A DNA stretch of 64,000 bases. It comes from Bacillus sp. ISL-34. GTDB lineage: Bacteria > Bacillota > Bacilli > Bacillales > DSM-1321. Below the pieces are notes generated by a model that did not search any database, was not told where the DNA came from, and was given only the letters and a program-made list of their open reading frames with translations. The stretch covers positions 1-64,000 of the forward strand of contig NZ_JAGGQJ010000025.1 in NCBI RefSeq assembly GCF_018613325.1. Reading direction: 5' to 3'. The translations under genes and the position numbers were made by a program. Position 1 is the first letter of the stretch; every line of letters begins with the position of its first letter. Of this stretch, positions 1 to 64,000 are shown one piece after another.

Positions 1-18
1 CCTTTTGTCTACAAACTG

Positions 19-52
19 AAAGGACGATTCATTTATTGAATCGTCCTTTTTT
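19..52 (+). terminator. Rho-independent terminator at left edge
   Basis: Perfect 13-bp stem (19-31 with 37-49), 5-nt loop, then a run of T to 52 on the plus strand. It would end a rightward transcript entering from the left. It also lies just past the stop codon of the leftward AraC-type gene, so it may act in both directions, although the minus-strand T run is poor. Confidence 0.8.
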
Positions 53-1520
53 ATAATCCAGACCGATATGCTGATGGTGTACATGCTTCAAGCAATTTGA
101 ATTTGGCATTGAAATAAGTTTGATGTGAATAGCCGGCTAATTGTGAGATTTCCTCCAATGATAAATCCGTTTCCTTTAATAAACGTTTAGCTTCCCTAAT
201 TCGAACTTGATGCAGCGTATTTCGAAAAGACTCGCCGGATTCAGCCGCAAAACGACGGCTGAGTGTGCTTTTATTGATACGCAGAGTATCTGCACAACTC
301 GCTAGATTCCACTGGGCGTCCCAATAGTTGGACTCGATCAGCTCCCTTGCTTTTTCGCTAAGTGTGCGTGCCCCTTCCTGTAATTGTCCATGATCCTGCA
401 GAAGTAAATGGGTGGTGAACGCATGCAGCTCTTTTACTATTTGGTGAATGACTGGTTTGTGTACGATTTGCTGAAATACGTCATAGTATATTGCTTCTAG
501 AGAAGCATTCTGCAAGTTGTATGATTTCATATGCCTACGGACTTGCGCAAGTACGCTTGTAAGGCGAATACGAACGATTTCCGGGTCAGGGTATGGTTGT
601 TGAAAAGTAAGGAATTCACGTTCGATCCAGTTCCTTATGGCTTTCGCATCCCGTCTTTCGAGCATTTCTATCCAAAGCCTTTGTTCAAGGGGCGTGAGGA
701 ATGGATCCATCTCTTGAGGGGAAGTTTGTTGACTTTCGGCTAAAATGATATCATATCCATCGAAAAATATTTGCCTCGTAAATTCACGTGTTTGCTGATA
801 CATCCTTTTTAAAGACTCATCAGGATTTGCCGCTTTTATTATGATGGCAAGGGGCTCATCCATTCTTTCTTTCCAGTGAGCCAGGAACGCTTGGTATTCT
901 TCCTTATATACCTCAATTTCCTTTGTTTCCTGAACGCATAAAATAAAATCCGATAAAGCAAAGATTTGATTCTTCCCAGTAAAAGAATATCGTTGCAGTT
1001 CATCATAAACTAAAGGAAGGGTCTTGTTATCAGGTGTCAAAAATGCCACCATGATTATTCGACTTTCATGCCTCCGGTCTGTCAAGAAGAAATCAGGATA
1101 CCCAATATCAAGTGTATTCTCACCATCCATGGCGTTAGTCGAGGATAAACCTTTACCATTTCTCAAATGAAAACGCAATTGTTGGATATGCTTTACCAAA
1201 TCCGCTGAAGAAAAAGGACGGAATAGGACATCTTCAGCGCGAAAACGCAAGGCCCGGTAAGCCGTTTGAAAGATTCGCTCAGATGAAATTCCTAACCATC
1301 GAATTCCCCTTCGCTTTAACGATACACCCATCGCCTCACTTTCATCCGTCCAAATATCCATATCCAAAATAACGAATTCCGGTGACTGATTGCGGATGCC
1401 CTTTTCAAATTCTTCAATCGTTTTCCACAAGATCAATCTAACTCCCGTTAGGTGGGACTCCACTATCCAACGAATTCCTTGAGCCTCAATCTCATCTTTT
1501 GCCACCAAATGAATTTCCAC
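51..1520 (-). CDS. AraC-family regulator with degenerate receiver-like N-terminus
   Basis: 489 aa. The last ~95 residues form a typical AraC/XylS double helix-turn-helix, ending in the usual second-helix pattern (AGYSHQTYFNAKFK ... TPSAYR). The first ~120 residues resemble a response-regulator receiver: an ILDMD stretch near residue 54 at the phosphoacceptor position, GISSE for the Ser/Thr switch, but FRPF where a receiver has K-P. The conserved lysine is therefore replaced by arginine. The middle ~250 residues have no domain I recognise. The GTG start is preceded by GAGGTG at good spacing. No histidine kinase gene is adjacent. A terminator separates it from the MFS gene upstream, so it is transcribed alone. 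The family assignment is firm; signal and targets are unknown. Confidence 0.85.
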   Translation of the reverse strand: MEIHLVAKDEIEAQGIRWIVESHLTGVRLILWKTIEEFEKGIRNQSPEFVILDMDIWTDESEAMGVSLKRRGIRWLGISSERIFQTAYRALRFRAEDVLFRPFSSADLVKHIQQLRFHLRNGKGLSSTNAMDGENTLDIGYPDFFLTDRRHESRIIMVAFLTPDNKTLPLVYDELQRYSFTGKNQIFALSDFILCVQETKEIEVYKEEYQAFLAHWKERMDEPLAIIIKAANPDESLKRMYQQTREFTRQIFFDGYDIILAESQQTSPQEMDPFLTPLEQRLWIEMLERRDAKAIRNWIEREFLTFQQPYPDPEIVRIRLTSVLAQVRRHMKSYNLQNASLEAIYYDVFQQIVHKPVIHQIVKELHAFTTHLLLQDHGQLQEGARTLSEKARELIESNYWDAQWNLASCADTLRINKSTLSRRFAAESGESFRNTLHQVRIREAKRLLKETDLSLEEISQLAGYSHQTYFNAKFKLLEACTPSAYRSGL

Positions 1521-1753
1521 ATCATCACCTCATTTCTGCTGATATTCCTGTAATGAAAATAAATATGAAGGTCAGCACTTGAAAAGAAAAGGAATCCCTG
1601 GTCTTTTCGAATGCACTTGTATCTTATCTCCATTCTAATCCCGCCGAAAACTACAAACAAGTCTTATTGGGCAGAACCTGCGATTAAGATTGAATTGTTG
1701 AAATGCCCAACTGGGATTTTGATATACTCGGGAAGTACCCACATGAAAATATA

Positions 1754-1802
1754 AAAAGAAACATCATAGGAATTTTGTGATTTCGAATGATGTTTCTTTT
1801 TT
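1754..1802 (-). terminator. Rho-independent terminator after the MFS gene
   Basis: Inverted repeat AAAAGAAACATCAT (1754-1767) with ATGATGTTTCTTTT (1787-1800). The stem carries A and T tracts at its ends, so it can work on both strands. It closes the leftward MFS transcript before the AraC-type gene. Confidence 0.75.
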
Positions 1803-1835
1803 AGTCACTTTTAATCTTCAATACATTTAGAACCT

Positions 1836-3149
1836 TTATAATCGATTAATATTGACTTCAACTTCTTTTACGATGTTTTCCTCTGAAGCATCTTTCAATG
1901 ATAATAGGGTGATGACTCCTATTACAAGTAATCCAGATAAAATAAACATACCTTGAGTAAATGCAACAGTTCCAAGAATCATCGGTCCTACAAAACCGCC
2001 TAAAGCCGCAAATGAATTGACTATGGCTATTCCAACTGGTGCAGTGGACTCGGTGAAGAAAAATGTCAAATAGGCAAAGAAACATCCACTGAACCCGTAT
2101 AACCCGAAAGATGTAATCGTTAACATAAGCACCATCATAAAAACACTATCTGAAAAGCCGCACCCGATAAATCCGACAACTGCTATCATGAGGCAAACGA
2201 GCAAGTGTGATTTATGTGCATTGGTCCGATCTGAATTCCAGCCTACAAACATAATGGCAGGTATGCCGACTAACGATGGAATCATCGCTAACCAGCCTAT
2301 TTCTAGATTGGTTGTTGCATTCTCCGATAAAGATTTAATGATGGTTGGCATCCAGAAAGACAATCCATAGATAGATGTGTACCCTGCGAAATAAAAAAGG
2401 GCCAACTTCCAAATTTTCGCATCTTTCAGCATAGCAAGCTTTGTGACTTTATTTATTTTTGAGCTAACTTTCCTTTCTGCACTCAATTCCCCTTCTAACC
2501 AATCACTTTCTTCTTTAGATAACCATTTAGCGTTAGTCGGTCTATTAGTTAAATAGAAAACAACAACAATTCCAATCATAATGGCCGGAATGCCTTCAAG
2601 GATGAACATCCATCTCCAGCCGGCCATACCGAACCAGGAAATATTGTCAAGAATCCACGTCGACACAGGCGCACCAATCAATCCGCCAATCGGTAAGGCT
2701 AAAAGCAGGACCGCTGTTGCCCGTCCTCTCTCGCGGGCCCTGAACCAATAAGTTAAATACAAAATTATTCCAGGGAAAAAACCAGCTTCGGCGACACCTA
2801 ATAAAAAACGGAGAATGTATAAATGCATCGTTGTTTGCGCAAAACCTGTTAATATTACCACTAGCCCCCACGAAATCATTATACGGGCAATCCATATCCG
2901 AGCTCCCACTTTATGCATGATCATGTTGCTAGGAACTTCAAAGAAGAAATAGCCTATAAAAAAAATGCCAGAAAGCAATCCAAAAACTTCAGCGGATAAG
3001 GCTAATTCTGCATTCATTTGTAAAGCAGCATAGCCTAAATTGACCCTGTCCAAGTAAGCAATGATATAAAGGAGCAAAATAAATGGAAGAATGCGTTTCA
3101 TCGTTTTACTGATCGTTCTTTTCTCTATTTCACCACTGGAATGTTTCAT
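1836..3149 (-). CDS. MFS transporter, anion:cation symporter (ACS) family
   Basis: 437 aa from the start chosen here. Twelve hydrophobic segments and the ACS pattern near the N-terminus (AYLDRVNLGYAALQMNAEL; DRxNxGxA) point to uptake of an organic anion such as a sugar acid or hydroxylated aromatic acid. The frame opens upstream at a TTG at 3185, but an ideal Shine-Dalgarno (AGGGAGGAA) sits 8 nt before the ATG at 3149, so that ATG is preferred. The gene is divergent from a TetR regulator, and a perfect cre-type site lies between them, which suggests CcpA control. No catabolic enzyme is next to it, so the substrate cannot be read from context. Confidence 0.88.
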   Translation of the reverse strand: MKHSSGEIEKRTISKTMKRILPFILLLYIIAYLDRVNLGYAALQMNAELALSAEVFGLLSGIFFIGYFFFEVPSNMIMHKVGARIWIARIMISWGLVVILTGFAQTTMHLYILRFLLGVAEAGFFPGIILYLTYWFRARERGRATAVLLLALPIGGLIGAPVSTWILDNISWFGMAGWRWMFILEGIPAIMIGIVVVFYLTNRPTNAKWLSKEESDWLEGELSAERKVSSKINKVTKLAMLKDAKIWKLALFYFAGYTSIYGLSFWMPTIIKSLSENATTNLEIGWLAMIPSLVGIPAIMFVGWNSDRTNAHKSHLLVCLMIAVVGFIGCGFSDSVFMMVLMLTITSFGLYGFSGCFFAYLTFFFTESTAPVGIAIVNSFAALGGFVGPMILGTVAFTQGMFILSGLLVIGVITLLSLKDASEENIVKEVEVNINRL

Positions 3150-3413
3150 GATTACTTCCTCCCTTTTCATGCTACTATTTCCCAAAAAATAATCCGTTTA
3201 CCGTACATCTCTTTTCCTGCTTCCCGACACTCTGGTTCATTCCCAGGACCATCAATTTACCCTGATTCCCCCCCTCCATTTACATATAATGAATCCAACA
3301 CCAATTGTATAGGAATCTTAGAAAAATCTAACCAACCTTTTCACCTAATTCTTCTACTTGAAAAACCTCCTCTTTAAACTGAATTAGCCTCCCCATACTT
3401 GATCCCAAATCTT

Positions 3414-3427
3414 TGTAAGCGCTTTCT
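3414..3427. promoter_or_regulatory. Candidate CcpA cre site
   Basis: TGTAAGCGCTTTCT fits the Bacillus cre consensus TGWAARCGYTWNCW at every position. It lies between the divergent MFS and TetR genes, about 265 bp upstream of the MFS start. Catabolite repression of the transporter is the natural reading; the effect itself is inferred. Confidence 0.65.
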
Positions 3428-3455
3428 GAATTTGTAAAATGCAATTAAGAAAACG

Positions 3456-3484
3456 TTGTGATTATTGATGATCTACGTTAGATT
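3456..3484 (+). promoter_or_regulatory. Promoter of the TetR gene
   Basis: -35 TTGTGA and -10 TAGATT separated by 17 bp, about 90 bp upstream of the TetR start. A short inverted repeat follows at once, as expected for an autoregulated repressor. Confidence 0.45.
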
Positions 3485-3508
3485 AAATAGACCACCAATC
3501 ATTTAACT

Positions 3509-3520
3509 AGACTGTAGTCT
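3509..3520. promoter_or_regulatory. Candidate TetR operator
   Basis: Inverted repeat AGACT-GT-AGTCT just past the inferred transcription start of the TetR gene. A second near-palindrome (ACAG-G-AATATT-CTGT, 3534-3548) lies between it and the ribosome site. Autoregulation is inferred from position only. Confidence 0.4.
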
Positions 3521-3571
3521 GATATTAAACTATACAGGAATATTCTGTCAATTATCATTTGGAGGTTTTTT

Positions 3572-4177
3572 ATGATTGAACCCAGAAAGAAACAGCTTAG
3601 GGGAGAAAAGACTCGTGAAAAAATTTTAAAAATATCTTTAAAGTTATTTAGCGAAAAAGGTTATGATAAAGTTACCGTTGACGAGATCGTGAAAAAAAGC
3701 GGTACATCAAAAGGGTCATTTTACCAACACTTTTCAGCGAAATCGGACATTTTTTTAGTGAGATTCATAGAAGTCGAAGATTACTATCGCGAAGTCTTCC
3801 ATTCGTTCCCAGTTGATATGGATGCTACAGAGAAATTGTTTATTTTCATACGCAAATTGATGCGTATTCTGGAAGAAGAAATGGGCAAAGATTTAATGAA
3901 AGTGATTTACAGTTCCGCTTTAAATTCAAAAGAACATACTTACTTTTTAAATTCAAATCGCTCCCTCTTCCAAATTATTCGTTCATTAGTTGAAGAGGCG
4001 AAAGAACAAAACGACATTGGCAATGACCAATCAGTTAACGAAATTTCACAACTTATCACCCAAAGCCTGATGGGAATCATCTATCATTGGGGATTAAACA
4101 ACTCAGAACAAAGCTTGGAATCACTATCCATACCGCTAACCAAAACAATCATTAATGGGCTGAAAACTAAGAACTAA
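3572..4177 (+). CDS. TetR/AcrR-family transcriptional regulator
   Basis: 201 aa. The N-terminal ~60 residues hold the TetR helix-turn-helix (VTVDEIVKKSGTSKGSFYQHF, with the usual Y-HF end). The rest is an alpha-helical ligand domain without a close match I can name. GGAGG lies 7 nt before the ATG. It is divergent from the ACS transporter and lies 130 bp upstream of a co-directional FAD oxidoreductase/MFS pair, so either could be its target. A short inverted repeat next to its own promoter suggests self-repression. Confidence 0.88.
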   Translation: MIEPRKKQLRGEKTREKILKISLKLFSEKGYDKVTVDEIVKKSGTSKGSFYQHFSAKSDIFLVRFIEVEDYYREVFHSFPVDMDATEKLFIFIRKLMRILEEEMGKDLMKVIYSSALNSKEHTYFLNSNRSLFQIIRSLVEEAKEQNDIGNDQSVNEISQLITQSLMGIIYHWGLNNSEQSLESLSIPLTKTIINGLKTKN

Positions 4178-4310
4178 TACATAAACCAAAAGATTCATTT
4201 TCAATCACACTGAATGGACAGGGTAACTCCATTAATCTATAAGTTCATACATTTTCATTATTTCAATTGAGTGTCAGACAAATTAAACGAGGAGTCGAAA
4301 GCCAGATATC

Positions 4311-5741
4311 ATGAAACGGTTTTTATTTATCATTCTATATGCACTATTATTTGGATTATCGCTGCAGGCTTTTAATTTCAAGCTTGACCAACCTATTGCA
4401 GAAGATATCAGCCGGCTGATGCCAGTTAAAATGAAAGCGATAAAGGCAGAAGATAGTGAAGAAGCAATCAAAAAGGTCGTTTTGGATGCCGAAAAAAATG
4501 ATGATCCCATTTCCATTGCCGGAATGCAGCATAGCCAAGGAGGGCAGACATTATATCCAAACGGGATCCTGCTCGATATGAAGCACTATGATAAAATAAT
4601 TGATTTGGATGTAAAAGAAAAACGCATCAAAGTCCAAAGCGGAGCAACCTGGGCTGCTCTTCAGGAATATATCAACCCATATGGACTTGCACTGAAGGTC
4701 AGTCAATCTCAAAACATTTTTACCATTGGCGGTTCTTTGAGCGTTAATGTCCATGGCCGAGATATCCGTCATCATGCCTTGATAGAAACCGTGGAATCTT
4801 TTAGATTGCTTAACGCAAAAGGACAAATATTAACAGTGAGCCGCGAAGAAAATTCAGAGCTCTTCCATTCGGTTATTGGCGGGTATGGATTGTTTGGAGT
4901 AATACTCGATGTAACACTCCACCTTACCGATAACGAACTTTATAACATTAAAACTAAATCACTCCATTATGATGAATATACGTCGTACTTTAAAAGAGAT
5001 GTTCTTCAAAACGATGATGTTAAAATGCATCTTGCAAGAATATCAGTTGCTCCTGGCTCCTATTTGGATGAAATGTATGTAACGGATTATTATAGGGCAA
5101 ATGACCAAACAAGGCTATCTGACTACAATACTCTCAAAAGGGAAACGATCATTGCCGTGCCAAAATTCTTTCTTGGCCTCTCACGTTATAATGACTGGGG
5201 AAAAAAAAGTTTTTGGGAAACTCAAAAAACCTACACGGCCAAGATTGATGGTACCTTGGTTTCGAGGAATAATGTGATGCGGTCAGACTCTGCCTTTATG
5301 GATTACAGCAACCCCAACAAAACTGAAGTGCTGCAAGAATACTTCGTTCCGATTGATCAATTTGCTGATTATATCGATGACTTAAGAAAAACCTTATCTG
5401 ATGAGAAAGATTTTAATTTATTAAATATTACAATTCGTTATGTGGAACATAATGATGAATCACTCATGTCCTATGCCAAGGATGATATGTTCGCTCTTGT
5501 AATGCTCATCAATCAAGGGACAGATAACAAAAGCAAGGCAAATACGGGAAGGGTCATCCGAAACATGATTAATGTGACGCTTGACCATAACGGGAGCTAC
5601 TATTTGCCCTATTATGGGTACCCAACCAAGACACAATTATTTGAAGCGTATCCGCGTACTGAGGAATTTTTTCGATTAAAGAAGAAGTATGATCCTGATA
5701 ATCGCTTCATGAATCTTTTCTATGAGGAGTATCATCCATGA
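4311..5741 (+). CDS. FAD-binding oxidoreductase (PCMH/GlcD-type), membrane-anchored
   Basis: 476 aa. An N-terminal hydrophobic segment (residues ~3-22) looks like a signal anchor. Residues ~45-215 form a PCMH-type FAD domain, with IAGMQHSQGGQ for the pyrophosphate loop and GGSLSVNVHGRD as the second flavin motif. The C-terminus (FRLKKKYDPDNRFMNLFYEEY) is typical of sugar-lactone and alditol oxidase relatives. No close ribosome site is visible; GAGGAG lies ~16 nt upstream of the ATG. The stop codon overlaps the start of the next gene (ATGA), so the two are translationally coupled. The substrate is unknown; a hydroxy compound oxidised at the membrane is the likely type. Confidence 0.8.
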   Translation: MKRFLFIILYALLFGLSLQAFNFKLDQPIAEDISRLMPVKMKAIKAEDSEEAIKKVVLDAEKNDDPISIAGMQHSQGGQTLYPNGILLDMKHYDKIIDLDVKEKRIKVQSGATWAALQEYINPYGLALKVSQSQNIFTIGGSLSVNVHGRDIRHHALIETVESFRLLNAKGQILTVSREENSELFHSVIGGYGLFGVILDVTLHLTDNELYNIKTKSLHYDEYTSYFKRDVLQNDDVKMHLARISVAPGSYLDEMYVTDYYRANDQTRLSDYNTLKRETIIAVPKFFLGLSRYNDWGKKSFWETQKTYTAKIDGTLVSRNNVMRSDSAFMDYSNPNKTEVLQEYFVPIDQFADYIDDLRKTLSDEKDFNLLNITIRYVEHNDESLMSYAKDDMFALVMLINQGTDNKSKANTGRVIRNMINVTLDHNGSYYLPYYGYPTKTQLFEAYPRTEEFFRLKKKYDPDNRFMNLFYEEYHP

Positions 5742-6295
5742 ATTATAAACGTTTTGTTTTGTACCAAGGCACTGTTGGAATGGCTGCCAGCATGATTTTC
5801 CCTTTTTATATTTTGCTTATCAAAAATGTAGGCACAAGTTATTCGCAATTCGGGTGGGCATATGGAATATTCTCACTGACTGCAGCACTTAGCTATCCTT
5901 TAATCGGAAAATTCACTGACAAAACCGGTGACAAAGCATTTCTCCTTATCTATTCATGGGGGATGGCACTCATCCTTCTTGCCTTTCCTCTCGCATATGA
6001 AATTTGGCATGTCTATCTCCTGCAAATCATTATGGGGGTACTTGGGGCAGTACAAAAAAACACTGAAAAAACGGTACTTGCAAGATATGTTACGAAGAAA
6101 ACAGCGGGTGAGGAAATTGGAAACTACCATGTTTGGACATCCATCGGTGCTGCAGCGGCGGTGATTGCAACCGGATATTTAGTCGACTTTTTAACGATCG
6201 GCAGCATCTTTTACATTGCCTCCTTAATGTTTGCCTGGAGTGGATTTACCATAATGAAGATGGAAAAAATCACAACACTGCCGTTGGAGGAATAA
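5738..6295 (+). CDS. Half-size MFS-type membrane protein
   Basis: 185 aa with about six membrane segments, half the size of a normal MFS carrier. The loop GKFTDKTGDKAF after the second segment is the MFS motif-A-like D-x-x-G-x-K/R pattern. The start overlaps the stop of the FAD oxidoreductase (ATGA). The frame is clean, opens with its own start codon and ends before a terminator, so it is not obviously a fragment. It could work as a dimer or be the remnant of a longer carrier. The partner gene suggests a role tied to the oxidoreductase. Confidence 0.7.
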   Translation: MNYKRFVLYQGTVGMAASMIFPFYILLIKNVGTSYSQFGWAYGIFSLTAALSYPLIGKFTDKTGDKAFLLIYSWGMALILLAFPLAYEIWHVYLLQIIMGVLGAVQKNTEKTVLARYVTKKTAGEEIGNYHVWTSIGAAAAVIATGYLVDFLTIGSIFYIASLMFAWSGFTIMKMEKITTLPLEE

Positions 6296-6317
6296 TTAAA
6301 ACACGCCATCCCCTTTT

Positions 6318-6356
6318 AAAGAAGCATCTACTATTATCCATTGCAGATGCTTCTTT
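6318..6356 (+). terminator. Rho-independent terminator
   Basis: AAAGAAGCATCT (6318-6329) pairs with AGATGCTTCTTT (6345-6356), followed by a short T-rich tract. It ends the FAD oxidoreductase/MFS transcript. Confidence 0.75.
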
Positions 6357-6438
6357 TATTGTTTCACCGCCTGAAGGAATCCGAGTACATCAATTGTTTA
6401 AAGGTTTGATTAAATGACCCTGATAGGACTGGTTAAAG

Positions 6439-6487
6439 CAAAGCAACAGTCTCTCTTAACTTAAGATTGCCTGTTGCTTTGTTTTTT
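6439..6487 (+). terminator. Second Rho-independent terminator
   Basis: An 11-bp stem (6439-6449 with 6471-6481) is followed by six T at 6482-6487. It lies ~80 bp past the first terminator with no gene between, so the two act in series. The spacer shows no supported gene. Confidence 0.75.
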
Positions 6488-6563
6488 ATTTAGTACGGCA
6501 CGCCTTCATGCGAAACTGAGTGTAAAATGATTTAATGCACTTATATGCGATTTATAAAAACTA

Positions 6564-7154
6564 CTATGGGGTTAAAGCCCTAGTGAATATAGTGACACTC
6601 TCTTTAATAAAATCATCCAGTGATATGCTTGAAAAATCAGCATTGGATTCTAACTCGTTCATATAAGCACCAAAATGCATCATCATAAATGATAAGGCTT
6701 GCAATTCAGGATTGGTCTGAATGACTTTTCCTTTATCTGACATAACCCTTAAATAATTGGTTAAGATCATCATTAATTGTTGAGGATGCTTTTGCATTTT
6801 TTCGTGTAGACCTGGCAAATTAACTTGCTCTTTCATTCCAATTTGGATCAGTTTTCGGTTATGGTTCATAATTTCATGATACTTTCGACTGATAAGAAGC
6901 AAGTCTTGAGACAAATTAAAAACGAGTTTTCCCTCAAAAAGGCTTCTCATCTCTTCGGCATAATGAAATCGGTCAAACGCGGTTTCAAGAAGGTTTTGTT
7001 TGCTGCCGAAATGGCGAAATAGCGTCTTTTCGCTCAACCCTGCCGCATCCGCTATTTCTTGGGTGGATACGCCATTGTATCCTCTTTCTGCCATAAGATT
7101 TATAGCAGCGATCATAATTTTATCAGAAGTGTCTTGTTTTCTATTACCATTCAT
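6564..7154 (-). CDS. TetR-family transcriptional regulator
   Basis: 196 aa from the ATG at 7154, which has AGAGGT 7 nt upstream; the frame extends to 7229 but would run through the promoter and operator. The helix-turn-helix is clear (VSTQEIADAAGLSEKTLFRHFGSKQNLLE, residues ~28-56, given here in part). The ligand domain is unassigned. Upstream lie a consensus promoter and a 9-bp-arm palindrome just after the -10 box, so it almost certainly represses itself. The nitroreductase gene upstream has its own terminator, so the two are not one operon, but may be one regulon. Confidence 0.9.
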   Translation of the reverse strand: MNGNRKQDTSDKIMIAAINLMAERGYNGVSTQEIADAAGLSEKTLFRHFGSKQNLLETAFDRFHYAEEMRSLFEGKLVFNLSQDLLLISRKYHEIMNHNRKLIQIGMKEQVNLPGLHEKMQKHPQQLMMILTNYLRVMSDKGKVIQTNPELQALSFMMMHFGAYMNELESNADFSSISLDDFIKESVTIFTRALTP

Positions 7155-7178
7155 TTTAATAACCTCTATCATTAATCG

Positions 7179-7200
7179 TATGTCAGTAGTGACTGACATA
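7179..7200. promoter_or_regulatory. TetR operator (palindrome)
   Basis: TATGTCAGT-AGTG-ACTGACATA, perfect 9-bp arms around a 4-bp spacer. It sits directly after the -10 box of the TetR promoter, covering the expected transcription start. This is classic geometry for autorepression. Confidence 0.75.
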
Positions 7201-7229
7201 AATATATAATATGACATTATCGTTGTCAA
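7201..7229 (-). promoter_or_regulatory. Promoter of the TetR gene
   Basis: Read on the minus strand: -35 TTGACA (7224-7229), 17-bp spacer, -10 TATATT (7201-7206). Only one base departs from the sigma-A consensus. Confidence 0.75.
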
Positions 7230-7242
7230 GATATCCCGGAAC

Positions 7243-7270
7243 GAAAAAAAGAGCCATTGTGGTTGGCTCT
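7243..7270 (-). terminator. Rho-independent terminator of the nitroreductase gene
   Basis: AGAGCCA (7250-7256) pairs with TGGCTCT (7264-7270). On the minus strand a run of seven T follows (7243-7249 in plus coordinates). Confidence 0.8.
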
Positions 7271-7293
7271 CTGTAACTTATTTAGCATCTCAC

Positions 7294-7893
7294 TCATTTG
7301 TAAAATTTTATACGTTCCTCAAGTGGTTTGAATTCTTTATCACCCGGTTGAGCTGTTGGATTTCCAAATGGCATTTGAGCAATCAATTTCCAATTACTTG
7401 GAACATCCCATTCTTTTTTCACTTCATCATCAATTAGAGGATTATAATGCTGTAAAGTTGCTCCCAATCCTTCTGCTTCAAGTGCAGTCCAAACAACTAA
7501 TTGATGCATGCCTGATGTTTGTTGTGACCAGATCGGGAAATTATCGGCATAAGTTGCAAATTGTTCTTGAAGCGAATTCACAACAGATTCATCTTCAAAG
7601 AATAATATTGACCCATATCCCGCTTTAAAGGAATCCATTTTTTGTTGAGTGCCAGAGAAATCTCCCTCACCAACCGCTTTCCTCAACGCCTGCGTAGTAA
7701 TGTCCCATAATTTATCATGTGCCGAACCTGTCAAAACAACAAGGCGGGAAGATTGGGAATTAAAAGCCGATGGCGTGTGTTTTACCGCAAATTCAACAAT
7801 TTCTTTAATTTTCTCATCCGATACTCCGACCTCTTTATTGATTCCATAATATGAACGTCTTTCTTTAATGGCCGTGTAAAAATCTTTTGTCAT
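7294..7893 (-). CDS. Nitroreductase-family oxidoreductase, FRM2/HBN1-like
   Basis: 199 aa. The N-terminus (AIKERRSYYG) and TPSAFNSQSSRLVVL give the FMN-binding pattern of the compact FRM2/HBN1 nitroreductase branch, as does HDKLWDI. Expected role: FMN-dependent, NAD(P)H-using reduction of nitro compounds or quinones in the cytosol. GGAGG precedes the ATG at good spacing. A terminator follows. The ring-cleaving dioxygenase gene lies ~110 bp upstream on the same strand with no clear terminator between, so the two may be co-transcribed as a quinone/catechol stress pair, like mhqN-mhqO of B. subtilis, although this enzyme is not an MhqN orthologue by sequence. Confidence 0.85.
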   Translation of the reverse strand: MTKDFYTAIKERRSYYGINKEVGVSDEKIKEIVEFAVKHTPSAFNSQSSRLVVLTGSAHDKLWDITTQALRKAVGEGDFSGTQQKMDSFKAGYGSILFFEDESVVNSLQEQFATYADNFPIWSQQTSGMHQLVVWTALEAEGLGATLQHYNPLIDDEVKKEWDVPSNWKLIAQMPFGNPTAQPGDKEFKPLEERIKFYK

Positions 7894-8002
7894 GAGTCAT
7901 TCCTCCAGAGCATTTTTTCTATTTCAAATGATTATTCCATTTTTATTTCTACCTGTTTTAGTATGGGCATAAACCAATATATCATCCGCTAAAGATCGTC
8001 AA

Positions 8003-8980
8003 TTATTCTTTAATGAAATCCTTGATGCTTCTTACTGTATCAATGGGACGGACCAACTTTTCGATTTGATCCCTTTTAGGTTCCAAGAACGGTGGCAGAG
8101 ATAACTTTTCCCCAAGCGTTTCATACGGCTCATCCCCCATGAATCCAGGACCATCCGTGGCAAACTCGAATAAAATTTGCGGTGCCACCCGTACGTAAAG
8201 CGACTCAAAAAAGTGACGATCAACATAACCGGACGTATTAAATTGGAAGCTTTCCATTCGTTTGATCCATTCTTCCAGAACGGAACGGTCTTCAACACGG
8301 AAGGCTGTATGGTGAACAGTCCCAAACCCCTGCCGTGCCTGAGGAAGGATCGAATTATGCTCGACGATCACTTGTGCACCATTCCCACCTTCCCCTACTT
8401 CAAATAGGTGAAATGATCCTTCCTTGTCTATTTCTTTGAATAATAGGACTTTTTCCATCATTTCTTTAAAGTAATCGAAGTTGGCGATGCGAATGAAAAT
8501 TGGTCCTAATCCTGTAATGGCATACTCCAGGGGAATAGGTCCTTTTTGCCAAGGTATTCCAGCTGCAACCCCTTCATTATTTTCATCTGAAATCAATTGA
8601 TATTGCTGATCATCAAAATCCACAAAAGAAATGATCTTTTTACCAAATTGTTCTTGGATTCCTGTATTCCCAACTTCTAAGCGGTCGAAGCGCTTAACCC
8701 AATACTCCAATGCCGCATCATTCGGTACACGGAAAGATGTTTTTGAAATCTCATTAGTCCCATGCACTCCTTTGGGAATACCAGGAAAATCGAAGAATGT
8801 CATGTCAGTACCTGGTCCGCCAACATCGTCGGCAAAAAACAGGTGATAGGTTTGGATATCATCTTGGTTAACTGTTTTCTTGACTAAACGCATGCCTAAT
8901 ATATTTGTGAAAAATTCATAATTCTTTTCTGCACTACTTGTTATGGCCGTTACGTGGTGTATACCTTTTAATCCATTCAT
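8003..8980 (-). CDS. Ring-cleaving dioxygenase (VOC/glyoxalase fold), MhqA/MhqO-like
   Basis: 325 aa with two VOC modules. Module 1 starts at GIHHVTAITSSAEKNYEFFT with the metal-binding His; module 2 has GTVHHTAFRVED and, near the end, ILFEFATDGPGF with the metal-binding Glu. This is the pattern of B. subtilis MhqA/MhqE/MhqO, extradiol dioxygenases for hydroquinone-type compounds. The length matches the family (~310-325 aa). AGGAGG-like sequence precedes the ATG. Two MhqR-like operator boxes lie 146-230 bp upstream. No mhqR gene is in the window. Substrate (hydroquinone, catechol or chlorinated forms) is inferred from the family. Confidence 0.88.
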   Translation of the reverse strand: MNGLKGIHHVTAITSSAEKNYEFFTNILGMRLVKKTVNQDDIQTYHLFFADDVGGPGTDMTFFDFPGIPKGVHGTNEISKTSFRVPNDAALEYWVKRFDRLEVGNTGIQEQFGKKIISFVDFDDQQYQLISDENNEGVAAGIPWQKGPIPLEYAITGLGPIFIRIANFDYFKEMMEKVLLFKEIDKEGSFHLFEVGEGGNGAQVIVEHNSILPQARQGFGTVHHTAFRVEDRSVLEEWIKRMESFQFNTSGYVDRHFFESLYVRVAPQILFEFATDGPGFMGDEPYETLGEKLSLPPFLEPKRDQIEKLVRPIDTVRSIKDFIKE

Positions 8981-9125
8981 AAATTATTCCTCCCATTAAA
9001 ACGATTCAATTTTTGGATGTTCAGCTTTTTCATTAATCCCCTATATTTTTCCTTCAAGAAGAATGGCTATTCATTAAAGGGGTTTGATAAGGTTTTACTA
9101 TACTTTTCATTATCTTGAATTAATA

Positions 9126-9143
9126 TATCTTTACTTAAAGATA
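9126..9143. promoter_or_regulatory. MhqR-like operator box 1
   Basis: TATCTTTACTTAAAGATA, 8-bp arms with a CT centre. As remembered, the B. subtilis MhqR box is TATCT-N8-AGATA; this site has exactly that shape and spacing. It lies upstream of the dioxygenase gene. Confidence 0.6.
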
Positions 9144-9192
9144 ATTTATCACGAATACCATTCACTGTCAACAACATTATCTCAAATTAATA

Positions 9193-9210
9193 TATCTCAA
9201 GATCGAAATA
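9193..9210. promoter_or_regulatory. MhqR-like operator box 2
   Basis: TATCT-N8-AAATA, one mismatch from the TATCT-N8-AGATA pattern, with an extra short repeat ATCT-CA-AGAT inside. It lies 67 bp from box 1, in a similar AATTAATATATCT context. Weaker than box 1. The rest of 8981-9439 shows no gene. Confidence 0.4.
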
Positions 9211-9439
9211 ATTACAGCAAAAACACACCACTGTCAATTTTCTTGATTCTAAATATCTTTCGAAAGAATTATGGAAACAGAATATCCATTCTAAAGCAAA
9301 TGCCATTCCAAGCTATAAGTCCGGCAAAGACGATCAATCACTTGTTTTGCAAAATTGAATCAGAGTTAAAGTGTTTCAATACGAAAGCCCCCCAGGTAAA
9401 AACAAAACCTTGACGTGAGGGCTATTTCGTTTTGGTTTC

Positions 9440-10363
9440 TTATTTTACATGACGCAATTCCCCTTGTTTTCCGGAGGAAGAGTTTGTGCCATCTTTTTCT
9501 TTTGACTTCTTAGAAGAAAGGTAAACTCCTGCGAAAATAATCAGCAGGCCAATAATTACATTAGGATTAATCGCTTCCCCAAGCAGAACATAGCCCCAAA
9601 CCATAGCGCTTGCAGGAATAAGGTATGTAACCGTTGCGGCTAATTCGGGGCTGCCATTTTTATTGATGTAGAAATAGATCAGCTGACCGAGCCCAGAGCC
9701 AAAGCACCCAAGACCGACTATGGAGAAAATTGTTAGCGGGTCCATCAACATCACTAGCTTAATCGGCCCTGCCATTAGCATCCCGATCAATCCGATAATG
9801 GCACCCGTGAGCAGCGTAAAGGTAGTAATGACCAATATGCTGGTATTGGAAAGAAATCTTTTCGTAAATTGGCCGGCAAAACCATAACAGGTGGACGCTA
9901 GCAGCATTGTCCCAATCCCTATGAATTCCTTGCCGAAAAGCTGACCGACTTGAAAATCCATCAAAACTAGAATTCCGAAAAAACCGATAAGAATGCCCAT
10001 CCATTGCCGGGCGGTTAAAACATAAGAAAAAATGATAAATCCGATGATCCCCGTCCAGATCGGAGTGGTTGCATTAAGAATCGATGCCGTGCTGCTGTTA
10101 ATCTCTGTTTCACTTAAAGCTATTAAACCCCATGCTAATCCGCAATTGAAGATTCCGACAACGACCAGCGCTTTCCACGGTAATTTCCAGTTGATTTCCC
10201 TGCGCCTCCACCATAAAATGGGAAGCAGAACAACAGCACCCGCCAAACAGCGGAGAAACACAATCCCCCAAATGCCCGCTGGCGGGAGCAGCCACTTCAT
10301 AAAAACAAACGATAACCCCCATATCAAACTAAGACCGATTAAAGCCCCGTATAATCGAAGCAT
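9440..10363 (-). CDS. EamA/DMT-family transporter
   Basis: 307 aa, ten hydrophobic segments in two EamA repeats of five. The first repeat carries LSLIWGLSFVFMKWLLP and the second ends in the lysine-rich tail SSKKSKEKDG. The family exports or imports small metabolites such as amino acids; the substrate cannot be told from sequence. No neighbour shares its strand within a clear operon: the E1 gene pair upstream ends at a strong terminator, and the dioxygenase downstream has its own regulatory region. Confidence 0.85.
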   Translation of the reverse strand: MLRLYGALIGLSLIWGLSFVFMKWLLPPAGIWGIVFLRCLAGAVVLLPILWWRRREINWKLPWKALVVVGIFNCGLAWGLIALSETEINSSTASILNATTPIWTGIIGFIIFSYVLTARQWMGILIGFFGILVLMDFQVGQLFGKEFIGIGTMLLASTCYGFAGQFTKRFLSNTSILVITTFTLLTGAIIGLIGMLMAGPIKLVMLMDPLTIFSIVGLGCFGSGLGQLIYFYINKNGSPELAATVTYLIPASAMVWGYVLLGEAINPNVIIGLLIIFAGVYLSSKKSKEKDGTNSSSGKQGELRHVK

Positions 10364-10786
10364 GATGTTCCCCTTCCTACTTTCTTATTATGACAAACAT
10401 TGTTATGGATTTCATATAAAATCTTGCTATATAAGATGAAATTGAAATTTATTTTCTGCCAAATTCGGTATAGAATAAAAAAACCATGCTTTCTACTGAT
10501 TGCAAAAGACTGTTCGAGAGATACATGCTGCTGCCTTTATCTTGAAGGTAAAACCATCAGTGAAACGATTAAACGAACTGAACCAAACGTTCGCATCTAT
10601 TAATTGTAAATATACCCTTCTGCATATCTTCATGTTTCAACTTAACTGTTCATACTTTTTGGTCAAATTCACGGACATCCTTGGCGATTTCCTTAATTGG
10701 TTTTTCACCGGCATGATCAATCACGGGAACAAACAAAGCATCCCCCATCTGGGGGGATGCTTTGTTTGTTCTATTTTAAGGTTCAT
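10364..10786. other. Intergenic region, no supported gene
   Basis: 423 bp between the EamA gene and bkdAB. Apart from the hairpin at 10727-10771 I see no feature. Two short plus-strand open frames (67 and 96 codons) lack a ribosome site and a recognisable product. Confidence 0.5.
10727..10771. terminator. Strong hairpin terminator after bkdAB
   Basis: A ~20-bp stem (10727-10746 with 10751-10771) and a 4-nt loop, with ATTTT on the plus side. It lies just past the bkdAB stop codon and can stop transcription in both directions. Confidence 0.75.
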
Positions 10787-11770
10787 TTAATAGGCAGCCA
10801 GGTCCCGCAGGGCCTTTTCCACTTTTTCTGGATTCACCATGAAAGATTTCTCCAATGATGGTGAATATGGCATTGCTGGAACATCCGGGCCTGCGAGTCT
10901 CATGATTGGGGCATCGAGATCGAAGAGGCAGTTTTCTGCAATGATTGCCGATACTTCACTAATGATGCTCCCTTCCATATTATCTTCCGTAATCAATAAG
11001 ACTTTTCCCGTTTTAGATGCTGCTTCCATTATGGCTTCTTGATCTAAAGGATAAACGGTTCGTAAATCAAGTATATGTACAGATATGCCATCACTGGCCA
11101 GCCTTTCAGCTGCCTGAAGCGCAAAATGAACACAAAGGCCGTAAGTAATCACTGTAACGTCTTCGCCTTCACGTTTTACATCCGCTTTACCAATGGGTAA
11201 AACATAATCATCATTCGGCACTTCTCCTTTAATAAGGCGATAGGCACGTTTATGTTCAAAGAAAAGGACCGGGTCTTCATCGCGAATGGCAGCCTTCAAT
11301 AACCCTTTTACGTCATAGGGTGTAGAAGGCATGACAATTTTCAGTCCAGGTTGATTGGCAAAAATGGCCTCAACGGATTGTGAATGATATAACGCCCCAT
11401 GTATACCCCCACCGTATGGAGCTCTGATGACGATAGGGCAATGCCAGTCATTATTGGAGCGATAACGGATTTTTGCAGCTTCTGAAATGATTTGGTTGAT
11501 TGCAGGCATGATAAAATCTGCGAATTGCATTTCCGCAATCGGCCTCATTCCATACATGGCCGCGCCGATGCCAACTCCTGCGATTGCGGATTCAGCAAGC
11601 GGTGTATCAATGACACGCTGTTCACCAAATTTTTCGTATAACCCTGAAGTCGCTTTAAAAACGCCGCCTTTTACCCCTACGTCCTCACCTAATACAAATA
11701 CACGGGAATCACGTTCCATTTCTTCCCGCATCGCCATTATCACGGCATCTATATAAGATATCACTGCCAT
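10787..11770 (-). CDS. bkdAB: Branched-chain 2-oxoacid dehydrogenase E1 component, beta subunit
   Basis: 327 aa. The sequence is very close to what I recall of B. subtilis BkdAB/BfmBAB along its whole length, including LGEDVGVKGGVFKATSGLYE, AIAGVGIGAAMYGMRPIAE and HSQSVEAIFANQPGLKIVMP. With the alpha subunit it forms the thiamine-diphosphate E1, which decarboxylates 2-oxoacids from valine, leucine and isoleucine. The products feed branched fatty acid synthesis. The gene follows bkdAA by 12 bp and ends at a strong terminator. No E2 or E3 gene follows, so the complex must borrow these from elsewhere in the genome. Confidence 0.9.
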   Translation of the reverse strand: MAVISYIDAVIMAMREEMERDSRVFVLGEDVGVKGGVFKATSGLYEKFGEQRVIDTPLAESAIAGVGIGAAMYGMRPIAEMQFADFIMPAINQIISEAAKIRYRSNNDWHCPIVIRAPYGGGIHGALYHSQSVEAIFANQPGLKIVMPSTPYDVKGLLKAAIRDEDPVLFFEHKRAYRLIKGEVPNDDYVLPIGKADVKREGEDVTVITYGLCVHFALQAAERLASDGISVHILDLRTVYPLDQEAIMEAASKTGKVLLITEDNMEGSIISEVSAIIAENCLFDLDAPIMRLAGPDVPAMPYSPSLEKSFMVNPEKVEKALRDLAAY

Positions 11771-11782
11771 CTTCTTTCCCCC

Positions 11783-12778
11783 TTACTTACCTGCGTAAAC
11801 GTAATTTGAGAGCGTATCTTCATTTGCAAATGGAGCATTTTCCGCATAATCCGTCGCTTCGTTCACAACTTCCATTATTTCCTCATTCATTTGTTTCTCC
11901 ATTAGATCATCCATGATTCCTGTCGCTTTTAAATAGGCACCAAAAGTAATGATCGAATCTATTTTTTTTGCCTCCAATACTTCATCAGGCGACCTATATT
12001 GACTATCATCATCATCACTTGAATGTGGTGTAAGCCTGTATGAAACCGTCTCGATTAAGCTTGGTCCTTCACCACGCCTTCCTCTCTCGGCCGCTTCTTT
12101 CACCACCCGGTATACTTCGATCGGATCATTTCCATCAACCGTCACCCCTGGCATGCCGTAACCAATGGCCCTGTCGGACACTTTCGCGCAAGCCAATTGC
12201 TTTTCAATCGGGACGGAAATGGCATACTGATTATTTTCGCACATCAAGATGACCGGAAGTTTATGTACACCTGCAAAATTCGCTCCTTCATGGAAATCAC
12301 CTTGGTTTGATGAACCCTCTCCGAATGTAACGAATGAAACAATATCTTTTCCTTCCATTTTTGCAGCGAGTGCAATCCCCACTGCATGTGGCACCTGAGT
12401 GGTAACTGGCGAAGATCCCGTTACGATGCGATTCTTTTTTTGCCCAAAATGCCCAGGCATTTGACGTCCGCCTGAATTTGGATCTTCTGCTTTGGCAAAA
12501 CTGGATAACATTAAATCCCTGGCGGTCATCCCAAACGCGAGCACCACTCCGAGATCCCGATAATAAGGAAGGACATAATCCTTTTCACGATTCAATGCAA
12601 ATGCAGCCCCCACTTGAGCTGCTTCCTGCCCTTGACAAGAAACGACAAATGGAATTTTTCCAGATCTGTTCAACAGCCACATCCGTTCATCAATTCGTCT
12701 TGCCAACAACATAATTCTATACATCTCAAGCACCTGTTCATCACTCAGTCCTGCCTGTAGATGACGGTTTTCAACCAT
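11783..12778 (-). CDS. bkdAA: Branched-chain 2-oxoacid dehydrogenase E1 component, alpha subunit
   Basis: 331 aa. The thiamine-diphosphate motif is present (GEGSSNQGDFHEGANFAGVH ... CENN, residues ~158-188), together with the serine/histidine loop region SYRLTPHSSDDD typical of E1 alpha. It resembles B. subtilis BkdAA and not pyruvate dehydrogenase E1 alpha. It is the first gene of a two-gene operon with bkdAB. In B. subtilis the same genes sit in ptb-bcd-buk-lpdV-bkdAA-bkdAB-bkdB under sigma-54; here the pair stands alone and I found no -24/-12 promoter upstream. It may be a second copy with a special substrate range. Confidence 0.9.
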   Translation of the reverse strand: MVENRHLQAGLSDEQVLEMYRIMLLARRIDERMWLLNRSGKIPFVVSCQGQEAAQVGAAFALNREKDYVLPYYRDLGVVLAFGMTARDLMLSSFAKAEDPNSGGRQMPGHFGQKKNRIVTGSSPVTTQVPHAVGIALAAKMEGKDIVSFVTFGEGSSNQGDFHEGANFAGVHKLPVILMCENNQYAISVPIEKQLACAKVSDRAIGYGMPGVTVDGNDPIEVYRVVKEAAERGRRGEGPSLIETVSYRLTPHSSDDDDSQYRSPDEVLEAKKIDSIITFGAYLKATGIMDDLMEKQMNEEIMEVVNEATDYAENAPFANEDTLSNYVYAGK

Positions 12779-13191
12779 ATGTCATCATCCCTCCTAATAA
12801 TTAAAACTTTTCTCTGTTAAAACCAGGATATCGTCCTCATACTTGCACCTAATTTAAACTGGGGCTCTGTATCACAAATTACCAATCTTTCTTATTAGCT
12901 GTTTGTTTGTCTCGCAAACTTAAATCCTGTTATGTATCTACGGAAGAAAAATTCTTTTATGTATACATGCGCTTGCCATTTAACACCCGTACACTCTCAT
13001 TTGCGTTATCATCTAGTATTATTACCTGGTACTAACTCAATATTATCCTAACACTTTTCATCTCACATTTTCAAGTTAATTTCACTTTGTATGGGTTGTT
13101 TTCACGCGAAAGCCTTGCCTGACTTTAAAACTCATTTTCATATACGCACCTCAGACTAGATAAACACCGGGGTGTTGAAGTTATTTTTTTG

Positions 13192-13220
13192 TTGACTAAG
13201 CGGATAAATAGCTGTAAATT
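13192..13220 (+). promoter_or_regulatory. Promoter of the MarR-ABC exporter operon
   Basis: -35 TTGACT (13192-13197), 17-bp spacer, -10 TAAATT (13215-13220). It is placed 67 bp before the MarR start and followed by an inverted repeat. Confidence 0.65.
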
Positions 13221-13241
13221 AAAATGATTCATAAAATTAAA

Positions 13242-13257
13242 TGTTCGGAATGGAACA
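13242..13257. promoter_or_regulatory. Candidate MarR operator
   Basis: TGTTC-GGAATG-GAACA between the promoter and the MarR start. A MarR repressor bound here would block the whole three-gene operon. Confidence 0.5.
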
Positions 13258-13286
13258 GTTCAAAACAGAAAGAATGGTGAAGTTGA

Positions 13287-13766
13287 GTGGAGGATGAAAA
13301 ACAATTAATGCGTTCCGTACAACTATTGCGTTCATTTTGGAACGTGCAGAAAAATATAATGCGGTTCGTTCAAAAGACAGCCGCAGAAAATGGATTAACA
13401 GTTCCTCAATATTCCATTTTGATGACCATTACCCTTTACAAAGAGACCACTCAAAAAAATGTCGGGGAGAAAACATTTCTTCCAAAAAGCACCTTGAGCC
13501 AAGCGGTCGATGGTCTCGTTCGCGCAGGAATGCTCCATCGTGAGCATGTGGAGGGCAACCGGCGTGAGATTCAGTTGTCAATCACCGACCAGGGGAAAAA
13601 TTTATTAAAAACGATTCATTTTCACGAAGGAAGCATCCACCAAATCTTTCAAACGGCCATTGAAATGCTTTCCGAAGAACAGTTTGAAGAGTTGCTAGAA
13701 ACGCATCTTCAAATTACAAACTTTTTAGAAGCACAAGCAACCGAACAGGGAGAGTGTACAAAATGA
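13287..13766 (+). CDS. MarR-family transcriptional regulator of the ABC exporter operon
   Basis: 159 aa. Winged helix-turn-helix in the middle (QKNVGEKTFLPKSTLSQAVDGLVRAGMLHRE, given in part), wing EGNRREIQLSITDQG, and a C-terminal dimerisation helix. The start is a GTG with a weak GGTGA upstream; an ATG 21 codon positions or fewer downstream has no better ribosome site. Its stop codon overlaps the ATG of the first exporter gene (ATGA), so regulator and exporter are one transcription unit. An inverted repeat before the gene suggests autorepression relieved by the exporter's substrate. Confidence 0.88.
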   Translation: MEDEKQLMRSVQLLRSFWNVQKNIMRFVQKTAAENGLTVPQYSILMTITLYKETTQKNVGEKTFLPKSTLSQAVDGLVRAGMLHREHVEGNRREIQLSITDQGKNLLKTIHFHEGSIHQIFQTAIEMLSEEQFEELLETHLQITNFLEAQATEQGECTK

Positions 13767-15487
13767 TAAAAATACTGAAAAATTTATCCGTTTATAAGTG
13801 GATTGTTTCAGCAGTTATCGGTCTGGTTTTTATTCAGTCCATGTCGGACCTCTTTTTGCCTACACTAATGGCAGATATTATTGACAAAGGCGTCGTTCGA
13901 GGAGACACTCCTTACATTTGGAAAATCGGTGGTTTGATGCTGTTGGTTTCCGCACTTGGCGCTTGTGCATCCATAATCGCAAGCTACTATTCGTCCAAAG
14001 CGGCAATGGGGATGGGACGCGATCTTCGCCTGAGAGTCTTTAATCATGTTGAAAAATTTTCATTACAAGAATTTGATGAGGTCGGTACGGCGTCATTGAT
14101 TACACGGACGACCAATGATATAACACAAGTCCAGCAAGTGGTTATCATGATGCTTCGTATGGTTATCAGTGCACCTATCATGTTAATCGGCGGTGTGATC
14201 ATGGCTGTATCCATGGATGCAAAATTATCCCTTGTCATTGTTGTCACAATGCCTTTATTGATTGGGTCGATCTTGCTTATTCTATATAAAGGTGTGCCCC
14301 TCTTTCAAACGGTGCAAAAACGATTAGACCGGTTGAACCTTGTATTACGAGAAAATTTAACTGGGATTCGCGTCATTCGTGCTTTCAATCGTGAAACACA
14401 AGAGAAAGAACGTCTTAAGAAAGCGAATAAAGAATTGACGGATGTCTCGATCAAAGTCAATAAAATCATGGCCTTCATGATGCCTGTAATGATGCTTGTC
14501 ATGAACTTGACGGTTGTTGGTATCATTTGGTTTGGTGGATTTCGTATTGATAACGGCGGTATGCAGATCGGGGACTTAATGGCATTTATTCAATATGTTA
14601 TGCAAATTATGTTCGCCCTCGTTATGGCATCCATGATGTTCGTTATGGTTCCACGAGCGGCCGTGTCGGCAACAAGGATAAACGAAGTCCTTGACATGAA
14701 ACCTTCATTCCTGGATGAGGGGACAGAAAAGGCAGATCGTGAACACGGTACACTTGAATTTGAACATGTGACGTTCAGTTACCCAGGAGCAGAAGAACCT
14801 GCATTATTGGATATTAGTTTTTCTGCAAATCCTGGTGAAGTCACCGCAATAATCGGTGGAACAGGTTCAGGGAAAACGACGCTCGTCAATTTGATCCCTC
14901 GCTTCTATGATATTTCAAGTGGAACGATTCGCGTCAATGGTGTTGATATTCGTAATTCATCACAAGATGAAGTTCGTTCAAAAATTGGCTTTGTACCACA
15001 AAAGGCCGTCCTCTTTACAGGTACTATCGCTGAAAACATTCGCTTTGGAAAACAAACAGCCACACAAGATGAAGTTGAGCATGCGGCTCGGATCGCGCAA
15101 GCGGAAGATTTTATCAGCAACATGAAAGACGGCTATGAGGCAGAAATCGAACAAGGCGGTTCAAACCTATCGGGAGGGCAAAAACAACGGCTTTCGATTG
15201 CACGGGCACTCATTCGGAAACCCGATATTTATATATTCGATGATAGTTTTTCTGCACTTGACTTCAAGACCGATGCCAACCTTCGCGCTGCCCTGAAAGA
15301 TGAAACGAAAAATTCGACGGTACTGATCGTTGCACAGCGTGTCAGTACGGTCGTGGACGCTGATCGAATCATTGTGTTAGACGAAGGCCACATTGTAGGT
15401 ATGGGAACACACAAAGAGTTGCTAAGTACAAACGACATATACCGTGAAATCGCCCTATCACAGCTCACAGAGGAGGAAATTGCATGA
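13763..15487 (+). CDS. ABC exporter half-transporter with degenerate ATP site (YfiB-like)
   Basis: 574 aa: about six membrane segments (residues ~15-300), then an ATPase domain. Walker A is GGTGSGKTT and the signature is the canonical LSGGQ. Walker B ends IYIFDDSFSALD, with Asp where the catalytic Glu should be, and the H-loop is VAQRVST, with Gln for His. This is the non-hydrolysing partner of a heterodimeric multidrug-type exporter. The ATG at 13763 has AGGGAG about 10 nt upstream and overlaps the MarR stop; a GTG 9 nt earlier is less likely. Its own stop overlaps the next start. Length and order match B. subtilis yfiB-yfiC (573 and 604 aa as I recall). Confidence 0.9.
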   Translation: MIKILKNLSVYKWIVSAVIGLVFIQSMSDLFLPTLMADIIDKGVVRGDTPYIWKIGGLMLLVSALGACASIIASYYSSKAAMGMGRDLRLRVFNHVEKFSLQEFDEVGTASLITRTTNDITQVQQVVIMMLRMVISAPIMLIGGVIMAVSMDAKLSLVIVVTMPLLIGSILLILYKGVPLFQTVQKRLDRLNLVLRENLTGIRVIRAFNRETQEKERLKKANKELTDVSIKVNKIMAFMMPVMMLVMNLTVVGIIWFGGFRIDNGGMQIGDLMAFIQYVMQIMFALVMASMMFVMVPRAAVSATRINEVLDMKPSFLDEGTEKADREHGTLEFEHVTFSYPGAEEPALLDISFSANPGEVTAIIGGTGSGKTTLVNLIPRFYDISSGTIRVNGVDIRNSSQDEVRSKIGFVPQKAVLFTGTIAENIRFGKQTATQDEVEHAARIAQAEDFISNMKDGYEAEIEQGGSNLSGGQKQRLSIARALIRKPDIYIFDDSFSALDFKTDANLRAALKDETKNSTVLIVAQRVSTVVDADRIIVLDEGHIVGMGTHKELLSTNDIYREIALSQLTEEEIA

Positions 15488-17343
15488 GTAATCAAAAAAA
15501 ACCTCAAGGCGGCGGTCAGGTTGGGCATGGTCCTGGTGGCGGTAACATGATGATGATGGGTCAAAAAGCAAAAGATTTTAAAGGAACACTAAGACGTCTA
15601 TTGACTTATTTAAAACCTCGGCGCAACAAATTGATTGCCGTGTTCTTCGCTGCAATCATGAGTACGATTTTTATGATTGTTGGACCAAAGATCATGGGAA
15701 ATGCAATTACAGAATTATTCGAAGGGGCTTACGGGAAATTCCAGGGAATACCAGGAGCAGCTATTAACTTTGATAAAATTGGCCAGATCCTTCTACTCCT
15801 TGCCGGACTTTATGCTTTAAGCAGCCTTTTCAACTATGTACAACAATACATTATGTCAAGTGTTGCACAAGACACGGTATATGATCTTCGAGAAGATGTG
15901 AACCAAAAGCTCGAGAAACTTCCACTCAAATATTTTGAAGGACGTCCAAATGGAGAAACACTTAGCCGAATGACAAATGATATTGATACAATCGGGAGCA
16001 CCCTTCAGCAAAGCTTAACGCAGTTCATCACATCAATCGTAACGATTTTGGGGATTATCATCATGATGCTTTCGATAAGCCCGTTATTGACATTAATCTC
16101 GATTGTCAGCTTACCTTTGTCAATATTTGCAATCCGCCCTATTTTAAAAAGATCCCAAAAATATTTTGCCGATCAACAGCGTAAACTTGGACAATTAAAT
16201 GGGCACATTGAAGAGATGTATACCGGCCATCAAGTCGTTAAAGCATTCGGACATGAGAAAAAGGCGAGTGCCCAGTTTACTGCGGTTAATGAAGAATTGT
16301 ATAAAGCGGGAAGCAAAGCCCAGTTTATATCGGGTATCATCATGCCCATAATGTTCTTTATCGGAAATTTGAGCTATGTCCTCATCAGCGTTGTCGGCGG
16401 AATATTGGTAACGCAACGTTCGATTTCAATTGGTGATATTCAAGCATTCATCACATATTCAAAGCAGTTTACCCAGCCAATCACACAAACGGCTAACATC
16501 GCCAACATTATTCAGTCGACGGTTGCAGCAGCTGAGCGTGTTTTTGAACTACTAGATGAAGAAGAGGAAATGAAAGAACAAACCACAGTTAATATAAAAA
16601 GGGCAAATGGGGCTGTCTCTTTTGAACATGTGGACTTTGGATATGGGGAAGAAATGTTAATTGAAGATATGAACATCGATGTCTTGCCTGGACAGACGGT
16701 CGCAATTGTTGGACCGACTGGTGCTGGAAAAACAACTATGATAAATCTCTTGATGAGATTTTATGAACTCAATGGCGGAAAGATTTATATTGATGGTCTT
16801 GATACACGGAATATGGCACGGAATGATCTTCGAAAGAATTTTGGTATGGTACTTCAAGATACCTGGCTCTTTAATGGTACCATTAAAGAAAATATCGCTT
16901 ATGGCAAAAATGGAACAACTGATGAAGAAATTTTTGCAGCTGCTCGCACGGCACATGCCGACCATTTCATTCGGACACTGCCAGATGGTTATGAGACAAT
17001 CTTAAACGAAGAAGCGTCGAACATCTCACAAGGCCAAAAGCAGCTTTTGACAATCGCACGGGCTGTTCTAGCAGATCCACCAATCATGATATTAGATGAA
17101 GCGACGTCTAGTGTGGACACTCGGACAGAAGTCTTTATCCAAAAGGCCATGAACCGACTGATGGAAGGACGAACTAGCTTTGTCATTGCCCATCGTCTCT
17201 CAACGATTAAGGATGCAGATTTGATTCTTGTTATGGATCAAGGAAAAGTGATAGAGAAGGGAACGCATTCAGACCTTTTAAGGGAGAATGGTTTCTATGC
17301 AGAGCTTTACAATAGTCAGTTTACTGAAAGTGCAGCTGGATAA
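15484..17343 (+). CDS. ABC exporter half-transporter with canonical catalytic residues (YfiC-like)
   Basis: 619 aa. A glycine/methionine-rich N-terminal tail (residues ~8-27) precedes six membrane segments and the ATPase domain. Walker A is GPTGAGKTT, Walker B is MILDEATSSVD with catalytic Glu, and the H-loop is IAHRLST with His. The signature is ISQGQ instead of LSGGQ. Together with its partner this gives one competent ATP site (this subunit's Walker motifs with the partner's LSGGQ) and one degenerate site, as in TM287/288 and BmrCD. The start overlaps the previous stop (ATGA). The likely role is drug or lipid export from the inner leaflet; substrate unknown. Confidence 0.9.
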   Translation: MSNQKKPQGGGQVGHGPGGGNMMMMGQKAKDFKGTLRRLLTYLKPRRNKLIAVFFAAIMSTIFMIVGPKIMGNAITELFEGAYGKFQGIPGAAINFDKIGQILLLLAGLYALSSLFNYVQQYIMSSVAQDTVYDLREDVNQKLEKLPLKYFEGRPNGETLSRMTNDIDTIGSTLQQSLTQFITSIVTILGIIIMMLSISPLLTLISIVSLPLSIFAIRPILKRSQKYFADQQRKLGQLNGHIEEMYTGHQVVKAFGHEKKASAQFTAVNEELYKAGSKAQFISGIIMPIMFFIGNLSYVLISVVGGILVTQRSISIGDIQAFITYSKQFTQPITQTANIANIIQSTVAAAERVFELLDEEEEMKEQTTVNIKRANGAVSFEHVDFGYGEEMLIEDMNIDVLPGQTVAIVGPTGAGKTTMINLLMRFYELNGGKIYIDGLDTRNMARNDLRKNFGMVLQDTWLFNGTIKENIAYGKNGTTDEEIFAAARTAHADHFIRTLPDGYETILNEEASNISQGQKQLLTIARAVLADPPIMILDEATSSVDTRTEVFIQKAMNRLMEGRTSFVIAHRLSTIKDADLILVMDQGKVIEKGTHSDLLRENGFYAELYNSQFTESAAG

Positions 17344-17347
17344 TAAG

Positions 17348-17387
17348 AAAGAGGCTCAATGTCCAATCGGAATCGAGCCTCTTTTTA
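17348..17387 (+). terminator. Rho-independent terminator of the exporter operon
   Basis: AAAGAGGCTC (17348-17357) pairs with GAGCCTCTTT (17375-17384), followed by T. It ends the MarR-exporter transcript. Confidence 0.85.
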
Positions 17388-17465
17388 TAATATCTTTCCG
17401 CAACCATTACATTGATGCTTACACCAATTAGTCAACCATGAATCAGTGATAACTTATACGCTGTA

Positions 17466-17918
17466 TCAATACCCCCTCTTATTTCCCTTTTTCACAAATT
17501 CCCAATCTACCTCAATATTTTTTCTGACCCTTTGAAGAAGATGAAACATCGTTTCCGTTTCTTCCAAAGAAAATCCAGATAATGCAACCTTGTCGGTATA
17601 CTCTCCTTCTTTTTTCAAAAAGGGATAAACCTTTTCACCTTTATCAGTAGCATATAACTTTTTAATTTTTTTGTTTTCCTCATCATTTTTCTTTTCAATA
17701 AAACCTTGAATTTCAAGTTTTTTAATGGCCCGAGCTGCTGTCGTTCGGTCAACCTTTATCATTTCTGCTAACTTTTCCTGGATGATTCCTGGATTTTCAC
17801 ATATTCGAACAAGATACAAATACTGCCCTTTTGTAAGGTCAAATTCTTTAAATTCGATATTACTTATAGAGTCCAATGCCCTTGCTATCATTCCAATTTC
17901 ACGGAGTATTTCCTTCAT
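17466..17918 (-). CDS. MarR-family transcriptional regulator
   Basis: 150 aa. Winged helix-turn-helix around residues 45-95 (QEKLAEMIKVDRTTAARAIK, then the wing NDEENKKIKKLYATDKG). The C-terminus forms the dimer helices. It is divergent from a GNAT acetyltransferase gene 123 bp away, and an inverted repeat TTGTTG-N6-CAACAA lies 20 bp upstream of its start, between the two genes. The acetyltransferase is the most likely target besides itself. The signal is unknown. Confidence 0.88.
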   Translation of the reverse strand: MKEILREIGMIARALDSISNIEFKEFDLTKGQYLYLVRICENPGIIQEKLAEMIKVDRTTAARAIKKLEIQGFIEKKNDEENKKIKKLYATDKGEKVYPFLKKEGEYTDKVALSGFSLEETETMFHLLQRVRKNIEVDWEFVKKGNKRGY

Positions 17919-17938
17919 TCAAAAAGCCCCTGACTTTT

Positions 17939-17956
17939 TTGTTGCATTTACAACAA
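17939..17956. promoter_or_regulatory. Candidate MarR operator in the divergent promoter region
   Basis: TTGTTG-CATTTA-CAACAA, perfect 6-bp arms with a 6-bp spacer, a usual size for MarR sites. It lies next to the MarR start and upstream of the GNAT gene. Confidence 0.55.
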
Positions 17957-18041
17957 ATATAATTTCGTATATACTATAAAAAGGATATACATATATTATG
18001 ACTTGTCTTACTGAATAAATCTAGAAAAGGGATGAAGAACA

Positions 18042-18482
18042 TTGGATTCAAAGAGAATAACTACAGAAAATGATTTAAAAATAGCCTTTCTAATCAGAAA
18101 AGAAGTATTTGTCGAGGAACAAGGTTTCCCATTAGAAAGTGAATTTGATGAATTCGATACACTTAATGCTTTATCTGAACACATATTAGCCTATTATAAT
18201 GAAAAACCAGTCGGAACTGGTAGGTTAAGAGTTGTTGATGGTTTAGGAAAATTGGAGAGAATTTGCATCTTAGAGCCTTACCGTAAATTTGGTCTTGGAA
18301 AAATAATAATTAAAACGTTGGAAGGAATTGCAAAAGAAAAGGAAATATCCCAGGTTAAATTACATGGGCAAACACAGGCAGAGGGCTTTTATAAAAAACT
18401 CGGCTATCAAACTTCATCCGATGTCTTTATGGAAGATGGCGGTCCTCATCTTTTAATGATAAAAGAATTAATGAATGAATAA
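18042..18482 (+). CDS. GNAT-family N-acetyltransferase, YjcF/ElaA-like
   Basis: 146 aa, one GNAT domain. The N-terminal FLIRKEVFVEEQGFPLESEFDEFD is the ElaA/YjcF hallmark, and the acetyl-CoA loop appears as the modified LEPYRKFGLGKIIIKTLE (R-x-x-G-x-G/K pattern). The C-terminal HGQTQAEGFYKKLGYQ is the usual beta-5/alpha-4 stretch. The start is TTG, with AGGGATG 7 nt before it; no ATG fits. Acceptor substrate unknown. It is divergent from the MarR gene and shares the control region with it. Confidence 0.85.
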   Translation: MDSKRITTENDLKIAFLIRKEVFVEEQGFPLESEFDEFDTLNALSEHILAYYNEKPVGTGRLRVVDGLGKLERICILEPYRKFGLGKIIIKTLEGIAKEKEISQVKLHGQTQAEGFYKKLGYQTSSDVFMEDGGPHLLMIKELMNE

Positions 18483-18566
18483 GAAGTCATCGGGCAGTGA
18501 TATTTTTCAATTTGGCGAGGACAATTTTTTTAACACCAACATTGGGCAATAGGAATAAGCACGAAC

Positions 18567-18601
18567 AAGCCCTTTATAACTTGAAAGGTTATAAAGGGCT
18601 T
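18567..18601. terminator. Long hairpin between GNAT and esterase-like genes
   Basis: A perfect 14-bp stem, AAGCCCTTTATAAC (18567-18580) with its complement (18588-18601), loop of 7. The T run after it is poor on both strands, yet it lies between two converging genes, where a bidirectional terminator is expected. Confidence 0.55.
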
Positions 18602-18609
18602 GAAATTTA

Positions 18610-19878
18610 TTACATAACGGGTGCTTTTTCATGAACAAGCGGGTGAAGGGCCTGAGTTTCATCAATGTAAATAAAAGCATCATATCTATCTGACATAACA
18701 GAAGGTACATAGTTTCCATATTGTTCATATTCCGGTCTATATACAACTCCAATCGCCCGATGTCCAATCCTATCTTGGAATAGCTGCCGATTTTCATCGG
18801 TGAAAATGAGCAACTTATCATACGCACCCGAAAGGTGCATAGCTTCCTCCCAACTTCCATTCATTGCAGGGGGTACTGTTTTTATTTCAAGATCCACGCC
18901 CCACTCATCTGCTGCAATTACAGTTCCCCTGTAGGTTCCGAAACCTGTGATAAATACATCTTCAGCTGGGTTTTGTTCACGAATGACCTGGCCGACATTA
19001 ATCATCCCGGAATCTCTCATATCTGTAGCGCTGGCATCGCCAACATGGGTATTATGTTCCCATACAATCGCCTTGCCTTCAGAGCCGTAAAAATCCATGA
19101 TTTCATTTAGCGCATCCACCATATGCATATCTCGAATATTCCATGATTTATCATCATGAACCACCATCGTCCTGTAATAATTTTCTGCATTATACGCTAC
19201 CAATGCATTCACTTGAAGGTTCAAATTCAATTCTTCATGATGGGGGTATTTTTCTTTTTTCCGTTGAATAGTTGTCAGTAATTTGGCTACTTCCTCTATA
19301 CAGTCTTCTGAAAAAATGCCTGCTGAAACTGCGTACTCCTCATTATTCCGATTGAATGGCTCAAAACATGTGAACGCATGTCTGGCAGCTTCGAGGTCAG
19401 GTGAATCAATTTGTTTTAAGTAATGGATAACTTCGTCCATGGATTCCCACAGACTGTAGATATCTATCCCATAAAATCCAACTTTCGTTTGATTCTGTCC
19501 AGACTCATTGTATTCTTTCATCCATTCAATCAGGTCGATCATTTCCTCGTTTGCCCACATCCAGGTCGGCCAGCGGTTAAAACTTTTAAGCACATCCCTT
19601 GCGGATTTAGTTACTTGGTCATAGCCTTTAACATACCTATTGATTGCTTGGCATGCGGGCCAATCGCCTTCAACGGCTACAAAGGTGAACCCTTTTTCTT
19701 GAATCAGTTTTTTTGTTATTTCAGCTCGGGCCGTGTAAAACTCGGAAGTTCCATGTGATGCCTCACCCAGCAATACAAATTTTGAATCATTAACTTGTTG
19801 AACGAGCTTATCCCAATCTGCTTCACTTTTAAGCATGACTGATTGTTCGATTATTGACTGAACCAGATTATGATGCAC
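18610..19878 (-). CDS. Erythromycin-esterase-family protein
   Basis: 422 aa from a GTG at 19878, which has AGGGGG 6 nt upstream. The frame opens 60 nt earlier, but that would overlap the upstream gene. Family motifs with the active-site histidine and glutamate are present: LGEASHGTSEFY, VAVEGDWPAC, and WEHNTHVGDA. The length matches the EreA/EreB superfamily, including the B. cereus members without proven macrolide activity. Macrolide hydrolysis is possible but cannot be assumed; many homologues act on unknown substrates. It lies 25 bp after the small unknown gene at 19904, so both are probably one operon. Confidence 0.8.
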   Translation of the reverse strand: MHHNLVQSIIEQSVMLKSEADWDKLVQQVNDSKFVLLGEASHGTSEFYTARAEITKKLIQEKGFTFVAVEGDWPACQAINRYVKGYDQVTKSARDVLKSFNRWPTWMWANEEMIDLIEWMKEYNESGQNQTKVGFYGIDIYSLWESMDEVIHYLKQIDSPDLEAARHAFTCFEPFNRNNEEYAVSAGIFSEDCIEEVAKLLTTIQRKKEKYPHHEELNLNLQVNALVAYNAENYYRTMVVHDDKSWNIRDMHMVDALNEIMDFYGSEGKAIVWEHNTHVGDASATDMRDSGMINVGQVIREQNPAEDVFITGFGTYRGTVIAADEWGVDLEIKTVPPAMNGSWEEAMHLSGAYDKLLIFTDENRQLFQDRIGHRAIGVVYRPEYEQYGNYVPSVMSDRYDAFIYIDETQALHPLVHEKAPVM

Positions 19879-19903
19879 TGTTTTTCCCCCTTGTTCTCGA
19901 CAA

Positions 19904-20275
19904 TTAGCGTTTGTACTCAGCATTGTAAGAATTTGCACCTGCGTGTACGGACAGTAAAGTATCAGCGTACCCCACTAGACGATTTATAAGTTCATCACAA
20001 ATAGAGTAAACCAGCTGAAAGTTTTCCACCTCAAATAGAACAGGGTCATCCAGAATGACCGTCGTGTTAATGAACATATCTTTGTTTCCATATAGATTGT
20101 AGTGAACTATAGCCTTTCCAGCAGCTCCCCCAGTAGCTGGATCATTAAAGCCGGGAATGAAAACAAACCATTCTTCAGCAGTAGCTGACCTGAAGTTTTT
20201 TGTGAAAGACAATCGCTCGGTTACCGTCAGGATCTTTTTTTGCTCTTCCGGATTTATATCCTTGATCTTGTTCAT
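19904..20275 (-). CDS. Conserved-looking protein of unknown function
   Basis: 123 aa, soluble, no signal peptide, no motif I recognise. It is acidic with mixed alpha/beta character (VHYNLYGNKDMFINTTVIL). AAGGTGG lies ~8 nt before the ATG, so it is probably translated. It precedes the erythromycin-esterase-like gene by 25 bp on the same strand and is likely co-transcribed with it. It is divergent from the YuiD-like gene. Confidence 0.6.
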   Translation of the reverse strand: MNKIKDINPEEQKKILTVTERLSFTKNFRSATAEEWFVFIPGFNDPATGGAAGKAIVHYNLYGNKDMFINTTVILDDPVLFEVENFQLVYSICDELINRLVGYADTLLSVHAGANSYNAEYKR

Positions 20276-20530
20276 TCCATTGCCACCTTAACACCATGTT
20301 AATAACCTTCCGTTATATATTTTCCTTAAGTGACCCATCCTATAAATAATTATTATGAAATAGTCGAACACGGACACTGAAAAAAGGGTCATTATATACA
20401 TGAAACTTGACCTTTAATAACAGCCGATAATCATGGAACTGCTGCATATAAAAATTATTATTGGGGTATCAAAAGAGGGAAGATAATATCCTGGATTGGG
20501 TTGGACTGGTCTGGAGTGGAGGAGTTGCTC

Positions 20531-21055
20531 ATGGAAAAGATGAATCGGGGAATTTTAACGGCGCTGTCGGCAATCGGCATTGCGCAAGGGCTGAAAATTT
20601 TAACGCATTATAAGCTGACGGGAAAGTGGGACTTGAAGCAGGCTTTCACAACAGGTGGCATGCCTAGTTCGCACTCTGCCGGTGTGGCCGCACTGGCATC
20701 CTATGTGGCAGCGAATAAAGGCTGGCTGCATACGGAAACAGCACTTGCGACAGTGTTTGGCGTGATTGTGATGTATGATGCTCAAGGGATTCGGCGCCAT
20801 ACAGGCGAAATTGCCAAGCTTGTGAATGATCTAGAAGATAATATGGCGAAATTTTCGGGAGAGTTTCCGAGCTTTGAGTATGTGGAGCGTGAGAAAGAAC
20901 TGAATGAACTGCTCGGACATCAGCCTGTGGAAGTTGGAGCAGGTGCGCTGCTTGGAGTGGTACTTGGGCTTATTTCGGCTAAATTGGAGGATGGCAAGCC
21001 CTCCAAAACCAAACGGCTGAAAACAGTGGGCAAGCCTAGGTATTATAGATCATGA
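20531..21055 (+). CDS. Divergent PAP2-family (DUF212, YuiD-like) protein
   Basis: 174 aa from the ATG at 20531, which has GGAGG ~8 nt upstream; the open frame begins at a TTG 30 nt earlier without a ribosome site. Family motifs: TTGGMPSSHSAGVAALA (residues ~38-54) and MYDAQGIRRHTGEIA (~80-94), with the histidines of the acid-phosphatase-like fold. Two or three hydrophobic segments suggest membrane attachment. The family is widespread in Bacillus (YuiD) with no proven substrate. Confidence 0.88.
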   Translation: MEKMNRGILTALSAIGIAQGLKILTHYKLTGKWDLKQAFTTGGMPSSHSAGVAALASYVAANKGWLHTETALATVFGVIVMYDAQGIRRHTGEIAKLVNDLEDNMAKFSGEFPSFEYVEREKELNELLGHQPVEVGAGALLGVVLGLISAKLEDGKPSKTKRLKTVGKPRYYRS

Positions 21056-21372
21056 AATACGTTAAGTAAGGAAGAGTCTAAAAAAAATCGTCCAAGATTT
21101 ATAAATTCCCAACATATACAGATATTTTTAACATGAAACTACCTAAAAAAACTATCTCAGTAAGGTGTTTTTTCTTATACATCCGGAAAAAATTACAATC
21201 ACGAATACTTTTTTTATCCTATTAATAAAAAATATGTCTATGTTTTTAACATAGACAAAATTAATAATTTATTCTGCTTAACGTATTGGAGTGTCAACTA
21301 AGTTGTCTTAAGATGGCCCCGTTATTTACAATCTCTCTCATAGGTGTACTATTCATATTTATTAAAGTGACA

Positions 21373-21413
21373 CAGTTTCTTCAAACTAAGATTAAGCTTA
21401 GTTGAAGAAACTG
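21373..21413. repeat. Long imperfect hairpin
   Basis: A 17-bp stem with one bulged A: 21373-21390 pairs with 21397-21413 around a 6-nt loop. No T run follows, so it is not a normal terminator. Confidence 0.55.
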
Positions 21414-21663
21414 TATTAAAGGATTTCCACATTGAAGATTCTTTTTTCATTAGCTATAAAATCGATCTCGTAAGTAAGCTTGCAAAGTTTTTTCGCGGGA
21501 CGACCTCCGTTTCTCGATTCTGGAGAAAAGTAGAAATGCATTCTACTATTTTTTGCAGAAAACCTAGACATCGATTTTTTCCTCATATATTCATTTTTTA
21601 TGAATTCGATAAATCAATAAAAAAACGCGACATATCTTGTCCTTCTTGCGGTCGTGAAAACAG

Positions 21664-21691
21664 AAAAACCTCTATGTGTTAGAGGTTTTTT
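21664..21691 (+). terminator. Rho-independent terminator without an obvious gene
   Basis: AAAAACCTCTA with TAGAGGTTTTT around a 5-nt loop, then T. The A and T tracts allow it to work in both directions, so it may also end the leftward esterase operon whose last gene stops 50 bp away at 21742. Confidence 0.75.
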
Positions 21692-21741
21692 CGTTAACTT
21701 TAATCACTTGTAAATAGTTAATAAATCATTTTAAACAAAAT

Positions 21742-22845
21742 TTAATTCGAAGACTTCACCTGCTGAAATACCCACTCTATCATTTCTTCATTTTCATAGG
21801 CGGGTATCCATGATGCATGGTCATAATTCATTTCTGATCTATATTCCGTGTATATTGGTTCTCCTCCTTCACTTTCAATAGCATCTATAATATTTCTTGA
21901 ATATGAAACAGGGATGACTGAATCGTCTTCTGCATGAAATGCCCAGGTTGGTACGTGATTGATTAGATGTGCCTTAGCCGGATCAGCCCCTCCCGCTATT
22001 GGGACCATCGCTGCAAATGTATCAGGATGTTCCATATTCATATTGAATGTACCAAAACCGCCCTGAGACAATCCTGTGGAATAAAGTCGGTTTGGATCGA
22101 TATTATATTCTCCTCTTACGTGTTGCAAAACTTCGTATGCCATTTTAAGGTCCTCGGACACTTTGAATACTCTGCTTAAATTAACAATGTTATTAACATC
22201 TCTGGTAATCGTGAATCCACCATCAGGAACATTACGCGATTGAGGAGCTAAAATAAAAGATGGATGCTTAGCTTGATTTTCAGGTGCCGCCCAGATAACG
22301 GCTCCGTCGTTGGCCATCAATTGCTTCTCATTATCATTTCCTCGTTCCCCACCCCCGTGTAAGAACAAAACGAGCGGATAAGATGTAGTTGAATCATAAT
22401 TTTCCGGTACGTATAGACGGTATGGCATCGATTTATAGGTGAATTCTAAAAACTTTTCAGCGATCGAGCCCCTGGTCTCGAATGTGTAAGTAAACTCAGC
22501 GACATCGCTTTGATGTTTCTTATTCTTTATAGTTGACCCTTTACTTTTCACTTTTCCCCTTATCGCGATAGCTTTAATTACCGAATCGTTATTAACGCGA
22601 ATCGCCTCTATAAATAAAGTGCTTTTATCTGTAGGAACACTTCCATCTGTCGTGTAATAAATCTTTGCTCCAGGCGACGTTGTATTCAAGACTACTTTTT
22701 GTTCCCTATAATAGTTACCGGATGCAGAAGAAGCCGTTGGTTCAGCCACTTTGCTGTTAGTATGATTGCTTTTTGCAAAAACAGGCACAGTAAATAATGA
22801 TAATATAAGCATCACCATTAACATACTATTTATAAGATTTCTCAT
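21742..22845 (-). CDS. Secreted alpha/beta-hydrolase (PHB-depolymerase/feruloyl-esterase type) with N-terminal chitobiase-like domain
   Basis: 367 aa. Signal peptide at residues 1-25 (cleavage after VFAKS region). Residues ~33-115 form a CHB_HEX_C/Fn3-like module with the diagnostic PGAKIYYTTDGSVPT. Residues ~130-367 are an esterase: oxyanion loop FLHGGGERG, nucleophile GLSQGGFGT, acid AEDDSVIP, and histidine YDHASW. This is the last gene of the operon CitMHS-AtuA-AtuA-C-esterase, which has a sigma-54 promoter. A secreted esterase before a carboxylate transporter suggests that it frees an organic acid outside the cell for uptake. The polymer or ester is unknown. Confidence 0.8.
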   Translation of the reverse strand: MRNLINSMLMVMLILSLFTVPVFAKSNHTNSKVAEPTASSASGNYYREQKVVLNTTSPGAKIYYTTDGSVPTDKSTLFIEAIRVNNDSVIKAIAIRGKVKSKGSTIKNKKHQSDVAEFTYTFETRGSIAEKFLEFTYKSMPYRLYVPENYDSTTSYPLVLFLHGGGERGNDNEKQLMANDGAVIWAAPENQAKHPSFILAPQSRNVPDGGFTITRDVNNIVNLSRVFKVSEDLKMAYEVLQHVRGEYNIDPNRLYSTGLSQGGFGTFNMNMEHPDTFAAMVPIAGGADPAKAHLINHVPTWAFHAEDDSVIPVSYSRNIIDAIESEGGEPIYTEYRSEMNYDHASWIPAYENEEMIEWVFQQVKSSN

Positions 22846-22849
22846 CTTC

Positions 22850-23185
22850 TTATTCCCCTCCTATAAATGCTTCTTGTACTTCTATTTCCATCTCCAATAA
22901 GGCGTAACTCAAACTTTTTCCATGCGTATCCATACCGAGTGATATTGTAACTCCGCCAAGCAAAGCTTGATGGCAAACGAACTGGAGAGCAGCGATATTT
23001 GGAACCTCATATCGAAAAATTTCACCATCAACAATGTCCTTAAAATGTTGTTTTACTCTCTCTATTGTTACTTCTTTGCATAAAAGGGAATAGTCTTTTT
23101 CCTGATATGGAATAAGCGAAAGCATCAAAATATTCCCTTTATCACCGGCGCGGCTGTGGGCAAGCTCATATAGTTTTCTCTTCAT
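22850..23185 (-). CDS. AtuA-like C-terminal domain protein
   Basis: 111 aa from the ATG at 23185, which has GGAGAG ~8 nt upstream; a further ATG 9 nt earlier lacks this. LYELAHSRAGDKGNILMLSLIP is the start of the small domain that follows the DUF1446 domain in AtuA-type proteins. Here it is a separate gene overlapping the large part by 20 bp, so the two polypeptides probably assemble. Function as for the neighbour: acyclic terpene or short branched acid catabolism is suggested by name only. Confidence 0.8.
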   Translation of the reverse strand: MKRKLYELAHSRAGDKGNILMLSLIPYQEKDYSLLCKEVTIERVKQHFKDIVDGEIFRYEVPNIAALQFVCHQALLGGVTISLGMDTHGKSLSYALLEMEIEVQEAFIGGE

Positions 23186-24506
23186 GCAGTACACTCTCCT
23201 TTATTACAACACTCACTTCAATTTCTTCACGAGGAAGTAGAGAAGAAACAATTCCTAGTACTTCGTGTGTATACTTTCTTGCTCCTCCTCCACCTGCTGG
23301 CCCATTTGTGTAAAGAGATTCAACTTCTTCACCAATTTTAGCGGCTTCGCTAAGACTGTGTGATTTAGCTGCGACCCTTAGTCGGACTTCGTATGGTTCA
23401 GGCCATTGTCCAAACGTATTCCGGTGTGTGGATGAAACACCGATATAATCAATCCTCAACTCATCAAAACTCATCTCAAGTCTCTTTCTCATAACGTCTC
23501 CAGCTAGTTGTGCTCGTGCCCATGCATTTGAACCGGCATATGAAATTTCTCCTTCCCCTATAAACCCTGCATGGTAACCGACGCTTACTTTTAACGCTTC
23601 AGGCCGTTTCTTTCCTTTTCCTCCTGTTACTTCTATTCGATCCGGCCCTACCTCGCGTAGCTTTACTGACATAAAGTCGGCAGTTACATCAGGTGTAATA
23701 TATTCGTTTGGATTTGTGACTTCATATAAAAGCTGTTCTTTTGCCGTCATTAGATTAATAACTCCACCTGTATTTGGAATTTTTGTAATTAAGGCAGAAC
23801 CGTCTGCTTGTACCTCTGCGTACGGAAATCCTAAATTTTCCATATGTGGAACATCCTTTTTTCCCGGATCTGCGTAATAACCGCCAGCAATTTGACCACC
23901 GCATTCCAAAAGGTGGCCAATAATGGTTCCCTGTGCCATTAAATCTGTCTCGTCAACCGACCACCCGAAGTGGTGAACCATTGGCGCTAAAAATAAGGAT
24001 GGATCCGCGACTCTCCCGGTCAGAATAATGTCTGCTTCTTTTTCTAACGCAGGTAAAATAGCTTCTACACCAAGATAGGCATTTGCCGATAAGATTGGGC
24101 CATATGAATGTAGAGGCTTATTTGTTTCCATAGTCTGTGCATCTGTATCCAGGAATGACGATACATCATCCCCTGTCACAGCCGCCACTTTGATAGAAAG
24201 ACCTAGTCGTTGGGCAATTTCAATTACTTTTTCAGCGCCACTGACAGGGTTGGCTGCTCCCATATTTGTAATTAACCGCACACCATTTTGAATGAGTGTT
24301 GGAAGTAAAAGCTCCATCCGCTTTTCAAGCAGCGGATCATAGCCTAATGAAGAATTCTCTTTTTTTCGCTTGTGCGCCAGCGCGATTGTCCGTTCAGCTA
24401 AACATTCCAACACTAGATAATCCAAATTCCCTTTTTCTGCAAGAAGTAGTGCGGGTTCCAACCGATCACCTGAAAATCCTGCACCTGAACCGATTCTAAT
24501 CAACAT
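23166..24506 (-). CDS. AtuA/DUF1446-family protein
   Basis: 446 aa from the ATG at 24506 (GAGG five nt upstream). The glycine-rich start IRIGSGAGFSGDRLEPALLL and NMGAANPVSGAEKVIEIAQRLG are the DUF1446 hallmarks, and GRVADPSLFLAPMVHHFGW lies in the middle. AtuA of Pseudomonas is required for citronellol/geranyl-CoA breakdown, but its reaction is unproven. In this operon it lies 7 bp after a CitMHS transporter and upstream of its own small domain and a secreted esterase, so a carboxylic acid substrate is more likely than a terpene. Exact reaction unknown. Confidence 0.85.
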   Translation of the reverse strand: MLIRIGSGAGFSGDRLEPALLLAEKGNLDYLVLECLAERTIALAHKRKKENSSLGYDPLLEKRMELLLPTLIQNGVRLITNMGAANPVSGAEKVIEIAQRLGLSIKVAAVTGDDVSSFLDTDAQTMETNKPLHSYGPILSANAYLGVEAILPALEKEADIILTGRVADPSLFLAPMVHHFGWSVDETDLMAQGTIIGHLLECGGQIAGGYYADPGKKDVPHMENLGFPYAEVQADGSALITKIPNTGGVINLMTAKEQLLYEVTNPNEYITPDVTADFMSVKLREVGPDRIEVTGGKGKKRPEALKVSVGYHAGFIGEGEISYAGSNAWARAQLAGDVMRKRLEMSFDELRIDYIGVSSTHRNTFGQWPEPYEVRLRVAAKSHSLSEAAKIGEEVESLYTNGPAGGGGARKYTHEVLGIVSSLLPREEIEVSVVIKESVLHEEKTI

Positions 24507-24513
24507 AATCACC

Positions 24514-25818
24514 TCAAATAATAGTAATAGCTCCTGTTAGCAGGGCTACGATAGTCATGATAATCGTTGTTCCAAATGCCCATTTAAAAATAAAACGCTG
24601 ATGATCCCCTAAATCAACTCCTGTCATTCCTATAAGAATAAACGTAGATGCTGTTAATGGACTTAATGGGAAGCCGGTTGTCATTTGCCCCAGTATAGCT
24701 GCCCGGCCAACTTCAATGGGATCAATTCCAAAAGTAGAAGCGGTTTGACTTATGATAGGTAACACTCCAAAATAGTAAGCATCCGGTGTAAAAACTAAAC
24801 TAAGAGGCATGCTTGTAATCGCTGTCAAAATAGGTAAGTAGCCCGCCATCGCTTCAGGTATAACCGACACCATTGAAAGCGCCATAGCATCAATCATTTT
24901 TGTCCCGGTCAAAATACCGGTAAAAATCCCCGCCGCAAAAATCATGGTCGAAACCATAACAACGTTGTTTGCGTGACTTGTGATACGCTCAACCTGTTGT
25001 TTTTGGTTTGGGTAATTCACCAATAAAGCAATTGTAAAAGCAATAATAAACAAAGTAGGAAGTGGAAGCCATACTTTGATTAAAGCGATGAGAAGAATCA
25101 ATGTCAAAATAAGATTAAACCAAAAAAGTTGAGGACGTTTAAATTCTATCGTCGTTGCCGCTAATTCTTGAAAAGCTATGTTGTCCTTTTCCCCCATATC
25201 TATAATCCCTAATCTTTCCCTTTCTCTTTTTCCAAGCAAATAGGATGAAAACAACACCCATAGGACACCTGCAACCATAGCAGGTAGAATAGGATTAAAT
25301 AGTTGAGCAGAAGTAACATTCAAAGTTGCCATCGCCCTTGCTGTTGGACCGCCCCAGGGGGCAAGATTCATGACACCTGCGCCCAAAGCCACTACACCTG
25401 CTAAAATGAGAGGGTTCATCTTCAATCTCTTATAAAGAGGAAGGAAGGCGGAAACAGTAATCATAAAAGTAGAAGTACCATCCCCATCTAGGGATACAAG
25501 CATAGTGATAACAGCCGTGCCCACCACCACTTTTAAGGGATCTCCTTTCACGATAAGAAGCATCTTAGATACGATTGGATCAAACAGACCTGTGTCCATC
25601 ATCAGTCCAAAATATAAAACAGCAAAAGCCACCATAATTCCCGTAGGAGCAACCTTTTCGATACCCGCTAACATCATTTCTCCTATCCCCAAGCCAAATC
25701 CGCCAATCAAAGAAAATACGATCGGCACCAACACCAGAGCAATTAAGACTGATAAACGTTTTGTCATAATGAGGTAAAGGAAAACTCCTATTGTCAAGAA
25801 ACCTAAAATAGCTAACAT
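24514..25818 (-). CDS. CitMHS-family carboxylate (metal-citrate-type) transporter
   Basis: 434 aa with ~12 membrane segments. AFAVLYFGLMMDTGLFDP, MLVSLDGDGTSTFMIT and APWGGPTARAMATLNV match the CitMHS fold of CitM/CitH. It is the first gene of the sigma-54 operon and its start lies ~125 bp downstream of the inferred transcription start. CitM proteins carry divalent-metal citrate with protons, but AtuA-linked members may carry other di- or tricarboxylates. The AtuA gene follows after 7 bp. Confidence 0.87.
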   Translation of the reverse strand: MLAILGFLTIGVFLYLIMTKRLSVLIALVLVPIVFSLIGGFGLGIGEMMLAGIEKVAPTGIMVAFAVLYFGLMMDTGLFDPIVSKMLLIVKGDPLKVVVGTAVITMLVSLDGDGTSTFMITVSAFLPLYKRLKMNPLILAGVVALGAGVMNLAPWGGPTARAMATLNVTSAQLFNPILPAMVAGVLWVLFSSYLLGKRERERLGIIDMGEKDNIAFQELAATTIEFKRPQLFWFNLILTLILLIALIKVWLPLPTLFIIAFTIALLVNYPNQKQQVERITSHANNVVMVSTMIFAAGIFTGILTGTKMIDAMALSMVSVIPEAMAGYLPILTAITSMPLSLVFTPDAYYFGVLPIISQTASTFGIDPIEVGRAAILGQMTTGFPLSPLTASTFILIGMTGVDLGDHQRFIFKWAFGTTIIMTIVALLTGAITII

Positions 25819-25953
25819 ATAATCCCTCCCAATGAGTCGTAAATTGAATATTTACTGGCTTAGCTCAGTTGAAAAAATTTTTTCCCCACGAGGCATATTT
25901 ACCAAAGATTCCATTGCCCTTTCTATAAGAATTTTGCTGTGTACTATACTTTT

Positions 25954-25969
25954 TGCAAGAACCATGCCT
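25954..25969 (-). promoter_or_regulatory. Sigma-54 (-24/-12) promoter of the CitMHS-AtuA operon
   Basis: Read on the minus strand: AGGCATGGTTCTTGCA. The GG and GC are separated by exactly 10 nt, and TTGCA is a perfect -12 element. It matches TGGCACG-N4-TTGCA at all but two or three positions. Transcription would start near 25942 in front of the CitMHS gene. An enhancer-binding protein gene and three upstream sites flank it. Confidence 0.8.
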
Positions 25970-26085
25970 AAACAAAGAAAGTTATATTAAATTATCATTG
26001 AAGTTTGATTTTCTTAGGTGTTTGTTCACTCTAATGCTGATTTATCAGTTATTTAAGTACTCACTTAGAAATTTTAAAAACAAAA

Positions 26086-26117
26086 AAAGAAAGCACTTTA
26101 TTGCTAGCGCTTTCTTT
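26086..26117 (-). terminator. Rho-independent terminator of the enhancer-binding-protein gene
   Basis: AAAGAAAGC (26086-26094) pairs with GCTTTCTTT (26109-26117). On the minus strand a T-rich run follows. It insulates the sigma-54 promoter from read-through, leaving operon expression to the activator. A partial cre-like sequence (26102-26115) overlaps it. Confidence 0.75.
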
Positions 26118-26131
26118 TATAGTGGATTCAA

Positions 26132-26149
26132 TTTCTAATTTTTTAGAAA
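26132..26149. promoter_or_regulatory. Upstream activator site 1 (inverted repeat)
   Basis: TTTCTAA-TTTT-TTAGAAA, perfect 7-bp arms, ~167 bp upstream of the -24 element. One of three copies of the same 18-bp element between the activator gene and its inferred target. Confidence 0.7.
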
Positions 26150-26205
26150 AAATTATTACGAAGATTCTCAAATAAATTACTTATCCCCTAATTCTATAAC
26201 CTTGG

Positions 26206-26231
26206 TGGATTTCTAATTTTTTAGAAATCCA
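26206..26231. promoter_or_regulatory. Upstream activator site 2 (longest inverted repeat)
   Basis: Same core TTTCTAA-TTTT-TTAGAAA (26210-26227), here extended to perfect 11-bp arms starting TGGAT and ending ATCCA. ~240 bp upstream of the -24 element. Confidence 0.75.
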
Positions 26232-26239
26232 TGGATATT

Positions 26240-26257
26240 ATTCTATTTTTTTAGAAA
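26240..26257. promoter_or_regulatory. Upstream activator site 3
   Basis: Matches the 18-bp core at 16 positions. It starts 30 bp (about three helical turns) from site 2, so two activator dimers could bind on the same DNA face. It lies just past the activator stop codon. Confidence 0.6.
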
Positions 26258-26262
26258 TCACT

Positions 26263-27678
26263 TTAAATAATACGGTATTTTTTCATTTTATTATATAAGG
26301 TGGCCAAAGACACTCCTAGAGAATTTGCGGTTTTTTTTCTTCCTTCCATATCATTTCCGAACTTCCCCAAAATTTCTTGGATGAATTTTGATTCTGCTTC
26401 TTCCGTTATGTCCTTTAGTGTTTGACCGTTTGGTTTTAGAGTAGAATCTAAGCGATTCAATTCAAGCTTCATCATCACATCTGGTAAATGGTGGAACTTT
26501 ATTTCCATACCTTCTGCCATACAAGTTGCATAGTCGATCACATTTCTCAATTCTCGAACATTGCCAGGCCATTCATATGACCGTAAAAATTCTAAAGTTT
26601 GTTCGTCAATAGTGTACATAGAACCATCCCTAGCTGGTGGAGTTAATGACGAACGAAGCAATGAATGAACCAATTCAGGGATATCCTCTCTTCGTTCTCG
26701 AAGAGGTGCTATCTTTAAGCCTATAACATTAAGTCTATAAAACAAATCTCCGCGAAAATGATTTTTATTTACAAGCTGTTGTAAATCACGGTGTGTAGCG
26801 GCAATAATCCTGACATCAATATTTCGCTCTTCTGTTTCTCCTACCCTTCTGATCTTACTTTCTTGTAACACCCTGAGTAACTTAGCCTGAAGATCATATG
26901 ACATATCACCAATTTCATCCAAAAAGAGCGTACCCTGGTCTGCCATTTCAAATAAACCGATTTTACCGCCTTTTTTTGCATTGGTAAAGGCCCCATCTCC
27001 ATAACCGAATAACTCACTTTCTAATAAAGAAGGTGGAATAGACGCACAATTAACTGGAATAAAAGGCTTATTACCACGATGGCTTTTATGATGAATAGCC
27101 TGTGCGAATAATTCTTTTCCTGTCCCACTCTCGCCGATAATTAAAATTGGAAAGTTGGAATCGGATACCCGTTTTGCTACATACACTACGTCCTTCAACC
27201 CGCCATCTTTTCCAATAATGTCATCAAAAGTGTATTTTACCTTATAAAGCGAATTCATCTGCTTTTTAAGCTGGCGGACTTTCTCGTTTTGTTTTTGAAG
27301 TTCAAGTGACAATTTATGAACTTCAGTTAAGCTTTTGCAGACGGACACAGCGCCAACAACCTGTTCATTTAGAATAATTGGAGCCATATCGACCACATAT
27401 TCCCGGTCTTTGGTCTTTCGGTAGACCCCAACACGACACTGACAATCTTTTAGTGTTTTTGTAAGTTGCGCTCCGGGCCGATATTTTACCAGTGGCTCCC
27501 CTATGATTTCAGCAGTAACACCAGTAATACGTGTATATTCAGGATTAATCATCCTTACATACCCATTATGATCAATCACTAAAACACCATCATTGATTGA
27601 CTCTATAATTGCTTTCCACCAGCCTATGCTATTTTCACTAATTGAAGCAGTGTTTTTATTATTTGATTGCTCTTTCAA
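26263..27678 (-). CDS. Sigma-54-dependent enhancer-binding protein with PAS domain
   Basis: 471 aa from a TTG at 27678 with AAAGGAG 8 nt upstream; a GTG at 27696 is an alternative with a weaker site. Order: PAS sensor (~20-120; DGVLVIDHNGYVRMINPEY), short coiled-coil linker, AAA+ domain (~155-390; Walker A GESGTGKE, Walker B LFLDEIGDM), C-terminal Fis-type helix-turn-helix (~430-471; GRKKTANSLGVSLATLYNKMKK). The sigma-54 contact loop reads GAFTNA in place of GAFTGA. The PAS domain has a CQC pair in the region KDCQCRVG. No phosphoacceptor domain, so it probably senses a ligand. It lies next to three repeats and a -24/-12 promoter, its clear target. Confidence 0.9.
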   Translation of the reverse strand: MKEQSNNKNTASISENSIGWWKAIIESINDGVLVIDHNGYVRMINPEYTRITGVTAEIIGEPLVKYRPGAQLTKTLKDCQCRVGVYRKTKDREYVVDMAPIILNEQVVGAVSVCKSLTEVHKLSLELQKQNEKVRQLKKQMNSLYKVKYTFDDIIGKDGGLKDVVYVAKRVSDSNFPILIIGESGTGKELFAQAIHHKSHRGNKPFIPVNCASIPPSLLESELFGYGDGAFTNAKKGGKIGLFEMADQGTLFLDEIGDMSYDLQAKLLRVLQESKIRRVGETEERNIDVRIIAATHRDLQQLVNKNHFRGDLFYRLNVIGLKIAPLRERREDIPELVHSLLRSSLTPPARDGSMYTIDEQTLEFLRSYEWPGNVRELRNVIDYATCMAEGMEIKFHHLPDVMMKLELNRLDSTLKPNGQTLKDITEEAESKFIQEILGKFGNDMEGRKKTANSLGVSLATLYNKMKKYRII

Positions 27679-27696
27679 GGAATTAACTCCTTTCAC

Positions 27697-28231
27697 CCTT
27701 ATAGTTCATATTTCAGCTTTTTTCGCCTGGATTTATTTCTTTAATTTTATCTCTAAACTTCTCATTCGTGGTAATTTCCTTTGTGGTTGTTATGTTTCGC
27801 TTGGCATGTCTGGAGAGGTTAGCCGTTGCAACGATTGACCATAATTAGGACATGGAAGTTGTGCGTCTACTTGTCATTGTGTGTAACCTTATTGACTACC
27901 TTTGTTTTCGTATCTTTTATCTTTGTGTACGAGTATGCATAAATAGGCGTTTAAGGACTTGACTTGGAGCCTCTGGGGGGACGATTTGTCTTGAAAGACT
28001 GAAGAAGCAGTTATTTCATCAGACGGCCAATCCTATCATAAAGTCCTATCAATATGTACGTTGAATATTATAGATTTACTGTAAATATTGTCTCAACTAA
28101 ATCAGCCATTTTTCTACCTTAAAACTACGTTGAACCCGGTGGTAAATCATATTATAGCTAATGGGGTTTTAATAGAATGTCTTGACTGGTGTTTTTAAAC
28201 GGTTCAAAACATCTCAATGATTTTAGAAGCG
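27697..28231. other. Intergenic region upstream of the enhancer-binding protein
   Basis: About 535 bp with no supported gene. It must contain the activator's own promoter; I see no strong sigma-A or sigma-54 match to name. Confidence 0.4.
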
Positions 28232-28278
28232 AAAATGACCTAAGCCTCTCTGATTCTTAGAAAGGCTTAGGTCATTTT
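28232..28278. terminator. Terminator hairpin after the GntR gene
   Basis: AAAATGACCTAAGCC (28232-28246) pairs over 15 bp with 28264-28278. It lies just past the gntR stop codon. A and T tracts at the stem ends allow action on both strands. Confidence 0.75.
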
Positions 28279-28288
28279 ATGTGCCAAA

Positions 28289-28996
28289 TCAATTCTTCCG
28301 TGACATTTTCATTGCGAATGAGTACATATCAGATCTGAATAATCCTTTGTAATACTCTACTAAATTACCATCTGAATCAAAAATCATCCGTTCTGTAATC
28401 AGCAAGCACATCGTTTCTGTTATCCCTAAATGTTCAGCATCTTCTTTAGTCGGAAAGCCGCAGGTTATGATTTGTTCCGCTTCACAAAAGTCAATGTTTA
28501 GATCACCTTCGAGTGCATCATACAATACGGTTGTACTTAAATCGAATTTCGTCAATTTTTTTCCTAGGTCCAAAGAATAATAATGCAATTCAATGGCTAT
28601 TGGGACATCCCCCTGTAACCGCAGCCTTTTAATATGGTAAGATTCATCTTCGAACCCATTAGCATCAGCTATATTTTCAGGTGTCATGACACGGCCATGA
28701 TCTAGTAGTTTAATACCCATGCTTTTAGTGGTTTCAGTGAAACTTATCATCTTTAGCCATTCTTGTACAGGTTTAAGGGAAACGAACGTTCCCTTTCCAT
28801 GCCTCTTCTCCAATATTCCCTCACGAACCAGGATGGATACGGCTTCCCGTACAGTACTCCTGCTGACAGAATACATATCCATGAGTTCCCTTTCACTAGG
28901 GATTTTGTCTTTATAATAACCTTCCAAAATCTGATTTTCCAATATGGTTTTCAATTGAGCATGTAAAGGGATTGGATTTTTAAAGTCTAACTCCAT
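28289..28996 (-). CDS. GntR/HutC-family regulator of the sulfonate/phosphonate locus
   Basis: 235 aa. Winged helix-turn-helix at residues ~10-75 (IPSERELMDMYSVSRSTVRE, then ILEKRHGKGTFV), followed by a UTRA effector domain (~95-230) as in HutC, PhnF and NagR. The same 20-bp operator is found at its own promoter, at the xsc promoter and at the APC permease promoter. It is therefore very likely the repressor of this locus and of itself. The UTRA ligand is probably an intermediate or substrate such as taurine, 2-aminoethylphosphonate or the aldehyde. It follows yeiH but is separated by a terminator and has its own promoter. Confidence 0.9.
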   Translation of the reverse strand: MELDFKNPIPLHAQLKTILENQILEGYYKDKIPSERELMDMYSVSRSTVREAVSILVREGILEKRHGKGTFVSLKPVQEWLKMISFTETTKSMGIKLLDHGRVMTPENIADANGFEDESYHIKRLRLQGDVPIAIELHYYSLDLGKKLTKFDLSTTVLYDALEGDLNIDFCEAEQIITCGFPTKEDAEHLGITETMCLLITERMIFDSDGNLVEYYKGLFRSDMYSFAMKMSRKN

Positions 28997-29020
28997 AAAA
29001 TTTCCTCCAAGCAGAAAAAG

Positions 29021-29040
29021 ACATCGTAATGTTCGTATCA
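29021..29040 (-). promoter_or_regulatory. GntR operator copy 1 (gntR promoter)
   Basis: On the minus strand TGATACGAACATTACGATGT, which fits the consensus TGRTAC-KR-ACRT-N4-AYGT shared by three promoters here. The ACAT-N4-ATGT part is an inverted repeat. It begins 8 nt after the -10 box and covers the transcription start: autoregulation. Confidence 0.75.
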
Positions 29041-29048
29041 GTTCTTAT

Positions 29049-29077
29049 ATTGTAAACCAAATAGTTATAATATTCAA
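29049..29077 (-). promoter_or_regulatory. Promoter of gntR
   Basis: Minus strand: -35 TTGAAT (29072-29077), 17-bp spacer, -10 TACAAT (29049-29054), followed by the shared operator. Confidence 0.65.
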
Positions 29078-29168
29078 ACATGCCAACACTTGATTTTTTC
29101 CTTAAATTAGGATTTCATCAATTTCCACTCGTTTATTTCCAAAAATATTTTTCTTCGATGAATAAAAA

Positions 29169-29196
29169 AGCCTGAATAAATATATATTCAGGGCTT
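29169..29196 (-). terminator. Rho-independent terminator of the yeiH end of the operon
   Basis: GCCCTGAATA-type stem on the minus strand (29185-29196 with 29169-29179), followed by six T. A further partial copy of the left arm lies at 29219-29230, so two overlapping hairpins are possible. Confidence 0.75.
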
Positions 29197-29263
29197 ATCC
29201 ATATGCATTACTCATCATATATTCAGGCTTACCTAACTGGGACAACAATGGAAAGCTTATATA

Positions 29264-30316
29264 TTAAACGATAAAGTACGAGATTATGGAAAGCAGCAAA
29301 GAGGTAATGGTCATGGCTAAAAGAGGACGCATGGCTTTTGTCCGCAGTGCCTGCAGGCTTACATTCAGTCCAAGACCAATCATGGACATTGTCAATATAA
29401 ATGTAGTGGTTTTGGAAATGCCATCCATTACGAGAGGAGACACCGTAATATAAGTTCCAAACACATAACTTCCTATTAGACTCATGATTATAAAACCAAC
29501 GAGGAACCATGGAAAATCAATTTTGGCATCATGGCCCATTTTCCCGGATGTGCGTTTTTTCATCCAATACATAAAAATGAAACATAATGGGATAAGTAAA
29601 AAGACACGGCCCAATTTTGCGAGGAGTGCAATCGCTAGCGCATCTTCACCAGCCGGTGCTCCTGCCAATGCAACATGGGCGATTTCATGAAGGCTGATCC
29701 CAGACCAGATTCCATAATCCAAAGCAGATAGCGGAAGGATCGGACGTAAAAGTGTATAAACAATGGAGAAAAGTGTTCCCATTAAAGCGATTATCCCAAC
29801 GCCTATGGCTGTATCTTCTTCCTTCGCTTTCACGATTGGAGATATGGCCGCGATGGCTGCTGCACCGCATATCCCGGTTCCTACAGCAAGAAGAAGGGAA
29901 ATGGAAGCATCTGCCTTTAACCACTTTGCAATCAGGACCATCACGACTATGGCAAATGTTACTGTTCCTATGTCACGTACCAACAATGGCAGTCCTTGAT
30001 TGAAAATCACATCGATATTTAATTTCAACCCGTATAAAATAATGGCAAAACGCAAAAGTTTTTTTGCGGAAAATTCAATTCCCGTCCGGAACTTTTCAGG
30101 ATATCCCGCAATTTGACGATAAATCACGGCAATGATGATCGAGCATGCAAGAGGACCGATTCGATTGAATCCTGATATCTTGGACAGCCCCAAGCCTAAG
30201 AGGGCAATAAAAAAGGTGAAAGCGATACCGCTCAGCCACAAAAGCACCTTATTTTGTAACGGTTTTTGCTGCACCTGAGGTGTTTCTTCCAGTGGCTCAT
30301 ATTTTTCTAATTCCAT
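29264..30316 (-). CDS. YeiH/UPF0324-family membrane protein, putative sulfite/sulfate exporter
   Basis: 350 aa with ~10-11 membrane segments. LPLSALDYGIWSGISLHEIAHVALAGAPAG is the family's signature helix pair (given in part: HEIAHVALAGAP), and GTGICGAAAIAAISPI precedes it. AGGGGGAAGG precedes the ATG. It is the last gene of xsc-aminotransferase-PIG-L-yeiH. Sulfoacetaldehyde acetyltransferase makes sulfite, which is toxic, so an exporter here fits. The annotation as sulfate exporter in this family is largely from such gene context and not from transport assays that I can cite. Confidence 0.82.
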   Translation of the reverse strand: MELEKYEPLEETPQVQQKPLQNKVLLWLSGIAFTFFIALLGLGLSKISGFNRIGPLACSIIIAVIYRQIAGYPEKFRTGIEFSAKKLLRFAIILYGLKLNIDVIFNQGLPLLVRDIGTVTFAIVVMVLIAKWLKADASISLLLAVGTGICGAAAIAAISPIVKAKEEDTAIGVGIIALMGTLFSIVYTLLRPILPLSALDYGIWSGISLHEIAHVALAGAPAGEDALAIALLAKLGRVFLLIPLCFIFMYWMKKRTSGKMGHDAKIDFPWFLVGFIIMSLIGSYVFGTYITVSPLVMDGISKTTTFILTMSMIGLGLNVSLQALRTKAMRPLLAMTITSLLLSIISYFIV

Positions 30317-30361
30317 ACATTCCTTCCCCCTTTCCAGACAAACTTAAGCCCAAACTGCGTA

Positions 30362-31111
30362 TCATCCCATCCTTTCAATCGTTTGAAAAAAATCGGTTTC
30401 TTCTATATTAGTAGGTGTATTCCCTTTGATAAAATACTCGGATTCCTTTAAAAAAGGCAAGTTTGGATTTTGATTCCCCCACAATTCAGGAACAGCCAGA
30501 GTCTGGGAGCGATGGGACCTTAAGGCACGGATCTTTTTCTGTAAAGTCCCTGCTATATTCACTTCTGTGATTCTGCTCAGCCCGTTTTCCTTTAACCATT
30601 CATCATAAAAGGCATGCCAAAGGACAAAGTACAGACTATGAACCTCAAAAGCTGGAAACATTGGATCTGGAGAAAAATCGGGATCACCGGATTTTAGAAA
30701 AGCAAATTCGGCAGCACGGCCAATCGCACAATGGTCTGGATGCCCCCCATATTTCTTATGGAATGTTACTAGTGCATCCGGTTGAACTTCACGAATCACC
30801 TTTACAATTCTCTCCGCCAATAAATCGAAGTCCTCAAATTCAATCGTTTTATCCCTTACGTTTAAAAATCGCAGGTCTCTGACCCCCAATTCTTCACAAG
30901 CGTTTTTTAACTCCTTCACTCTTAGTCCAGGCAATGCCTCCCTTGTTGTAAGAATGGGATTTCCCATGCGCCGGCCCATTTCGCCTTTTGTCGCACATAG
31001 TAAAGTTATATGAACACCTCGCTCAGACATTTTAGCAATGGTTCCGCCACACAGGAAAGTCTCATCATCGGGATGTGCTAGAACCGCCAATAACCTTTGT
31101 TGTGATTGCAT
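30362..31111 (-). CDS. PIG-L/LmbE-family deacetylase
   Basis: 249 aa. The zinc motif AHPDDE lies at residues 12-17 and the second metal site at GGHPDHCAIG (~121-130). These enzymes remove acetyl groups from N-acetylglucosamine conjugates, such as BshB in bacillithiol synthesis or bacillithiol-S-conjugate amidase. It is slightly longer than BshB1/BshB2 (~220-235 aa). GGAGG precedes the ATG. It sits between the aminotransferase and the exporter of the sulfonate operon, 45 bp before yeiH. It could deacetylate an N-acylated substrate such as N-acetyltaurine, or serve thiol metabolism; both are inference. Confidence 0.82.
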   Translation of the reverse strand: MQSQQRLLAVLAHPDDETFLCGGTIAKMSERGVHITLLCATKGEMGRRMGNPILTTREALPGLRVKELKNACEELGVRDLRFLNVRDKTIEFEDFDLLAERIVKVIREVQPDALVTFHKKYGGHPDHCAIGRAAEFAFLKSGDPDFSPDPMFPAFEVHSLYFVLWHAFYDEWLKENGLSRITEVNIAGTLQKKIRALRSHRSQTLAVPELWGNQNPNLPFLKESEYFIKGNTPTNIEETDFFQTIERMG

Positions 31112-31261
31112 ATTGCCTCCTAATTCGGATTCTCCAGTTTTTCCACACTGTCAGACCCAATATGAAAAAATGGACATGGATGTCAAATCGGCTAGACATA
31201 TCATGCCCATCTTCATTTTTCGTCTATAAATATAGCACCCTAAAGCTAATCTTCTTTTTGG

Positions 31262-32620
31262 TTAGCATAATTCATATAAAACGGATTTAACCGTTTCTAT
31301 GACAAAGCGTAAATCTTCAACGGTCGAAGATAAAGGCGGTGCAATGATCAATACATTTCCATATCCAGGAACAGTATCACCATTACGTCCGATGATAAGA
31401 CCCTTTTCCTTGCATGCCCCGATTATTTTACCCATGAACTCATCGGAAACAGGCGCTTTTTTCTTTTTATCTTCCACTAATTCAATGCCATATAAAAACC
31501 CAACTCCCCGAACTTCCCCTACTTTATCCAGGGCTGTCAATTCAAATAGCTCACTTAGTGTCGATTCACTAAGATCAGATACCCGCTGAACGATTTTTTC
31601 ATTTTCCAAGATTTCAATGTTCTTTAGGGCAACGGCGCAAGATGCAGGGTGGCCTCCATATGTTGACACATGCCTGAAATGATTTAAATTTCCGTTCTCT
31701 TTGAATTTCTCATAAATCCTGGAATTCACTGCCGTTGCTCCAAGTGGAAGATAACCGCTGGTCAAACCCTTTGCCATTGTTACAATATCCGGTTGAACTC
31801 CATCGGAGTGCATGAACCCAAACATTTTTCCGGTTCTTCCAAAACCTGAAACGACTTCATCCACAATTAAAAGAACATCATGCTTCTTACAGATTTCCGA
31901 AACCCTCGTTAAGTATTCTTTCGAAGGAATAAGGACCCCGCCGCCAGAGATGAATGGTTCAAGAATAACACCGGCTACCGTTTCAGCCCCTTCAAAGTTA
32001 ATGACCTGATCGATATATTCAGCTGCAAGCAAATCGGAGTTTTCAACGTTTTCCCCAAACGGGCTGCGATAACTGTATGGCGGTGGCACATGCAGGAAAC
32101 CTGGAACCGCCGGATCATATTTCACTCTCCGATTTGCCTGTGCGGTTGCGCTTAGCGCGCCAAAAGTATTGCCATGATAAGCTCTGTACCTAGAGATGAA
32201 TTTGTATTTACCCTGATTGCCATTTTGGGAATGATATTGCCTGGCTATTTTAAAAGCTGTCTCATTCGCCTCAGAGCCGCTGTTCGTAAAAAACGTTGTA
32301 TAGGAGCCCTTTAAATGCTCACTTATTTTTGCAGATAATTCAATTGCCGGCTTATGACTCAATGTTAATGGGAAGTAAGATAAGTTAATCATTTGTTCAT
32401 ATGCTGCCTGGGCGATCTCTTTTCGTCCGTGACCCAGGTTCAAGCACCATAAACCGGAAACCCCATCTAAATATTTATCACCTTTAGTATCCGTGAACCA
32501 TGAGCCGGATCCTTCTGTAGCCATCATGGGAGCATCCTTCTCATTATAGCGATGCATCGCATGCCATAAATGGTCTTTATCCATTTGAACAAGGTCTTTC
32601 GTTTCAGTTTCCATCTTCAC
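31262..32620 (-). CDS. Class III aminotransferase, taurine:pyruvate type
   Basis: 452 aa from a GTG at 32620 with GGGGG 8 nt upstream; the frame opens 33 nt earlier. PLP-fold type I, class III: substrate region LWCLNLGHGRKEIAQAAY, cofactor motif FFTNSGSEANETAFKIAR, Asp in LLIVDEVVSGFGRTGKMFG, and the Schiff-base lysine in TMAKGLTSGYLPLGA. It resembles taurine:pyruvate aminotransferase of Bilophila as I recall it. With xsc directly upstream, conversion of taurine to sulfoacetaldehyde is the best call. The same enzyme might also act on 2-aminoethylphosphonate, because phnX is present and no class V PhnW is. An omega-amino acid role cannot be excluded. Confidence 0.8.
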   Translation of the reverse strand: MKMETETKDLVQMDKDHLWHAMHRYNEKDAPMMATEGSGSWFTDTKGDKYLDGVSGLWCLNLGHGRKEIAQAAYEQMINLSYFPLTLSHKPAIELSAKISEHLKGSYTTFFTNSGSEANETAFKIARQYHSQNGNQGKYKFISRYRAYHGNTFGALSATAQANRRVKYDPAVPGFLHVPPPYSYRSPFGENVENSDLLAAEYIDQVINFEGAETVAGVILEPFISGGGVLIPSKEYLTRVSEICKKHDVLLIVDEVVSGFGRTGKMFGFMHSDGVQPDIVTMAKGLTSGYLPLGATAVNSRIYEKFKENGNLNHFRHVSTYGGHPASCAVALKNIEILENEKIVQRVSDLSESTLSELFELTALDKVGEVRGVGFLYGIELVEDKKKKAPVSDEFMGKIIGACKEKGLIIGRNGDTVPGYGNVLIIAPPLSSTVEDLRFVIETVKSVLYELC

Positions 32621-32700
32621 TTTTGAAACCCCCTTATTATTCATTGAATGCATTAAGTTAAGTTCCCATGCTGTTACAGATCTTCATGAGCAAATTGGTG

Positions 32701-32734
32701 AGGTGCGATGACCCAAATTCAAGTTATCGCACCT
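32701..32734. repeat. Hairpin between xsc and the aminotransferase gene
   Basis: AGGTGCGAT (32701-32709) pairs with ATCGCACCT (32726-32734). There is no T run on the minus strand, so it is more likely an RNA-processing or attenuating hairpin within the operon than a terminator. Confidence 0.5.
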
Positions 32735-32758
32735 GTCTTATCACTCTTTTTTACACCA

Positions 32759-34522
32759 TTATTTATCCCAGTTTTTATGATCTAAATGAGAATATTTTTC
32801 TAATAATCTAGTAGGCATTTTTAATGCATCTTTTCTAAATGGCGGAGCCAATTGTGTTCCATCGACTTGTATATCAATGACAGTCGGTTTGTTTGATTTT
32901 ATTGCTTCTTCAATGACAGCGCCTAACTCCTCAGGTTTTTCGACTCTAATACCAACAGCACCCATTGATCGGGCAACTTCTGCGAAGTCGGGATTTTGAA
33001 TATCAGCCCCTACAAAACGGTTATTATAAAAATCGACCTGATTCTTTTTCTCTGCACACCATGCATTATTATTGAAGACACATGCAATGACCGGTATGTT
33101 TTCTTCAACGGCCGTACTCACTTCATGTAAGCTCATGCCCCACGCGCCATCGCCAACAATGGCTAATACAGGCGTATTCGGCTCAGCTAACTTGGCACCA
33201 AGTGCGGATGGGTAAGCAAATCCCGTGTTCCCGAATGTAAGCGCAGCGATATGCCTGCGGCTCTGGTTGAACTTCAAGTAAGCGTTTGCAGTTGAAGATA
33301 CATTACCGATATCTGTAGTAACGATGGCATTTTCAGGCAACACTTTAGTCAATTCCAAAAGGGCTCGGCGCGGATTGATTGGCGTTCCATCAATCATCGC
33401 AAGTCTCACCAATTCTTCTTCCCATTTTTGTTTTTCATTCGTTACTTCGACCATCCGCTTTTTTTCTTGTTTTAGGTTAGGTTTACTAGCCTTCAACCGT
33501 TTCAAGATTTCATGGCTCGCTTCACGGGCGTCTCCGATGATCCCGACTTCCACAGGGTGCGTCCTCGCTATTTGCCTTGGGTTAATATCTATTTGGATGA
33601 TTTGCGCATCTTTAGGGAAATAATCAATGTCATAGCATGGTAACGTTCCAAATACCGATAATCTTGTACCGACCGCCAATATGACGTCCGCTTTCTTAAG
33701 TGTATTCATGGCAGCCTTTGAACCCATGTAACCGATTGGGCCGACTGACAATGGATGATCAGCAGGAAAGGCATCATTATGCATATAGGAGACAGCTACC
33801 GGAGCTGTTAAATATTCTGCAATATTCTTAATTTCCTCAATGCCATCTGAATCAACCGTTCCCCTACCGGAAATGATGACAGGATACTCAGCCTCAGCTA
33901 AAATTTCAGCCGCTCTATCCAAGGATGCAGAAGAACCGCAGCCCCTTTCATCTACGCGATATTGATGTGGTTGAAGTATTTGATCTTCCACTTCACCATA
34001 GAAGTAATCGCGGGGGATATCGAATAAAACCGGTCCCCTCTCGGCATAGGCAATCCGAAATGCTGTCCTGAGGCAATCAGCGACCCGGCCTGGGTGTGTC
34101 ACTCTAACCGTTTCTTTCGTGATTGCCTTGAAGATGGAAACCTGATCACATTCTTGAAAACCATCCCATCCAACCGTTGGTGTACCAGCTGAAGGTGATA
34201 TGACCACCATAGGAGTATGAGCTTGATTGGCCGCTGCAACAGAGGTGACCATATTAGTCATTCCAGGTCCGTTTTGCCCGATGACAACTCCAGCAACCCC
34301 GGAGACCCGACAATAGGCATCTTCCATATGTGCTGCACTTTGTTCATGGCGGACACCAATGAAACGAATGCCTGCAGTTGGCAATAAATCAAGCATATCC
34401 ATGAAAGCAGATCCCAAAATTCCCGAGATATGTTTAACTCCCTCGGCCACTAATGTTTCAACGATGGCTTCACTTGGTGTCATTTTAACTTTTGTACCTC
34501 TTAACATTTTTGTTTCGACCAT
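32759..34522 (-). CDS. xsc: Sulfoacetaldehyde acetyltransferase
   Basis: 587 aa thiamine-diphosphate enzyme of the acetolactate-synthase fold. The N-terminal part ([29 protein letters not shown] and [20 protein letters not shown], given here in part) and the cofactor site [12 protein letters not shown] ... NNNAWCAEK are characteristic of Xsc and differ from acetolactate synthase. Reaction: sulfoacetaldehyde plus phosphate gives acetyl phosphate plus sulfite. AAGGAG lies 8 nt before the ATG. A consensus promoter and the shared GntR operator precede it. Downstream in the same direction come the aminotransferase, PIG-L and exporter genes, so it leads the operon. Confidence 0.93.
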
Positions 34523-34558
34523 AGCACATTCTCCTTAATTATATTATTTCTGATAATG

Positions 34559-34578
34559 ACGTTGCGACGTCCGTACCA
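34559..34578 (-). promoter_or_regulatory. GntR operator copy 2 (xsc promoter)
   Basis: On the minus strand TGGTACGGACGTCGCAACGT. It contains the inverted repeat GACGT-N4-ACGTC. It begins exactly 12 nt after the -10 box, the same distance as at the permease promoter. Confidence 0.75.
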
Positions 34579-34590
34579 GTTATATGATGT

Positions 34591-34619
34591 ATAATACTAC
34601 CATTGGATGTAACAGTCAA
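34591..34619 (-). promoter_or_regulatory. Promoter of the xsc operon
   Basis: Minus strand: -35 TTGACT (34614-34619), 17-bp spacer, -10 TATTAT (34591-34596). Both hexamers and the spacer length are identical to those of the APC permease promoter. Confidence 0.75.
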
Positions 34620-34695
34620 TGAATAAATAGAATATTTCGAATTTATTTAAAATATTTGACCATTATAGTCACTAACTCATGTATTTGAATCTTCT

Positions 34696-35526
34696 TTAAC
34701 CAATAAATATATCCTTTTTTTCTGTCAATCTGTAGTTGATCCTATCGATGATCTCCAATAAATCACCAATTTCATCAATTACGAAATCGGCACCTGCATT
34801 CCAAAAACGATTTTCTGCATGTTTCATCCGTTTTTGCAGATCATATGGGTCCATTTCATTGATTTCTTCTTCTGAAAGGCCGATTTCACTGCCGCCTTTC
34901 AATACGGCAACAGTCCACATTCCCGCAGAAATGCCTTCTTTGATGTCACTGATCGTATCGCCGACTTTAACGATTTTGCTTAGTGGATACACTTGGAGAT
35001 TCATCGCCGTCTTAAAGCACATCCAAGGGGCAGGCCTTCCTGCAGGCACTTCGGTGGACGCAACGATGGAATCTGGTTGATAGCCCCATTTTTCCGCCTC
35101 TTCTTTAACAACATCAATCATTTCACGAGTATACCCTGTAGTCGAGCCGATTTTTATTCCTTGCTGCCTTAAACGGCTGACTAATTCAATTACGCCTGGT
35201 ATTGGCTTGGCATTCTCCTTGAGAACCTTAAAAAGCAAAGCCTCAAAGTCTTTATATAATGATTTTAAATCACTTTCGTCCGGTTCTTTCCCAAATTTAG
35301 CAATCCATAAATTGGAGATTCGTTTCATTTTCAGAAGTTCCATTATATGATCCATTTTCAATAAACCCATAGGTTCCCTTGCTTCCTTAATGGTAATATC
35401 TATCCCGCTAACCCTGAATATCTCGACAAATGCCTGGACTGGCGCAAAACAACCATAATCCACCGTCGTTCCTGCCCAATCAAATATCACTGCCTGAACC
35501 TCTTTGCATTCTTTTGCACTTTCCAA
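34696..35526 (-). CDS. phnX: Phosphonoacetaldehyde hydrolase (phosphonatase)
   Basis: 276 aa HAD-superfamily enzyme. Motif I is FDWAGTTVDYG with the nucleophilic Asp; the cap holds MGLLKMDHI with the Schiff-base lysine that defines PhnX; GSTTGYTREM and GDTISDIKEG complete the site. Reaction: phosphonoacetaldehyde to acetaldehyde plus phosphate, by C-P bond cleavage. The start is TTG with AAGGAGG ~9 nt upstream. It lies 170 bp upstream of xsc, which has its own promoter, and 45 bp after a lipoprotein gene. The aldehyde must come from a 2-aminoethylphosphonate aminotransferase; no PhnW gene is in the window. Confidence 0.93.
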   Translation of the reverse strand: MESAKECKEVQAVIFDWAGTTVDYGCFAPVQAFVEIFRVSGIDITIKEAREPMGLLKMDHIMELLKMKRISNLWIAKFGKEPDESDLKSLYKDFEALLFKVLKENAKPIPGVIELVSRLRQQGIKIGSTTGYTREMIDVVKEEAEKWGYQPDSIVASTEVPAGRPAPWMCFKTAMNLQVYPLSKIVKVGDTISDIKEGISAGMWTVAVLKGGSEIGLSEEEINEMDPYDLQKRMKHAENRFWNAGADFVIDEIGDLLEIIDRINYRLTEKKDIFIG

Positions 35527-35571
35527 TCTATGCTCCCCTCCTTATGGTGATAACCCGGGTATAAAGAGAAT

Positions 35572-36027
35572 TCATTTCACTTCTTCCAAAAATAACTGCA
35601 GATCTTCTTTAGTAGCTTCAGAGAGTCGTTTAATCTCTTCAAGGTCCTTATCCGGATTCCCGGACTCCCCAATTAATGGGTAAAGGTTTTTTTCAATCCG
35701 TTCATACCAATCGGGGTATTCATCTTCCACTTGCTTTTCTATCGAATCCCAAGTAGAACTGATCTCTATTCCCATTTCTTGTATTTTCCCTGAAGCCGCC
35801 CCTGTACTTATTTCTGATTCCAATCCTTTTATGGATTGAATCACATCGCCGACACCTTTTTTAATAACCTCTTCATTTTGGGTTTCACCCGTATTTGAAT
35901 CAGGATTTTCATTCATGACTGGACTTTTTTCTTGTTGAGCCTCGTCCGGTTCAGCTGAAATGTTGCAGCCCGACAGTATGGCACAAAGGACAACCCCATA
36001 AGTTAAAACACGGAAACCATTCAACAT
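35572..36027 (-). CDS. Small lipoprotein of unknown function
   Basis: 151 aa. Signal peptide with a lipobox ending in LSGC, so the mature protein starts at the Cys near residue 21. The rest is acidic and helical (EIKRLSEATKEDLQLFLEEV at the C-terminus) with no domain I know. AGGAGGGA precedes the ATG. It lies 45 bp upstream of phnX on the same strand and is probably co-transcribed with it. A role in binding phosphonate or sulfonate outside the membrane is conceivable but not shown. Confidence 0.7.
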   Translation of the reverse strand: MLNGFRVLTYGVVLCAILSGCNISAEPDEAQQEKSPVMNENPDSNTGETQNEEVIKKGVGDVIQSIKGLESEISTGAASGKIQEMGIEISSTWDSIEKQVEDEYPDWYERIEKNLYPLIGESGNPDKDLEEIKRLSEATKEDLQLFLEEVK

Positions 36028-36193
36028 AATCCCTCCTTCATGCTATAAAAGACAGATGTCACCAAGCACTTATTGGCACAACTCTCTTATTCTATGGGAA
36101 TCATATTCTAGCTGATTAGTGATTGAAGAATTTTGTCTGAGGAGTTCCATAGAAGTAAACGAAGCATTTCCTTAAAATGGTATAGAGCCAAAG

Positions 36194-37618
36194 CTATAAC
36201 TTTTCAGAATTAGGGGAACCAGAAACAATATTTAATTCATTCTCCATATACTTCGCTTTTTTTCGCCGAATGAAAAAGAATGAACAGATAACGATCAAGC
36301 TAAATAGCATGGTAAAGATAAACTGTGGACGCTGTGAATCGATAAAGGCCATTAATATTAACACGGAAATCATGGAAATTATGGTTGCATAAGTCAAATA
36401 CGGAAATAACCACATCTTGATCTTGAAAATTCCAGGATTCTCTTTCTCCATTCTCTTCCTTAATCGTAGATGGGAAACCGCTATGGCCAGATAAACAAGG
36501 ATTCCGACTCCACCTGAGGAATTCACTAAAAAGAAAAAGATTTTATCAGGTGAAACATAACTGAAAATGGTGCTGATAAAGGCAAATAAAGTAGAGCCTA
36601 CTACAGCAAATATAGGAACGCCGTTCTTGCTCACTTTTGAAAATACCTTTGGAGCGTCGCCCTTTTGTGCAAGTGAAAATAACATGCGTGAACTCGTATA
36701 TAATCCCGAATTCAAACAGGATAGCAATGCAATGAGAATCACTATATTCATGATCAGGGCAGCAGAAGGGATCCCCAGCATTTCAAGTACGGCAACAAAT
36801 GGACTTTTCAGCAAAGAAGCCGAATTCCAGGGTAATAGCGTCACTAGTATGGCGATGGACCCAATATAGAAAATCAGGATTCGCCAGACCACACTATTCA
36901 ATGCACTTCTAACTGACTTTACCGGATCACTGGTCTCACCCGCGGCAATCGCTGGAATCTCCACTCCAACAAATGCATGAAAAACAATGGCGACGCCAAC
37001 AAGCACAGAACTTAGCCCGTTCGGAATAAAACCGCCAAAATTCAAAAGATTGGAAGCACCAGGTGGTTTTATCGTTGGGATAAACCCTAATATCACTGCC
37101 ACACCCAGGCACAAAAATAGTATGATACTGATTATTTTAATGATTGAAAACCAGTATTCGAACTCACCAAACGATTTTACGGAAAAAATATTCGTCAGTT
37201 TCAATAGGATGATCAATGATAGACTTATAACCCAGACGGGAACGGAAGGAAGCCAGCTGTGTATGATTGCTGCTCCAGCTGTTGCTTCCAAAGCAATTAC
37301 GATAACCCAAAAGAACCAATATAACCAACCTGTTGTAAAACCGGCCCATTCACCTATCCCTTCTCTTGCATAAACGGCAAAAGATCCAGTATTGGGATTC
37401 ACTGTGGCCATTTCCCCAAGCATCCTCATGACTAAAACAACGATCAAGCCTGCCAAAACATATGATAATATCGCCCCGGGGCCCGTTTGACCAATAATGA
37501 TACCGCTTCCTACGAATAAACCAGCACCTATGACACCACTCAAAGATATCATCGTTAAATGTCTTTGTTTCAGACCTGGTTTCAGTTCTTCCTGTTGATG
37601 TTTCATACCCTCCACCAA
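36194..37618 (-). CDS. APC-superfamily amino acid permease (GabP-like), likely taurine/aminophosphonate importer
   Basis: 474 aa with 12 membrane segments. The first one carries MISLSGVIGAGLFVGSG, the APC substrate-binding motif, and TGSFAVYAREGIGEWAGF follows. It belongs to the GABA/aromatic amino acid permease branch. The start is uncertain: TTG at 37618, or ATG at 37606 with GGAGGG very close. Its promoter has the same hexamers, spacing and 20-bp operator as xsc, which places it in the GntR regulon. I infer that it imports taurine or another 2-carbon amino-sulfonate/phosphonate, in place of the usual TauABC or SsuABC transporter. Family call is sure; substrate is inference. Confidence 0.85.
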   Translation of the reverse strand: MVEGMKHQQEELKPGLKQRHLTMISLSGVIGAGLFVGSGIIIGQTGPGAILSYVLAGLIVVLVMRMLGEMATVNPNTGSFAVYAREGIGEWAGFTTGWLYWFFWVIVIALEATAGAAIIHSWLPSVPVWVISLSLIILLKLTNIFSVKSFGEFEYWFSIIKIISIILFLCLGVAVILGFIPTIKPPGASNLLNFGGFIPNGLSSVLVGVAIVFHAFVGVEIPAIAAGETSDPVKSVRSALNSVVWRILIFYIGSIAILVTLLPWNSASLLKSPFVAVLEMLGIPSAALIMNIVILIALLSCLNSGLYTSSRMLFSLAQKGDAPKVFSKVSKNGVPIFAVVGSTLFAFISTIFSYVSPDKIFFFLVNSSGGVGILVYLAIAVSHLRLRKRMEKENPGIFKIKMWLFPYLTYATIISMISVLILMAFIDSQRPQFIFTMLFSLIVICSFFFIRRKKAKYMENELNIVSGSPNSEKL

Positions 37619-37841
37619 CTTTCAATATTTTGGGGAATCAACTAACATAATTGCTACTTGAATGTAAAAACAAGGCTTTTTAGCTGCCTGTCCTTTACAC
37701 TTTCACAAAGATAGTGGGAACTTGGAAACATGGCATTTTAAAAAAACAACACAGGAGATGACGCTATGAACTTAAGATTCTATATCACTATTCCTCCTTC
37801 CTTAAGGCTATTTTGAAATTCGAAGCGGATATAACATCACT

Positions 37842-37861
37842 ACGTCATGATGTTAGTACCA
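37842..37861 (-). promoter_or_regulatory. GntR operator copy 3 (permease promoter)
   Basis: On the minus strand TGGTACTAACATCATGACGT. It matches the xsc copy at 14 of 20 positions and starts 12 nt after the -10 box. A longer inverted repeat AACATCA-N8-TGATGTT (37833-37854) overlaps it. Confidence 0.7.
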
Positions 37862-37873
37862 CTTTCTATGTGT

Positions 37874-37902
37874 ATAATACACTCTGATTTTTTTAAAGTC
37901 AA
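37874..37902 (-). promoter_or_regulatory. Promoter of the APC permease gene
   Basis: Minus strand: -35 TTGACT (37897-37902), 17-bp spacer, -10 TATTAT (37874-37879). It is ~255 bp upstream of the start codon, leaving a long leader in which I see no further structure that I can name. Confidence 0.7.
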
Positions 37903-37982
37903 TTCAAAAATCAGAATATTTAGATAACGAAATGATGATTTTTAAATACAACAAATGGTGTCCAGTTAGTCTGCAAATTGTT

Positions 37983-38624
37983 TCATTTTACTTTTTTGAC
38001 CTTGGAGGTTTCATCCAACACACCTTCCACTGCTGACTTTACGGCCTTCTGCTTCCTATCCAGCATTTTCTTTAAAAGGTATGAAAAAAGCAATGTAAAC
38101 GCAATTCCTTTAACAATCGATATATAACCATAAACAAGAAGGCCCAATATCAGTACGATAAGATTAATAATCCTTATTGTCGCTGCAATATCTATTTTTT
38201 CATTTTTATGATGTAGAATTAAGGCGATCACGTCAAAGCCAACAGTGGAGGCATTTGCTGTAATACATAAATAATATCCTATCGCTATCAATATCGACGA
38301 AATGATAATCACTAAAGCGATATTTATATCAAAATTAATATTCAATGAATAAAAGAAATTAAAAAAAACCATATAGCTAAGCGAACTTACAATCGACTTA
38401 AAAAAGTACTCTTTCCCTAGAAAAACTAAACAAATGATTAACAGTAAACCTGTAACGAAATTGGCTAGCATGGCAATGTTATAACCCGATAATGCATTCA
38501 ATAATAATGCCGAGCTGGTTACCCCGCCATTGATAATTTCATTCGGAACGATTAAATATGCATAGGCAAAGGTCATGGAAATGTTTCCTGCGATAATTTT
38601 CATTAAATCCTTCATAAACTTCAC
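37983..38624 (-). CDS. YitT-family membrane protein
   Basis: 213 aa with five or six membrane segments in the YitT/DUF161 pattern (PNEIINGGVTSSALLLNAL near the N-terminus, TANASTVGFDVIALILHHKN in the middle). The C-terminal cytosolic domain common in longer YitT proteins is missing; this is the short form with a lysine-rich tail. The start may be GTG at 38624 or ATG 9 nt later (GGTG eight nt upstream). Function of the family is unproven. No operon partner. Confidence 0.82.
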   Translation of the reverse strand: MKFMKDLMKIIAGNISMTFAYAYLIVPNEIINGGVTSSALLLNALSGYNIAMLANFVTGLLLIICLVFLGKEYFFKSIVSSLSYMVFFNFFYSLNINFDINIALVIIISSILIAIGYYLCITANASTVGFDVIALILHHKNEKIDIAATIRIINLIVLILGLLVYGYISIVKGIAFTLLFSYLLKKMLDRKQKAVKSAVEGVLDETSKVKKVK

Positions 38625-39129
38625 ACCATCCCATTCGATATTTTGATTATGCTTTCCCCCCTAAATATATATTTATACTTGAACCATACGATCCCCATTC
38701 ATCCCTTACTCCAATTTTTACGAACCTTTCTCCTTTCGATATTTTTGAATCTTTTTACGAAGAATGTTTTATTTTTGTTCAAGTGTTTACAATAATTCGC
38801 TAACCAGAATCCTCTCTCCTTCTAATAAATAAAATAAAACATCCCCCTTAAAACCTGAAGATGTCATGTTTACCATATAAACATTTAAGCAATGAAGATT
38901 TTTTGTACAACTTATGTAACTTATGATTACCTTGAAACTTTGATTTACCTGAATGAATATGACATCCCACAGGGTAGTACAAGGAAAAAGCATCTTATAA
39001 TGCTCGCTTCAATAGACTTAGTCCGAGATTAAAAAACCTGACAAAATAAATAAGAAAAGCATTTATGTAAGAAGGAAACGCAAACGCAAGTCCCCTAATT
39101 ATTCCCATCAAGTATTATATCGCAATAAA
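38625..39129. other. Intergenic region between yitT-like gene and tat operon
   Basis: About 505 bp, AT-rich. One minus-strand open frame of 68 codons (38787-38993) has no ribosome site or recognisable product. I see no other feature apart from the terminator at its left... side of the tat operon given next. Confidence 0.4.
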
Positions 39130-39157
39130 AAAGTTGAGGGGTATACCCCTCAACTTT
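39130..39157 (-). terminator. Rho-independent terminator of the phoD-tat operon
   Basis: AAAGTTGAGGGG-TATA-CCCCTCAACTTT, a perfect 12-bp stem, followed by six T on the minus strand. It ends the leftward transcript after tatC. Confidence 0.88.
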
Positions 39158-39195
39158 AACTATTTCCTAAGAAATGTTTCTTGCGATTATCCTTT

Positions 39196-39936
39196 TCATG
39201 TTACAGGTAAAGCCGTCTCATCTTTCATAAGCCTTTTTCGATAAACCATATTGGACAGCTGCACACTCACTTCATAGAGCACAAGCAGAGGGACGATAAC
39301 CAAAATGTCTGAAATTATATCTGGGGGCGTAATCAGGATCGAGATGATGACCAGTAAGAAATAAGAAATCTTACGAGATTTTTTCAACACTGTTGGATTG
39401 ATGATTCCTAATCTGGTCAGGAACATGACCACTAGCGGCATCTCGAATAAAATCCCGAAAGGTAAGATCAAATTTATCATGAACCGAAAATACTTTTCCG
39501 CTGTGAACATCATCTCGAACTGCCCGGCCGATAGGGAAGTGAGGAAACCCAGCACTATTGGAAACAACACAAAATATCCAAATGAGATACCTGTGATGAA
39601 TAAAATGAACAGACCGGGTATGAATCGAAATGTAACTCTTCTCTCTTCCGGTTTCAACGCTGGAGCCACAAAGCGCCATAACTGATAGGCTGCCAGCGGA
39701 ATCGTTGCAGCTATTGCGCAAACACCGGCGATTATCATATATACCCACAGGATATCACTCGGACCAAGCACGGCAAGTTTTCCTTCCAAATCCTTAATGA
39801 GCAGTTCATATATATCCTGTACGAATATGAAACTCACTATGAAAAAAGCCAAAAAACCTATCAGTGTTTTAATGATTCTGCTTCGGAGTTCCTCCATATG
39901 CTCAATAACGTGTAAATCCTTACTCTCCACTTTCAC
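39196..39936 (-). CDS. tatC: Sec-independent (Tat) translocase subunit TatC
   Basis: 246 aa with six membrane segments. HIEHMEELRSRIIKTLIGF (start given in part) with the conserved glutamate and arginine near the N-terminus, and FRFIPGLFILFITGISFGYFVLFP in the middle, are TatC hallmarks. TatC binds the twin-arginine signal and forms the export site with TatA. It is the third gene of phoD-tatA-tatC, as in B. subtilis where tatAd-tatCd serve PhoD. It lies 108 bp after tatA, with a small GC-rich hairpin in the gap. A strong terminator follows. Confidence 0.93.
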   Translation of the reverse strand: MKVESKDLHVIEHMEELRSRIIKTLIGFLAFFIVSFIFVQDIYELLIKDLEGKLAVLGPSDILWVYMIIAGVCAIAATIPLAAYQLWRFVAPALKPEERRVTFRFIPGLFILFITGISFGYFVLFPIVLGFLTSLSAGQFEMMFTAEKYFRFMINLILPFGILFEMPLVVMFLTRLGIINPTVLKKSRKISYFLLVIISILITPPDIISDILVIVPLLVLYEVSVQLSNMVYRKRLMKDETALPVT

Positions 39937-40044
39937 TCCTCCTTTTTAAATATTTTCTTGCACTATTGCAAATAGCACTTCCCCTCGAAATCTTCTCATG
40001 AAAAGAAGCAGGCGAGTCTTACCGCCCGCTATAATTCATTTACT

Positions 40045-40257
40045 TCATCCCTCTTTTTTTACAGCTCTTAATGCGGCTTTATTCTCGTTTTCATCGTCTT
40101 TTTCAGAATCATTCACCAATCCTTTTGTTGCACTTTTGAATTCGGACAATGTCCGGCCAAATGCACGGCCTATTTCCGGCAGCTTGGACGGTCCAAAAAT
40201 AATCAGTGCAATTACGAGGACGATCACCAAACCGGGTATTCCTATATTTGAAAGCAT
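40045..40257 (-). CDS. tatA: Sec-independent (Tat) translocase subunit TatA
   Basis: 70 aa. One N-terminal membrane helix ([43 protein letters not shown] is the diagnostic hinge), an amphipathic helix and a charged tail. In B. subtilis the TatAd type does the work of both TatA and TatB, and no tatB gene is seen here. A good ribosome site (GGAGTG) precedes the ATG. It sits between phoD (61 bp away) and tatC. Confidence 0.93.
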
Positions 40258-40318
40258 TCTTATTCACTCCAATCATATTTATAGTATTTTTTCCATTCAC
40301 ATTTCCCTACGCTATCTA

Positions 40319-42061
40319 TCAATTAGTGACTTTTCCCTGTTTTTGTAATCTTTGTTTTTCATGTGCGCGATTATGGGCACGTGTCCGATCTTCCTCGACT
40401 TCGTTCGTTTTTTGTACACCTTCCATAACCGCTGCTGATGCAACCTTTCGCAGCCCTGTTTGATCCTTATCAAAAACAAAGGATGCTCTTGTCGATATAT
40501 CCGCTCCCGGTTCTGTCACGAATGGGACTACACGGTAGTCAGCCTTCCATTGTTCTGGTGTTACTTTGCATCGGACATATCCCCGGTAATCATTAAAGAA
40601 CTTTATATGTGGATTCTGACTTAGTATTTTATCCGTATCCGCACGCTTATCCGCACCATTTCCACCAGATGTGATGGAAGTTCCGACAAACTCCACACCG
40701 AAAATCTTTGAATTTGGATCATCGAAATCCGCCTTTAAATTGGCTGCCCAGCTTGCATGTACATCTCCGGTCAACACGACCAGATTTTCCAGGTTGTTTC
40801 TTTTGATTACATCAATTAAACGATCGCGTGCAGCCGGGTAACCATCCCAGGAATCCATACTGAATTTGGGAGCGGTTGGTGTTCCATAATTCCGTTGTGC
40901 AAAGAAAATCTGCTGCGGCAGAACGTTCCACTTCGTTTTTGATTTTGATAGATTGTCAGTTAGCCACTGTTCCTGCTCTGGACCTAGCAATGTCCGTTTC
41001 GGATCAAGTGATTCAGGCGTTTGCGGTGAACTTCCATCGCCGTTTGCCTGATCATCCCGATATTGACGGGAATCCAATACAAAGAAAGAGGCTAGATCGC
41101 CATATGTGAAATTTCGGTATAACCGCATATCCGCTCCCTTAGGCAAAGACGATTTACGAAGGGGCATATGCTCATAGTAAGCCTGATAGGCGGCGGCCCT
41201 TCTCTTGATGAATGCTTCTACCGATTGTCCCTTTTCCGGGATGACATTTGCATAATTGTTTTCAACTTCATGGTCATCCCAAGTCACTACCCACGGGAAA
41301 GCAGCGTGTGCCGCTTTTAAATGGGTATCAGAGCGGTATTGTGCGTATCTATTTCGATAATCCTCAAGTGTAATGATCTCCGGACCACTATGTACACGGA
41401 CATTACCTGTAGAAGAAACATATTCATTTGGTCCATATTCATATATATAATCGCCAAGGTGGAAGACAATATCCAGATCTTCTTTTGCCAAATGTTTATA
41501 GGCCGTATAATAACCGTGCTCAAACTGCTGGCATGAAACGAACGCGAATGACAAGCTCGAAACACTTGAACCTATTGGCGGAAGTGTTTTCGTTTTCCCA
41601 GTCTGACTTACTTCCCCTCCGCTTTTAAAACGGTAAAAATAGACCTTATCAGGTGTTAACCCGCTTACTTCCACATGAACGGAGTGGCCAAGTTCCGGCC
41701 TGGCTATTTCCTTGCCTTGCTGGACAATCTTTCTGAAATTCTCATCCTTTGCCACTTCCCATTTAACGGAAATGGCTTCTTTTGGCATTCCTCCGCCATT
41801 CAACGGATCAGGTGCCAACCTTGTCCATAAAACTACACTGTCCGAGAGCGGATCACCTGAAGCTACACCGAGAGTAAATGGATAATCACTGAATTTCGGG
41901 GCAGCATTCACTTCAATCCCGCCCATTGATTGGGCAAGGGCAAGACCTAATGAAAGTCCGGCGAGCTTACTTGCTCCCTGGATAAAGTTTCGGCGGTCCA
42001 TATTCTTACCTAATTCGCTCCAATTCTTAATTAAATCATCCATTGCTCTTTCATTATTCAT
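40319..42061 (-). CDS. phoD: Alkaline phosphatase D / phosphodiesterase, Tat-exported
   Basis: 580 aa. The twin-arginine signal MDRRNFIQGASKLAGLSLG starts at residue ~21, after an N-terminal extension typical of Bacillus PhoD. Metallophosphatase motifs follow: VSCQQFEHGYYTAYKHLA, HLGDYIYEYG, TWDDHEVENNYA, and LTGDVHASWA. It works outside the membrane on phosphodiesters such as teichoic acid, supplying phosphate. AGGAGGG precedes the ATG. It leads phoD-tatA-tatC, so the substrate is encoded with its own translocase. Pho-box-like repeats upstream are imperfect and on the unexpected strand, so I do not annotate them. Confidence 0.93.
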   Translation of the reverse strand: MNNERAMDDLIKNWSELGKNMDRRNFIQGASKLAGLSLGLALAQSMGGIEVNAAPKFSDYPFTLGVASGDPLSDSVVLWTRLAPDPLNGGGMPKEAISVKWEVAKDENFRKIVQQGKEIARPELGHSVHVEVSGLTPDKVYFYRFKSGGEVSQTGKTKTLPPIGSSVSSLSFAFVSCQQFEHGYYTAYKHLAKEDLDIVFHLGDYIYEYGPNEYVSSTGNVRVHSGPEIITLEDYRNRYAQYRSDTHLKAAHAAFPWVVTWDDHEVENNYANVIPEKGQSVEAFIKRRAAAYQAYYEHMPLRKSSLPKGADMRLYRNFTYGDLASFFVLDSRQYRDDQANGDGSSPQTPESLDPKRTLLGPEQEQWLTDNLSKSKTKWNVLPQQIFFAQRNYGTPTAPKFSMDSWDGYPAARDRLIDVIKRNNLENLVVLTGDVHASWAANLKADFDDPNSKIFGVEFVGTSITSGGNGADKRADTDKILSQNPHIKFFNDYRGYVRCKVTPEQWKADYRVVPFVTEPGADISTRASFVFDKDQTGLRKVASAAVMEGVQKTNEVEEDRTRAHNRAHEKQRLQKQGKVTN

Positions 42062-42530
42062 TGATCTTTCCCTCCTATTATTTGAATCTGATTCAAGTAT
42101 AGAAGTCCATTTTTAAAGGTGTATGAAGAAGTGTAAATCAATAAATGCCCAATTAGGAATTTCCATACAGGACTTATGGTACCCATTGAATACAAAAAGA
42201 ATTTTGATTCACTCAAACATTTACATAGCCCTACAAACTTTTACATATAACGACAGTCTTTCAGCCTAGTTCTCTTCATGAATCATTTATTTAATCGTTA
42301 CAAATAACTTCCATGGACTATTTTTACAATAAAAAAATTGAAGAATCTTATAGAAATCCAATCCATCCTTTATGATTCCTTGTACATTTTCCAGGAACTC
42401 AAAATTCCCAACTTGTTCGAATGCTCTAATAATATTTCATAAGTGAATACTCACTTTCGGTTTAAAAGCATCCTAATTTATGTAATAATAGTTTCAAAAC
42501 AAAAAATGAAAGTACTTGAGGGATTTTGCA
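42062..42530. other. Divergent region between phoD and the Spo0E-like gene
   Basis: 469 bp. Several TTTACA-like words occur at 42197-42240 with 9-12 bp spacing, resembling but not matching a PhoP box series. No gene. Confidence 0.4.
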
Positions 42531-42707
42531 TTGGAGAGTATGGAAGCATTATATGAAAAAATTGAGATATTGAGGAAAGAACTAATAGCTGCTGGATTGA
42601 TATATGGATTTACTGCCCCAAAAACATTACATAAAAGCCTGGAACTAGATGAACTGTTGAATTTACTTGGGCATGAAAAAGAGCCAAATGGTTTAGAATA
42701 TGTTTAA
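42531..42707 (+). CDS. Spo0E-like aspartyl-phosphate phosphatase
   Basis: 58 aa from a TTG at 42531 with GAGGG 8 nt upstream. Two short helices (IEILRKELIAAGLIYG and KSLELDELLNLLG) with S-x-E-L-D in the second; the SQxLD-like motif is how Spo0E-type phosphatases bind their response regulator. The family removes phosphate from Spo0A~P and delays sporulation. The motif is slightly off consensus (SLELD), so activity is not certain. It stands alone on the plus strand. Confidence 0.75.
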   Translation: MESMEALYEKIEILRKELIAAGLIYGFTAPKTLHKSLELDELLNLLGHEKEPNGLEYV

Positions 42708-43034
42708 AAACTGGAATGAAGCGTGACTTGATCTTTCTAACTTCATTCAATCATGTTAGCTGCAAGAACTATCACTTGGTATTATTCCGGAATTCTTTTT
42801 ATTAGTCACCACTCGATTCATGCAGCACATTTCCCTTACTAAAACACCTCGTATTCTTTTTTTCTTGAACTCTTAGATTAATTTTTCTTTAATATTTAAT
42901 GAAATGATCATCCCTTCTTACCTAATGCTGCTTAGTCTAGTTTTCAACGTTTTATTTCGTGTAGAATTCGTCATAGGACCAGAACAAAAAAGACTTTATA
43001 ATAGAAAGATAACCAGACATCAAGGGGGCGTACA

Positions 43035-43294
43035 ATGGATAGAAATGATAAATCCAAGATATTTTAATAAAGGAGCTACTAGAGCTTAAGCTTTCACTGC
43101 AACATGAATTAAATCGTGTCACTCAAATAATAGATCATTTAAGCCCGGATGAAGAAGCTGTACAACCGTTAGAAGATGTGACATTACATACTCAATTGGG
43201 CGATAAAGATATATTCTCCCTAGTTAAAGTACAATTGCAGAAAAAGATCTCTAAGCCGAGCTATGAGACATGGATGAAAGGTACGCAGAATTAA
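43035..43294 (+). pseudogene. Frameshifted small gene with DnaA-N-like C-terminus
   Basis: An ATG at 43035 with a strong AAGGGGG 7 nt upstream opens a 10-codon peptide that stops at 43065. A shifted frame, open from 43050, then reads on for ~80 codons (LLELKLSLQHELNRVTQIID ... ISKPSYETWMKGTQ) to a stop at 43292. The end ISKPSYETWMK resembles the start domain of DnaA (KISKPSFETWLK). The total of 260 nt is one short of a multiple of three, which fits a single missing base. It may be a pseudogene, a sequencing error or a programmed shift. Function unknown. Confidence 0.5.
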
Positions 43295-43370
43295 TAAAAT
43301 CCTTGCTGAAGAGTATTAATGGAAAAGATTATACGATTTGATTTATTGCGAAATAAGGGAATACTTAAAC

Positions 43371-43409
43371 AACCAAACGAAGAAGCTATTAAGGCTTCTT
43401 CGTTTGGTT
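43371..43409. terminator. Long hairpin, probable terminator
   Basis: A perfect 16-bp stem (43371-43386 with 43394-43409) and a 7-nt loop. T runs are short on both strands. It lies just past the frameshifted small gene and is probably its terminator. Confidence 0.55.
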
Positions 43410-43852
43410 TAAAAAAATAATAAAGCTCCTCTATTGTTCCTAAAGCTTTTGAGTCTGAGACAATATTAATGTAAAACAGCAGCCATTTGGCTCTTTTTTT
43501 ATTGCCCCGGAATGCCACAATTTCTAAAGGAGCTTTTTCTAAGCATTAATTTTCCTATATCTTAAAGTCATATCAACTATTGTCAATAATAAAACGAACC
43601 ATAAGATAGGATTTTTCAAGGAGATACCTACAATGGATTTTCCCCCCATTAATGTTAATACTCCCATTAGCACTAAAGTATAAACTAGTTCAAAATGAAT
43701 GGATGCCTTTTATCGAATTTTTCTTTTATGTGCTGCATTTAACAACAATCTATCTCATCTAAGTTTATGAATGGTGTGAGTTCTCAAATATCAACTATTC
43801 TTGTAAATTGTCATCGGCAACCTAATGTATCCGCCGTTTTAATGATTTTTCA

Positions 43853-44838
43853 CTATTTTAGTGACTGAAATCCTTTTAATTCAGGGACAACATTGCTTAC
43901 CTCCCTTCCAGTAACGGCTGCAACGAGGTTCTTCGCCGCAAGCATGGCCATATCAAAACGTGTTTGAGAGTAGCTGAACCTATATGCGGCAGGGTAACCA
44001 CGTTCGGCATGGCTAAAAGCGGATTGTCAGGCGATACGGGTTCCTGTTCAAATACATCCAAACCGGCTGCAAGGATTTCCTTATTTTGCAGTGCTTCAAT
44101 GAGGGCCTTTTCGTCCACCGTCTGACCGCGGGAAGTATTAATAAAGATCGCGGATTTTTTCATCAGTGCGAATTGCTCCCTTCCCATAAGATGCCTCGTC
44201 TCCGGAGTATAAGGGACCATTAAAACAACGAAATCGGCTTCCCGTAAAAGGTGCTCTAAAGAGGAATAGGTTGTACTGAGCGTTTCCTCCACTTCTGATT
44301 TTCTTCGCCGATTATGATATAAAACGTCCATGTTAAAACCGTATTTGCCTCGTCTTGCAATAGATTCACCAATCCTCCCCATACCGATGATGCCCAATGT
44401 TTTTCCATGAACATCAACACCAAAAAGGGGTTCATCGCCTTTATTTCCCCAATTGCCATCCTTTACAAGCTTGTCCAGTTCCGGTATTCGACGGGCTGCT
44501 GAGAGCATTAAGGCTAAAGTTAAATCGGCCACGGTTTCATCGAGAACATCAGGAGTATTCGTACCGATTATCCTTCTCTTTTTCATTGCCTCTAAATCAA
44601 AGTTGTTGTAACCTACCGAGATATTGCTGACAGCCTTTAGACATGGTGCATGGTCCAGAAATTCGTCATCTATTTTTTCTCCGGTGATGAGCAGTCCCTC
44701 CACATCGGAAATTTGCTTTAACAGCTGGCTTCTGTTAATGGGTTCAGGGCCGTTCCATTTTTCATACTGGCAATACTTCGAAATGAATGCCTCTACCTCG
44801 GCCGGTACTGGTCTTGCTATATACACTTTTGGCATCAA
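43853..44838 (-). pseudogene. D-2-hydroxyacid dehydrogenase, frameshifted near the C-terminus
   Basis: As it stands the frame gives 313 aa ending abnormally at 43897 after PHIGSAT. NAD-binding motif GIIGMGRIGESIARRG (~149-164), catalytic Arg in FINTSRGQTVDE, Glu in DVFEQEP, and His in LPHIGSAT are all present. Adding one A at the AAA run at 43963-43965 restores the usual ending (TRFDMAMLAAKNLVAAVTGR) and a stop at 43853, giving 328 aa. The restored protein resembles glyoxylate/hydroxypyruvate or 2-ketogluconate reductases. It lies 21 bp after an ACS carrier gene, so sugar-acid catabolism is likely. The catalytic core precedes the shift, so partial function is possible. Confidence 0.85.
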
Positions 44839-44859
44839 TTTATATCCTCCTCGGTTACA

Positions 44860-46158
44860 CTATTCTTGAATAGGATGTTTTACAATAAACCAATAACAGA
44901 TTGCGGCGCATCCGGCGATTAAACCGCCAGATATGAAGGCAAGAGAGTAAGAACCAGTTGCATCCACTATCATGCCTGCAACAACAGGGGAAAAGGCTCC
45001 ACCAAAATAACCGCCAAAATTCTGAATTGCACCTACGGAAGCAACCATAGAAGGAGGGGCAATGTCACCGGCAAGTGCCCACGCACTGCCTGTAATGGCA
45101 GAAATAAAACAAAGAGCAAGGGTCAGTAATGTTAAGGTAATGGCGAGCCCTTTGGCAAGTGGAACTGCACATACAACAATAGCGGCCGAGATGGCACATA
45201 TACTAATTAAGGCACGCTTTGCTTTAATAGGTGTAGTAATTCCCTTGTCAACCCATTTTTTAGTAAGATATCCTCCGAAAATATTGCCAAAGATTCCGCC
45301 AAGCCAAGGAATACCAGCATATATACCCATTTCTTTAAGTGAGACATGATGAACATCAAACAAATAAAGAGGAAGGAAGACAAGGAAAATATTCCAGATC
45401 CAAATGGTACAGAAGAAGCCCAGAATCATCCCCCACACGCTTCGATATTTAAATAACGAACCCCATTTTATTTTAGATGATTGAATGCCTTGCTCCACTC
45501 CACCACCTTCGGACTTAATGTATTCAAATTCCTCCTTGGAAAGTTTTTGGCTTTTTTCAGGATTTTTATAAAAAATGACAAAACCGATCGCGAAGATGAT
45601 GCCGATCACACCCGTTATATAAAACAGCGCTCTCCACCCAAAAGTCACCATAATGAAAACGAGAATTGGCGGTGCAATGGCTGGTCCCCATTTGGACGAA
45701 GAATCCCAAATTCCAGTTGCCAAGCCTCGTTCCTTTTTAGGGAACCAATACGATGTGATCTTAGCCATCGTCGGAAAACACGGTGCTTCTCCCACTCCAA
45801 GTAAAATCCGTGCAGCAATAAATGAACCCATTTTATGAACGGCTCCCGTTAAAATGGTCGCACCACTCCACCAAATAAGCGCGATTGTATACACCTTTTT
45901 GGTCCCGAACCGATCGATCAGCCAGCCGGAAGGAAGCTGCATCAATGCATAACTCCAAGAAAAAAAGGTTCCCAATAACCCGATTTCGGTCACGCTAAGT
46001 CCAAGTTCCTTCATCATTTCGGGAGCTGCAATGGATAGGTTGGCCCGATCTAGATAGTTGATAATTCCCCCAATCAATAACCAGATGACGACGGTCCAGC
46101 GAAATTTCCGGCCAATATTTAATGGCTTTTCTTGCTTTGTTTCCATTCTTGCTTCCAT
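44860..46158 (-). CDS. MFS transporter, ACS family (sugar-acid type)
   Basis: 432 aa with 12 membrane segments. NYLDRANLSIAAPEMMKELG is the ACS signature, closest to the glucarate/galactonate/hexuronate carriers. AAGGGGGG lies 7 nt before the ATG. The gene is followed after 21 bp by the D-2-hydroxyacid dehydrogenase gene, so uptake of a sugar acid (for example 2-ketogluconate) and its reduction is the likely pathway. A cre-like palindrome lies 36 bp upstream of the start codon, which suggests glucose repression. Confidence 0.88.
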   Translation of the reverse strand: MEARMETKQEKPLNIGRKFRWTVVIWLLIGGIINYLDRANLSIAAPEMMKELGLSVTEIGLLGTFFSWSYALMQLPSGWLIDRFGTKKVYTIALIWWSGATILTGAVHKMGSFIAARILLGVGEAPCFPTMAKITSYWFPKKERGLATGIWDSSSKWGPAIAPPILVFIMVTFGWRALFYITGVIGIIFAIGFVIFYKNPEKSQKLSKEEFEYIKSEGGGVEQGIQSSKIKWGSLFKYRSVWGMILGFFCTIWIWNIFLVFLPLYLFDVHHVSLKEMGIYAGIPWLGGIFGNIFGGYLTKKWVDKGITTPIKAKRALISICAISAAIVVCAVPLAKGLAITLTLLTLALCFISAITGSAWALAGDIAPPSMVASVGAIQNFGGYFGGAFSPVVAGMIVDATGSYSLAFISGGLIAGCAAICYWFIVKHPIQE

Positions 46159-46193
46159 ACCTTATCCCCCCTTGTTATATAAAACGCCGTAAA

Positions 46194-46207
46194 TGGCAGC
46201 GCTTCCA
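46194..46207. promoter_or_regulatory. Candidate CcpA cre site
   Basis: TGGCAGCGCTTCCA, a near-perfect palindrome with the TG-N2-A-N-CG-N-T-N2-CA frame of cre sites; the two W positions do not match. It lies directly upstream of the ACS carrier gene. Confidence 0.5.
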
Positions 46208-47049
46208 AAATAAGAAAAAGCCAGAGTTCACGCTTGGAGAATATGTATATACAAGGAGGTTTTTGTTTTATAATATAGAACTAGGTTTTGATTTTGTGGC
46301 AAAAACATAAAAAGAATTTTCTTTTTATTCTGTAAAGAATCGTATTATGGGGATGTGTGATTGTCAATCTTTATTCTTATTTTCAGGATTATATTCCTAG
46401 TAAATGTTTTATGCCAAGTGGGGAAAATTGATAGAAAAAGCGAGCGCCCCTAATCATGAGGGATGGCCATAGACATACCTGATAAAGCAGCATGTAGTTT
46501 ACCAGATAAGTGAGACATTAATTGTTCGCTTGGCGCTACTGAATCCACTTTTCTATTGATATTACTAAATCTTAATGGAAGCCGTGATGGTTAACGGAGC
46601 TTCCACTACTTCCTGAAAGCACCCGGAATACTATTTTATTTGTTGTGGAAATTCCATCCCTTCGTACATTTACTACGAATACAGTATTTTTAAAAGAGGA
46701 ATGAAGGGCTGGCTCATCGTCCATTCCTCACTGTGACATTGAGATACTCCTACCTCTTCTCCTTTTAGGATCTGTTATTGAATATCTAAAAAATTTATAG
46801 CGAAACGATTTGTTCGATAAAATCCACTCCTGAATCAGGTAAGGGAGTTCATGTATGGTATATTTTTTTCTTCCAAACGTTGTTTTCTTCTTTTATTCTT
46901 TGATTTCCGTTTATTCATTTAAAAAATTCTAAAATAATATCTTATATTAATTTTTTATGATTTCGTAATTCCAATTATTTCTTTTAAGAAGCTCAAGACA
47001 ACAATTATGCCTCATATTAAACTATTGTTCGTTAGTTCAATAAGAAAAA
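46208..47049. other. Long region without a supported gene
   Basis: About 840 bp. A minus-strand open stretch around 46460-46600 reads for ~47 codons and ends at a TAG (46451) but has an upstream stop and no start with a ribosome site, so it may be the tail of a decayed gene. An RBS-like AAGGAGG at 46252 is not followed by a usable start codon. Nothing else stands out. Confidence 0.4.
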
Positions 47050-47067
47050 GAGCCATTGTAACAGCTC
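47050..47067 (-). terminator. Weak terminator after the patatin-like gene
   Basis: GAGC-N10-GCTC followed by TTTTTC on the minus strand. The stem is short, but position and T run fit the end of the leftward patatin-like gene. Confidence 0.5.
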
Positions 47068-47114
47068 CTTGTCCCCCTCTTTCACCCTTTTGAAACGATA
47101 GCGTAATGTTTCTC

Positions 47115-48035
47115 CTACTTATTTTTTACTCTTTGCATGCGTTTGACCTTATATTGTTCAAAATCCCAATTCGACAAAAATTCTTTTGCAGAAGTATAGC
47201 CTGATTGATAGAGAAAGTAGATTTCATCCTCATTCAGTTCAAAATCCGTTGCGTTGATGCCGCCAGTAGGAATTTGAATCGTGCGTTCAATCGTTTCTTC
47301 GTTCATATGTCGTAAATCATGGGCTTGAAGCATCGTTTTAAATATATTTTTGAAAAGGTGGATTGGCGTTGGTATAACCGCATCTATGTTAACTTCATCT
47401 TTCACAAAATGGAATCCGAATGTTGGAAAACGAGGATTGTCTGTATCAAATATCCATATTGGGAAGTTACTAAGTAAACCACCATCTAAAATGTAGGATT
47501 TTTTCCGGTCTTTTGATTTCCAAATAACCGGACGGAAGAAAAATGGTAAAGAGGCACTCATCATTACGGCAGTTGAAACTTTAAAATCAGCAGGAGACAT
47601 CCCATAGCGGTCCAAATCATCTGGAAAAATAAGCATCTGCCCATTCGAAACATCAGAAGCAATTATCTTCAACTTTCCATCTGGAAGATCCGCGAATGTC
47701 TTAATCCCTTTTTCTGAAAGAAGAGAATCCACCCATGTCTCCAAATAATCGTTTTTGTAAATCCCAAGATGAACCATAAGTTCCAAAAAGAAGCCCAAAA
47801 TGGGAATTCGATTCAAAATTGTCCTGCCTCGAATCTTTGAGTAATTGATTTCACTAAACCGTTCTCTAATTTCATGGCTTTTATAGCCACTAGCCAAAAG
47901 AGTAGCTATTACTGCTCCTACTGATGTCCCAGCAAGTCTTTCCCATTCGACTTTTTCCTCTTCCATTGCTTGAATCGCTCCAATAAAAGCAATTCCCCTG
48001 ACCCCCCCACCTTCAAAAACGGCATCTGCTTTCAT
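47115..48035 (-). CDS. Patatin-like phospholipase
   Basis: 306 aa. The patatin fold is shown by the oxyanion loop EGGGVRGIAFIGA (residues ~8-20), nucleophile GTSVGAV (~37-43, Ser in G-x-S-x-G) and the catalytic Asp in ILDGGLLSNFP. Length and motifs match bacterial cytosolic patatin-like proteins. It would hydrolyse acyl ester bonds of phospholipids or acyl glycerols. No signal peptide. GAGGTGG precedes the ATG. It stands alone. Confidence 0.87.
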   Translation of the reverse strand: MKADAVFEGGGVRGIAFIGAIQAMEEEKVEWERLAGTSVGAVIATLLASGYKSHEIRERFSEINYSKIRGRTILNRIPILGFFLELMVHLGIYKNDYLETWVDSLLSEKGIKTFADLPDGKLKIIASDVSNGQMLIFPDDLDRYGMSPADFKVSTAVMMSASLPFFFRPVIWKSKDRKKSYILDGGLLSNFPIWIFDTDNPRFPTFGFHFVKDEVNIDAVIPTPIHLFKNIFKTMLQAHDLRHMNEETIERTIQIPTGGINATDFELNEDEIYFLYQSGYTSAKEFLSNWDFEQYKVKRMQRVKNK

Positions 48036-48733
48036 ATTTCCACCTCTCGATAAGAGTTATTATTTTTATTATTAACAATATTTTAAAATAAAGCGAATTT
48101 TCACACTCCTGGGTTCCAAAAATCAGCCCCGTCAGTTGAAGAATAAAACCGCTTGCCATTCATGATTGGAATTAATGACGGTTCTATTTTTCTAACAAAT
48201 TATTTCGCTAGCATTATCAAGAATCTCATGAGTTTAAAAGGAAAAGGTTGTGTTTTTCAATCTGAAACACAACTTCTGTAATATCATGTTCTTTGACCTT
48301 GCCAGCTTTTCTGGTTGTTCGCATGATTAACCGTACTTCTAATCTCTGTTTATGCTATCCATCCCTGATTGACAATTGGTGCATAACTATCCATTTTCAC
48401 CTTTATTATTACTTCATTTCTGTGGATTCCCTACTTGAGACCCTCTGGCTCTACTGCAATAATATTAAAAGTAGATAGACCCCCTTATCAGTGGTGAACG
48501 CAAAATTGATGGTAATCAAACGTAAAAACAATAGTAGGATAGTATCTTTTATCATGGTATGTATAAAACGAGGCATTTGCATGGACAAATTATCAGATAC
48601 CTTCTAATTTTTCCACCTCATTATCAAAATCACGCTGTGCTGATGAATGTTGCTTTTATTGAAAAAAGGAAACTTTTGTAATTAACAATCGTAAAATTAA
48701 TAGGAACAAAATTTCACTTTGGGAGGTGTTTGA
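48036..48733. other. Divergent intergenic region without a supported gene
   Basis: 698 bp between the patatin-like gene and the DUF3784-like gene. No convincing reading frame, hairpin or operator. Confidence 0.4.
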
Positions 48734-49018
48734 TTGGACTATGGTTTATTGATTATCGGTATAGCTTTGGTATGGGTTTCCTTTTTAGTGGGAATCAAAA
48801 AACAAACGTGGTTGTTAGTTGGATTTAATGAAAAGAAAATTAACAATAAGACATTATTGGGGAAGGTGACAGGCGGTGGCTTTTTTCTTCCGTTAGGCTT
48901 ATTAATCGTTATAAATAGCATGATCGACTATCCTCATGAAGGCACTATTCTTATACTGGCCATATTAGTACTTTTAACAATTGTGTACGTGTTTATCAAT
49001 AGAAGGTTACTGGATTAG
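48734..49018 (+). CDS. Small DUF3784-like membrane protein
   Basis: 94 aa with three hydrophobic segments. After the first segment comes TWLLVGFNEKKINNKTLLGKVTGGGFFLPLG (given here for the motif L-x-G-F-N ... K-x-x-G), the loop seen in DUF3784 proteins. The start is TTG with GGAGGTG 7 nt upstream. The gene lies 118 bp before the DinB gene on the same strand and may be co-transcribed. Function unknown. Confidence 0.7.
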   Translation: MDYGLLIIGIALVWVSFLVGIKKQTWLLVGFNEKKINNKTLLGKVTGGGFFLPLGLLIVINSMIDYPHEGTILILAILVLLTIVYVFINRRLLD

Positions 49019-49136
49019 TAACTGAACATAAAATCCTAAACAAAGATAAGTATGGGAACTAAGGAAGCAGCTTTTTGATAAAGGTATTCTTTAAATTATG
49101 TCGAAAAGTAAATGTAACGATTGAAGGAGTGAAAAA

Positions 49137-49640
49137 ATGGAAAGTAACCGTGCAAAGAAAATGTATGATTACCACGTTTGGGCGAATCAGCAAGTGTTCC
49201 AAAACTTAAACCAATTACCGGACAGAGTCTATGGCGACACGATAAAAAGTGTCTTTCCATCCATCAAGGAAGTCCTTGTTCACCTTTACGCAACAGATAT
49301 TACCTGGTTGGAGATAATGAAAGGAAGCACAATTCAAGAAACTTTTAAGAAAGTTGAACAGCGGCGGAAAGAAGTGGACGGGATCTCAATAAATGAACTT
49401 GAATCCTGCTATGATGAACTTGCAAAGGAATATGACAATTTTCTTACTTCACAGCCTGATCTTGAACGGACCATTATAACCGAACATCCCAAAATGGGGG
49501 AGTGTGAGTTTGTACTTGCCGACCTCATCCATCATGTTGTAAATCATGGGACTTATCATCGCGGTAATGTGTCAGCGATGCTCCATCAACAAGGCGAGCG
49601 TGGCGCACCTATAGATTATGTATTTTACTGTTTAAAATAA
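49137..49640 (+). CDS. DinB-family protein
   Basis: 167 aa four-helix protein. The metal-binding histidine triad is visible: HLYATDITWLE (His ~50), HHVVNHGTYHRGN (His ~133 and ~141). DinB/YfiT-like proteins bind a divalent metal; some are bacillithiol-dependent transferases and the founder is DNA-damage induced. The usual length is 150-175 aa. A ribosome site (GAAGGAG) precedes the ATG. A terminator follows. Which reaction this member carries out is not evident. Confidence 0.85.
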   Translation: MESNRAKKMYDYHVWANQQVFQNLNQLPDRVYGDTIKSVFPSIKEVLVHLYATDITWLEIMKGSTIQETFKKVEQRRKEVDGISINELESCYDELAKEYDNFLTSQPDLERTIITEHPKMGECEFVLADLIHHVVNHGTYHRGNVSAMLHQQGERGAPIDYVFYCLK

Positions 49641-49715
49641 GCTCGGCATGGCTACCTCGACGGAACATCAATTAAAGGTCGCTGTAAACATACTAAAGAA
49701 CCGCTCATCCAGATG

Positions 49716-49758
49716 AAAGCCGATGATCCTTTTGCCAAGGAATCATCGGCTTTTATTT
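49716..49758 (+). terminator. Rho-independent terminator after the DinB gene
   Basis: AAGCCGATGAT with ATCATCGGCTT, slightly extended, then TTTTATTTTA. It lies between the converging DinB and copA genes and may serve the rightward transcript. Confidence 0.85.
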
Positions 49759-49825
49759 TATGGAATGAAAATCCAAACGTTCGTGGCATGGTTATATTCA
49801 ATCAGTACCAATGCTCTCATTATAT

Positions 49826-52240
49826 TTAGAGCTTTACCCGTTGAAGGCGAAGTGCATTCAATACGACTGATACAGAACTGAAGGCCATGGCAGCACCCGC
49901 TAACCACGGGGCAAGCAGTCCGATTGCGGCAATTGGTATTCCGATTACATTATAGGCAAAAGCCCAGAATAGGTTTTGTTTGATATTTCTCATCGTTTTC
50001 CTGCTCATGAGGATTGCATCTGCAATACTGTTCAAATCCCCCCTGATCAAAGTGATATCGGCAGCTTCCATGGCTACGTCCGTCCCGGTTCCTATAGCCA
50101 TTCCTATATCGGCTAGTGCCAGCGCGGGAGCATCATTTATCCCATCTCCGACCATTGCCACTCTTTTCCCGGCGGCCTGCAGTTTTTTCACTTCCTCCGC
50201 TTTCCCTTCAGGAAGGACTTCTGCAATCACATGGTCAATGGCGACTTGCTTCCCAATGGCATTTGCTGTCCTTTGATTATCCCCGGTTATCATGATGACC
50301 TGGATATCCATTTCTTTTAACCTTTTAATCGCCGTAAGCGAGGTATCTTTTATCGTATCCGCAACGGCAATGAGTCCTGCATATACCCCTTCAATGCTGG
50401 CGAGCATTGCAGTCTTCCCTTGCTCTTCAAGTTCTTCCATCGCTGTTAGCGCCTTAGTAATATCGACGTTATTTTGATTCATCAATTTACGCGTTCCGAC
50501 GAATAACTCTTTTTGATCCACTACCGCTCTCACCCCATAACCAGGAATCGCTTCAAATTCCTCAACCACAGCAAGTGATATCTGTCTTGCTTGAATTCCT
50601 TGAACGATCGATTGCGCAAGAGGGTGTTCAGATTGTTTTTCAGCTGCGCCGATTAGAGATAAAAACCGTTCTTCCTCCATACCATTCTCGATGAGGACAT
50701 CGGTCAACACTGGGGTGCCATTCGTCACTGTTCCCGTTTTATCCAAAATGACCGTATCTATATGGTGTGTGGTTTCCAAGTGCTCCCCGCCTTTAAATAA
50801 AATGCCGAATTCGGCGGCCCTACCTGATCCTGCCATGATGGATGTAGGAGTTGCCAGACCTAAAGCACATGGACAGGCTATGACTAGCACTGCAATCATT
50901 GCTTCAAAAGCCGGTGTGAATTCTCCAGGGTTAACCCATATCATCCAAACCAGAAAAGTTAGAAGGGCGATTCCGACAACAATGGGAACGAAGACACCTG
51001 AAATTTGGTCAGCAAGGCGTTGAATCGGAGCTTTGGAACCTTGAGCATCTTCAACCACTTTGATGATTTGAGAAAGAGCTGTATCCCTTCCGATCTTTGT
51101 GGCTTTCATTTTGAGAAACCCATTCTTATTCAATGTTGAACCGATTACAGTATCCCCGTTTGTTTTATCCACCGGAATGCTCTCACCCGTTAACATGGAT
51201 TCATCGACGGCAGAGTTCCCTTCGACTACTTCTCCATCGACAGGTATCTTTTCACCCGGCTTCACCAAAATCGTATCCCCTACGATGACATCTTCAAGTG
51301 GTATTTCCCGTTCTTCCCCATTCCTTAAAACCAATGCCGTTTTGGCCTGAAGCCCCATCAATTTTTTGATGGCCTCGGAAGAACGTCCTTTTGCTTTTGC
51401 TTCAAACAGCTTTCCTAATAGAATGAGGGTGATAAGAATCGAACTAGTTTCGAAATAAAGCTGTGCCGTATTGTGATGGGATCCCATTGAAATGATCGCC
51501 TGATAAACACTGTAAAAATAGGCAGCGGAAGTTCCCATTGCGACTAATACATCCATATTGGCACTTTTATTTTTCAAGGCTTTATAAGCCCCAACATAAA
51601 ACTGCTTTCCAATCAGAAATTGCACGGGGGTGGCGAAAGCCATTTGCACCCAAGGATTCATGAGGAAATCAGGCATATAGATGAACGAAGTAAAACTAAA
51701 ATGGCTTACCATCGCCCATAACAATGGAAAAGATAATATGACCGAAAAGATGAATTTATTCTTTTGTTTTTGAATTTCTTTTTGACGGAAATCCACGGAT
51801 TCCGTATTATCTTCCTTGATGACCGCCCCATACCCCAGCTTCTCCACCCGTTGAATGATGTCAGCTGGGGAGGCTTCGGATGGATCATATTCGACGGTCG
51901 CATTTTCGAGCGCAAGATTCACATTGGCCATGCTTACCCCACCCAACTTATTTAACCCTTTCTCAATTCGGTTAGCACAGGCAGCACAGGTCATGCCAGT
52001 AATCGTAAATTCCTTTTTCTCTTTTACTACATCATAACCAAGATCTTGAATTTTCTTTTCAAAGTCCTTGTTGCTTAATTTTTCCGAATCATATTTAATG
52101 ACCGATTTCTCAAGAGCCAAATTAACGGTGGCTTCCTCAACGCCTTCCATTTTGTTTAACCCTTTTTCAATTCGGTTAGCACAGGCAGCGCAAGTCATGC
52201 CCGTAATCTGCATACTTGTTTCTTTTATTTGGCCGCTCAC
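49826..52240 (-). CDS. copA: Copper-exporting P1B-type ATPase
   Basis: 804 aa. Two N-terminal HMA domains each with [17 protein letters not shown] (~12-28 and ~81-97), eight membrane helices, the CPCALG copper channel motif, phosphorylation motif DKTGTVTNG and hinge [11 protein letters not shown]. Length matches B. subtilis CopA (~800 aa). It exports Cu(I) from the cytosol across the membrane. GTG start with GGGGATG upstream. It is the last gene of csoR-copZ-copA, and a second CsoR-type palindrome lies just upstream, which may give copA its own promoter. Confidence 0.95.
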
Positions 52241-52256
52241 TTCATCCCCGCCTTCC

Positions 52257-52275
52257 TATACCACTATGGGGTATA
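52257..52275. promoter_or_regulatory. Candidate CsoR operator before copA
   Basis: TATACCACTATGGGGTATA, an interrupted palindrome with the TACC/GGGGTA shape of CsoR sites, 17 bp upstream of the copA start. Confidence 0.6.
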
Positions 52276-52316
52276 ATTATTTGTAAAAAAGAAGTGCTTA
52301 ACAGCACTCTCATAAC

Positions 52317-52523
52317 TTACTCGACATCGTATCCTTGATCATCGATTGTTTCTTTTATTTTCTCAAGGGATACTTTTTCCTTATCAAACGCTACATCCAC
52401 TTTTCCTGCATCCAAATGCACTTTTACGCTTTCAACACCTGCAAGTTTTCCTACATTCCCTTCAACAGCATTCACACAATGACCACAAGACATTCCACTT
52501 ACATTCAATGTTACGTTTTCCAT
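52317..52523 (-). CDS. copZ: Copper chaperone CopZ
   Basis: 68 aa from the ATG at 52523; a GTG 9 nt earlier would leave only 2 nt to the GGAG. One HMA domain with the copper-binding GMSCGHCVNAVEGNV (residues ~10-24). It delivers Cu(I) to the HMA domains of CopA in the cytosol. Usual length ~69 aa. Second gene of csoR-copZ-copA. Confidence 0.93.
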   Translation of the reverse strand: MENVTLNVSGMSCGHCVNAVEGNVGKLAGVESVKVHLDAGKVDVAFDKEKVSLEKIKETIDDQGYDVE

Positions 52524-52539
52524 TTCAACCACTACTCCT

Positions 52540-52887
52540 TTATTTTTTCATTAATTTTTGTATCGTTACAAGCACTTCATCTATAACCTCTGTATCCCCT
52601 TCATTGAGGCGTTCGACCACACAATTCCTTAGATGTCCTTCCAATAATATCTTCGCCACACTATTCATTGCGCTTTGTGTAGCTGCTATTTGGGTAATCA
52701 CATCATCACAGTACGTATCTTTTTCAATAAGACCCTTTATACCGCGAATTTGACCTTCGATTCGATTTAACCGGGTCGTTAAATTCTTTTTAACTGCTTC
52801 TGAGTGATGACTCTTTCGGCCGTGGGAAGAGGTCGTACAGCATTCTTCTTCATTCACAGAATCTTGACCATTCAACATTTCATCCAT
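52540..52887 (-). CDS. csoR: Copper-sensing repressor CsoR
   Basis: 115 aa. The CsoR/RcnR fold with RLNRIEGQIRGIKGLIE, and the Cu(I) ligands Cys in DTYCDDV, His in EGHLRN and Cys in RNCVVE (C-H-C pattern of true CsoR). It releases its operator when Cu(I) binds. The first ~30 residues are an extension not seen in the ~100-aa B. subtilis protein; it holds a CC pair and three histidines (EECCTTSSHGRKSHH), which could be an added metal-binding tail. It leads the copper operon, with an operator directly upstream. Confidence 0.93.
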   Translation of the reverse strand: MDEMLNGQDSVNEEECCTTSSHGRKSHHSEAVKKNLTTRLNRIEGQIRGIKGLIEKDTYCDDVITQIAATQSAMNSVAKILLEGHLRNCVVERLNEGDTEVIDEVLVTIQKLMKK

Positions 52888-52913
52888 TTACCATCCCTCC
52901 TCGAAAATTAATA

Positions 52914-52935
52914 TACCATACCCCACTACCCTATG
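52914..52935. promoter_or_regulatory. Candidate CsoR operator before csoR
   Basis: On the minus strand the site reads TAGGGTAGTGGGGTATGGTA, the G-rich half-site pattern with the GGGGTATGGTA tail known from Bacillus copZA operators. It lies ~25 bp upstream of the csoR start. Confidence 0.6.
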
Positions 52936-53094
52936 CAAAGAAAAAGATTTATGTTCCTTATTTATTACTATTCGTTTTATAACTTTTTCTATTCTTTAGC
53001 TAAGAAACGCATATTTTGTAAGTTGAACTATCCAGAACCCTTTTCGCCAATAACCTCTTTGCCTAAGAATACAAGTGAATAATGGGGTGTAGGA

Positions 53095-53139
53095 CGAATA
53101 AACCTGAACGGTCGAATAACTGCCTGATCGGTCGAATAA
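53095..53139. repeat. Short tandem repeats with CGAATAA units
   Basis: Three CGAATAA units at 53095, 53113 and 53133. The last two belong to 17-bp repeats, CCTGAACGGTCGAATAA (53103-53119) and CCTGATCGGTCGAATAA (53123-53139), one mismatch apart and 20 bp apart. They lie in non-coding DNA upstream of the copper operon. Confidence 0.7.
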
Positions 53140-53199
53140 TGTGCGGTGTAGGTCAAAAAAGTACTCCGGCTGAAAGCGACTGCGACTTTTTTAAAACAA

Positions 53200-53238
53200 C
53201 TGCAGGCAAACCCGCTTTTCCTTCGAGTTTGCCTGCAG
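53200..53238. repeat. Perfect hairpin
   Basis: CTGCAGGCAAAC (53200-53211) with GTTTGCCTGCAG (53227-53238), 15-nt loop. No T run follows directly; the terminator at 53246 is next. Confidence 0.6.
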
Positions 53239-53245
53239 TCTGAAC

Positions 53246-53274
53246 GAGGATACTAATTGATCCTCAGCGTTTTT
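53246..53274 (+). terminator. Possible Rho-independent terminator
   Basis: GAGGAT (53246-53251) with ATCCTC (53260-53265), then AGCG and five T. It faces rightward though no rightward gene ends here. With the hairpin at 53200 it makes a double structure that might mark a small untranslated RNA. Confidence 0.5.
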
Positions 53275-53309
53275 ATTTTCATTTAATTTAAGATTCCAAA
53301 ATGTGATTA

Positions 53310-53612
53310 TCACAGTTCTTTTGAAATATTATTATTCCTTTTCTTTTTCACTAAAAGAATGATGGCAATCACAAAGGCTACTGCGCTATATATCCAGGTA
53401 TACATAAAGGCAAGGCCCAACCCGATATTTGCATCCAAATAGTCGTTTTTCACATGATCTATGGCTAAATATAAAAGCGGTGCAGCTCCAATGATGAACA
53501 GGATGACAAAGAGGACATTCTTTTTCGGATTTTTGCTTGATAAAATAATAATGATGAAGGATAGCAAGAGAAACGCTTCTGAAGCTATCGTCAACGTTAC
53601 CAGATTGCTCAT
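53310..53612 (-). CDS. Small membrane protein of unknown function
   Basis: 100 aa with three or four hydrophobic segments (LTIASEAFLLLSFIIIILSS; VLFVILFIIGAAPLLYLAI; WIYSAVAFVIAIILLVKKK) and a lysine-rich C-terminus on the cytosolic side. No family recognised. AGGAGTG precedes the ATG, so it is likely a real gene. It stands alone between the copper operon and the ABC exporter genes. Confidence 0.65.
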   Translation of the reverse strand: MSNLVTLTIASEAFLLLSFIIIILSSKNPKKNVLFVILFIIGAAPLLYLAIDHVKNDYLDANIGLGLAFMYTWIYSAVAFVIAIILLVKKKRNNNISKEL

Positions 53613-53763
53613 AATAATTCACTCCTAATCGTGGTTGCATAAATGGAATATATTTGTTCCCTTATATCTATGCTGCTTTTCGTTCCTTTTTCATAAATCA
53701 ATATTTTTATCTTATTAAAAAACCTGAATACCTCCAACAGGAATGAAGGATCCAGGTTTCATG

Positions 53764-55014
53764 TTAATTTTTCTTTGATAATTGCAAGGCATTCTTGATG
53801 CTTTTCAGTGATTTTGAGCTTCCATACATCAAGACTCCACCGCGATAGATTTTTGCTCCGATTATTCCAAGTAAAACAATGGTTAAGATCAACACTGCGA
53901 TGCTGATGGCGATTTCCCAGAATGGAACTTCAAGCATCCCTACACGCAAGAACATGATCATGGGCGTGAAAAATGGAATGAATGATGTGATCGTAATATA
54001 ACTGGCTGACGGATTCCCCAGTCCAAACATTGCAATCATGAAGGCGATGACAACCAACATGGTCATCGGTGAAATCATTTGCTGGACATCTTCAATTTTG
54101 CTGACCACGGAACCAAGGCATGCCGCAAGAGTCGCGTACAGAAAATACCCAAGCAAAGCGAAGATGATTGCATAAATGATCGTTGAGATATCGGTGCTGC
54201 CGAAACCGAAAAATGAAAAGAATCCTTCATCCATACCTGTCAAGTTTTGTTTAATCGAGAAATAGCCCACCCCAAAAAATAAAATCATTTGAGTAAGACT
54301 AAGCAAAGCGACACCCATTATTTTGGCAAACATCTGTGTGACTGGCGGGACACTTGAAATCAGGATTTCCATGACTCGTGATGTTTTCTCAGTAGCCACT
54401 TCCATTGCTATCATCGTTGCATACATCAACACACCGAAGTAAATGACGAATAGGAGAACATACACGAGACCTCGTGCTTGATTGAGATCCTCTTCCGTTT
54501 TTGCATTTTTCTGAAGCGCAATCGTATCAAATGCTGGCGGCGTATTTAATTGAGCAATTTGCTGCTCTGTCAAATTCAATTCCTTGGCGGTTATTTGACC
54601 CTTCAATTGGGTTAGCGCTAAAAGCAAATCATTACTTACCGCAGAATCTGAAATTTGATTCGCTTTATACGTTCCCTTGAAGCCGAGGGTTTCATCCTTT
54701 TCGATTAACAAATACCCAACGATTTCTTCCGTGCTGACCATTTCCTCCGCTTCCTTTTCATCCTTGGCGGATATTATCGATAGGTCATCGTTCACACCTG
54801 CTACCGCTTTTTTATAAGAATCAAATAAGCTGCCTTCAGTCTGATCGATGACGGCAACCTTTTCCTGATCATCACTGTCGAATTTATCAATAAGATTCGA
54901 AATATTCGTTAGGACAAGAATCAAGGCCATCATAATGATTGTAGAAATGATAAAGGATTTCGTTTTTAATTTTGATAGATATGTATGGGAAAGGACAATC
55001 CAAAAGTTATTCAT
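53764..55014 (-). CDS. ABC-2 type transporter permease (YhaP/NatB-like)
   Basis: 416 aa from the ATG at 55014, with AGGTG ~8 nt upstream; a GTG 9 nt earlier is possible. One membrane helix at the N-terminus, a large extracellular loop (~45-170), then five more helices, the NatB layout. Length and gene order match B. subtilis YhaP (about 419 aa). It overlaps the ATPase gene by 8 bp, so the pair is co-translated. Role: export of an unknown compound; NatAB members export sodium, others peptides or antibiotics. Confidence 0.87.
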   Translation of the reverse strand: MNNFWIVLSHTYLSKLKTKSFIISTIIMMALILVLTNISNLIDKFDSDDQEKVAVIDQTEGSLFDSYKKAVAGVNDDLSIISAKDEKEAEEMVSTEEIVGYLLIEKDETLGFKGTYKANQISDSAVSNDLLLALTQLKGQITAKELNLTEQQIAQLNTPPAFDTIALQKNAKTEEDLNQARGLVYVLLFVIYFGVLMYATMIAMEVATEKTSRVMEILISSVPPVTQMFAKIMGVALLSLTQMILFFGVGYFSIKQNLTGMDEGFFSFFGFGSTDISTIIYAIIFALLGYFLYATLAACLGSVVSKIEDVQQMISPMTMLVVIAFMIAMFGLGNPSASYITITSFIPFFTPMIMFLRVGMLEVPFWEIAISIAVLILTIVLLGIIGAKIYRGGVLMYGSSKSLKSIKNALQLSKKN

Positions 55015-55906
55015 AGACGGCACCTATTTTTTCAATGAAAATATCCGTCAGCGATGGTTCTTCCAATTCGAACTTCCGGACGAAACCTCTTGGTACAAGA
55101 TCACGAATCATGTTCTCGGCCACATCTTCACCAGTGACTTGTAGAATCTTCCCTTCCATCGTGTTCTTGACTTTTGTTACACCTGAATAATCATCCAAGA
55201 AAGATAAGTCAAAATCAGCTTTAATTGAGACATTCTTTTTACCAAAAGAACGCTTGATTTCTTTTAATTTTCCAGCCACAACAGGGGAACCTTTATGCAT
55301 GATGCAAAGATGCTCGCACATCTCCTCGACATGCTCCATGCGATGGCTCGAGAAAACGATCGTCGTGCCGCTGTCCCTTAAGTCGATGACAGCTTTCTTC
55401 AGAATTTCCACATTCACTGGATCAAGTCCGCTGAAGGGTTCGTCAAGGATAAGTAATTCAGGTTTATGAATCATGGATGCGATCAGCTGGATTTTTTGCT
55501 GATTACCCTTTGAAAGCTCTTCGACTCGCTTATCGATATACTCGGGTACCATAAAGCGGTCTAGCCAATACTCCAACTCTTTCAAAGCATCCCGTTTGTT
55601 CATCCCTCTTAATCTAGCCAAATAGACAATTTGATCGCGGACCTTCAGTTTTGGATATAGTCCGCGCTCCTCAGGAAGATAGCCAATCAATGAACTGGTC
55701 GTATAATCGATTTTCTTACCATTCCAGATCACTTCCCCTTCAGTGGGGTCAAGCAGTCCGAGTATCATCCGGAACGTAGTCGTTTTCCCCGCTCCGTTCC
55801 CACCTAAAAAACCGAACATTTCCTTCTCGGGAATCGTTAAATCAAGCTGGTTGACAGCTGTGAATTCCCCGAATTTTTTCGTAACCTCTTTGATTTGTAA
55901 AGCCAA
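55007..55906 (-). CDS. ABC transporter ATP-binding protein (YhaQ/NatA-like)
   Basis: 299 aa. Walker A GGNGAGKTT, signature LSKGNQQKI in place of LSGGQ (usual for the NatA/DrrA branch), Walker B LLILDEPFSGLD, and H-loop FSSHRMEH. A ~80-residue C-terminal extension is typical of this branch. AGGAGG-like sequence precedes the ATG. It partners the permease gene that overlaps its 3' end. Acts on the cytosolic face of the membrane. Confidence 0.9.
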   Translation of the reverse strand: MALQIKEVTKKFGEFTAVNQLDLTIPEKEMFGFLGGNGAGKTTTFRMILGLLDPTEGEVIWNGKKIDYTTSSLIGYLPEERGLYPKLKVRDQIVYLARLRGMNKRDALKELEYWLDRFMVPEYIDKRVEELSKGNQQKIQLIASMIHKPELLILDEPFSGLDPVNVEILKKAVIDLRDSGTTIVFSSHRMEHVEEMCEHLCIMHKGSPVVAGKLKEIKRSFGKKNVSIKADFDLSFLDDYSGVTKVKNTMEGKILQVTGEDVAENMIRDLVPRGFVRKFELEEPSLTDIFIEKIGAVYE

Positions 55907-56259
55907 TGCACAACCTCCTATTATATGATTCTTATTATATGTTACCGGAAAGGTTTTCCAATTTCAACTATCACCAAGGAGCAAATAAATCTTCTTATTC
56001 CCTTCGATTATATGTAAATTTCTAAAAAATATTTCACTATCTAGCCCCATGAAAGGAAAAACTACCTCTTAACGTTTCACGTTTGCCCTTTACCTTAATA
56101 GTATTTTCTCTGCGAAACTTAAGACAAATCCCCATTTCCCTTCCTTAATGGTAACATGGTCAACATTTTCACATCCCCGTACGTCTCCTGCCTACCCCTA
56201 ACAGCGAGCATGTTACTAAACTGAAAAGTCCATTTTTTAAAAAAGAGGCAACAAAAAAT
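55907..56259. other. Intergenic region upstream of the ABC-2 exporter genes
   Basis: About 350 bp that must contain the exporter promoter. No gene and no operator that I can point to. Confidence 0.4.
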
Positions 56260-56288
56260 AGGTTGGGTAGCGTAAAGATGCCCAACCT
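56260..56288 (-). terminator. Rho-independent terminator of the DeoR gene
   Basis: AGGTTGGG (56260-56267) pairs with CCCAACCT (56281-56288); on the minus strand ATTTTTTG follows. It ends the leftward DeoR transcript. Confidence 0.8.
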
Positions 56289-56350
56289 CTATAAGTTATA
56301 GATTGCTCGATTTAAAGGACACATTTCCCAACTGTCGCTAATGAGTCTAT

Positions 56351-57112
56351 CTATTTTACAATCGTTACTTTTACATTTCTTTTTTCAAGCGATTTTCTTG
56401 ATACTTCGTCTATTTCTCTATCCGTAATGACCTCATCCACTTCACTCGGCGGAACGATTAATGAAAACGCCTTTTTTCCAAACTTTGAGGAATCCACCAT
56501 CAGGATCACGGCATCCGACCTTTCGATCATTTTCTTTTTTAGTAAAGCCTGCCCCTCATTAGAATCACTGAGTCCTTCTTCTAAGTGAATCCCCTTGCAA
56601 GACAAAAACGTTTTGTTGACATGATACATCGTTAATGATTTCTCTGCTATTGGACCCACAAATGATAAAGACTTTGACAGCAACCTTCCTCCGGTTGAAA
56701 TTACCTCTATTTTTTCTTTTTTACTCAATTCCATAACCACTTTGGTGGAATTGGTAATAACCGTTAGCGGTATGTTTGGTAACGCTTTTGACATATACCA
56801 GGCAGTTGTACTTGCATCTAAAATAATCCTGTCACCTTCCACTACGCGCTTTGCCGCTTCATATGCTATCACTTTTTTTTCGTTGACATTTGTTATCGCT
56901 CTTTCGGAAAAATGGATTTCCGAATCATCTTCTTGCAGGCTAACGGCACCGCCGTGGCTGCGTATTAGTTTTGTTTCTTTCTCAAGCTTTTCGAGATCAC
57001 GACGGATTGTTTCCTCTGTAACTGAAAAGATTTCACTTAATTCTGTAACACGAATACTCGAACGTTCATTTACGAGTTCGACAATTTTTTGGTGTCTTTG
57101 GGCTATAAGCAT
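56351..57112 (-). CDS. DeoR-family repressor of the sugar cluster
   Basis: 253 aa. N-terminal helix-turn-helix (VTELSEIFSVTEETIRRDLEKLE) and the DeoR signature, followed by SHGGAV, then an isomerase-like sugar-phosphate-binding domain (DASTTAWYMSKALP and the SKFGKKAFSLI end). DeoR proteins usually respond to a phosphorylated sugar, here likely a product of one of the two kinases upstream. AGGAG precedes the ATG. It lies 120 bp after the aldolase gene, past a probable terminator, at the end of the cluster. Confidence 0.9.
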   Translation of the reverse strand: MLIAQRHQKIVELVNERSSIRVTELSEIFSVTEETIRRDLEKLEKETKLIRSHGGAVSLQEDDSEIHFSERAITNVNEKKVIAYEAAKRVVEGDRIILDASTTAWYMSKALPNIPLTVITNSTKVVMELSKKEKIEVISTGGRLLSKSLSFVGPIAEKSLTMYHVNKTFLSCKGIHLEEGLSDSNEGQALLKKKMIERSDAVILMVDSSKFGKKAFSLIVPPSEVDEVITDREIDEVSRKSLEKRNVKVTIVK

Positions 57113-57180
57113 ACCAACTTTCTCCTATCTATATAATCTTTGTTTTCTTTTGTTTGTTTTTGTATTGTAACATATATAAA

Positions 57181-57202
57181 GCCCTCTATATAAATAGAGA
57201 GC
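57181..57202 (-). terminator. Probable terminator between aldolase and DeoR genes
   Basis: GCCCTCTAT with ATAGAGAGC, one mismatch, 4-nt loop. On the minus strand TTTATATAT follows. Probably partial, allowing some read-through into the DeoR gene. Confidence 0.55.
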
Positions 57203-57232
57203 TTAGGAACTGCTTTTTTTCATTGATATAAG

Positions 57233-58528
57233 TTATTTGGCAATTAGCTTAAAACCTTCAATAATTTCTTCAATATCTTCATCACTAATATCGATTACTT
57301 CGCCAATACTTTTAGCGTACACCAATGCTTTTGCGCTATATTCAGCTACTTCTAGCCTATCAAATACACTCAGTAAACTTTTTCCTGAGACAACTGCATA
57401 CCCATTTTCAATTAATAGGACAGGATTATCCTCTGCCAGTTTATCCGCAATCATTCTATTATGATCTTCTCCCATTCCAAAAGGCACTTTATCTATATCC
57501 CGAAGAACAATGTAGGCCTCTGGAATTATGTGTGTATTATATTTAACATCTGTCACTGCATAGGCCATTAAAAATCTTGGGTTGGCAATGATTACGGATG
57601 TAAGCTCCGGGTTTAACTCATATATTTTTTGATGAAGCTCATAAAACTCACATGGTTCCTTGCCAGCTTCACTAAACTCCTGATGAACCAGAACCAATTC
57701 ATCTTCCTTAATATATTTACGGTCCTGTTGAGAAGGCGTGATTAAAATAGATCCATCTTTAAGGCGTGTTGAAAAGCTGCCTGAGATACTTGTAAAAAGC
57801 TGACGATCGTATAACCGTTCCAACAACCTGATCATTTCTTGACGGCAAGAAATTTCTTCGGCAGAATGGTGCTTCATTTCTATCTGTGTTAATTTATCCA
57901 CTTTATATAAATCTATTTCTTGTAAATTTTGTTCGGTCAGTTCAATTGGTTTCCCTATATTTCTCGCATTTATTTCCATACAAGCAGTATCTTCAAGGGT
58001 TTCAAACAACATAAAGGCATCAAATATAGTGGGTTTCCCTACCACAATACCATGATTCTCCAATATGACTGCATCCCCTCCTTTGGCAAATTCAGCCGAA
58101 ATATTTTCTTTTAATTTGTCGCTTCCTGGGATTGCATATGGTGCAACCTGAAGAGAATCTGCTACACTCTTATATGCATGTAAAAGCAACTTTGGGTTTG
58201 GTCCTTTACGAGCCATACTAAAGGAAACCAATGCCGGGGGATGTGCATGTACGACAGCTTTTATATCGGGCCTTGCTTCATAAATTCCCTGATGAAAAGG
58301 AAGCTCTACCGATGGTTTATGTTTCCCTATGACTGAACCGTCCTTTTTGACACACATGATATCATCCATGGTTAATGTTCCTTTATCAATGCCCGATGGA
58401 GTAATCCAAAGGTCACCATTTTCATCTATAATAGAAAGGTTTCCTCCTGAAATTGTTGTCATGCCATACTTATAGACACGTTCCATGATCATAACAATTT
58501 GTTCGGCTGGATGCAGATTTTCATTCAT
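57233..58528 (-). CDS. Tandem-domain class II aldolase/epimerase-family protein
   Basis: 431 aa made of two class II aldolase domains (~5-205 and ~220-428); the usual size is one domain of 210-230 aa. Domain 1 has every zinc ligand and the acid: Glu75 (KPSVELPFHQ), His94 and His96 (VVHAHPP), His159 (ENHG). In domain 2 the same places read CEFYELHQ, IIANP and ENGY, so all three histidines are gone and it cannot bind zinc. It likely cleaves a ketose 1-phosphate (rhamnulose-1-P or a relative) or epimerises ribulose-5-P, with domain 2 structural or regulatory. AGGAGTG precedes the ATG. It follows the rhamnulokinase gene by 15 bp. Confidence 0.85.
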   Translation of the reverse strand: MNENLHPAEQIVMIMERVYKYGMTTISGGNLSIIDENGDLWITPSGIDKGTLTMDDIMCVKKDGSVIGKHKPSVELPFHQGIYEARPDIKAVVHAHPPALVSFSMARKGPNPKLLLHAYKSVADSLQVAPYAIPGSDKLKENISAEFAKGGDAVILENHGIVVGKPTIFDAFMLFETLEDTACMEINARNIGKPIELTEQNLQEIDLYKVDKLTQIEMKHHSAEEISCRQEMIRLLERLYDRQLFTSISGSFSTRLKDGSILITPSQQDRKYIKEDELVLVHQEFSEAGKEPCEFYELHQKIYELNPELTSVIIANPRFLMAYAVTDVKYNTHIIPEAYIVLRDIDKVPFGMGEDHNRMIADKLAEDNPVLLIENGYAVVSGKSLLSVFDRLEVAEYSAKALVYAKSIGEVIDISDEDIEEIIEGFKLIAK

Positions 58529-58543
58529 ACTTTATCACTCCTA

Positions 58544-60001
58544 TTATTTATATTCTTTCATGGAAATTGCTTGTTTGAATTTTTCAATCAGGGATGATCC
58601 AATTTTTTCTTTTGGCTCATATTTTTTAATAAGGAACGAGTGTTGTATTAACTTACGTGCCGATTGTAAATCGCTTATTTCATTGCCTGAAATCATTTGA
58701 ACTAGTATATTCCCAATCGCCGTAGCCTCTGTTGGTCCTGCGTATATGGTTTTCCCACTAAGGTCTGCCGTAAGTTGATTAACGAATTCATTTTTCGCTC
58801 CTCCACCGACAATATGAAGTTGCTCGATTCTTTTCCCGGTTATCTCTTCTATTTGCCGAATGGACATCGCATAAATAATAGACATATTTGTAAATATACA
58901 GTTCGCTAATTCGCCCACTGTATGTGGAATCTCCTGATTCGTCTCCCGACAATACTGCTGAATTTCTTGAATCATATTTTCTGGATTTAAAAATCGTTTA
59001 TCATTAAAGTTGATGAACTGCCTGCACTCATTTATTTTCTCTGCCTCATATACAAACTGCTCGAAGTTATAGTCTTCCTTCAAATGTCTTCTGACTTCTT
59101 GAATAACCCACATGCCAATGATATTTTTCAGAAAGCGGAAGGTTCCGTATGCACCCCATTCATTTGTATAATTGTTTTTAAGGGCTAACTCATTCACTAT
59201 CGGTTTATCGCTTTCAATCCCAAGCAACGACCACGTTCCGCTACTAATATAGGCCCATTTCTCTCCATTACCAGGTGAACCGACTATGGCGGAAGCAGTA
59301 TCATGTGAAGCAACGCTAATCACTTCTGTATCGGGAAGATCAAAAGTAGAAAAACGTTCTTTCATCAGTTTCCCTAATCGTTCTCCCGGATTAGCAAAAG
59401 GCGGGAATTGATCTTTTGATAGTGCAATCAGGTTTAGTAACTCTTCATCAAACTTCTTCGTGTTTAAATTCAATAATTGCATCGAAGAAGCACTTGTAAC
59501 TTCTGTGACCTTTTTTCCCGTTAGGCAGTAACCTAAATAATCAGGCACAGTCATGACGTTCCTAGTGACTTTCAGGTTCTTTATATCTTCTTCGTACAAT
59601 TGGTATAACGTGTTAAATGATAAGAATTGAATCCCCGTTTTTTGATAAATGATTTCTTTAGGTAGTGTTCTTGTGACCTTTTCGATTGTATTTTCGGTGC
59701 GCTTATCACGATAAGAGATAACTTCTTGCACTCTTTGTCCATCATCATCCAACAATACGTAATCCGTTCCCCACGTATCAATGCCAAGTGTACTGTGGTC
59801 GTATCCAAGCTTTTTTGCTGATTCTAACCCCTTTAAGATTTCATTCAATAAATGATCAATATCCCAAAAACATGTTTCATTTTGGGTGGTGAAACCATTC
59901 GCAAATCGATGGATTTCTTCAATTACTAATTTCCCGTTCTCCATTTTCCCTAAGACCAGCCGGCCACTTGAAGCACCAATATCCACCGCGATATGTATCA
60001 T
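58544..60001 (-). CDS. rhaB: Rhamnulokinase (FGGY family)
   Basis: 485 aa. The N-terminal AVDIGASSGRLVLGKM and LGIDTWGTDYVLLDDDG are characteristic of RhaB, as is GGGAKNEFVNQLTADLSG near the C-terminus. Reaction: L-rhamnulose plus ATP gives L-rhamnulose 1-phosphate. Its ATG overlaps the stop codon of the upstream kinase by one base (TAATG), so the two are translationally coupled. The aldolase gene follows after 15 bp. No L-rhamnose isomerase gene is in the window. Confidence 0.9.
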   Translation of the reverse strand: MIHIAVDIGASSGRLVLGKMENGKLVIEEIHRFANGFTTQNETCFWDIDHLLNEILKGLESAKKLGYDHSTLGIDTWGTDYVLLDDDGQRVQEVISYRDKRTENTIEKVTRTLPKEIIYQKTGIQFLSFNTLYQLYEEDIKNLKVTRNVMTVPDYLGYCLTGKKVTEVTSASSMQLLNLNTKKFDEELLNLIALSKDQFPPFANPGERLGKLMKERFSTFDLPDTEVISVASHDTASAIVGSPGNGEKWAYISSGTWSLLGIESDKPIVNELALKNNYTNEWGAYGTFRFLKNIIGMWVIQEVRRHLKEDYNFEQFVYEAEKINECRQFINFNDKRFLNPENMIQEIQQYCRETNQEIPHTVGELANCIFTNMSIIYAMSIRQIEEITGKRIEQLHIVGGGAKNEFVNQLTADLSGKTIYAGPTEATAIGNILVQMISGNEISDLQSARKLIQHSFLIKKYEPKEKIGSSLIEKFKQAISMKEYK

Positions 60002-61665
60002 TAGTCCACACTCCTCAATTTCTTTAAACCATGCATTATGGAAATGTGACCACGGCCAAAGAAGTCATGCAGTTCTAAATAATAAGCATAGAGTTGTTTA
60101 TAAATCCTTACATTTTCTTTAACCGGTATGAAAGTCTCTTCTTTTACTTTTGCCATTTTAGATGCTGCCTCCTCTATGGAATCATACCCACCATTTATTC
60201 GGCCGGCAGCCGTTGCAGCGTATATGGCTGCTCCTAATGCAACCACTTGTTCCCCATCCGCGATTTTAATTTCGCGATTTAAAATATCGGCATATATCTG
60301 CATTAATAGTTTATTTTTTTGAGGTAATCCGCCACAGGCAAACAAATCGTTTATCTCTATACCGTCATTCTCAAATGTTTCAAGGATCCTCCTAGTTCCA
60401 AAAGCTGTTGATTCTAAAAGTGCACGGTATATTTCTTCCGGCTTCGTAGAAAGAGTAATCCCTGCAATGACACCCGACAAGTTCGCATCTACCAGGACTG
60501 TTCGGTTGCCATTCCACCAATCTAACGCCACTAACCCTGATTGACCAGGCATTAAGCAGGAAGCCTTTTTTTCCATTAGGCCATGTAGATTGACACCTTC
60601 TTGCTCTGCTTCTTTCTTTACATACTCCGGAACAGCTTGCTCAATATACCATGCAAACGAATCGCCAACAGCCACCTGTCCCGTTTCATAACTGAATGAT
60701 CCGGGAATTATTCCATCTTCCACTACTCCACAAATACCCTCTACTGTTTGTTTTTTCTCAGAAATTAACATGTGGCAAGTAGAGGTTCCCATCGTCATCA
60801 CAAATTGGCCTGGATGGACAGCTCCTACAGCTGGAACACCTGCATGGGCATCGATTATAGATACAGAAACAGCCGTACCAGGTTTCAACCCCATCTTCTT
60901 AGCCATCCCTTCTGTTAAACCACCCGACCGCCCAGCGATGGGTAAAACTTCACCACGCATTTTTGTATCCAGTATATCTAGAAGACGTTCATCAATAGCC
61001 GCTAAAAAAGCAGGGTCCGGATAACCATCTTTTTTATCCCAAAGTGCTTTATAACCGCTCATATTACTGCTGCGTACCAGCTCATTCGTCAGACGGAAGG
61101 TAATCCAATCCCCGGCTTCCATAAATAGATCAGTTTCTTCATAGATATCAGGTGATTCACGCAACACTTGTAATATCTTAGGGAACATCCATTCAGAAGA
61201 AATTTTCCCGCCATATCGTTGCAGGAATGGTTGATTCGTTGCCTGTGCAATGCGTGTAATATCATCCGCTTCTTTTTGTGCGGCATGATGTTTCCATAAT
61301 TTCACCCAACTGTGAGGGTCCCTTTTCCATTTCTCATCAAAACAAAGGGGATCTCCCTTCTTATCAATTGGCAAAATGGTACATGAGGTAAAATCGATTC
61401 CAATGCCTATCACATCATTCGCATCTACGCCACTTAACCGAATCACTTCAGGAACAGAAGTGTATAAAACGTCCAAATAATCACCAGGATGCTGGAGAGC
61501 CCAATCTTTTTCAAGTTTACGTCCGTCTGGAAGCCTATTAGACATTACTCCATGACGATAAGGTGTAACATGTGTAGCCATTTCATTTCCGTTCGCTATA
61601 TCCACTAACAGCACTCTTCCTGATTCAGTGCCATAATCAATTCCAATTGTATATCTCTCATTCAT
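60001..61665 (-). CDS. araB: Ribulokinase-like FGGY kinase
   Basis: 554 aa from the ATG at 61665 (AGGAG 11 nt upstream); the frame opens 30 nt earlier. [33 protein letters not shown] and [17 protein letters not shown] match ribulokinase AraB of Bacillus, including the length of ~560 aa. Expected reaction: L-ribulose (or a similar ketose) to its 5-phosphate. It is the first gene of the kinase-kinase-aldolase unit, directly after a terminator that follows the transporter genes. In this mixed cluster the real substrate could be another pentulose or deoxyhexulose, so the symbol is tentative. Confidence 0.82.
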
Positions 61666-61710
61666 CCCTTCAACATCTCCTAACATGCAAGTCACTCAAT
61701 GATTTTTAAT

Positions 61711-61740
61711 AAAAAACCCCCTCTAGATAGTTGAGAGGGG
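61711..61740 (-). terminator. Rho-independent terminator between transporter and kinase genes
   Basis: CCCCTCT (61718-61724) pairs with AGAGGGG (61734-61740); on the minus strand six T follow. It separates the ABC transporter transcript from the kinase genes or attenuates read-through. Confidence 0.82.
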
Positions 61741-61759
61741 ACATTAGGTCTATCTAACA

Positions 61760-62797
61760 TTAAAAATTAAAATCAGCTGCATTGTCTTTCGTAAAATCTG
61801 TCGGTGGTCCCATGATGATTGTTTTTCCATCTTCCCACACGTCAATTTCACCTACATTTTCAACTTTCAAACCATCTTCTGGTTTCTCCCCTTCAGCTAG
61901 GCGTTTGGCAAGGGCAACGGTTAAATAACCTAGTTTGTCTGGCTCCCAAAGAATGGCTACATCTAGAGATCCATCATTTAAATATGGTGAAGAGTCTTTC
62001 GGAAGAGCAGTTCCAACAACTGTAATATCATCTTGCAGTCCTTTCTCCTGAACAGCTTGGGCTGCCCCAAGAGGTGCCGGAGTAGAAAAAGCCATGATTC
62101 CTTTTAATTCAGGATTTGATTTTATTAAATCCAGTGTTTTTTGGTATGCCACCTGTTGTTTTTCATCTGTCGCGATTTTATCCGATACTAATTCAATACC
62201 AGGATAATTCTCTTCCAGTTCTTTTTTTGCTGCATCAATCCAGGTGTTTAAGTTGGCAGCTGAAAGCCCTCCTGTTAATATAGCGATTTGGCCTTTTTCA
62301 ACACCCATTTGTTTTACAAGGGATTTAGCAATATGGCGACCGTATGCTTCATCGTCTATTTGGTGGACGGATAATTCTACAAGGGATTGGTCAGCTGGTG
62401 TATCCCAGTCCATTACAATTATTCCTTCATCCTTCGCCTTTTGAAGTACTGGTGAGAGTGATGCAGCGTCATTTGGTGCTACCGCGATTACATCCACATC
62501 TTGACTAATTAAATCTTCAATGACTTTTACTTGCTGTGCAGCATCTGGTTCCGTAGGTCCTGTGTAAATGGTATCCACACCAAGATCTTTACCTGCTTGA
62601 ATCGCTCCTTTTTCAGAAGCATTGAAATATGGTATCCCCATTAACTTTGGAACTACGGCAATTTTCAACTTCTCATTACCCCCTCCGCCACTTGTTTCTT
62701 TTTCACTGTTTCCCGATGCTCCTTCTTGTGATACACAGCCTGCTAACAGTCCCCCAGCTAAAATAGCTGTTGCTAATATCCCCGTCATTTTCTTCAT
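61760..62797 (-). CDS. Sugar ABC transporter substrate-binding lipoprotein (RhaS/LsrB-like)
   Basis: 345 aa. Signal peptide with lipobox LLAGC, a Ser/Gly-rich linker, then a type I periplasmic-binding fold. IAVVPKLMGIPYFNASEKGAIQAGKDLGVD and YTGPTEPDAAQQVKVIEDLI (in part) are close to LsrB/RhaS proteins, which bind autoinducer-2 or rhamnose. Context with rhamnulokinase favours rhamnose or a related deoxy sugar; AI-2 uptake cannot be ruled out, because LsrK is also an FGGY kinase. It is the last gene of the transporter operon, 70 bp after a permease gene. Confidence 0.85.
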   Translation of the reverse strand: MKKMTGILATAILAGGLLAGCVSQEGASGNSEKETSGGGGNEKLKIAVVPKLMGIPYFNASEKGAIQAGKDLGVDTIYTGPTEPDAAQQVKVIEDLISQDVDVIAVAPNDAASLSPVLQKAKDEGIIVMDWDTPADQSLVELSVHQIDDEAYGRHIAKSLVKQMGVEKGQIAILTGGLSAANLNTWIDAAKKELEENYPGIELVSDKIATDEKQQVAYQKTLDLIKSNPELKGIMAFSTPAPLGAAQAVQEKGLQDDITVVGTALPKDSSPYLNDGSLDVAILWEPDKLGYLTVALAKRLAEGEKPEDGLKVENVGEIDVWEDGKTIIMGPPTDFTKDNAADFNF

Positions 62798-62866
62798 AAT
62801 GATCCCCCTTGAATTTTTTTCTTATTTTTTTCAATAGTATTTTCAGAGATTACATGGTCCTGTACA

Positions 62867-63841
62867 TTACGCTACAGAGTTTGAAGGTAAATTCTTTTGA
62901 TTTTTTTCATCTAATTTCGTTTTCACGAAGTTTATGACCAATACCGTGATTAAAATAACCCCCATCATTACAGTCACGATCGAACGTGGTACACCCATTA
63001 AGTTCAATCCACTTGATAACATTTGGAAAATGACCACTGCGTAAACAGTGCCGATAACTTTGCCATAACCACCTTGAATTTCCGTTCCTCCAAGCACGGC
63101 TGCCGCTACACTTTGTAATAAATAAGAAGATCCCAGATCCACTTTTGCAGTATTATAACGGGATGTCATAATAATAGAAGCAATTGTGGCAAGAAGTGCC
63201 GCATATAAGTAAACCCTCATTAATACCGTGCTATTATTTACCCCTGAAAATAATGTGGCGATCGGATTGCTTCCCACCATATAAACGCTTCTGCCCCATT
63301 TGGTTTTTGACAGCAATATAGCTGTTAATATCGCAAATAGTACAAAAATGATGATGGATAGAGGAACGATCCCCATATAGTAACCGTTTCCAATTAAGCT
63401 ATAACCCTCACTGAATCCTGAAATTGAATTTCCTTTCGTAATGCTTAAGATCACACCTTCAAAAAGGACCATCGTTCCGAGTGTCACCAGTATTGGCGAA
63501 ACACCGATTTTTGAGATGAGTACACCGTTAATCAATCCGCAGCTCAGTCCGACTAAAACACCGATTAAGATTGCGCCGAGCATTGGGTATCCGCTGCTTG
63601 CCATAAGTGCGATTGTCACGCCAGACAAGGCAGCCGTATACGTAATCGATAGGTCAATCCCTCCAGTTACAATCACTACCATCATTGCTAAAGCGATTAA
63701 ACCAAACTCCGGGAGCTGGAACATCATATTGGTTAAATTATTTGAAGAAAAGAATCCAGGTATCGAAAAACTCATTAACACAAACAAGCCTGCTGTAATT
63801 ACACCTAAAGTATTTTCTTTTGATATTGAAAGCCGTTTCAT
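62867..63841 (-). CDS. Sugar ABC transporter permease (RhaQ/LsrD-like)
   Basis: 324 aa with ~9-10 membrane segments, of the ribose/AI-2 branched permease type: VIVTGGIDLSITYTAALSGVTIAL is the family motif (D-L-S after GG), and GGTEIQGGYGKVIGT lies near the C-terminus. GAGGTGG precedes the ATG. It sits between another permease gene upstream (15 bp) and the binding-protein gene downstream, as in rhamnose or Lsr systems that use two permeases. Confidence 0.88.
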   Translation of the reverse strand: MKRLSISKENTLGVITAGLFVLMSFSIPGFFSSNNLTNMMFQLPEFGLIALAMMVVIVTGGIDLSITYTAALSGVTIALMASSGYPMLGAILIGVLVGLSCGLINGVLISKIGVSPILVTLGTMVLFEGVILSITKGNSISGFSEGYSLIGNGYYMGIVPLSIIIFVLFAILTAILLSKTKWGRSVYMVGSNPIATLFSGVNNSTVLMRVYLYAALLATIASIIMTSRYNTAKVDLGSSYLLQSVAAAVLGGTEIQGGYGKVIGTVYAVVIFQMLSSGLNLMGVPRSIVTVMMGVILITVLVINFVKTKLDEKNQKNLPSNSVA

Positions 63842-63856
63842 TTTTCCACCTCTTTC

Positions 63857-64000
63857 TTACGCTTCCACTTCAATTTTGGCTAACTTATCTTTTGATCGCT
63901 TATATTGAATGTGGTCGTATGACACAGCCAGTAATATAATCAATCCAGTGAATACTTTTTGCCAGAAGGTATCAATTTTTGCCAAGATAAGACCATTTTG
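63857..64000 (-). CDS. Sugar ABC transporter permease, partial (C-terminus only)
   Basis: The last 47 codons of a gene that runs past the right edge. It reads TFWQKVFTGLIILLAVSYDH, one last membrane helix, followed by a basic tail and a stop at 63857. This ending is typical of the first permease (RhaP/LsrC type). The ATPase gene is expected further upstream, outside the window. It lies 15 bp before the second permease gene. Confidence 0.8.
   Translation of the reverse strand, partial: QNGLILAKIDTFWQKVFTGLIILLAVSYDHIQYKRSKDKLAKIEVEA

Follow-up and report, generated by a model that had tools for sequence, protein, structure and literature searches.

A conserved operator links a HutC-type regulator gene to taurine dissimilation genes and a GabP-like permease in Bacillus sp. 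ISL-34 and Peribacillus

In Bacillus sp. ISL-34, the promoters of gntR, of the xsc operon and of an APC permease gene carry the same operator a short distance past the -10 box, and this operator is conserved and co-inherited with the regulator gene in related genomes. Based on these observations, we consider it likely that the 235-residue GntR/UTRA protein, acting through the three promoters as a HutC-type repressor, controls both its own gene and taurine dissimilation, and that the permease imports taurine. The features lie in the window, the whole stretch of 64,000 nucleotides that was analyzed, and are as follows.

28289..28996, minus strand: gntR, GntR/UTRA (HutC-type) transcriptional regulator, 235 aa, from Pfam matches
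29021..29040, minus strand: operator at gntR, TGATACGAACATTACGATGT; a nearly invariant island in nine aligned Peribacillus gntR promoters
29049..29077, minus strand: probable gntR promoter, TTGAAT-17-TACAAT; the best match of the consensus scan (9/12), with the operator 8 nt downstream
29171..29192, minus strand: terminator-like hairpin and T run after yeiH, probably ending the xsc operon before gntR (the scan gave 8 terminator-like sites against 8.4 expected in shuffles)
29264..30316, minus strand: yeiH, YeiH/PF03601 family exporter, probable sulfite or sulfate exporter (PF03601, 262.6 bits)
30362..31111, minus strand: pigL, PIG-L deacetylase, BshB2-like (PF02585; TIGR04000 177.8 bits, below the cut-off of 195.25)
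31262..32653, minus strand: tpa, class-III aminotransferase, probable taurine:pyruvate aminotransferase (PRK07678 subfamily, 687.7 bits, cut-off 488)
32759..34522, minus strand: xsc, sulfoacetaldehyde acetyltransferase (TIGR03457, 847.7 bits, cut-off 676.4)
34559..34578, minus strand: operator at xsc, TGGTACGGACGTCGCAACGT; its imperfect dyad runs on to about 34551
34591..34619, minus strand: xsc promoter, TTGACT-17-TATTAT, operator 12 nt past the -10 box
34696..35526, minus strand: phnX, phosphonoacetaldehyde hydrolase (TIGR01422, 357.3 bits, cut-off 220)
35572..36027, minus strand: small putative lipoprotein between permease and phnX, with a lipobox-like LSGC seen by eye near the ORF start and no Pfam match
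36194..37618, minus strand: APC permease, GabP-like (PF00324, 415.6 bits); the real start is probably the ATG at 37606
37842..37861, minus strand: operator at the permease gene, TGGTACTAACATCATGACGT
37874..37902, minus strand: permease promoter, TTGACT-17-TATTAT, operator 12 nt past the -10 box

The regulator consists of an N-terminal GntR winged helix (PF00392, 62 bits, cut-off 27) and a C-terminal UTRA domain (PF07702, 102.2 bits, cut-off 23.8), which is the domain composition of the HutC subfamily. These two domains alone make up the protein, and the aminotransferase-like sensor domain of the TauR/MocR type is absent. The Xsc score above the curated cut-off points to taurine dissimilation by the Tpa-Xsc route. 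The PRK07678 model names no substrate for the aminotransferase, and its neighbors suggest taurine. Tpa would convert taurine to sulfoacetaldehyde and Xsc would convert this to acetyl phosphate and sulfite, which YeiH (137.9 bits against TIGR00698, below the cut-off of 232.6) would export. The permease transcript may read through into phnX. This gene is missing from 3 of the 11 mapped loci of Peribacillus relatives, and these three retain xsc and the permease, which makes the phosphonate part of the predicted regulon optional in Peribacillus.

The three operators lie exactly where the original prediction had placed them, all on the minus strand, and the genome-wide motif search that it proposed (5,380,523 bases) recovered three exact matches to the 20-mer, none of them outside the gntR, xsc and permease promoters. 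Base composition predicts about 0.10 exact matches per genome, and the reversed pattern gave none in the same genome. On the plus strand, the xsc site can be read a second time with one mismatch at an offset of 8 bp. One-mismatch matches were seen elsewhere in the genome at C16:342003, within an ORF, and at C30:248220; the ORFs around these two positions showed no similarity to pathway proteins.

The identical hexamers and the 12-nt operator spacing at xsc and the permease gene agree with the earlier description, and the xsc promoter spacings were identical in all 14 distinct genomes examined. All 22 permease orthologs have the 17-bp spacer, and the operator follows the -10 box by 9–13 nt, the distance being 12 nt in 18 of them. 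At gntR, an operator 8 nt past the -10 box would overlap the likely start site, which fits the overlap proposed for this promoter. The consensus promoter scan overall gave no excess over shuffled sequences (28 sites versus 26.3), so the promoter boxes gain weight solely through conservation.

A riboswitch or other cis-acting RNA in the permease leader (about 230–380 nt) was considered and dropped, since Rfam gave no supporting match and the alignment of leaders from different clades is poor outside the operator and the start region. The single Rfam match in positions 26000–39000 at E up to 1 was a sub-threshold SECIS_5 upstream of gntR (27.4 bits, cut-off 50). The ISL-34 leader also contains a short frame, GTG-ATA-TAG, behind a strong ribosome site, which is absent from the more distant species aligned.

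Orthologs of GntR, Xsc and the permease occur together in 22 of 36 Peribacillus genomes, and the other 14 have none intact (p = 3e-10 for co-occurrence, uncorrected for kinship). Across 43 family genomes, 65 exact operator matches were found in the 22 with an intact GntR and one, inside an ORF, in the remaining 21, as compared to two matches of the reversed pattern over all 43. The permease operator in Peribacillus is exact in 19 of 22 genomes and one mismatch off in the other three. The exact core was found in none of eight fetched loci of other GabP-like permeases, and second GntR copies in Peribacillus showed no convincing site. In aligned Peribacillus promoters, the operators are nearly invariant while the flanks drift. 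Thus, the motif is present before the same genes in relatives, as expected from the original prediction.

The family consensus is looser on the right side than the 20-mer originally described. GTACKRAC is found in 49 of 53 distinct operators, and the remaining sites, including those at Peribacillus gntR, have ATAC in place of GTAC. Positions outside the selection pattern are also conserved, such as the A at +16 (48 of 53). The operators contain the HutC GT-N4-AC box, with GT and AC 4 nt apart, and the site resembles two abutting boxes of this kind that form an imperfect dyad of 20–28 bp. A model with a single dyad was rejected; dyad sums 19 and 27 have nearly equal support (0.433 and 0.427, followed by 11 and 35), which is better explained by repeated GT/AC pairs than by one clear palindrome.

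Outside Peribacillus, the core adjoins GntR relatives of about 43–61% identity in other Bacilli and in two Desulfotomaculum-type genomes. Among 397 genomes of the order, 16 have Xsc, and all of these encode a GntR relative no more than 5 kb from xsc. In 818 kb of sequence around GntR relatives, the core occurred 39 times (31 times outside Peribacillus) and its reversed control once, whereas 651 kb around distant GntRs gave none and five, respectively. Of ten non-Peribacillus Xsc genomes, six have an exact core near gntR, xsc, tpa or ald, two have a core with one mismatch and two (G101 and G370) have none. The exact core is missing from 19 of 43 named neighborhoods, 11 of which have a diverged site of at least 19.5 bits. 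Of the 28 genomes in the order that have the GntR, 13 gave no Xsc above the cut-off, so the association of the regulator with Xsc is not exclusive. Amidohydro_3 hydrolases, which we take to be of the COG1574 kind, are also linked to the operator in relatives, as in L141 and L152, and in L122 such a hydrolase is encoded beside xsc. One GntR relative adjoins a PhnX-bearing microcompartment cluster.

Could chance or base composition account for the motif? The pattern was derived from the same sites that it describes, and with up to two mismatches the genome gave 50 matches as compared to 63 for the reversed pattern, i.e. no excess. Because of this derivation, the independent test comes from other genomes, where conservation, co-occurrence, and the reversed-pattern and distant-GntR controls all speak against chance. 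A looser pattern, TGRTACKRACRWYNNNAYR, gave 74 matches in the 22 GntR-positive Peribacillus genomes and one in the other 14, and we reject the chance explanation with near certainty. The reversed control of this looser pattern gave 32 matches over all 36 genomes; it thus has a real background, and we make no claim for single extra matches (e.g. in G011, G017, G021 and G030). It is also quite improbable that GntR activates its targets or has a dual function. Activation is known from the taurine regulator TauR (PMC5320631), and the gntR site near its own start site fits autorepression under either model. However, a good -10 box precedes the operator in all Peribacillus promoters examined (22 for the permease gene and 14 for xsc), and a protein bound at such a position hinders transcription instead of promoting it. 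NagR, a relative within the HutC type, acts as a repressor (PMC4333415).

The cargo of the permease is probably taurine and perhaps also 2-aminoethylphosphonate. Its family score does not separate it from GabP, since both the permease (630.5 bits) and a 64% paralog in the same genome (647.4 bits) fall below the TIGR01773 cut-off of 678.1. This GabP-like character leaves some room, although we find it rather doubtful, for export of alanine made by Tpa or import of GABA or beta-alanine instead of taurine. An alanine dehydrogenase is encoded in L148 and L201 but not in the ISL-34 operon, and a PanD-like gene under the operator in L131 and L223 suggests that beta-alanine may matter in some lineages. 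Yet the Ald-bearing L148 and L201/L150 keep the permease and its site, and GabP recurs in TauR regulons (PMC5320631). Furthermore, the transporter family varies by lineage (APC, SSS, GltS-like, MFS) and the operator stays constant, as expected for an importer of the substrate of the regulon. We also think it unlikely that the permease mainly imports 2-aminoethylphosphonate, with the sulfonate genes sharing the regulator through molecular likeness. In ISL-34, phnX lies downstream of the permease in the same direction, and in Scopulibacillus (L220) a 53% GabP-like permease adjoins two phnX, a class-V aminotransferase, microcompartment genes and a GntR with operator, with no xsc in the surrounding 20 kb. 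Against this stand the three Peribacillus loci that lack phnX and the co-occurrence of permease and Xsc in 22 of 22 genomes. The window had been noted to hold no TauABC/SsuABC-type importer; over the whole genome, no TauA-type binding protein scored above the curated cut-off, and the eight weak matches (best 97.2 bits versus 304.25) allow for SsuABC or other sulfonate importers.

We therefore favor repression by GntR together with taurine import by the permease. Judging from domain composition and site position, effector-free GntR would sit on the operator at the three promoters and block gntR, xsc-tpa-pigL-yeiH and the permease gene, possibly with the lipoprotein gene and phnX. In the presence of taurine or a breakdown product, GntR would release the DNA, and the permease would import taurine and possibly 2-aminoethylphosphonate. 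Of the self-regulating HutC-type repressor in the original prediction, the HutC build and the common operator are observed, and repression is the probable reading of these.

The arrangement suggests how Peribacillus and relatives take up and use taurine. Regulon members can be searched for by means of the operator, which already marks transporters of four families and the Amidohydro_3 hydrolases as taurine-linked. The operator also makes uptake of taurine or 2-aminoethylphosphonate by the APC permease a testable question. A wider and speculative extension, which we hold to be possible but improbable, is that a HutC-type repressor family in Bacilli and Desulfotomaculum-type bacteria governs a joint C2-aminosulfonate/C2-aminophosphonate regulon and senses a common breakdown signal. 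GabP-like APC permeases would then import both compounds, Amidohydro_3 hydrolases would release taurine (or 2-aminoethylphosphonate) from conjugates with N-acyl groups, and the regulator of some species would control a PhnX-loaded microcompartment trapping acetaldehyde from phosphonoacetaldehyde. Our literature search found no paper joining bacterial microcompartment and phosphonoacetaldehyde hydrolase, and a term search of the main text of a microcompartment catalogue (PMC8217296) gave no word beginning with "phosphon".

The regulator and operator look new for taurine genes. In the mostly open-access literature covered, no paper was found that joins taurine, sulfoacetaldehyde acetyltransferase, GntR and Bacillus, and titles and abstract openings contained no description of a HutC-type taurine regulator. 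The original view that no such system is described appears to hold for the HutC-type regulator and its operator but not for the permease. A GabP permease controlled by the MocR-type activator TauR had been predicted as part of the taurine regulons of Burkholderia, Comamonadaceae and Actinobacteria (PMC5320631).

Among known systems, NagR/YvoA of Bacillus subtilis and DasR, both HutC-type repressors, are the closest solved structures and share the domain build of the ISL-34 regulator, which aligns with NagR over residues 2–233. The GT and AC placed 4 nt apart in HutC operators (PMC4494728) are found in the ISL-34 operators as well. However, NagR/YvoA and DasR respond to amino-sugar effectors, and their dre sites are used as 15-mers (for NagR, PMC4333415), whereas the ISL-34 site looks like an imperfect dyad of 20–28 bp made of two boxes. 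PhnF and PhnR are likewise HutC-type, and regulate phosphonate genes, but the ISL-34 protein scored far below the cut-offs of their NCBIfam models (81.6 versus 156.8 bits and 63.7 versus 296.75 bits, respectively). AepP of Pseudomonas putida is a secondary transporter for a C2 amino-phosphonate, as the ISL-34 permease may also be, but is a major-facilitator protein related to GlpT and not an APC permease (PMC8316502). The TauR regulons of Proteobacteria and Rhodococcus contain tpa, xsc and sulfite exporters, as the ISL-34 operon probably does, and in some lineages the GabP permease and COG1574 proteins (PMC5320631). TauR, however, is a MocR-type activator with an aminotransferase-like sensor that binds CTGGACYTAA repeats (PMC5320631), whereas the ISL-34 regulator has a UTRA sensor and an operator of about AACTGGTACGRACRTYNNNAY. 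Regulation of taurine genes in these Bacilli seems to rely on an unrelated sensor with an operator of its own.

The operator and its promoter geometry are well established. The original prediction placed one 20-bp element in the minus-strand promoters of gntR, xsc and the APC permease (29021-29040, 34559-34578 and 37842-37861), and each of these sites matches it without a mismatch. At xsc and the permease, both the promoter boxes and the 12-nt gap between -10 box and operator agree with that description; at gntR the operator follows a fair -10 box, TACAAT, after 8 nt. A genome-wide search (5.38 Mb) returned exactly these three exact matches, with approximately 0.1 expected by chance, and the reversed pattern, used as a control, gave none. 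With up to two mismatches allowed, 50 matches were obtained as compared to 63 for the reversed pattern, and thus only near-exact matches are informative. We divide the locus into three transcription units with an operator at the head of each; the minus-strand order is as follows:

(-), GabP-like APC permease, operator-headed (GABAperm 630.5 bits, below the cut-off of 678.1)
(-), small lipoprotein, between the permease and phnX
(-), PhnX, phosphonoacetaldehyde hydrolase (357.3 bits, cut-off 220)
(-), Xsc, sulfoacetaldehyde acetyltransferase (847.7 bits, cut-off 676.4)
(-), class-III aminotransferase after xsc, taken as taurine:pyruvate aminotransferase (Tpa)
30362-31111 (-), BshB2-like PIG-L deacetylase, inside the xsc operon
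(-), YeiH/PF03601 exporter, after the PIG-L gene
(-), terminator-like hairpin, between the YeiH gene and gntR
28289-28996 (-), GntR/UTRA regulator, last in order

Taurine is the presumed substrate of the aminotransferase, and the YeiH protein would export sulfite. The terminator scan called no terminator-like site between the permease and phnX, and transcription presumably reads through; the promoter and terminator scans gave total sites no higher than in shuffles. Some relatives lack the PIG-L gene or have it in reduced form (L148-L150, L155, L156). A sigma-54-dependent regulator with a PAS domain (26263-27696, minus strand; top NCBIfam match PrdR, below cut-off) lies just downstream of gntR, and its gene also adjoins gntR in L140, L142 and L145.

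Repression is the natural reading, since a protein sitting 12 nt beyond the -10 box would block initiation or early elongation of transcription. We infer that GntR binds the operator, represses from it and is subject to induction. By sequence, the site resembles two GT-N4-AC boxes that abut in an imperfect dyad; the GT and AC of HutC sites are mostly 4 nt apart (PMC4494728). Positions unused in site picking are also conserved (AAC before the core, C/T at +12, A at +16, C/T at +17).

Conservation and co-inheritance were established across the genomes compared. Intact GntR is present in 22 of 43 family genomes, which hold 65 exact 20-mers, as compared to one, within an ORF, in the other 21. Two of the 65 lie outside the three promoters, before Amidohydro_3 genes (G008, G041). 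Xsc and the permease (at least 88% identity; the G015 copy stop-interrupted) each occur in 22 of 36 Peribacillus genomes, and these are the same 22 that carry GntR (Fisher p 3e-10, uncorrected for kinship). Genome G038, with a broken GntR remnant, has no Xsc, permease ortholog or sites. As the proposed regulon implies, the motif is kept upstream of the same genes: the operator of orthologous permeases is exact in 19 of 22 and has one mismatch in three (TGGTCC; G008, G027, G028). No exact core was present at eight loci that encode other GabP-like permeases (L087-L094, examined with 1.5 kb flanks), one of which has a one-mismatch 12-mer. The -35/-10 spacing of the permease promoter is 17 in all 22 genomes, and the operator lies 12 nt downstream of the -10 box in 18 (range 9-13) and at this distance before xsc in all 14 distinct genomes examined. 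In alignments of 9-10 genomes the operator forms a nearly invariant island, while the flanks drift.

Across 397 genomes of the order, Xsc exceeded the curated cut-off in 16 and GntR (E 1e-40 or better, seven candidates scored per genome) was counted in 28, with both in 15 (p 1e-18) and GntR without over-cut-off Xsc in 13. In G101, the sixteenth genome with Xsc, xsc is flanked by a GntR gene of 43% identity immediately upstream and by an APC permease gene immediately downstream, with no recognisable operator site at the locus. Among the ten non-Peribacillus Xsc genomes, the exact core TGRTACKRACRW stands by gntR, xsc, tpa or ald in six, a one-mismatch core occurs in two (G324, G309) and no core in two (G370, G101). 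At least one exact core was found in 24 of 43 GntR-relative loci (L199-L241; 37-99% identity, four from Peribacillus), a set that shares many genomes with those described above and is not independent of them. These loci hold 39 core sites (31 non-Peribacillus, two within ORFs) and one reversed site; 37 loci of distant GntRs gave zero and five, respectively. With a weight matrix, sites of at least 19.5 bits were found in 17 of 30 selected loci, two of which (L213, L220) also supplied training sites; the top reversed-matrix score among the 30 was 19.3, and no site in the 37 distant loci scored above 15.4. Such diverged sites occur in 11 of the 19 L199-L241 loci without an exact core. Beyond Bacilli the operator was found in two genomes, Desulfocucumis palustris (L218) and a Desulfotomaculum MAG (L222).

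Among the relatives, copies of the operator precede ald, tpa, xsc and gntR. Transporters of different families also come under it: besides the GabP-like APC permease described here, these are other APC permeases, TIGR00909/BcaP-like (L128, L132, L136, L221), SSS symporters (L221, L223), GltS-like transporters (L131, L230) and an MFS protein (L218). The importer family varies while the operator is constant, as expected if the importers carry the substrate of the regulon. In L223 an exact core is followed, 97 nt further down, by an Nramp-family gene (8437-9814; NF037982, over cut-off).

The permease probably imports taurine. Its co-occurrence with Xsc is complete in the genus, three of the 11 mapped loci of relatives keep it although they lack phnX, and the home genome has no TauA over cut-off; moreover, the part of PMC5320631 consulted places GabP in TauR regulons and reports homotaurine uptake by GabP. 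It may also import 2-aminoethylphosphonate, as phnX lies inside the permease unit and in Scopulibacillus a GabP-like permease has phnX genes, GntR and a class-V aminotransferase as neighbours. The two roles are compatible, and both are possible.

Amidohydro_3 genes occur in 11 loci of 10 family genomes, with an exact core in five (all Peribacillus: L141 9279-11174, L152 8116-10015, L161, L162, L168), a one-mismatch core in three and none in three, one of these in a genome without GntR. The operator-linked hydrolases are likely regulon members and possibly N-acyltaurine hydrolases; we propose that they free taurine from N-acyl conjugates. In L122, L203 and L210 a similar hydrolase and an SSS symporter form a pair near xsc. 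We take COG1574 proteins to be the same kind of hydrolase. They already appear in some TauR regulons in the text consulted (PMC5320631).

A PanD-like gene (aspartate 1-decarboxylase, over cut-off) lies directly under the operator in L131 (7599-8074) and L223 (15268-15745), in the latter divergent from an SSS symporter and Amidohydro_3 pair; its product might form beta-alanine or convert cysteate to taurine. Other GntR-family members have as neighbours an iron alcohol dehydrogenase and a TPP enzyme that is only approximately 30% like Xsc (L124 profiled; L219, L226, L231, L233 and L236 by BLAST; L126, L127, L129 and L138 similar by layout only). In most of these loci gntR carries an operator, either exact or diverged, and a sulfonate or phosphonate route of unrecognised kind is possible.

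Microcompartment-like clusters were observed in Peribacillus G027 (L143 3838-9832) and Scopulibacillus darangshiensis (L220 152-10681). The former encodes PhnX, two BMC-domain proteins, an EutN/CcmL-type protein, an acylating aldehyde dehydrogenase (TIGR02518) and a PduL-type phosphotransacylase, both over cut-off, and a second GntR copy (91%); L144 is similar in layout, as is L147, which is broken up. The latter encodes two PhnX, BMC and EutN/CcmL proteins, a class-V aminotransferase, a GabP-like permease and GntR (50%), with an operator at 9858. Such clusters may represent a 2-aminoethylphosphonate metabolosome, of which no example was found in the literature consulted or by a term search of the microcompartment catalogue.

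The original prediction knew of no described system of this build, which holds in part. No paper on a HutC-type taurine regulator or on this operator turned up in searches of an open-access library, but taurine regulons controlled by TauR were already known to include GabP (PMC5320631). The system is thus a variant on a known theme. The regulator aligns with NagR/YvoA along its length and with DasR from residue 30 onward, and it is of HutC type, whereas TauR is a MocR activator of taurine regulons.
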